From: a virus
Reading direction: 5' to 3' (one strand)
IMG/VR virus record: IMGVR_UViG_3300012920_000380
Location: 1 to 20,035 of that record
Length of the DNA stretch: 20,035 bases
This document shows, piece after piece, positions 1 through 20,035 of this stretch (position 1 is the first letter of the stretch; every line of letters begins with the position of its first letter). Both the position numbers and the translations under genes were made by a program. The notes beneath the pieces were generated by a model that had not been told where the DNA came from, did no database searches, and saw nothing but the letters and a program-made list of their open reading frames with translations.

Positions 1-1
1 A

Positions 2-604
2 ATCTCTGATTTCTTTATTTTATCGACAATGCAAAAGTTATTGAATAAACATTATGGTAATAGAATAACTGTTACTACAGATTCTAGTTCTCCTGGCCAG
101 TATCCTGTATATGGAACATTTTTACATTCTCATAACTTTAAGAAATTATCTTTTAGTGATGTATATATGCCGAAGCCAGATAAAGATGAAGATGGGAATA
201 TGATTCCATTAGCAGAATCTAAAATTCCAGATCTTGAACCAGATATGTTAGTACCAGATAGTTTAGGAGATCCTGCATGTCAAGATTTTACATGGGGTAT
301 GTTAGACGAATATAATAAAGAAGCTGTTCCGAGAATGGTATTACATAATGTACATGTATTTCAAAATACTATAGCAGAAGTAAATAAAATTGTATCAGCA
401 CATAGAGATGTTGCGCAATATATGGTGCCTAATAATTTAGCTGCTGTATTAAGAAGTATATATGAAATGTTTGAAGATCCTGATAAAGCAATAACAACAT
501 ATGAAAAATATAAACAGTATTATCAGAAGTTTGGAGGGCAGAGTATAACAACAATTAATAAAAATATATTTAATCAATTTTTTGAAGAAAAAGTAGAACT
601 ATGA
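2..604 (+). CDS. C-terminal fragment of a possible TGT/DpdA-like protein (5' end outside window)
   Basis: The frame is open from base 2, before the first ATG at 29, and no ribosome site precedes that ATG. I therefore read this as the 3' part of a gene starting upstream. About 200 residues are visible. A strand-like segment is followed by TVTTDSSSPGQYPVYGTF, and later comes VLHNVHVFQNTIAEVNKIV. The second segment resembles the HNLH..L.lm..iR helix near the C-terminus of tRNA-guanine transglycosylases, and phage relatives such as DpdA have DSSSP-like barrel segments. The usual zinc-binding cysteine cluster is not evident; only one Cys (PACQDF) lies nearby. This is recall-based similarity, not a search result. 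It could be an unrelated phage protein. The end overlaps the clamp start by ATGA. Confidence 0.4.
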   Translation: MSDFFILSTMQKLLNKHYGNRITVTTDSSSPGQYPVYGTFLHSHNFKKLSFSDVYMPKPDKDEDGNMIPLAESKIPDLEPDMLVPDSLGDPACQDFTWGMLDEYNKEAVPRMVLHNVHVFQNTIAEVNKIVSAHRDVAQYMVPNNLAAVLRSIYEMFEDPDKAITTYEKYKQYYQKFGGQSITTINKNIFNQFFEEKVEL

Positions 605-1323
605 AAAAACAAGAACTATTAAATTTTATAAACAGATATCATCTAGCAGGAGCTACTACATCTGTAAAATGGAATGCAAAAGCCGGATCATTAGAAACTA
701 AATTTATTACAGATGATCAAAATGTTATAGGCACAATAACTGATAATAATCTAGATTTAGGTGATCATGAATTAGGAGTTTATGCTACACCTGCGCTAGT
801 AAAAATGTTATCAGCAGTAGGCAATGATGTCGATGTAAAGGTAAATGATGTAGATAATACATCTGTTAGTATTGATATCAAAGATAAGGATGTTAATATG
901 AAGTTTATGTTAGCAGATTTGTCTGTTATAAGACAAGTGCCTGATCTTAAACAACTACCGGATTGGAGTACAGTTATTAATTTATCAAAAGAATTTATTG
1001 ATAAATTTATAAAAGCTAAAAATGCAATACCAGAATCAGAAAATTTTGGTGTAGCATGTAAAGATAAAGTTGCAGAAATAATAATTAATTATTCTTCTAT
1101 TAATACTAATCGAATTAAGTTTTCTGTAGATTGTGATAACGAGGATTGTGATGATATGTCGGTTGTTTGTTTTTCTTCAAATGGATTTAAAGAAATATTA
1201 CAAGCCAATAAAGATGCTGAATCAGCTAAATTAGAAGTATCTGAAGCAGGATTAGCAAGAGCAACTTTCACATCTAAGACATTTACATCTGTTTATTATT
1301 TGGTACAATTGCAAGCATCATGA
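601..1323 (+). CDS. DNA polymerase sliding clamp, T4 gp45-like
   Basis: A 240-residue protein, close to the 228 of T4 gp45. It has the alternating strand pattern of a clamp subunit and a C-terminal end (ATFTSKTFTSVYYLVQLQA) that parallels the gp45 end (AAKFEGEHANYVVALEA). Clamps carry few fixed residues, so the call leans on length, overall pattern and neighbours: the gp44-like and gp62-like clamp-loader subunits follow within 2.1 kb. The expected role is a trimeric ring that tethers the phage polymerase. In T4 the clamp also activates late transcription. The start overlaps the preceding stop by ATGA and the end overlaps the dUTPase start the same way, indicating coupled translation. Confidence 0.8.
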   Translation: MKKQELLNFINRYHLAGATTSVKWNAKAGSLETKFITDDQNVIGTITDNNLDLGDHELGVYATPALVKMLSAVGNDVDVKVNDVDNTSVSIDIKDKDVNMKFMLADLSVIRQVPDLKQLPDWSTVINLSKEFIDKFIKAKNAIPESENFGVACKDKVAEIIINYSSINTNRIKFSVDCDNEDCDDMSVVCFSSNGFKEILQANKDAESAKLEVSEAGLARATFTSKTFTSVYYLVQLQAS

Positions 1324-1760
1324 TACAAGTTAATTACAAAAAATTATCTGAAAAAGCTATAGCTCCATCATATGCGAGGAAAGGTGATGCAGGATTGGAT
1401 ATAAGTTGTATTACCTATAAAGTTGACAAGGAATATAATTATATTGAATATTTTACAGGATTAGCATTTGAAATACCGGAAGGTCATGTCGGATTATTAT
1501 TTCCTAGATCGTCAGTATCTAAAACGGATCTCAGATTAGCAAATTGTGTAGGAGTCGTTGATTCAGGATATAGGGGAGAAGTAACATTTAGATATAAGTT
1601 TGATAAAAATAGTTTCTTTGCATCATTAAAAAGATTCGAAGAAGGGGATAGAGTAGGCCAATTAGTGATTATGCCATATCCAGAAGTACAATTAAAAGAA
1701 GTAGTAAAATTAACAGAGTCAGAGAGAGGCGAAGGCGGCTACGGCTCGACAGGTAAATAA
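1320..1760 (+). CDS. dut: dUTPase (dUTP diphosphatase), trimeric family
   Basis: Hydrolyses dUTP to dUMP and pyrophosphate, keeping uracil out of phage DNA and feeding dTMP synthesis. All five family motifs are visible in 146 residues: motif 1 GDAGLDIS (22-29), motif 2 PRSSVSK (62-68), motif 3 GVVDSGYRGE (78-87, with D81 at the catalytic Asp position), motif 4 EGDRVGQLVI (108-117) and motif 5 RGEGGYGSTG (136-145). Motif 5 has Tyr where Phe is usual, a conservative change that should still stack on uracil. Length matches the family. It sits between the clamp and clamp-loader genes, which is not its place in T4. Confidence 0.96.
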   Translation: MIQVNYKKLSEKAIAPSYARKGDAGLDISCITYKVDKEYNYIEYFTGLAFEIPEGHVGLLFPRSSVSKTDLRLANCVGVVDSGYRGEVTFRYKFDKNSFFASLKRFEEGDRVGQLVIMPYPEVQLKEVVKLTESERGEGGYGSTGK

Positions 1761-1765
1761 ATAAT

Positions 1766-2695
1766 ATGTTTGGAAATCAAGAAAATACATTATGGGTCGA
1801 AAAGTTTAGACCTGGAACATTAGATGGATATGTTGGAAATGAACATATCATAGATAAAGTTAAATTATATTTAGAATCTGGCGATGTGCCTCATCTATTA
1901 TTTTATGGTCAGGCAGGTACAGGTAAAACTACATTAGCAAAAATTATTGCAAATAATGTAGATGCGGACTTAATGTATATAAATGCATCAGATGAAAATA
2001 ATATCGAAACAGTTCGTACCAAGATAAAGAACTATGCAAGTACTGTAGGATTTAAGCGATGGAAAATTGTTATATTAGATGAAGCAGATTATATGACTCC
2101 TAATGGTCAAGCGGCATTAAGAAACTTAATGGAGACATTTTCAAAAACGACTAGATTCATTTTAACTTGTAATTACGTTGAAAAGATTATCGATCCCATT
2201 CAAAGTAGATGTCAGGTATTTGGTATAACTCCACCTAATAAAACAGAAGTTGCTAAGCGTATAGTTAACATATTAAATGAACTACAAGTTAAATTTGATA
2301 CTAAAGATGTAGCAACTATCATTAATGCCGGTTATCCAGATATAAGAAGAGTTCTTAATTCATGCCAAAGGCAGGTTATAAAAGGAGAACTAAAAATAGA
2401 TGATACAAGTGTTATACAAGCAAACTACATGACTAAATTGCTTGATATGCTGAAATCGGATAGAGATAAAAAAACAGCGTTCAAAGATATTAGACAATTA
2501 ATTGCAGATAGTAAAGTAAAAGATTTCAATGCATTACATAAGTATCTATTTGATGAATTAGATAATTATGCTAAAGGGCATATTGCTAGCATTATATTGA
2601 TTTTAGCTGAATCACAATATCAAGACTCATTTGCTGTAGATAAAGAGTTACATATAATGTCAACAATTGTTAAAATATTAAATGAAATTAAGTAA
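1766..2695 (+). CDS. Clamp-loader large subunit, T4 gp44/RFC-like AAA+ ATPase
   Basis: ATPase that opens the sliding clamp and loads it on primed DNA. The 309 residues (T4 gp44 has 319) show Walker A GQAGTGKT (48-55), Walker B with DEAD box ILDEAD (103-108), a sensor-1 type strand FILTCNY (131-137) and the SRC arginine-finger motif (147-149). An RFC-like N-terminal LWVEKFRP (9-16) precedes them. The C-terminal third is the helical collar domain. It starts 5 nt after the dUTPase stop. The partner small subunit is two genes downstream, in the order 44 then 62, separated by a zinc-ribbon gene. Confidence 0.95.
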   Translation: MFGNQENTLWVEKFRPGTLDGYVGNEHIIDKVKLYLESGDVPHLLFYGQAGTGKTTLAKIIANNVDADLMYINASDENNIETVRTKIKNYASTVGFKRWKIVILDEADYMTPNGQAALRNLMETFSKTTRFILTCNYVEKIIDPIQSRCQVFGITPPNKTEVAKRIVNILNELQVKFDTKDVATIINAGYPDIRRVLNSCQRQVIKGELKIDDTSVIQANYMTKLLDMLKSDRDKKTAFKDIRQLIADSKVKDFNALHKYLFDELDNYAKGHIASIILILAESQYQDSFAVDKELHIMSTIVKILNEIK

Positions 2696-2703
2696 GGATA
2701 GTA

Positions 2704-2943
2704 ATGAGTAAATTATTAGGAATGGACGGTAAACAGCCGCCTTCGGCACAAGTTAATTTAAAGCCAGAGGACTTGGATGATATTATATGTGAAAATTGCG
2801 GAGGTAAATATTTTAGGCAAGTTAATGCATTTAAAAGAGTATCGGCACTAGTTTCTCCTACAGGTAAAGAACAGATAGTTCCGGTACCAAGTTTTAGATG
2901 TGATGATTGTGGACATATAAACGAAGATTTTAGAGTTCAATGA
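2704..2943 (+). CDS. Small zinc-ribbon protein, function unknown
   Basis: A 79-residue protein with two CxxC knuckles, C29/C32 and C66/C69, about 33 residues apart, the layout of a four-Cys zinc ribbon. The loop between them is rich in beta-prone residues. A good ribosome site (AAGGA at 2694-2698, 5 nt spacing) supports the start. It sits between the two clamp-loader genes, so a role in replication or transcription is a reasonable inference: for example a small DNA-binding or RNA-polymerase-binding factor. No specific family could be named. The stop overlaps the next start by ATGA. Confidence 0.7.
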   Translation: MSKLLGMDGKQPPSAQVNLKPEDLDDIICENCGGKYFRQVNAFKRVSALVSPTGKEQIVPVPSFRCDDCGHINEDFRVQ

Positions 2944-3371
2944 AAAAACCAAAAACAATATTTGATCATTTAGCTGGCATTACATTTAAGAAAACTAAAT
3001 GGGAAGATTTAACAGAAGCAGACCAGAAGTCATTTTCTCCATATTTGATTAATCGGTGGTTATCAATGTCGCCTCAATTAATTGAAATAGTAGACATGTT
3101 TCAACATTATACAATAGGTCCTTTAACTAGAGAACATGTTTATAAATTATATTATGATATCTTACCTAAAGGAAAGTTCTTTTCAAAATATATAAAAGGT
3201 AAAAAGGCAAATAAATTTAACGAACAATTGGTCAATCTAATTGCAAAACATTTTCAGATAGCAAAAAATGAAGCAGAAGAATATATTACTTTGCTAGATA
3301 AAGATCAATTACATATGTTATGTAAAAAATATGGTAAATCTGATAAAGAAATTAAACAATGGCTAAAATAA
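2940..3371 (+). CDS. Clamp-loader small subunit, T4 gp62-like
   Basis: In T4, gp62 joins four gp44 subunits to make the clamp loader. This 143-residue protein is shorter than T4 gp62 (187), but its segment ILPKGKFFSKYIK (74-86), followed by LVNLIAKHFQIAKNEAEEYI, closely parallels the gp62 stretch AVPRGKRYGKWAK followed by LLAKRYQVNTNDAINY. The N-terminal half has a helix with NRWLSMSP (38-45). The comparison is from memory, but it covers about 35 aligned positions and the genomic context agrees. It has no ATPase motifs, as expected. It overlaps the next gene by 13 nt. Confidence 0.75.
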   Translation: MKKPKTIFDHLAGITFKKTKWEDLTEADQKSFSPYLINRWLSMSPQLIEIVDMFQHYTIGPLTREHVYKLYYDILPKGKFFSKYIKGKKANKFNEQLVNLIAKHFQIAKNEAEEYITLLDKDQLHMLCKKYGKSDKEIKQWLK

Positions 3372-3616
3372 TAAAAGATACTAAAAACAAAGTTGAATTT
3401 AGTGAATCAGTATTCCATCCTAAACATTATGGAGGCGAAACGTCTGTATACGAAGCAATAAAAGTTATAGAAGCATGGGATTTAGGATTTAATTTAGGCA
3501 ATGTAGTAAAGTATATAGCTAGATTAGGTAAAAAGGATCCTAATAAAAAAGTAGAAGATTTAGAAAAAGCTTTATGGTATTTAAAAAGAGAAATAGAACG
3601 TTATGAAAAAGAGTAA
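3359..3616 (+). CDS. DUF3310 family protein
   Basis: An 85-residue protein typical of the phage DUF3310 family (often auto-annotated as nucleotide kinase, without experimental basis that I know of). Signature parts are HPKHYGG (20-26), an Ile/Glu helix, NLGNVVKYIARLGKK (about 47-61) and the closing EDLEKALWYLKREIE helix. The HPxHY motif is the family hallmark. It is all-helical and probably a small nucleotide-related or regulatory protein; the function is unproven. It overlaps both neighbours (13 nt upstream, 14 nt downstream), so its start is constrained by coupled translation. Confidence 0.8.
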   Translation: MAKIIKDTKNKVEFSESVFHPKHYGGETSVYEAIKVIEAWDLGFNLGNVVKYIARLGKKDPNKKVEDLEKALWYLKREIERYEKE

Positions 3617-3815
3617 AGTCATAAGTGCGCTAAAAGCCCAAGCGTTGGCTGATAAACAAAAGGCCTTAATGGCATTAGATTTATTAGAAAATCAGGCAGT
3701 AGGTATAGGAGATCATACGGCAAATGATTTCTTGCAAGATGCAACCGAAGCATTAAATTTATTGGCAGAAGCAGATGATAGATTGGAAGCTATTAGTAAA
3801 TATTATGATGAGTAG
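3603..3815 (+). CDS. Small helical protein, function unknown
   Basis: Seventy residues, rich in Ala, Leu, Glu and Lys, predicted to be almost entirely helical. A central VGIGDHTANDF turn separates two amphipathic helices, and the end has a heptad-like run (ALNLLAEADDRLEAI). No catalytic motif is visible. Similar short proteins occur beside replication genes in T4-like phages, but I cannot name a family. The start overlaps the DUF3310 gene by 14 nt, and the end overlaps the jelly-roll gene. Confidence 0.6.
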   Translation: MKKSKVISALKAQALADKQKALMALDLLENQAVGIGDHTANDFLQDATEALNLLAEADDRLEAISKYYDE

Positions 3816-4341
3816 TATACTATTTGCTTCTCCGTCATGTAAAAAAATAGACGAGAATGGATTCAGAACCTATACTATCAAATGTGGTAAACATAAATCT
3901 AGATCTGCGATAAAATTTACCAGATCAAATATTTTATCCTTTCAAGTAATATTCGACGAATCAGCTATTTATACATCTGATGATCCTATAAATCAATATG
4001 ATATCAATAAATTATACGGACTAAGTGATTGCGGAGATTTGCACGGAGAATCGTCAATTCGTATAGGATGGAGATGGTTAAATGATAGTTTAGAGTTACA
4101 TTGGTTTAGGCATGATGGTAGTTTTAAATTTGAAAAAATTAAAAATGTCGAATTAAATCAAATAATAAACTGTAGTATCAAATTTAGTGATCATGAATAT
4201 GAAATCGATATCGATGGGACAGTTGTGACAATAGACAGGCCATGTAGTAACAGTTCAGTTCGAAAATATTATCTATGGCCATATTTCGGAGGTGATGAAA
4301 CGGCGCCTCATGACATTACTATAAAAATAAAAGATAAATAA
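3808..4341 (+). CDS. Jelly-roll (concanavalin-like) domain protein, Bacteroidota-type
   Basis: About 177 residues from the ATG at 3808. In-frame ATGs also occur at 3805 and 3775. I prefer 3805/3808 because 3775 would overlap the previous gene by 41 nt. The sequence is strand-rich, with DINKLYG, an SIRIGWRWLNDSLELHWF segment and the C-terminal YYLWPYFGGDETAPHDITIKI. I recall this closing signature from Bacteroidota secreted or lipoprotein domains of polysaccharide-lyase-like jelly-roll shape. The likely role is glycan binding or a structural domain; no catalytic residues can be assigned. It is an odd companion for replication genes and may be host-derived. From 3775, the N-terminus would look like a weak signal peptide ending near a Cys. 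Confidence 0.6.
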   Translation: MSSILFASPSCKKIDENGFRTYTIKCGKHKSRSAIKFTRSNILSFQVIFDESAIYTSDDPINQYDINKLYGLSDCGDLHGESSIRIGWRWLNDSLELHWFRHDGSFKFEKIKNVELNQIINCSIKFSDHEYEIDIDGTVVTIDRPCSNSSVRKYYLWPYFGGDETAPHDITIKIKDK

Positions 4342-4373
4342 TTTGTCTATTTGAAATATTTTACTTATATTTA
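4342..4373 (+). promoter_or_regulatory. Candidate Bacteroidota-type promoter before the nuclease gene
   Basis: The 36-nt gap holds TTTG (4342-4345), 20 nt of spacer, then TATATTTA (4366-4373). Bacteroidota housekeeping promoters use TTTG, 19-21 nt, then TAnnTTTG, so only the last base of the -7 box differs. A start site 5-8 nt downstream would fall almost on the ATG at 4378, giving a leaderless or nearly leaderless mRNA. No ribosome site precedes that ATG, which is consistent. AT-rich DNA produces such matches by chance, so this remains a candidate. Confidence 0.4.
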
Positions 4374-4377
4374 GTAT

Positions 4378-5313
4378 ATGCATTCAATAATAAAGTTTAA
4401 TCAAAGAGAACGTCTCAAAGGCGAACGAAAAGTTTCATATTCTCAATATTCTATGTTTCAAAAATGTCCTAAGCAATGGGAACTTGCGTATATAAAAGGA
4501 TTAAGGACATTCTCACAGAGTATACATACATTATTCGGAACAGCCTTTCATGAAACATTACAAACTTATTTAACAGTGATGTTAGAAGAAACAGCAAAAA
4601 AAGCTAATGATATGGACTTAAATAAAATGTTATTAGAAAATATGCAAAAAGAATATAAAAATGCTGTTGAAAAGATGGGAGAGCATTTCTCTACTAAATT
4701 TGAACTCATGGAGTTTTATAATGATGGCGTTGCAATATTAGATTGGGTGAAACGTCATAGGGCAAGATATTTTTCTCCTAAGAGTGATGAATTAGTTGGT
4801 ATTGAAGTAGAAATTTATCATCCTGTAACGCCCGAAAATGACAAAGTGTTGATGTTAGGATACTTAGATATAGTGTTAAGAGATAAGAGGACAGACCGTG
4901 TAAGAATAATAGATATTAAGACATCTACAATGGGTTGGAACAAGTATCAAAAAGCAGATAAAATTAAAGCATCGCAGTTGGTATTATATAAAGAATATTT
5001 TGCAAAACAATATGGATTCGATGTCGAGAAAATAGATATTTTATATTTTATAGTTAAGCGAAAGCTTATAGAAGGAGCAATGTTTCCGCAAAGAAGAGTA
5101 CAAGAATTTATTCCAGCTAGTGGTAAACCTACTAGAAATAAATTAGTTAGATCCATAGAAGAATGGATAGGTACATGCTTTGATAGAGAAGGTAATTATA
5201 ATACAAAACGCCAATATCCAGCCATAGCAGGTAAAAATAAAAAGAATTGCAAGTATTGTGAATTTAAAGATCAGGAAGATTTATGTCCAACGGCTAATAG
5301 AATAAAAGTATGA
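4378..5313 (+). CDS. PD-(D/E)XK exonuclease, Cas4/RecB-like with Fe-S cysteines
   Basis: A 311-residue nuclease of the PDDEXK_1/Cas4 type. It has SYSQYSMFQKCPKQW with C30, GTAFHETL (54-61, H58), D164 in GYLDIVL, the core D179-I-K181 in IIDIKTS, and Q200 in SQLVLYKEYF. The closing C291-x2-C294-x8-C303 joins C30 to form the four-Cys 4Fe-4S staple seen in Cas4 and AddB. All catalytic positions are present. The expected activity is metal-dependent DNA end processing, in recombination, replication or host DNA breakdown. It starts its own transcription segment after a 36-nt gap, and its stop overlaps the SLOG gene by ATGA. Confidence 0.88.
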   Translation: MHSIIKFNQRERLKGERKVSYSQYSMFQKCPKQWELAYIKGLRTFSQSIHTLFGTAFHETLQTYLTVMLEETAKKANDMDLNKMLLENMQKEYKNAVEKMGEHFSTKFELMEFYNDGVAILDWVKRHRARYFSPKSDELVGIEVEIYHPVTPENDKVLMLGYLDIVLRDKRTDRVRIIDIKTSTMGWNKYQKADKIKASQLVLYKEYFAKQYGFDVEKIDILYFIVKRKLIEGAMFPQRRVQEFIPASGKPTRNKLVRSIEEWIGTCFDREGNYNTKRQYPAIAGKNKKNCKYCEFKDQEDLCPTANRIKV

Positions 5314-5711
5314 AAATAGCAATTGTGGGCAGTAGAACATATGAAAATACAAGAAAAATAAAAAATCTACTCACAGAACTCAGAAGAAAATTCGGCGAAG
5401 ATTTGATTATTATATCTGGAGGTGCAAAACAAGGTGCTGATAAACATGTAAAAAAATATGCATTAGAATTTGGATTAAATTATAAAGAATTCAATCCTGC
5501 ACATACTCCTCAAAATTTATATAGTGCTATGTCAGAAGGATATTATGCAAAACCTTATCATGTATCTCAATTTCATCATAGAAATATGCTAATAGCAAGA
5601 GATTGTGATTATATGATAGCTTTGATACCAGGCGGATCCAAAGCGAACGGCTCAGAAAGTGCTATAAAGCAGGCTGTAAAGTTAAATAAACGGGTGGTTA
5701 TCATTACTTAA
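5310..5711 (+). CDS. SLOG-superfamily protein, DUF2493/YspA-like
   Basis: A 133-residue single-domain Rossmann-like protein with the DUF2493 pattern: GSRTY (7-11) after the first strand, SGGAKQGAD (36-44) in the nucleotide-binding loop, a KKYALEFGL helix, then RNMLIARDCDYMIALIPGG (about 91-109) and a last strand RVVII. SLOG proteins bind nucleotides or nucleotide-derived ligands, and some act as sensors or effectors in conflict systems. Here it is co-translated with a nuclease. A role sensing or sequestering a host signal nucleotide is only an inference. A 35-nt gap follows. Confidence 0.85.
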   Translation: MKIAIVGSRTYENTRKIKNLLTELRRKFGEDLIIISGGAKQGADKHVKKYALEFGLNYKEFNPAHTPQNLYSAMSEGYYAKPYHVSQFHHRNMLIARDCDYMIALIPGGSKANGSESAIKQAVKLNKRVVIIT

Positions 5712-5722
5712 CAAATATTTAT

Positions 5723-5730
5723 TATAAATT
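5723..5730 (+). promoter_or_regulatory. Candidate T4-late-like promoter box TATAAATT
   Basis: TATAAATT lies 16 nt upstream of the first glycosyltransferase ATG and differs from the T4 late box TATAAATA only in the last base. It is in one of the two real gaps in the window, at the boundary between the nuclease/SLOG unit and the glycan cluster. The phage has a clamp and loader of the type that activates T4 late transcription. Similar AT-rich octamers occur inside genes, so position is the main support. Confidence 0.35.
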
Positions 5731-5736
5731 AGTTAC

Positions 5737-5741
5737 AAGGA
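5737..5741 (+). promoter_or_regulatory. Shine-Dalgarno site of the first glycosyltransferase
   Basis: AAGGA, 5 nt before the ATG at 5747. It fixes this start and shows that ribosomes load anew at the head of the glycan cluster, unlike most internal genes, which rely on ATGA overlaps. Confidence 0.65.
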
Positions 5742-5746
5742 AAAAT

Positions 5747-7201
5747 ATGCAAAAATTAGAGTTACCTAAACTTAAAAAGATCGATCCTAACAAACCTAAA
5801 AAGAAAAAAATACTTTTATTATCAGACGACTTAAGAGTACATTCTGGTATAGGAACAATGTCACGTGAATTTGTATTGGGTACAGTAGATAAGTATGATT
5901 GGGTACAAATCGGAGCTGCAGTTAAACATCCAGATGAAGGTAAAATATTTGATATATCAGCAGATGTACAAAAAGAGACAGGAGTACAAGATGCGGATGT
6001 TAAAATTTATGCTTCGTCAGGCTATGGTAATGCTCAGATATTACAACAAGTTATGAATAGAGAGCGACCAGATGCAATATTACATTTTACGGATCCGAGA
6101 TTTTGGCAATGGTTATATCAAATAGAACATTCTATCAGACAACATGTTCCGATAATGTATTATAATATTTGGGATGATTTGCCATATCCATTTTGGAATG
6201 AGCCTTTCTATGAATCATGTGATTTAATAATGAACATATCACGACAGACTCAAAATATTGTAAAAAATGTATTACGAAAATTTCCAAAACCAGATTGGGC
6301 AGTGCAATGGGTGCCTCATGGTGTTAATGAAAATAAATTCTTTCCAATAACTCCATTACATCCACAGTATGATGAATATCAAAAATTTATAAAAACATTT
6401 AGCGGCGAATTTAATTATGATTTTATATGTTTTTGGAATAATAGAAATATACGTAGAAAACAGCCTGGAGATTTAATATTAGCATATAAACATTTTTGTG
6501 ACAAATTACCACCGGAACAAGCATCTAAATGTGTTTTACTAATGCATACACAAGGTTCTGATCCTAATGGCACTGATTTATTTGCAGTTAAAGATGCTAT
6601 TTGTCCAGATTATAATGTAATATTTAGTACTAAACCTGTAGATACAAAAATATTAAACTTTTATTATAATATGGCAGATGTAACAATTAATATAGCTTCA
6701 AATGAAGGATTTGGTATATCATGGTGTGAGTCGCTTCATGCAGGGACTCCTATAATTAATAATGTAACTGGCGGATTGCAAGATGGTTGTAGATTCGAAA
6801 CTGAAAATGGCGAATGGATTGAATTTGATACACATTTTCCGACTAACCATGATGCAACATATAAAACTCATGCTAATTGGTGTAAACCGGTATATCCAAC
6901 AAATAGATCACTTCAAGGTTCGCCTATGACGCCTTATATCTTTGATGATCGTGTTGCATTTAAAGATGTTGCAGATGCTATAAAATATTGGTATGATATG
7001 GATGAAGAATCGAGAGATGCATGTGGCATGGCCGGACATGATTGGGTATTAGACGATGAATCAAATATGTCAGCAAAAAATATGTCGCGAAGATTTATAG
7101 AATGTATCGATGAATGTTTAGAAAAATGGACAAAGAGAAAAAAGTTTACATTATATAAAATAAATAAAAAAGAAAAAATAAAAAATCCAGGAGTTATATG
7201 A
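5747..7201 (+). CDS. GT-B glycosyltransferase, GT4-like (first gene of glycan cluster)
   Basis: A 484-residue glycosyltransferase. The N-terminal Rossmann half begins at KKKILLLSDDLRVHSGIG with the glycine-rich acceptor loop. The C-terminal half has WVPHGVNENKF, then SNEGFGISWCE carrying the E320-x7-E328 donor-binding pair typical of GT4 retaining enzymes, and AGTPIINNVTGG. A basic N-terminal tail holds LPKLKK (6-11) and a KPKKKK run; the same LPKLKK motif ends the next protein twice. No membrane segment is seen, so it is a cytoplasmic enzyme using a nucleotide sugar. The donor and acceptor cannot be told from sequence. Its stop overlaps the next start by ATGA. Confidence 0.88.
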   Translation: MQKLELPKLKKIDPNKPKKKKILLLSDDLRVHSGIGTMSREFVLGTVDKYDWVQIGAAVKHPDEGKIFDISADVQKETGVQDADVKIYASSGYGNAQILQQVMNRERPDAILHFTDPRFWQWLYQIEHSIRQHVPIMYYNIWDDLPYPFWNEPFYESCDLIMNISRQTQNIVKNVLRKFPKPDWAVQWVPHGVNENKFFPITPLHPQYDEYQKFIKTFSGEFNYDFICFWNNRNIRRKQPGDLILAYKHFCDKLPPEQASKCVLLMHTQGSDPNGTDLFAVKDAICPDYNVIFSTKPVDTKILNFYYNMADVTINIASNEGFGISWCESLHAGTPIINNVTGGLQDGCRFETENGEWIEFDTHFPTNHDATYKTHANWCKPVYPTNRSLQGSPMTPYIFDDRVAFKDVADAIKYWYDMDEESRDACGMAGHDWVLDDESNMSAKNMSRRFIECIDECLEKWTKRKKFTLYKINKKEKIKNPGVI

Positions 7202-7203
7202 AA
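7189..7203 (+). promoter_or_regulatory. Strong ribosome site plus start, shared 15-mer
   Basis: AGGAG (7189-7193) lies 4 nt before the ATG at 7198, inside the end of the previous gene. The 15 bases AGGAGTTATATGAAA recur exactly at 17486-17500, before another glycosyltransferase-like gene. This is a strong site where most junctions have none. Confidence 0.6.
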
Positions 7204-8559
7204 CCATTAGTTGTAGTTCAAGGACCTGTCACTACAAGATCAGGTTACGGTAATCATACAAGAGACATAGTTGCAAGTTTAATTCAATCAGAAAAATATG
7301 AAGTAAAAATAGTATCATTGCCATGGGGTTCAACGCCGACAGATGCATTAGAACCTGATAATGAAATACATAATAAAATAGCAAAATGCATATTAACACA
7401 ATCATTGACAAGACAGCCTGAAGTTTTTATACAAGTATCTGTACCTAATGAGTTCGGTATGATATTAGGTCCTGATGGCAAATTTAAAGAACATAAGGTA
7501 GGCAAATATAATATAGGCATTACTGCCGGCATCGAAACAACAAATGTATCGCATGACTTTTTGATAGGATGTAATAGAATGGATTTAGTAATTACTACAT
7601 CGGAGCATTCAAAAAAAGGATTTATCGATACGGTATATGATAGAGTAGATGAAAATACAAAACAAAAAGTAGGTGATTTGAAGTTAGATACTCCTATAGA
7701 AGTTTTGTTCGAAGGATTAGATTTAAATACCTATCATAAAACAAATGACTTACATGAATCAGTAATCAATGAATTATCTTCTATAAAAAATAAATTTTGT
7801 TATTTGTTTGTCGGTCATTGGCTAAAAGGTGATATAGGACAAGATAGAAAAGATATAGGAATGTTAATCAAGACATTTTGTGAAACGTTTAAAAATAAAG
7901 CAGCTCGTAATAAACCAGCATTAATTTTAAAAACAAGTAGTGCAACATTTTCTATAATCGATAGAGATGATATGATGAAAAAAATACAAGAAATTATAAC
8001 TCCATATGGTAACAAAGCTCCAGAGGTATACTTATTGCATGGCGATCTTTCTGATTCAGAAATGAACTCATTATATAATCATCCAAAAATTAAAGGTATG
8101 ATATCATTTACTAAAGGGGAAGGTTTCGGTCGTCCATTATTAGAATTTACAGTTACAGAAAAACCTGTTATTGCAAGTAATTGGTCTGGTCAAACAGATT
8201 TCTTAAAACATTCTGTATTATTACCTGGCGAATTAACTGAAATACATCCATCTGCTGCAGATCAATTTTTATTGAAAGGATCCAGATGGTTTACTGTGAA
8301 TTACCAGTATGCATCACGTATATTAAAAGATGTCACAGAAAACTATAAAAAATATTTGCCGAATGCTAGATCACAGAGTAGATTTAGTAAAGAAAATTTT
8401 AGTTTTGATATAATGTCAAAAAAATTATGTGATTTAGTTGATAAAGGATTAGAAGGAGTTCCTACACATGTCGGATTGAAATTACCTAAATTAAAGAAAG
8501 TAGGAGAATCTAATACTGCTAAATTAAAATTACCTAAATTAAAGAAAGTTGAAGCATGA
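7198..8559 (+). CDS. GT-B glycosyltransferase, GT4-like, with C-terminal LPKLKK repeats
   Basis: A 453-residue enzyme. The N-terminus GPVTTRSGYGNHTRD carries the glycine-rich acceptor loop, followed by a domain with ITAGIETTNVSHDF. The C-terminal Rossmann domain has LLFVGHW-like FCYLFVGHW and GEGFGRPLLEF, with the E308-x7-E316 donor pair. The last 25 residues are a basic tail containing LPKLKK twice (429-434 and 445-450), encoded by a 23-nt perfect direct repeat. It is probably paralogous to the previous gene in overall plan but clearly diverged. No membrane segment or signal is visible. It is coupled to both neighbours by ATGA overlaps. The sugar is unknown. Confidence 0.87.
   Translation: MKPLVVVQGPVTTRSGYGNHTRDIVASLIQSEKYEVKIVSLPWGSTPTDALEPDNEIHNKIAKCILTQSLTRQPEVFIQVSVPNEFGMILGPDGKFKEHKVGKYNIGITAGIETTNVSHDFLIGCNRMDLVITTSEHSKKGFIDTVYDRVDENTKQKVGDLKLDTPIEVLFEGLDLNTYHKTNDLHESVINELSSIKNKFCYLFVGHWLKGDIGQDRKDIGMLIKTFCETFKNKAARNKPALILKTSSATFSIIDRDDMMKKIQEIITPYGNKAPEVYLLHGDLSDSEMNSLYNHPKIKGMISFTKGEGFGRPLLEFTVTEKPVIASNWSGQTDFLKHSVLLPGELTEIHPSAADQFLLKGSRWFTVNYQYASRILKDVTENYKKYLPNARSQSRFSKENFSFDIMSKKLCDLVDKGLEGVPTHVGLKLPKLKKVGESNTAKLKLPKLKKVEA
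8479..8549 (+). repeat. Two-copy 23-nt direct repeat encoding LPKLKK
   Basis: Bases 8479-8501 and 8527-8549 are identical, 48 nt (16 codons) apart, at the 3' end of the glycosyltransferase gene. Each copy encodes the core KLPKLKKV. The spacing keeps the reading frame, so the duplication adds a second peptide motif. A diverged copy at 5762-5779 encodes the same hexapeptide with other codons. Confidence 0.9.
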
Positions 8560-9038
8560 AATTAGATTATGATGCGATATCTCCTATTACTGGTAATGAA
8601 TGTGTAATAGTAGAAGCAGATCAAAAAACAAATATTAATTCATATATGTGTATGGAATCTGGTTATACTACAACAGATAACTTTATAATAGATTCAGATC
8701 ATGTACATGAATACGAAAATCAAATATCTGATTTAATGAAATCGGTTAAATTTATAGATGAAGAATTAGGATTAGTATGGTATCCAGCATTTCTAAATAT
8801 TCCAGGCGTGGGAATGCTTTATTGTTCTGGTAAAAGTCAAAGGACAATGAGATGGGAAGTTGCATCAACTGTAGAAATTGTAGGCGAAGAACGTTTAAAA
8901 TTTCCTATACCAGGAAAAGAAGGAGAATATTTTACATCTAAACTTGATACGGATAATGCTCAAGTATTTAAAAAACATGAGTTTGAAACTGCATTAGATC
9001 ATTTTTATAGTTTAGTTAACAAGGTATATGCACAATGA
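8556..9038 (+). CDS. Conserved-looking phage protein of unknown function
   Basis: A 160-residue soluble protein, mixed alpha/beta. It opens with DAISPITGNECVIVEAD, which looks like a small treble-clef-free start rather than a zinc site. Later features are ESGYTTTD, ELGLVWYPAFLNIPGVGM, a TMRWEVAST strand and a PIPGKEGEYFTSKLD loop. I recall similar proteins in large T4-like phages, always unnamed. It sits between two glycosyltransferases with ATGA overlaps on both sides, so it should belong to the same pathway, perhaps as a partner subunit or acceptor. No catalytic motif can be assigned. Confidence 0.6.
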   Translation: MKLDYDAISPITGNECVIVEADQKTNINSYMCMESGYTTTDNFIIDSDHVHEYENQISDLMKSVKFIDEELGLVWYPAFLNIPGVGMLYCSGKSQRTMRWEVASTVEIVGEERLKFPIPGKEGEYFTSKLDTDNAQVFKKHEFETALDHFYSLVNKVYAQ

Positions 9039-9670
9039 AAATAAGTTATGCAACATTGGTACATAATGAACGCATGGAAATTGAACGTTTATTAAACTAT
9101 TTAGTTAAATATAAAAACGCGGAAGATGAAATCGTAATAATGCTTGATTCTCAAAATGTAACTAAAGATGTTAGACAATATGTCGAAGATTTTGTTTTAT
9201 CACATAAAGAAGATCATTACATTGTTTTATGTTCGCATCCATTAAATAAAAATTTTGCAAAACATAAAAATTACTTATCAAGACAGTGTTCAGGCGATTG
9301 GATATTTTTAATAGACGCAGATGAATGGCCTGACGAATATTTAATGTCATCATTACGTTATATTATCGATCAAAACCCAGAAGTTGAAGCATATTTCGTA
9401 CCAAGAATAAACGAAGTTGATGGTATAACTGCTAAACATATGGCACAATGGGGATGGAATGCTAATGATAGAGGATGGATAAATTTTCCAGATTATCAAA
9501 TGAGAGTTTATAAAAATGATGATAAAATAATGTGGGAAGGATCGGTGCATGAAAGATTAACCGGTTATAAACAGTATAGTTCATTACCATCCAATAAAGA
9601 ATATTGTTTATGGCATCCTAAAGATATCAAAAGACAAGAAGTTCAGAATAAGTTATATGATACCATATGA
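9035..9670 (+). CDS. GT-A glycosyltransferase, GT2-like
   Basis: A 211-residue family 2 type enzyme. It has an ATLVHNERMEIERLLNYL start (nucleotide-binding strand and helix), KHKNYLSRQCSGDWIFLIDADEWP with the metal-binding D94-A-D96, then FPDYQMRVYKNDDKIMWEGSVHERL, a segment common to WaaE-like and beta-glucosyltransferase-like GT2 proteins. It is shorter than the 250-300 usual for the family but has the full core. No membrane helix is seen, so it is not a processive synthase. ATGA overlaps tie it to genes on both sides. Confidence 0.87.
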   Translation: MKISYATLVHNERMEIERLLNYLVKYKNAEDEIVIMLDSQNVTKDVRQYVEDFVLSHKEDHYIVLCSHPLNKNFAKHKNYLSRQCSGDWIFLIDADEWPDEYLMSSLRYIIDQNPEVEAYFVPRINEVDGITAKHMAQWGWNANDRGWINFPDYQMRVYKNDDKIMWEGSVHERLTGYKQYSSLPSNKEYCLWHPKDIKRQEVQNKLYDTI

Positions 9671-10701
9671 TCAAAATAAAATTATATGAACATGAAAAGC
9701 ATCGTAATGAATGCGCATTTCGTCCTTATTCGGCTGCTCAAAACATATTACGAGATATAGGTATTGAATTTACTCAAGGCGAATCATATGACTATGCATG
9801 GATAGCTCAAGCTAGTTTTTTAAACAAAAAAGTATCATTAGAACAATCAGTTAATGATGGATTAGAATTTTTATCTAAAATTACTGGCGATTATATGCTA
9901 CTTGATGGGCAAGATTCTACATCATTAATAGGATCATATGAGGTGTTTAAAGAATCTAATGCTTTACTATTAATGAAAAATAGTTTATTAAAGGATAGAT
10001 CTTTATATAAACAAAAATCGGCGTTAGGAAGATATTATTGGGGTTCTGGAGATTATGCATTATCTGATTTCGACGAATATTCAGATAGAATAGTATTATC
10101 AGGTACGAATTGGTTATCAACACACTGGTCTGGGATAAACGTTCAGTGGTATAATATTGATAGGCCTAGAGAGTATGATGTATCAGCCATGTTTCAATAT
10201 CCTAGTCCTAAAAAAGTTTATGAGCATGATATGATTCAAAGTGACTACTATGATGCCTTTAGACGACCTGCTATCGAACAAATAAACGACCTAACATGGT
10301 CTATCAAAGTAGCAAAATTAAATAATGGTATTCGAGTATCTCAAGAAGAATATTATAATAGAACATTCAATTCAAAAATATTATTCGCGCCATATGGATA
10401 TGGAGAAATGGCACCTAGAGATTTAGAGGCTGCAATGTTCGGTTCTATACTAATAAAGCCAGACATGTCATATATAGATACAGTACCAAATGTGTTTACA
10501 GACCAAGAAACATATATAGCATGTAAACACGACTTCAGTGATTTAAACGAAAAAATTATAGAAATACTAGGAAATTACAAAAAATATTATTATATTATAC
10601 AGAATGCAAGAAAGAGATTTGAACAAGAAATGTCGCACGAGAAATTGGCAATACATTTACATACCATGTTTAAAAATTTAAAAGGGGTTAGTGTTGGATA
10701 A
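9667..10701 (+). CDS. Glycosyltransferase-like protein with GT-B C-terminal domain (CgeB/GT1-like)
   Basis: A 344-residue protein. The C-terminal part, FAPYGYGEMAPRDLEAAMFG followed by SILIKPDM and a closing ENYKKY-like helix (GNYKKYYYIIQNARKRFEQ), matches the glycosyl transferases family 1 domain found in CgeB-like proteins, where R/E residues of the APRDLEA segment bind the donor. The N-terminal half is diverged and could bind the acceptor. No membrane segment is visible. It is linked to the preceding gene by ATGA, and its end overlaps the next start by 11 nt. The donor sugar cannot be inferred. Confidence 0.7.
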   Translation: MIKIKLYEHEKHRNECAFRPYSAAQNILRDIGIEFTQGESYDYAWIAQASFLNKKVSLEQSVNDGLEFLSKITGDYMLLDGQDSTSLIGSYEVFKESNALLLMKNSLLKDRSLYKQKSALGRYYWGSGDYALSDFDEYSDRIVLSGTNWLSTHWSGINVQWYNIDRPREYDVSAMFQYPSPKKVYEHDMIQSDYYDAFRRPAIEQINDLTWSIKVAKLNNGIRVSQEEYYNRTFNSKILFAPYGYGEMAPRDLEAAMFGSILIKPDMSYIDTVPNVFTDQETYIACKHDFSDLNEKIIEILGNYKKYYYIIQNARKRFEQEMSHEKLAIHLHTMFKNLKGVSVG

Positions 10702-11710
10702 CAAGTTAATTATATTTGGACCATGGTGTGGTGAATTTAGTTACGAAATAAAATGGTGGATACCAGAAATTCGTAAAGTAAAAAATGAACAGTTTAAAGA
10801 CTGGGATGCTATAGCTATAGGGTTCGATGGCAGAAAAGTATTATATGAAGATTTTACTGATGCATACATTTCATATCCAAAAGAAATTAATGATACATTA
10901 ACATATCCTGCAACTTATGGCGAACATATTGCCGGTAAAGGAGATATAATACCAGATAATTTAAAAGAATTTGCAACTAATATTGCTAGGCATTATCAGG
11001 AACAAGGTTATATGGATATTAAAATATGGTGGCCTAATACTATTCCTATATCAGCTGAAAGAACATTATCTGATACTATTTTTGGAGAAACAAAACATTA
11101 TTCAGCTAGAAAGGAAATATTAGATTCTATTCGTAAGGAAATAAAATTTGATAATAATCGTGATACAATAGCAATTATGGCACGTAATAGGTGTAGAAAC
11201 GGTATCGTAGATCGTGAAACATGGAATCCAGAACATTGGATGACATTGATAGAAAAAATTATCATAGAATTAAAATTAAATATAGTATTTATTAATTTAG
11301 AATCAAAAGGATCTTCAGGCGGCTCATATAATTTTTCAGATCATCCTATATGTAAAAAATACGAAAAAAACATAAAACAAATAAATATCGCCGGCGAAAA
11401 TTCTGTGGAAATACAATTTGCAATTTTGCAAAATACTATTTGTAGTATATTTGGTGCTACCGGATCCGCTTTTTTAGCATGTCTTGTAAATTCAAATTTA
11501 TTCACTCAACAGACAAAAGAGAATGGATATAGACTCAATGTGGAATTTAATCAAATGAAAAATAATCTAGACTCAGATGATATAGATTTAAAAAGGCCTT
11601 ATATTTTTGATAAGTATGATTACGCTAATTTTTGGGATTCGTCGCCTATAGAATTATTTGATGAATTTAAAAAATATTATTTAACATTATTAACAGAAAA
11701 AAAATTATGA
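10691..11710 (+). CDS. Putative GT-B fold glycosyltransferase
   Basis: Up to 339 residues. The start is GTG at 10691 or TTG at 10694; a G-rich ribosome site (AAAGGGG, 10681-10687) lies 3 or 6 nt before them, so TTG has the better spacing. No ATG lies near the N-terminus. The protein begins IIFGPWCGEFSYEIKWWIPEIR and later has TIAIMARNR, WNPEHWMTLIEKI, LNIVFINLESKG and SIFGATGSAFLACLVN, a layout like the donor half of heptosyltransferase- or fucosyltransferase-type GT-B enzymes. This is a fold-level guess without an assignable catalytic residue. It could instead be a sugar-binding or unrelated Rossmann protein. Confidence 0.6.
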   Translation: MLDNKLIIFGPWCGEFSYEIKWWIPEIRKVKNEQFKDWDAIAIGFDGRKVLYEDFTDAYISYPKEINDTLTYPATYGEHIAGKGDIIPDNLKEFATNIARHYQEQGYMDIKIWWPNTIPISAERTLSDTIFGETKHYSARKEILDSIRKEIKFDNNRDTIAIMARNRCRNGIVDRETWNPEHWMTLIEKIIIELKLNIVFINLESKGSSGGSYNFSDHPICKKYEKNIKQINIAGENSVEIQFAILQNTICSIFGATGSAFLACLVNSNLFTQQTKENGYRLNVEFNQMKNNLDSDDIDLKRPYIFDKYDYANFWDSSPIELFDEFKKYYLTLLTEKKL

Positions 11711-12885
11711 TACCTTTATTTAAAGTATTTATGGCACCGACAGCAAAAGAAAAGGTCGGCGAAGTATTAGATAGTGGTTATATCGGCCAGGGTGCAAAAG
11801 TTGACGAATTTGAAAAACAATTGAGTCAATATTTCGGCAATAAACAGATTGTAACAACTAATTCTGGGACATCTGCATTACACTTAGCGTTACATCTATT
11901 GAAAAAGCCGTTCGATAAAACAGTTACATTCCAAGGATTAGCACAGAAAAAAGAATATTGGCCTGGAATAAATTCTGGGGACGAAGTTCTAGCAACAGCA
12001 TTAACATGTACTGCATCAAATTGGCCGATAGTTGCTAATGGATTAAAAATTAAATGGGTTGATATCGATCCTACTACACTTAATATGGATTTAGATGATC
12101 TAGAAAAAAAGATGACATTAAAAACTAAAGCTATTGTAGGCGTACATTGGGGCGGATATCCGTTAGATCTATATAAAATTACAAAAATAAGAGAAAGATT
12201 TAGGAAAAAACATGGATGGGCTCCTTCGCTAATAGAAGATGGGGCGCATGCTATAGGTACTAAATATAAAGGACATTATTTAGGTAATCATGGTAATTTC
12301 CTAATGAATTCATTACAAGCAATTAAACATGTTACATCAATTGATGGCGGTTTGTTGCATTGTCCGCATCATGAATTATATGAACGTGCTAAATTAGTTA
12401 GATGGTACGGTATCGATCGAGACCCAAAAGGCAGAACAGATTTTAGATGCGAAGCCGATATACCAGAATGGGGATTTAAGTTTCATATGAACGATGTTTG
12501 TGCTGTCGTTGGAATGGAAAATTTTAAGCATCTAACAGAAATAACAAATACACATAAATCAAATGCAGCTTATTATGATAAAAATTTACAAAATGTAGAA
12601 GGCGTTACTTTATTAACTCGAGAAGACGACTTTGAATCGGCATTTTGGATATATTCTTTATTGGTAGATGATAGAGAAGGATTTTATAAACATATGAAAG
12701 AATGTGGAATTACAGTATCGCAAGTTCATGAACGTAATGATAAACATAGTTGTATGTCAGAGTTCAAAGCGCCATTACCTAATTTAGATAAGATAATCGG
12801 AAAGGTAGTAAATATACCAGTAGGGTGGTGGGTTTCAAAATCAGATAGAAAATATATTGTGGAATGTATTAAAAAAGGATGGTAA
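11707..12885 (+). CDS. PLP-dependent sugar aminotransferase, DegT/DnrJ/EryC1/StrS family
   Basis: Transfers an amino group, usually from glutamate, to a keto-sugar nucleotide, giving an amino sugar. The 392 residues are of family length. N-terminal YIGQGAKVDEFEKQL and TNSGTSALHLAL bind phosphate and PLP, D178 in IEDGAHAIGT contacts the pyridine ring, and K207 in SLQAIKHVTSIDGG is the Schiff-base lysine. An insertion of about 15 residues precedes GDEVLATALTCTASN. No dehydratase or oxidase making a keto sugar lies in the window, so that step must come from the host or from genes outside. ATGA joins it to the upstream gene. Confidence 0.94.
   Translation: MIPLFKVFMAPTAKEKVGEVLDSGYIGQGAKVDEFEKQLSQYFGNKQIVTTNSGTSALHLALHLLKKPFDKTVTFQGLAQKKEYWPGINSGDEVLATALTCTASNWPIVANGLKIKWVDIDPTTLNMDLDDLEKKMTLKTKAIVGVHWGGYPLDLYKITKIRERFRKKHGWAPSLIEDGAHAIGTKYKGHYLGNHGNFLMNSLQAIKHVTSIDGGLLHCPHHELYERAKLVRWYGIDRDPKGRTDFRCEADIPEWGFKFHMNDVCAVVGMENFKHLTEITNTHKSNAAYYDKNLQNVEGVTLLTREDDFESAFWIYSLLVDDREGFYKHMKECGITVSQVHERNDKHSCMSEFKAPLPNLDKIIGKVVNIPVGWWVSKSDRKYIVECIKKGW
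12874..12879 (+). promoter_or_regulatory. Ribosome site deciding the start at 12885
   Basis: AAAGGA ends 5 nt before the ATG at 12885 but overlaps the alternative ATG at 12879. This favours 12885 as the start, giving a TAATG one-base overlap with the aminotransferase stop. Confidence 0.6.
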
Positions 12886-13529
12886 TGAATTTAATAAAAT
12901 ATGATATAAAAAAATATCCATTTTCAGATATAATAAAAGATTTATATGAAATAAATAATCTAGAACTTATACATAAACAATGGAAAAATGCTCGCGAATA
13001 TCATTTATTAGATGATGTACGAACAGATCAAACAACTGTATATCATAAACATTTTTATAACACTATTAGTACGACTAATTGGTATGAAGTATATAATAAA
13101 TTTATAGTAGAAGTAATTCGTCCATTGTTCGATGATGAAATTTTATATCAACGGATTCCGACATTTAGAGTTCATCAACCAAATAATTTAGCAGTTGCCG
13201 CTTATCATAGAGATAGTGAATATTCACATTCAACACATGAGATAAATTTCTTTTTGCCATTAACGCGTGCATTTGATAATAATACTATCTGGGTTGAAAG
13301 TGAAAAAGATAAGAAAGATTTTGCTCCTATGAATTTAAATATAGGCGAATGTGCTCAATGGGATGGAGCTAACTTATTACATGGAAATAAAACAAATGAT
13401 ACAGGCGTTGCAAGAGTAAGCGTTGATTTCAGAGTGTTACCGGCCAAAAAATATCAGGAAAATAAATTGACAAGTATTACAAATAACACAAAAATGATAA
13501 TAGGAGATTATTGGTCAAGATGTATTTAG
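12885..13529 (+). CDS. StrG-like cupin/2-oxoglutarate dioxygenase-fold protein
   Basis: About 214 residues from the ATG at 12885 (an ATG two codons earlier is less well placed). The central part FRVHQPNNLAVAAYHRDSEYSH, EINFFLPLT, NTIWVES and LLHGNKTNDTGVARVSVDFRV has the double-stranded beta-helix layout of StrG (streptomycin biosynthesis) and phytanoyl-CoA dioxygenase relatives. Possible iron ligands are H108, D110 and H166, with R177 placed to bind 2-oxoglutarate. If active, it would hydroxylate or oxidise a sugar or the acceptor. It follows the aminotransferase, a pairing also known from aminoglycoside-type sugar pathways. Residue numbers are counted from 12885. Confidence 0.75.
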   Translation: MNLIKYDIKKYPFSDIIKDLYEINNLELIHKQWKNAREYHLLDDVRTDQTTVYHKHFYNTISTTNWYEVYNKFIVEVIRPLFDDEILYQRIPTFRVHQPNNLAVAAYHRDSEYSHSTHEINFFLPLTRAFDNNTIWVESEKDKKDFAPMNLNIGECAQWDGANLLHGNKTNDTGVARVSVDFRVLPAKKYQENKLTSITNNTKMIIGDYWSRCI

Positions 13530-14125
13530 AATATCCGATAGAATCATCATATTATTGTAATAACTTAGGAGCAGCTACAGGTGTCAATCATTTTTATCCT
13601 GGGATCGGCCGTACTCTATATAATTATATAATAGATGCTAAGCCAAATGTAATAATTGAATTCGGTGTTTTACATGGATTTTCGACAACGTGTATGGCAC
13701 AAGCATTAAGAGATATAGGTACCGGAAAAATATATGGATATGATTTATGGGAACGTGAAAAATATAATCATGGGCAACGACTTTCACAAGTTAAGAATAC
13801 TTTAGAAAAATATAACTTAAATAAATTTGTAGAATTAAGATCTGGAGATATATTTAATGTATTGCAGTCAAATGATATTGATTTTGAATATGTCGATTTA
13901 ATACATATTGATGTAAATAATGATGGCGATAAATTATCTCGTATATTCGACTTATTACAGACGAAATCATATAACGGAGATATCTTGTTTGAGGGAGGGA
14001 TAGAAGCGCGCGATAATTGTTGGTGGATGAAAAAATTTAATAAATCACCAATATGTAATTTACAATTTGAAATTTTAAATTTAAATTATCCAGGGATTTC
14101 AAGAATTAAACAAAAAAGGAATTAA
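13511..14125 (+). CDS. Class I SAM-dependent methyltransferase-like protein
   Basis: Up to 204 residues. A TTG at 13511 lies 4 nt after AGGAG (13502-13506), while the ATG at 13520 has no close site, so the start is uncertain between the two. Motif I is VIIEFGVLHGFSTTCMAQAL (E50, G52, G56 counted from TTG), then KIYGYDLWE (motif II), VELRSGDIFNVL and the acidic strand YVDLIHIDVNNDGD. This resembles the methyltransferase_24 / cephalosporin-hydroxylase-like group often found in glycan loci. It overlaps the dioxygenase-like gene and is 2 nt from the radical SAM gene. It probably methylates a sugar hydroxyl; the substrate is unknown. Confidence 0.8.
   Translation: MVKMYLEYPIESSYYCNNLGAATGVNHFYPGIGRTLYNYIIDAKPNVIIEFGVLHGFSTTCMAQALRDIGTGKIYGYDLWEREKYNHGQRLSQVKNTLEKYNLNKFVELRSGDIFNVLQSNDIDFEYVDLIHIDVNNDGDKLSRIFDLLQTKSYNGDILFEGGIEARDNCWWMKKFNKSPICNLQFEILNLNYPGISRIKQKRN
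14116..14120 (+). promoter_or_regulatory. Shine-Dalgarno site of the radical SAM gene
   Basis: AAGGA, 7 nt before the ATG at 14128, fixes that start so that the CxxxCxxC motif falls at residues 13-20. Confidence 0.65.
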
Positions 14126-14127
14126 AA

Positions 14128-15135
14128 ATGAATTATACTTTGGAAATAACAACAAAAATTGGTTGTTCCAATATGTGTGAATATTGTCCTCAGACTAAAC
14201 TTATACGGAGATACAGAGCTAATGGTCATATGAAAACATTAAACGAAAATATGAATAATGCGAGCGATAACATACATTTAGCGTTTATGAACGAGTATCT
14301 GAAAATGGATAAAAATCGAGAAACAATGATGTCTGTTGACACATTTAAAAAATGTTTGTCTACTATCGATAATGCCGTTGATATACATTTTTCTGGGTAT
14401 GTGGAAGCATTTGAAAATCCTAATGCAATTGAAATGGTAGAACATGCTGTAAACAAAGGACATAATGTAGGTATCAATACTACATTAATGTTTATGACTA
14501 AAGAAACAATCGATCGTTTAGTAAAAATCGGACGATTTAAACATTTTCATGTTCATACACCGTCAGCAACATATTTTGAAACTATAGGTCGTATTGGAAA
14601 GACACCATTCCTAAAAAATATACCAGAAGACCAAGGAAAAGTTAAAAAAGAAATATCAGAAAAATATTTTGATTTATTAGATTATATGATTGATAATGCT
14701 AGATCGGTAGGTGCACATTTTCATACACATAGTGCGCCGGGAAAGGCGTTACATCCAGAAATAGAAGAACGATTCGGAGATCGTATACGAGCAGTCGGGT
14801 ATAGAAATAGAGGTTTAAATTCTAGAGCTGGCAACATAGGTAAATTAATCGGAGAAGCTTTATGGAAAGATAATTGGTGTAAACGTATTATACAAAATGT
14901 ATTATTGCCAGATGGCAGTGTACAATTATGCTGTCAGGATTATGGATTAGAAGAGCCTATAGGAAATTTATTACATATGCCATATCATGCATTATTTGAA
15001 ACAAATCGATTCAAAGAAATAATGGCAGGTAAAGCTTCCATATGTCAACGATGTGATGATGGCGTAGCAGTACCAAATGATCAAAAGCAAAAATTAAGTT
15101 CTATGCAACATTATGAAAATGAATGGAGAAAATAA
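14128..15135 (+). CDS. Radical SAM enzyme with C-terminal SPASM-like cysteines
   Basis: A 335-residue protein with the radical SAM motif C13-x3-C17-x2-C20 (GCSNMCEYCPQ), which holds the 4Fe-4S cluster that cleaves SAM. A VDIHFSGYVEAFENP segment matches the glycine-rich SAM-binding strand region. The C-terminal part has C251, C268-C269, C306 and C309, with LPDGSVQLCCQDYG and IGNLL, the usual features of a SPASM or twitch domain holding extra Fe-S clusters. SPASM enzymes act on peptides or on sugars, for example as epimerases or dehydrogenases. In this cluster a carbohydrate substrate is likely, but a peptide acceptor cannot be excluded. It abuts the next gene exactly (TAAATG). Confidence 0.9.
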   Translation: MNYTLEITTKIGCSNMCEYCPQTKLIRRYRANGHMKTLNENMNNASDNIHLAFMNEYLKMDKNRETMMSVDTFKKCLSTIDNAVDIHFSGYVEAFENPNAIEMVEHAVNKGHNVGINTTLMFMTKETIDRLVKIGRFKHFHVHTPSATYFETIGRIGKTPFLKNIPEDQGKVKKEISEKYFDLLDYMIDNARSVGAHFHTHSAPGKALHPEIEERFGDRIRAVGYRNRGLNSRAGNIGKLIGEALWKDNWCKRIIQNVLLPDGSVQLCCQDYGLEEPIGNLLHMPYHALFETNRFKEIMAGKASICQRCDDGVAVPNDQKQKLSSMQHYENEWRK

Positions 15136-15981
15136 ATGTATCTAGATATATACAAAATTAATAATACACTAAATTTAGATGAAAATGAATGTTTTCATGA
15201 TGAAAAAACATATCCTAATTTTCAAAATGATCTACAGAATTTTAAGACGCATATAACGCGATTAGTCAATAATAAAGAATCTGCTACATTTTATAAATTC
15301 GGTGACGGTGATTATAGATTTTTGTTAAAAGAACATGTCGGTAGTGCAATGCCCGGTAAACGCGCATTAAGTAAATCATATGATGAAATAGATCATACTG
15401 CGTTTATAGAAGGAGCTCAAAAATGTGATTATTATACATGTGAAATATATCCAAGAAATAGAAATATGTTTCGATCGGTTATTAGTAGACCAATTGATTA
15501 TCCTGCAGAATACGGGTATGGATTGATAGCTAATAAATGGTTTTTCGAAAGATTTGCAGGACGTATTGGATTGTTAGGTGCTAGTGAAAAATTATATCTT
15601 ATTGAAGAATTAATGACACATAAGAAATATCAAAATTATCTTGGATTAGAATCATTTACTGATTATATACATTTTCCTCAAAAATATGCAGCCGATGATA
15701 TAAAATTGGTTGAAGAATTTGTAGGTAAACAATTAAAGAAATCCAGAGCTGATATATTTTTGTTAGGAATTGGTCATGCTAAATCTGCATTGTTACATAC
15801 ATTTAAAAAGTATAAGTCAGCAGTTTATCTGGATGTCGGTACTGGAATTGATATGATAGCAGGATGTATGAATACCGGCCGGCCATATGCAGGAAATTGG
15901 AAAAATTTTAGATTATCAGATTACGATTATTCAGAAATAGATTATTTAAAGTATAATGGAGCAAATGAAGTTTTATTATGA
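15136..15981 (+). CDS. GT-D fold glycosyltransferase-like protein
   Basis: A 281-residue protein. SATFYKFGDGDYRFLL, with G56-D57-G58-D59, resembles the R-x-GDGE segment of GT-D (DUF1792-type) enzymes, where the DxE pair binds metal and UDP-sugar; here it reads DGD. The later IFLLGIGHAKSALLHTFKKYKSAVYLDVGTGIDMIAG fits the second Rossmann-like part, where the family has DvG...D. GT-D enzymes add the third or later sugars of bacterial serine-rich adhesin glycans, which suggests transfer to a glycosylated protein here. A GGAG site (15125-15128) is 7 nt before the start. The stop overlaps the next start by ATGA. Confidence 0.7.
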   Translation: MYLDIYKINNTLNLDENECFHDEKTYPNFQNDLQNFKTHITRLVNNKESATFYKFGDGDYRFLLKEHVGSAMPGKRALSKSYDEIDHTAFIEGAQKCDYYTCEIYPRNRNMFRSVISRPIDYPAEYGYGLIANKWFFERFAGRIGLLGASEKLYLIEELMTHKKYQNYLGLESFTDYIHFPQKYAADDIKLVEEFVGKQLKKSRADIFLLGIGHAKSALLHTFKKYKSAVYLDVGTGIDMIAGCMNTGRPYAGNWKNFRLSDYDYSEIDYLKYNGANEVLL

Positions 15982-16760
15982 ATGTAGTATTTTGGACTGG
16001 AATAAAAAATGAATCATTATCTACTAAATATGGCGGATTCGATTGGATGGACTATTCAAAACAGTCATGGCAATATTGGTGTAATAAAAATAATGTTGAA
16101 TTAGTCACATTTGAACAACCATACACTGATTTATCATTACATAGAGCCAATTGGCAAAAAGCAGTACATTGTTGGGATATATTAGATAAACGCTATATAG
16201 ATGCTGATAATGTATTTTTAGCAGATGCATCATCTATAATTAAATGGGATGCTCCTAATATATTTGATCAGATAGATGATAGATTTGTAGCATGGAACGA
16301 TTTAGATAATTTAAAATGGGTTTATGATAGCGTCAAAGGTTATGAATCATTTTTTGGATTTGAATTAGATATAACAAAATATGTAAATTCAGGAGTTATT
16401 ATTTTCAATCAGACACATAGAAACTTTTTTGAATCTTTTAAACAATTATATTATGAAAATTCAGAAAAATTTATTATATTACAAGATAAAGATGTAAGAA
16501 AAGGAACAGAACAAACTCCATTTAATTATTGGTTGCAAAAACATAATATCGAATTGAATCTAGAAATGCCTGTTACATGGAAATTGACTCATTTACATAG
16601 AAAAGAAATGTTAGGACATAATTGGCAATTAAAAGAAGATAATACTCCATTTTTTATTAAACATGGATATCTTTGGTTTTTTACAGGATTTGATAAAATG
16701 CAAAGATCACAAATAATGACACAAGTATGGAATATGATAAAGCATAATTATGAAACGTGA
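15978..16760 (+). CDS. GT-A glycosyltransferase-like protein with altered DxD (first of a tandem pair)
   Basis: A 260-residue protein, homologous along its length to the next one. Shared landmarks are SW..WC.KN near residue 35, the strand before the metal motif, an N-[SA]-G segment (YVNSGVIIFNQTHR here), a GT-[ED]-Q-x-P-x-N-Y helix (GTEQTPFNYW) and LxRKEML. At the metal site this copy has D83-A-S85 (ADASSIIKWD) where its neighbour has DAD. The lost second Asp may weaken metal binding or change the mechanism. An Asp five residues on (KWD) could compensate. It overlaps the next gene by 11 nt. Confidence 0.72.
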   Translation: MNVVFWTGIKNESLSTKYGGFDWMDYSKQSWQYWCNKNNVELVTFEQPYTDLSLHRANWQKAVHCWDILDKRYIDADNVFLADASSIIKWDAPNIFDQIDDRFVAWNDLDNLKWVYDSVKGYESFFGFELDITKYVNSGVIIFNQTHRNFFESFKQLYYENSEKFIILQDKDVRKGTEQTPFNYWLQKHNIELNLEMPVTWKLTHLHRKEMLGHNWQLKEDNTPFFIKHGYLWFFTGFDKMQRSQIMTQVWNMIKHNYET

Positions 16761-17505
16761 TATAGTATTTTTAACTGCAATAACATTCCCCGGACAAGAA
16801 TATAGAAGTGCGCCATATAAGTATGGAATCGATTCTTGGAAGCATTGGTGTAAGAAAAATGATTGTGATTTATTTGTTTTGGATGAGCCTATATTCGATC
16901 CAGAATATTGCAAACCAAATTTTTATAGATATTGGGCTTTTGATTTGTTAGATGCTCAAGGAGTTGAATATGATCAGATTTGTTTGACAGATGCTGATTG
17001 TATTATACATCCAGATTGTCCAAACTTCTTTGAACTAACAGATCGTAAATATACAGTAACTAATACAGAAGGAAGTATGGATTGGGTTTGTAGAAGTTTA
17101 GAAAATTACGGTAAATATATTTTTAAAGATACATTTCCATTACATAAATATTTCAATGCTGGTTTTCAAGTAGTGAATAAAATTCATAGACCATTATTTA
17201 ATCAGTTACATGAATTTTATGAGCAAAATAGGGAACAGATACTTTGGATGCAGAGTAATTTTGCAGTAGGTACAGATCAGCCATTAATTAATTACATAGT
17301 AAATTTATCTGGTATGAATATGAAGTTTCTGCATTATCAATACTGTATGGCCGATTTAGCTAGAAAAGAAATATTAGATGAGAACATGACATTTACGAAA
17401 GTATTAAAAGGAATATATCAATTCAATGCAATACCGGATAACAAGAATGCAGAAAAAACGATGTATTGGATGAAAAGAACGTACGAGGAGTTATATGAAA
17501 ACTAA
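16750..17505 (+). CDS. GT-A glycosyltransferase-like protein with intact DxD (second of a tandem pair)
   Basis: A 251-residue partner of the previous gene. D81-A-D83 in LTDADCIIHPD is a canonical metal- and nucleotide-binding site. YFNAGFQVVNKIHR resembles the NaG.llin segment of GT8-like enzymes, and GTDQPLINYI follows. The C-terminal half carries LARKEIL as in the paralogue. No membrane segment is seen. There is no evident ribosome site, and the gene starts 11 nt inside the preceding one, so re-initiation after termination is likely. The donor is unknown. It is probably an inverting or retaining sugar transferase on the same acceptor as its twin. Confidence 0.75.
   Translation: MKRDIVFLTAITFPGQEYRSAPYKYGIDSWKHWCKKNDCDLFVLDEPIFDPEYCKPNFYRYWAFDLLDAQGVEYDQICLTDADCIIHPDCPNFFELTDRKYTVTNTEGSMDWVCRSLENYGKYIFKDTFPLHKYFNAGFQVVNKIHRPLFNQLHEFYEQNREQILWMQSNFAVGTDQPLINYIVNLSGMNMKFLHYQYCMADLARKEILDENMTFTKVLKGIYQFNAIPDNKNAEKTMYWMKRTYEELYEN
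17486..17500 (+). promoter_or_regulatory. Strong ribosome site plus start, second copy of the shared 15-mer
   Basis: AGGAG (17486-17490) lies 4 nt before the ATG at 17495, within the end of the preceding gene. It is identical over 15 bases to 7189-7203. Confidence 0.6.
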
Positions 17506-18442
17506 ATTTGCTATAGGCTGTTTGATTCAATGGTATGAATGTGATATCATAGAAGAATATGTTGAAACATTAAAAGATAGCTTAAATGAATATGATGGTC
17601 AAGTTATAGTCGATTTTACTATCGCAGGTAATCAAGATTTAGAAAAATGTATATCAGAAGAACAACATACAAAATGCATTGAAAAAATAAATACTATTTG
17701 TAATTTTGGCAATATACAATATACGGATGATTTATATACTATAGCAGATTATAGAAGAGAGTTCAATGAAAAATATTGTGATAAAGTAGATGTATTAGTA
17801 TGGGGTGAATCGGATTCTTTATTACCTAAGCAAATGTTTATTATATTAAATGATCTTCATCAGATGTCAATACAGAATAACAATCCTAAATATTTAGCAT
17901 TCTTTGGCACATGCAAAATGTGGGATGATACATGGAAAGTATTAGAACATCCGGATTTTACCGATAAGCCATTTATAGGAGGTGATGAAAAGAATTGGTG
18001 GAGTCTACGTTATGATATGACAAAAGATGAAATGAATACGATTAATGATAAAACAGAAGAATTAGATGTTCGTATAGTATCACCACATAAGTTTAACGGA
18101 TGTGGATTAGTGATATCTTCTGAAGTAATTAAAGCAGGAGTTAATATTCCAAGATCAGTATTTTTTATTCATGAAGATTCAGCGTTTATGAATATGACAA
18201 ATAAAGTGTTAGGTAATATACCTCAGTATGTTATAAAAAATATTTTGTTAGTACATAATAGAAAACATAAGAACAAAAGAAAATATATTAAAGGCGAAGA
18301 TCATTTAGCTGATAAGGATCCTGGAGGTAAACGATTGACACATGATTGGTATATGAAAGCAAATAAAATATGTGAACAAAATTATATCAATCTATTTAAT
18401 CCAAAATATAAATCATATACATGGAAAGACGTATGGGAGTAA
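17495..18442 (+). CDS. Putative GT-A glycosyltransferase-like protein
   Basis: A 315-residue protein. VDVLVWGESDSLLPKQMF places E105-S-D107 where GT-A enzymes have DxD, after a strand and a YRREFNEKY helix that resemble GT2-like cores. PHKFNGCGLVISSEVIKAGV and FFIHEDSAFMNM (a HEDS acidic segment) resemble the second half of such enzymes. The C-terminal LVHNRKHKNKRKYIKGEDH is strongly basic. The call is at fold level only; it could also be a non-catalytic relative. It starts 11 nt inside the previous gene and ends inside the acetyltransferase gene. Confidence 0.62.
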   Translation: MKTKFAIGCLIQWYECDIIEEYVETLKDSLNEYDGQVIVDFTIAGNQDLEKCISEEQHTKCIEKINTICNFGNIQYTDDLYTIADYRREFNEKYCDKVDVLVWGESDSLLPKQMFIILNDLHQMSIQNNNPKYLAFFGTCKMWDDTWKVLEHPDFTDKPFIGGDEKNWWSLRYDMTKDEMNTINDKTEELDVRIVSPHKFNGCGLVISSEVIKAGVNIPRSVFFIHEDSAFMNMTNKVLGNIPQYVIKNILLVHNRKHKNKRKYIKGEDHLADKDPGGKRLTHDWYMKANKICEQNYINLFNPKYKSYTWKDVWE

Positions 18443-19233
18443 AAAATATACATCATACAGCTATAATAGGAGATAATGTAACAATCAATTGTAATGAATT
18501 TACATTGGGTGCTAATTCTGTTATCAAAGATGGCTGTACTATCAATTGTAATAAATTTGTAGCTAAAGAAGGCTTATATATGTGTGAAGGAGTTGAGATA
18601 GGAAGAGGCGGATGTAACGGTCCTAATTCAAATGTTTATATTGGTTCTAATGTAGGTATATTTGAAAGGACTATAATCAATCCATCAGATGAAGTTCATA
18701 TAGGAGATAATGTAGGTATAGGCGGTGAGGTGATGATATGGACGCATGGAGCTTGGTTAGATGTTATGCAAGGGTTTCCTGCAGACTTCGGGCCAGTAAA
18801 AATTGGAAATAATGTTTGGTTACCTGCAAGAAGTATAGTATTACCAAATGTAGAAATAGGAGATAACACAGTAATAGGAATCGGATCTATTGTCAATAAA
18901 AATATTCCTGCAGGAAGTTTAGCAGCAGGATCTCCTTGCAAGGTTATCAAAGAGAATTATTATCCCCGTAAATTAAGTGAAGAAGAAAAGAAAAAAATTG
19001 TTTGGGATATATTGGAGGGCTGGTATAAACTACATGAGATGAAGGGCATTAATGCAAAAGCTAAATATGTTGATGGACAAATCATTTTATTTCAAGGAGA
19101 TAATCAGACAATATATGATGTCAATGAAAAAATTATGTTTGGTTACGAAAATGATGTTAGTGAAGATTTAAGAGACTATTTGAGACGTAGAGGTATAAAA
19201 ATATTTACAGATAAACCATTTAAATCAATATGA
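18421..19233 (+). CDS. Hexapeptide-repeat (left-handed beta-helix) O-/N-acetyltransferase
   Basis: Up to 270 residues. The start at 18421 overlaps the previous gene by 22 nt; an ATG at 18433 gives a 10-nt overlap and is at least as likely. The first 190 residues show the I-G-x-x-x-x repeats of a left-handed beta-helix (IGDNVTI, IGSNVGI, IGDNVGI, IGNNVWL, IGDNTVI), with IWTHGAW carrying the likely catalytic H109 (from 18421) and the family close AAGSPCKVIKENY. The donor is expected to be acetyl-CoA. About 75 further residues form an extra C-terminal domain absent from plain maltose-acetyltransferase types. It overlaps the deacetylase gene by ATGA. Confidence 0.88.
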   Translation: MERRMGVKNIHHTAIIGDNVTINCNEFTLGANSVIKDGCTINCNKFVAKEGLYMCEGVEIGRGGCNGPNSNVYIGSNVGIFERTIINPSDEVHIGDNVGIGGEVMIWTHGAWLDVMQGFPADFGPVKIGNNVWLPARSIVLPNVEIGDNTVIGIGSIVNKNIPAGSLAAGSPCKVIKENYYPRKLSEEEKKKIVWDILEGWYKLHEMKGINAKAKYVDGQIILFQGDNQTIYDVNEKIMFGYENDVSEDLRDYLRRRGIKIFTDKPFKSI

Positions 19234-19850
19234 AGTTTTTAGGATTCAATAAAGTATTATGTTTATCACCTCATCCAGATGATGTAGAATATTCAATGTC
19301 AGGTACTATAATAAAATACGAAGATACTCACTTTGATATTGTAACATTAACTAATGGCGGAGACTTTGATAAAACTAATATACATCCACGTACAAATGAA
19401 GTGGTAGAATTTTGGAAAGGTATAGATAATGTATCATTACAGTTCGGACGTGATGAATCATTTAAATGTATGGATGAAGCAGGATGGATTAATTATATAG
19501 AATCTAATTGCTTACAAGATCACCAAGCGATAATGTTAACAAATGATCATGATTCACACTTTGAACATAGGCTAGTTTCACAATTTGGTTATGCATTAAC
19601 AAGAATAAAGCCTATATCTCTTATTGAATATATGTCGCCCTCTACTCAAAGAATGTGGCAACCAAATTTATATGTTGATATTAGTGCACAATATGTGCAA
19701 AAAAAATTAAGACTAGAATCATTTATGTCACAAAAAGATAGATCATATTTTCAAGAAGAACAGATAAATGGATTTCATACAGAATTTCAGTGTTCTAAAA
19801 AAGGTATAACAATAGTAGAACAGTTTAATATTAAACAAGATTTTAAATGA
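19230..19850 (+). CDS. PIG-L/LmbE-family N-deacetylase
   Basis: A 206-residue protein. The zinc motif PHPDDVE (14-20: H15, D17 as likely base, D18) and the third-ligand region TNDHDSHFEHR (H107, H110, H113; H110 or H113 as the zinc ligand) are both visible, so the active site looks intact. The family removes acetyl groups from GlcNAc-type sugars on lipid, small-molecule or nucleotide carriers. It overlaps the acetyltransferase gene, which carries the opposite chemistry, by ATGA. A removal-and-replacement scheme on an amino sugar is an inference. It also overlaps the next gene by ATGA. Confidence 0.88.
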   Translation: MKFLGFNKVLCLSPHPDDVEYSMSGTIIKYEDTHFDIVTLTNGGDFDKTNIHPRTNEVVEFWKGIDNVSLQFGRDESFKCMDEAGWINYIESNCLQDHQAIMLTNDHDSHFEHRLVSQFGYALTRIKPISLIEYMSPSTQRMWQPNLYVDISAQYVQKKLRLESFMSQKDRSYFQEEQINGFHTEFQCSKKGITIVEQFNIKQDFK

Positions 19851-20035
19851 AAATAGCATTTTTTACAGAAGGCGGATATACTGGCAAGGTACCTAGAAGT
19901 CATACTAATATGCGTACTGATCTTGCATGGATATGTGCATTAGATGCAATACATTATCCTATTGATTCAATACATCAAATAAGTTATGAAACAAAATTTG
20001 ATTTAGGAATAGTTATCATACCTAAAAACAAAGAA
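19847..20035 (+). CDS. 5' part of a probable glycosyltransferase-like gene (cut by window end)
   Basis: 63 codons are visible from the ATG at 19847, open to the last base. The start overlaps the previous stop by ATGA. The N-terminus MKIAFFTEGGYTGKVPRSH looks like the first strand and acceptor loop of a GT-B Rossmann domain, followed by NMRTDLAWICALDAIHYPI and the strand DLGIVIIPKNK. I recall similar starts among unnamed phage glycosyltransferase-like proteins. No catalytic motif can be seen yet, so the call is provisional. Confidence 0.5.
   Translation, partial: MKIAFFTEGGYTGKVPRSHTNMRTDLAWICALDAIHYPIDSIHQISYETKFDLGIVIIPKNKE

Follow-up and report, generated by a model that had tools for sequence, protein, structure and literature searches.

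A recurrent glycosyltransferase core with an exchangeable sugar-gene cassette beside the clamp loader of T4-like phages

That marine T4-like phages can carry large clusters of sugar genes has long been known, and suggestions for the role of these clusters range from a change of the host surface to filler DNA. What such a cluster builds, and on which acceptor, is the question raised by the window analysed here, the whole stretch of 20,035 nucleotides of the IMG/VR virus record IMGVR_UViG_3300012920_000380. In its ORF list, 17 consecutive + strand frames run from 5747 to 20035, their start/stop pairs mostly overlapping by a few bases, and no gene lies on the opposing strand; the unbroken run reported in a preliminary description of this DNA is thus confirmed, as is its T4-like replisome neighbour, a clamp/clamp-loader module upstream of the cluster. 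Because the contig itself ends at 20035, the last gene (G27, start 19847) is truncated, and the window holds a real sugar-gene cluster cut short. Megablast of the whole window against phages gave no match. The genes preceding the cluster are:

1..3371, + strand: T4-like replication neighbours (PHROG matches; gene order kept in relatives)
2-604, + strand: frame of 200 aa with an open left end, within this block
start 601, + strand: sliding clamp (PHROG match)
start 1320, + strand: dUTPase (PHROG match)
start 1766, + strand: gp44-like clamp loader (PHROG match)
start 2704, + strand: small protein, within the same block
start 2940, + strand: gp62-like protein (PHROG match)
4378..5313, + strand: G09, PD-(D/E)XK nuclease, the conserved left neighbour (Pfam PF12705 1e-22; conserved in relatives)
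5310..5711, + strand: G10, SLOG/YspA-type protein, directly 5' of the first glycosyltransferase (Pfam PF10686 3.3e-10)

The cluster opens with four genes (two GT-Bs, a 160-aa protein and a GT2) that recur in hundreds of contigs, in an order kept in the relatives read:

5747..7201, + strand: core gene 1 (G11), GT-B glycosyltransferase with an N-terminal LPKLKK tag (PF00534 7.7e-6; conserved)
5762..5779, + strand: LPKLKK tag of G11, codons 6-11 (sequence)
7198..8559, + strand: core gene 2 (G12), GT-B glycosyltransferase (GT1 profile 1e-5; structure model)
8482..8550, + strand: G12 tail with two LPKLKK copies (sequence; disordered in the model)
8556..9038, + strand: core gene 3 (G13), 160-aa protein (confident model, pLDDT 94.2)
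9035..9670, + strand: core gene 4 (G14), GT2 glycosyltransferase (PF00535 2.2e-11), the last conserved gene before the cassette

This recurrent core is new here, as is the resemblance of both its GT-Bs to chlorovirus B736L (3oy2), their best structural relative: the G11 profile matches it at 8.8e-12, and it is the best Foldseek match of the G12 model (E 4.3e-18; pLDDT 89.7), the relationship being distant, with about 14% identity over the fold. The G12 model is well defined for residues 1-420, whereas the tail (421-453) is disordered. This tail carries the same LPxLKK tag as the N-terminus of G11, a shared feature also new here and, for its disorder in G12, predicted from the model; in G11 the tag residues L6, P7, K8, L9 and K11 are invariant across 24 sequences. 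G13 seems to have a new fold, since its model found no solved relative in the PDB (E<=0.001) and one structural relative in BFVD. G13 was considered as the partner of the tag, which it accompanies nearly everywhere, and was rejected: Mel-type contigs can retain the tag without a detectable G13, and one of them, L133, has two tag copies, so that G13 is not an obligatory partner. The phages carrying the core are a widespread T4-like group, many of whose members probably infect marine Bacteroidota. A scan for a bacterial home of the core returned eight MAG contigs with labels from Pelagibacter to Euryarchaeota; these were taken for phage sequences that binning had placed in MAGs, and the idea was dropped.

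The remaining genes of the cluster form the cassette:

9667..10701, + strand: G15, likely glycosyltransferase, weakly matched (PF13524 0.0023); a frequent first cassette gene
10691..11710, + strand: G16, no significant Pfam family
11707..12885, + strand: G17, DegT/PseC-like sugar aminotransferase (PF01041 1.7e-66; PseC 8.5e-58, below cut-off)
12879..13529, + strand: G18, 2OG-Fe(II) oxygenase-like (TIGR04324 6.6e-10, below cut-off; HxD motif)
13511..14125, + strand: G19, methyltransferase (PF13578, Methyltransf_24, 8.9e-14)
14128..15135, + strand: G20, radical SAM/SPASM protein (PF13186 9.3e-5; CxxxCxxC at residue 13)
15136..15981, + strand: G21, possible GT-D-type protein (FGDGD motif only; no significant Pfam family)
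15978..16760, + strand: G22, GT-A-like (DxD motif only), member of a second conserved framework
16750..17505, + strand: G23, paralogue of G22 (sequence; no significant family)
17495..18442, + strand: G24, no significant family; present in 12/12 long contigs read
18421..19233, + strand: G25, hexapeptide sugar O-acetyltransferase (PF00132 2.4e-12; NF007076 6.3e-21, below cut-off)
19230..19850, + strand: G26, PIG-L/LmbE deacetylase (PF02585 3.1e-8)
19847..20035, + strand: G27, truncated; no significant Pfam family (full-length relatives about 300-337 aa)

Sugar chemistry in the window is well above chance. The aminotransferase, methyltransferase, radical SAM protein, acetyltransferase and deacetylase of the preliminary description are all recovered by these searches, and its StrG-like oxygenase fits the NCBIfam family 'sporadic carbohydrate cluster 2OG-Fe(II) oxygenase' (TIGR04324). 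Its count of about nine glycosyltransferases was not borne out: profiles support four, at 5747, 7198, 9035 and, weakly, 9667, the last with a weak profile match (0.0085) to the protein O-glucosyltransferase 9w47, whereas the frames at 10691, 15136, 15978, 16750, 17495 and 19847 reached no significant family by profile. For the GT-D fold proposed at 15136, the motif is present but a significant family is not. PDB profile searches with G22/G23 and G24 likewise gave nothing significant, and G24 had no match in the phage collection searched; G22-G24 form a second recurring framework besides the core. Full-length relatives of G27 sit near the 3' end of their clusters, and one that was scanned had no Pfam family.

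Comparison of gene neighbourhoods places a sharp replacement boundary directly 3' of the conserved core, again a new feature. Two relatives, L004 and L008, share 16 genes that are 88-99.5% identical from the replisome through core gene 4, and no gene above 42% identity thereafter. In control pairs (G09 85-97% identical), the shared fraction of genes drops from 96% over the 6.8 kb upstream to 13% over the 6.5 kb that follow the core. The sugar-making block is exchanged wholesale between near-identical phages, as in the surface-antigen gene swaps of bacteria. In relatives, eight clusters could be delimited, which are 18.6-24.9 kb long and hold 22-27 genes; cassette content is very variable, with nucleotide-sugar enzymes predominating.

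The specific combination of genes had also been called new by the preliminary description, a view to be tempered; the division into core and cassette, the exchange between near-identical phages and the shared tag lay beyond what that description could see. The cyanophages P-SSM2, S-SM2 and S-SSM7, also marine and T4-like, carry big sugar-gene blocks (PMC3037559, PMC2984593), although these LPS clusters lie near hli03, phoH and tRNAs rather than near the clamp loader, and S-SSM7, which was in the collection searched, has no match to G11, G12, G13 or G24. Closer is Flavobacterium phage vB_FspM_immuto (Immutovirus), which has the PD-(D/E)XK nuclease, two GT-Bs, G13 and GT2 in synteny, the tag in the G12 tail, and an annotated cluster with an aminotransferase, methyltransferase, acetyltransferase, epimerase and GT2; it differs in that the SLOG gene was not found, the first GT-B lacks the tag and the cassette is another one. 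No literature on the function of the immuto cluster or on phage Mel-JY01 was found. Moraphages, by description only, are comparable as large phages of aquatic habitats whose predicted hosts are Bacteroidota and which have four near-core groups of glycosyltransferases (PMC12619734).

The reading that we favour, with confidence slightly short of even, is a phage-encoded, cytoplasmic and modular line that decorates a virion protein, the putative acceptor, with a variable oligosaccharide. Soluble enzymes of the 4,6-dehydratase/epimerase, aminotransferase, acetylase, methylase and oxygenase types, in a set that differs between phages, would turn host nucleotide sugars into rare sugars. The conserved trio of two GT-Bs and GT2, with the 160-aa protein encoded between them, would then assemble an inner oligosaccharide, and variable outer sugars would come from the exchangeable cassette, while the LPxLKK tags may tether both GT-Bs to one partner, either a scaffold or the acceptor; the basic G12 tail could alternatively bind membrane or nucleic acid. 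The acceptor would most likely be an exposed virion protein, giving a particle with a swappable surface type and presumably a selective advantage. A sharper version, in which an O-antigen-like, serotype-switching virion glycan is made by a cytoplasmic complex of GT-Bs joined via LPxLKK and the cassettes are exchanged as a unit, is conceivable but more doubtful. Chloroviruses offer the precedent: the glycosylation machinery for their capsid protein is largely or entirely virus-encoded, the glycan has a conserved core of five sugars (PMC7826918), and the enzymes lack predicted transmembrane domains (PMC7826918, PMC4691112). B736L binds GDP-mannose (PMC4691112). The chlorovirus host, however, is eukaryotic and the acceptor is known. 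Counting against a virion acceptor, the cluster adjoins replication rather than structural genes, and the function of B736L is itself an inferred one. Two candidate acceptors were discarded: fibre-like proteins just downstream of the cluster, seen in G004 and G012 only and hence too inconsistent, and Ser/Thr-rich segments, whose matches were ordinary structural and secreted-looking proteins.

Alternatively, the glycan may enter lipid-linked export of the host (LPS, capsule or Bacteroidota periplasmic O-glycosylation) and alter the infected-cell surface, e.g. to exclude other phages, which we consider unlikely. Such a role has been suggested for the LPS clusters of P-SSM2 (PMC2984593); the cassettes resemble O-antigen loci of the Wzx/Wzy type in their nucleotide-sugar enzymes and in being exchanged beside conserved flanks, and both GT-Bs bear basic hydrophobic tags that could attach them to membrane. 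Among the relatives, several have genes for secreted proteins that end in type IX sorting tails; therefore, the lineage probably puts proteins on the host surface. Yet the phage would have to rely on its host for initiation, flipping and ligation: unlike in Wzx/Wzy loci, neither the initiating transferase (PF02397; 0/26 related records, matches in 9 control genomes) nor the Wzx flippase (PF01943; 0/39, matches in 13 control genomes) was found, and by hydropathy the delimited clusters contain no multi-helix membrane protein, with at most one hydrophobic window per protein. These absences are strongest for the complete isolate genomes among the records, immuto and Mel-JY01, because many other relatives are fragments. 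They extend beyond the window the earlier argument against export, which had noted the lack of transmembrane helices (no window protein has a 19-residue Kyte-Doolittle window >1.7) and had named Wzx/Wzy or membrane transferases downstream as contrary evidence; neither a Wzx-type flippase nor a PF02397 transferase was found in any long relative searched.

T4's DNA glucosyltransferases, which are GT-B enzymes, also adjoin replication genes. Decoration of modified phage DNA bases in T4-like fashion, with larger and variable glycans, would suit a cluster that follows the clamp and clamp-loader genes, and the two GT-Bs of phage RM378 adjoin polymerase and ribonucleotide-reductase genes; this minimal set, like the cluster, lies beside replication genes, which keeps a DNA role conceivable. 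DNA glycosyltransferases encoded by viruses, with a diversity of glycans, are on record (Pyle 2024, as cited in PMC12619734). The hydroxymethylase evidence expected from T4 is nevertheless absent: the thymidylate synthase (TS) family (PF00303) has no match in the 129.6-, 142.6- and 160.8-kb contigs (G001, G002 and Mel-JY01), and the TS of immuto and of one relative, L216, carries the ThyA-type Asn. DpdA was found in immuto only, and TET/JBP dioxygenase in 0/25 records, a search in which the control likewise matched nowhere. Clusters of 20-27 genes, with many more enzymes than in T4, are moreover larger than known DNA glycans need. Of the two acceptors first proposed, DNA is thus disfavoured by the TS and DpdA results, and quite improbable in our estimate, and a virion protein is the likelier, if putative, one. 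Least probable is a hotspot gathering host sugar genes as cargo or filler with no coordinated phage function. Cassette content is indeed very variable, and 'stuffer DNA' was suggested for the cyanophage LPS clusters (PMC3037559), but core order, invariant residues and tag are kept across divergent phages, a second framework (G22-G24) recurs and the same-strand clusters are intact, indicating selection.

With a conserved core, a sharply placed exchange boundary and immuto as a sequenced phage in culture, the old observation becomes a question that can be tested. Should the virion be the acceptor, cassette exchange would maintain surface types among phages, which would bear on how particles adsorb, on their stability and on the recognition of phages by the immune system; soluble enzymes for rare sugars can also be drawn from these clusters. 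At the other edge of the cluster, the pairing of the SLOG/YspA-type gene with the first glycosyltransferase also occurs in the 484-kb phage LR756508.

The window, a 20,035-base IMG/VR contig in its entirety, encodes a T4-like replication module (clamp, dUTPase and clamp-loader subunits), followed by a PD-(D/E)XK nuclease, a SLOG-type protein and a cluster of 17 same-strand genes running up to the contig end. Family profiles confirmed the sugar chemistry, and the preliminary description of the cluster was largely right, with its glycosyltransferase number unproven: against about nine proposed, the profiles name only four, one of them weakly. Profile searches assigned no family to G16, G21, G22, G23, G24 and G27; the GT-D assignment of G21 is based on a motif. 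A 188-aa protein (window:3775-4341), for which the family search gave no match, has a 58% identical relative in the related stretch L016 and a weak one in contig G001.

In the long contigs of related phages, the gene order is fixed: nuclease, SLOG, GT-B, GT-B, G13 and GT2, then a variable block. Exchange of this block is clearest between stretches L004 and L008: 16 consecutive genes through the fourth core gene are 88-99.5% identical with none missing, whereas for the genes that follow no counterpart exceeds 42% identity. Because phages are generally mosaic, a control was needed, and the shares of common genes upstream of and after the core were compared in pairs classed by nuclease identity. 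Where the nuclease is 85-97% identical (five pairs), 96% of genes are shared in the 6.8 kb upstream, against 13% of those in the 6.5 kb that follow the core; in classes of more distant pairs, reaching down to 50% nuclease identity, the shares are 81-84% and 4-9%. We infer selection for difference, a pattern known from antigen loci.

A second recurring framework, G22-G23-G24, lies within the variable block of the long contigs, often with G27, GT2, epimerase-like and UDP-sugar-dehydrogenase-like genes 3' of it. The eight clusters that were delimited are 18.6-24.9 kb long and hold 22-27 genes, with essentially all of them on one strand (a ninth, in contig G004, was set at 20 genes, its end marker being absent). 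The enzyme types include GDP-mannose dehydratase, PseB, FnlA, UDP-sugar dehydrogenase, aminotransferase, carbamoyltransferase, WbqC, PIG-L and methyltransferase; nucleotidyltransferases are absent from the 25 commonest cluster families, and the host is therefore probably the source of activated sugars. Between the clamp-loader subunit genes of relatives, though not in the window, lies a 534-540-aa protein that is GroEL-like by eye:

G001:100958-102574, GroEL-like protein
G005:32448-34052, GroEL-like protein
L004:5210-6832, GroEL-like protein

Among the viral contigs searched, the first GT-B (G11) retrieved 219 related stretches, and the second GT-B of immuto 549. The cultured phages found to carry the pair are Flavobacterium phage immuto and Microcystis phage Mel-JY01; a more distant pair of neighbouring GT-B genes (profile E 6.7e-43 and 7.7e-8) lies in Rhodothermus phage RM378, in a locus without the sugar-modification cassette:

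L223:7857-13958, minimal core of RM378: GT-B pair, then two GT2-like genes; adjoins replication genes

In LR756508 (484 kb), the order nuclease, SLOG protein, first GT-B is preserved. The Mel-JY01 annotation splits the first GT-B into two adjacent genes (L083:19962-21453), which suggests a frameshift or sequencing error. Stretches L121-L128, which carry the phage core, are filed under Pelagibacter, Euryarchaeota, Gammaproteobacteria and Flavobacteriales MAGs; these are probably phage sequences that binning placed in MAGs.

An LPKLKK motif lies at the start of the first GT-B, and two copies of it lie at the end of the second. In the first, L6, P7, K8, L9 and K11 are invariant (24 sequences); in the second, L429, P430 and L432 (43 sequences). 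Most of about 160 relatives retain a strict or near version of the tail motif, the N-terminal copy is missing from the immuto group, and no other protein in 12 long contigs carries the strict motif. The second GT-B model is of high confidence overall with a disordered tail; a short motif that is conserved in such a tail and occurs on two adjacent enzymes suggests that the two GT-Bs share a binding partner.

Chlorovirus NY2A B736L is the best solved match of the second GT-B model (E 4.3e-18, TM 0.59/0.68) and likewise the best profile match of the first GT-B (8.8e-12). The confident G13 model (pLDDT 94.2) had no PDB match at E<=0.001; a search of predicted viral structures gave one relative.

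Cytoplasmic glycosylation without export, as initially proposed, fits the search results: none of 39 records matched PF01943 and none of 26 matched PF02397, complete immuto and Mel-JY01 included in both and with positive controls, and the eight delimited clusters encode no multi-helix membrane proteins. The proposed acceptor, virion protein or DNA, fared unevenly, so that the original interpretation is partly supported. TS-family searches gave no match in contigs of 129.6, 142.6 and 160.8 kb, and the TS-family proteins of immuto and L216 carry the Asn that distinguishes thymidylate synthase from hydroxymethylase. DpdA was found in immuto only, and TET was not found in a search without positive control. 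DNA is thus an unlikely acceptor; given these export and DNA results, virion protein is the best remaining candidate and a plausible one, which the chlorovirus precedent also favours (PMC7826918).

Sorting domains for type IX secretion, found in 5 of 25 records (the contigs of L016 and L002, two of the window's nearest relatives, among them), point to Bacteroidota hosts for the window's group; the host of immuto is Flavobacterium. The core is not confined to one phylum, since Mel-JY01 infects a cyanobacterium. Secreted-looking phage proteins with a type IX sorting tail (PF18962) occur in G001, G006, L129, L130 and immuto, among them:

G001:64154-67609 (L087:7154-10609), minus strand, type IX cargo, PF18962 4e-11
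G006:3029-7153 (L099), type IX cargo, PF18962 2.8e-12
immuto (L220) 12691-13422, type IX cargo, with a cohesin domain too

The long cargo proteins contain many GCTD-type repeats. Their genes are followed on the same strand by one for a protein of 351-377 aa, which has a signal-peptide-like N-terminus, ends in Phe, by eye resembles an outer-membrane barrel and has no convincing Pfam match; the two are possibly a surface adhesin pair shown on the infected host. Two genes upstream of its cargo gene, immuto encodes a secreted-looking C-type lectin-domain protein (L220, 10527-11525; PF00059 3e-15).
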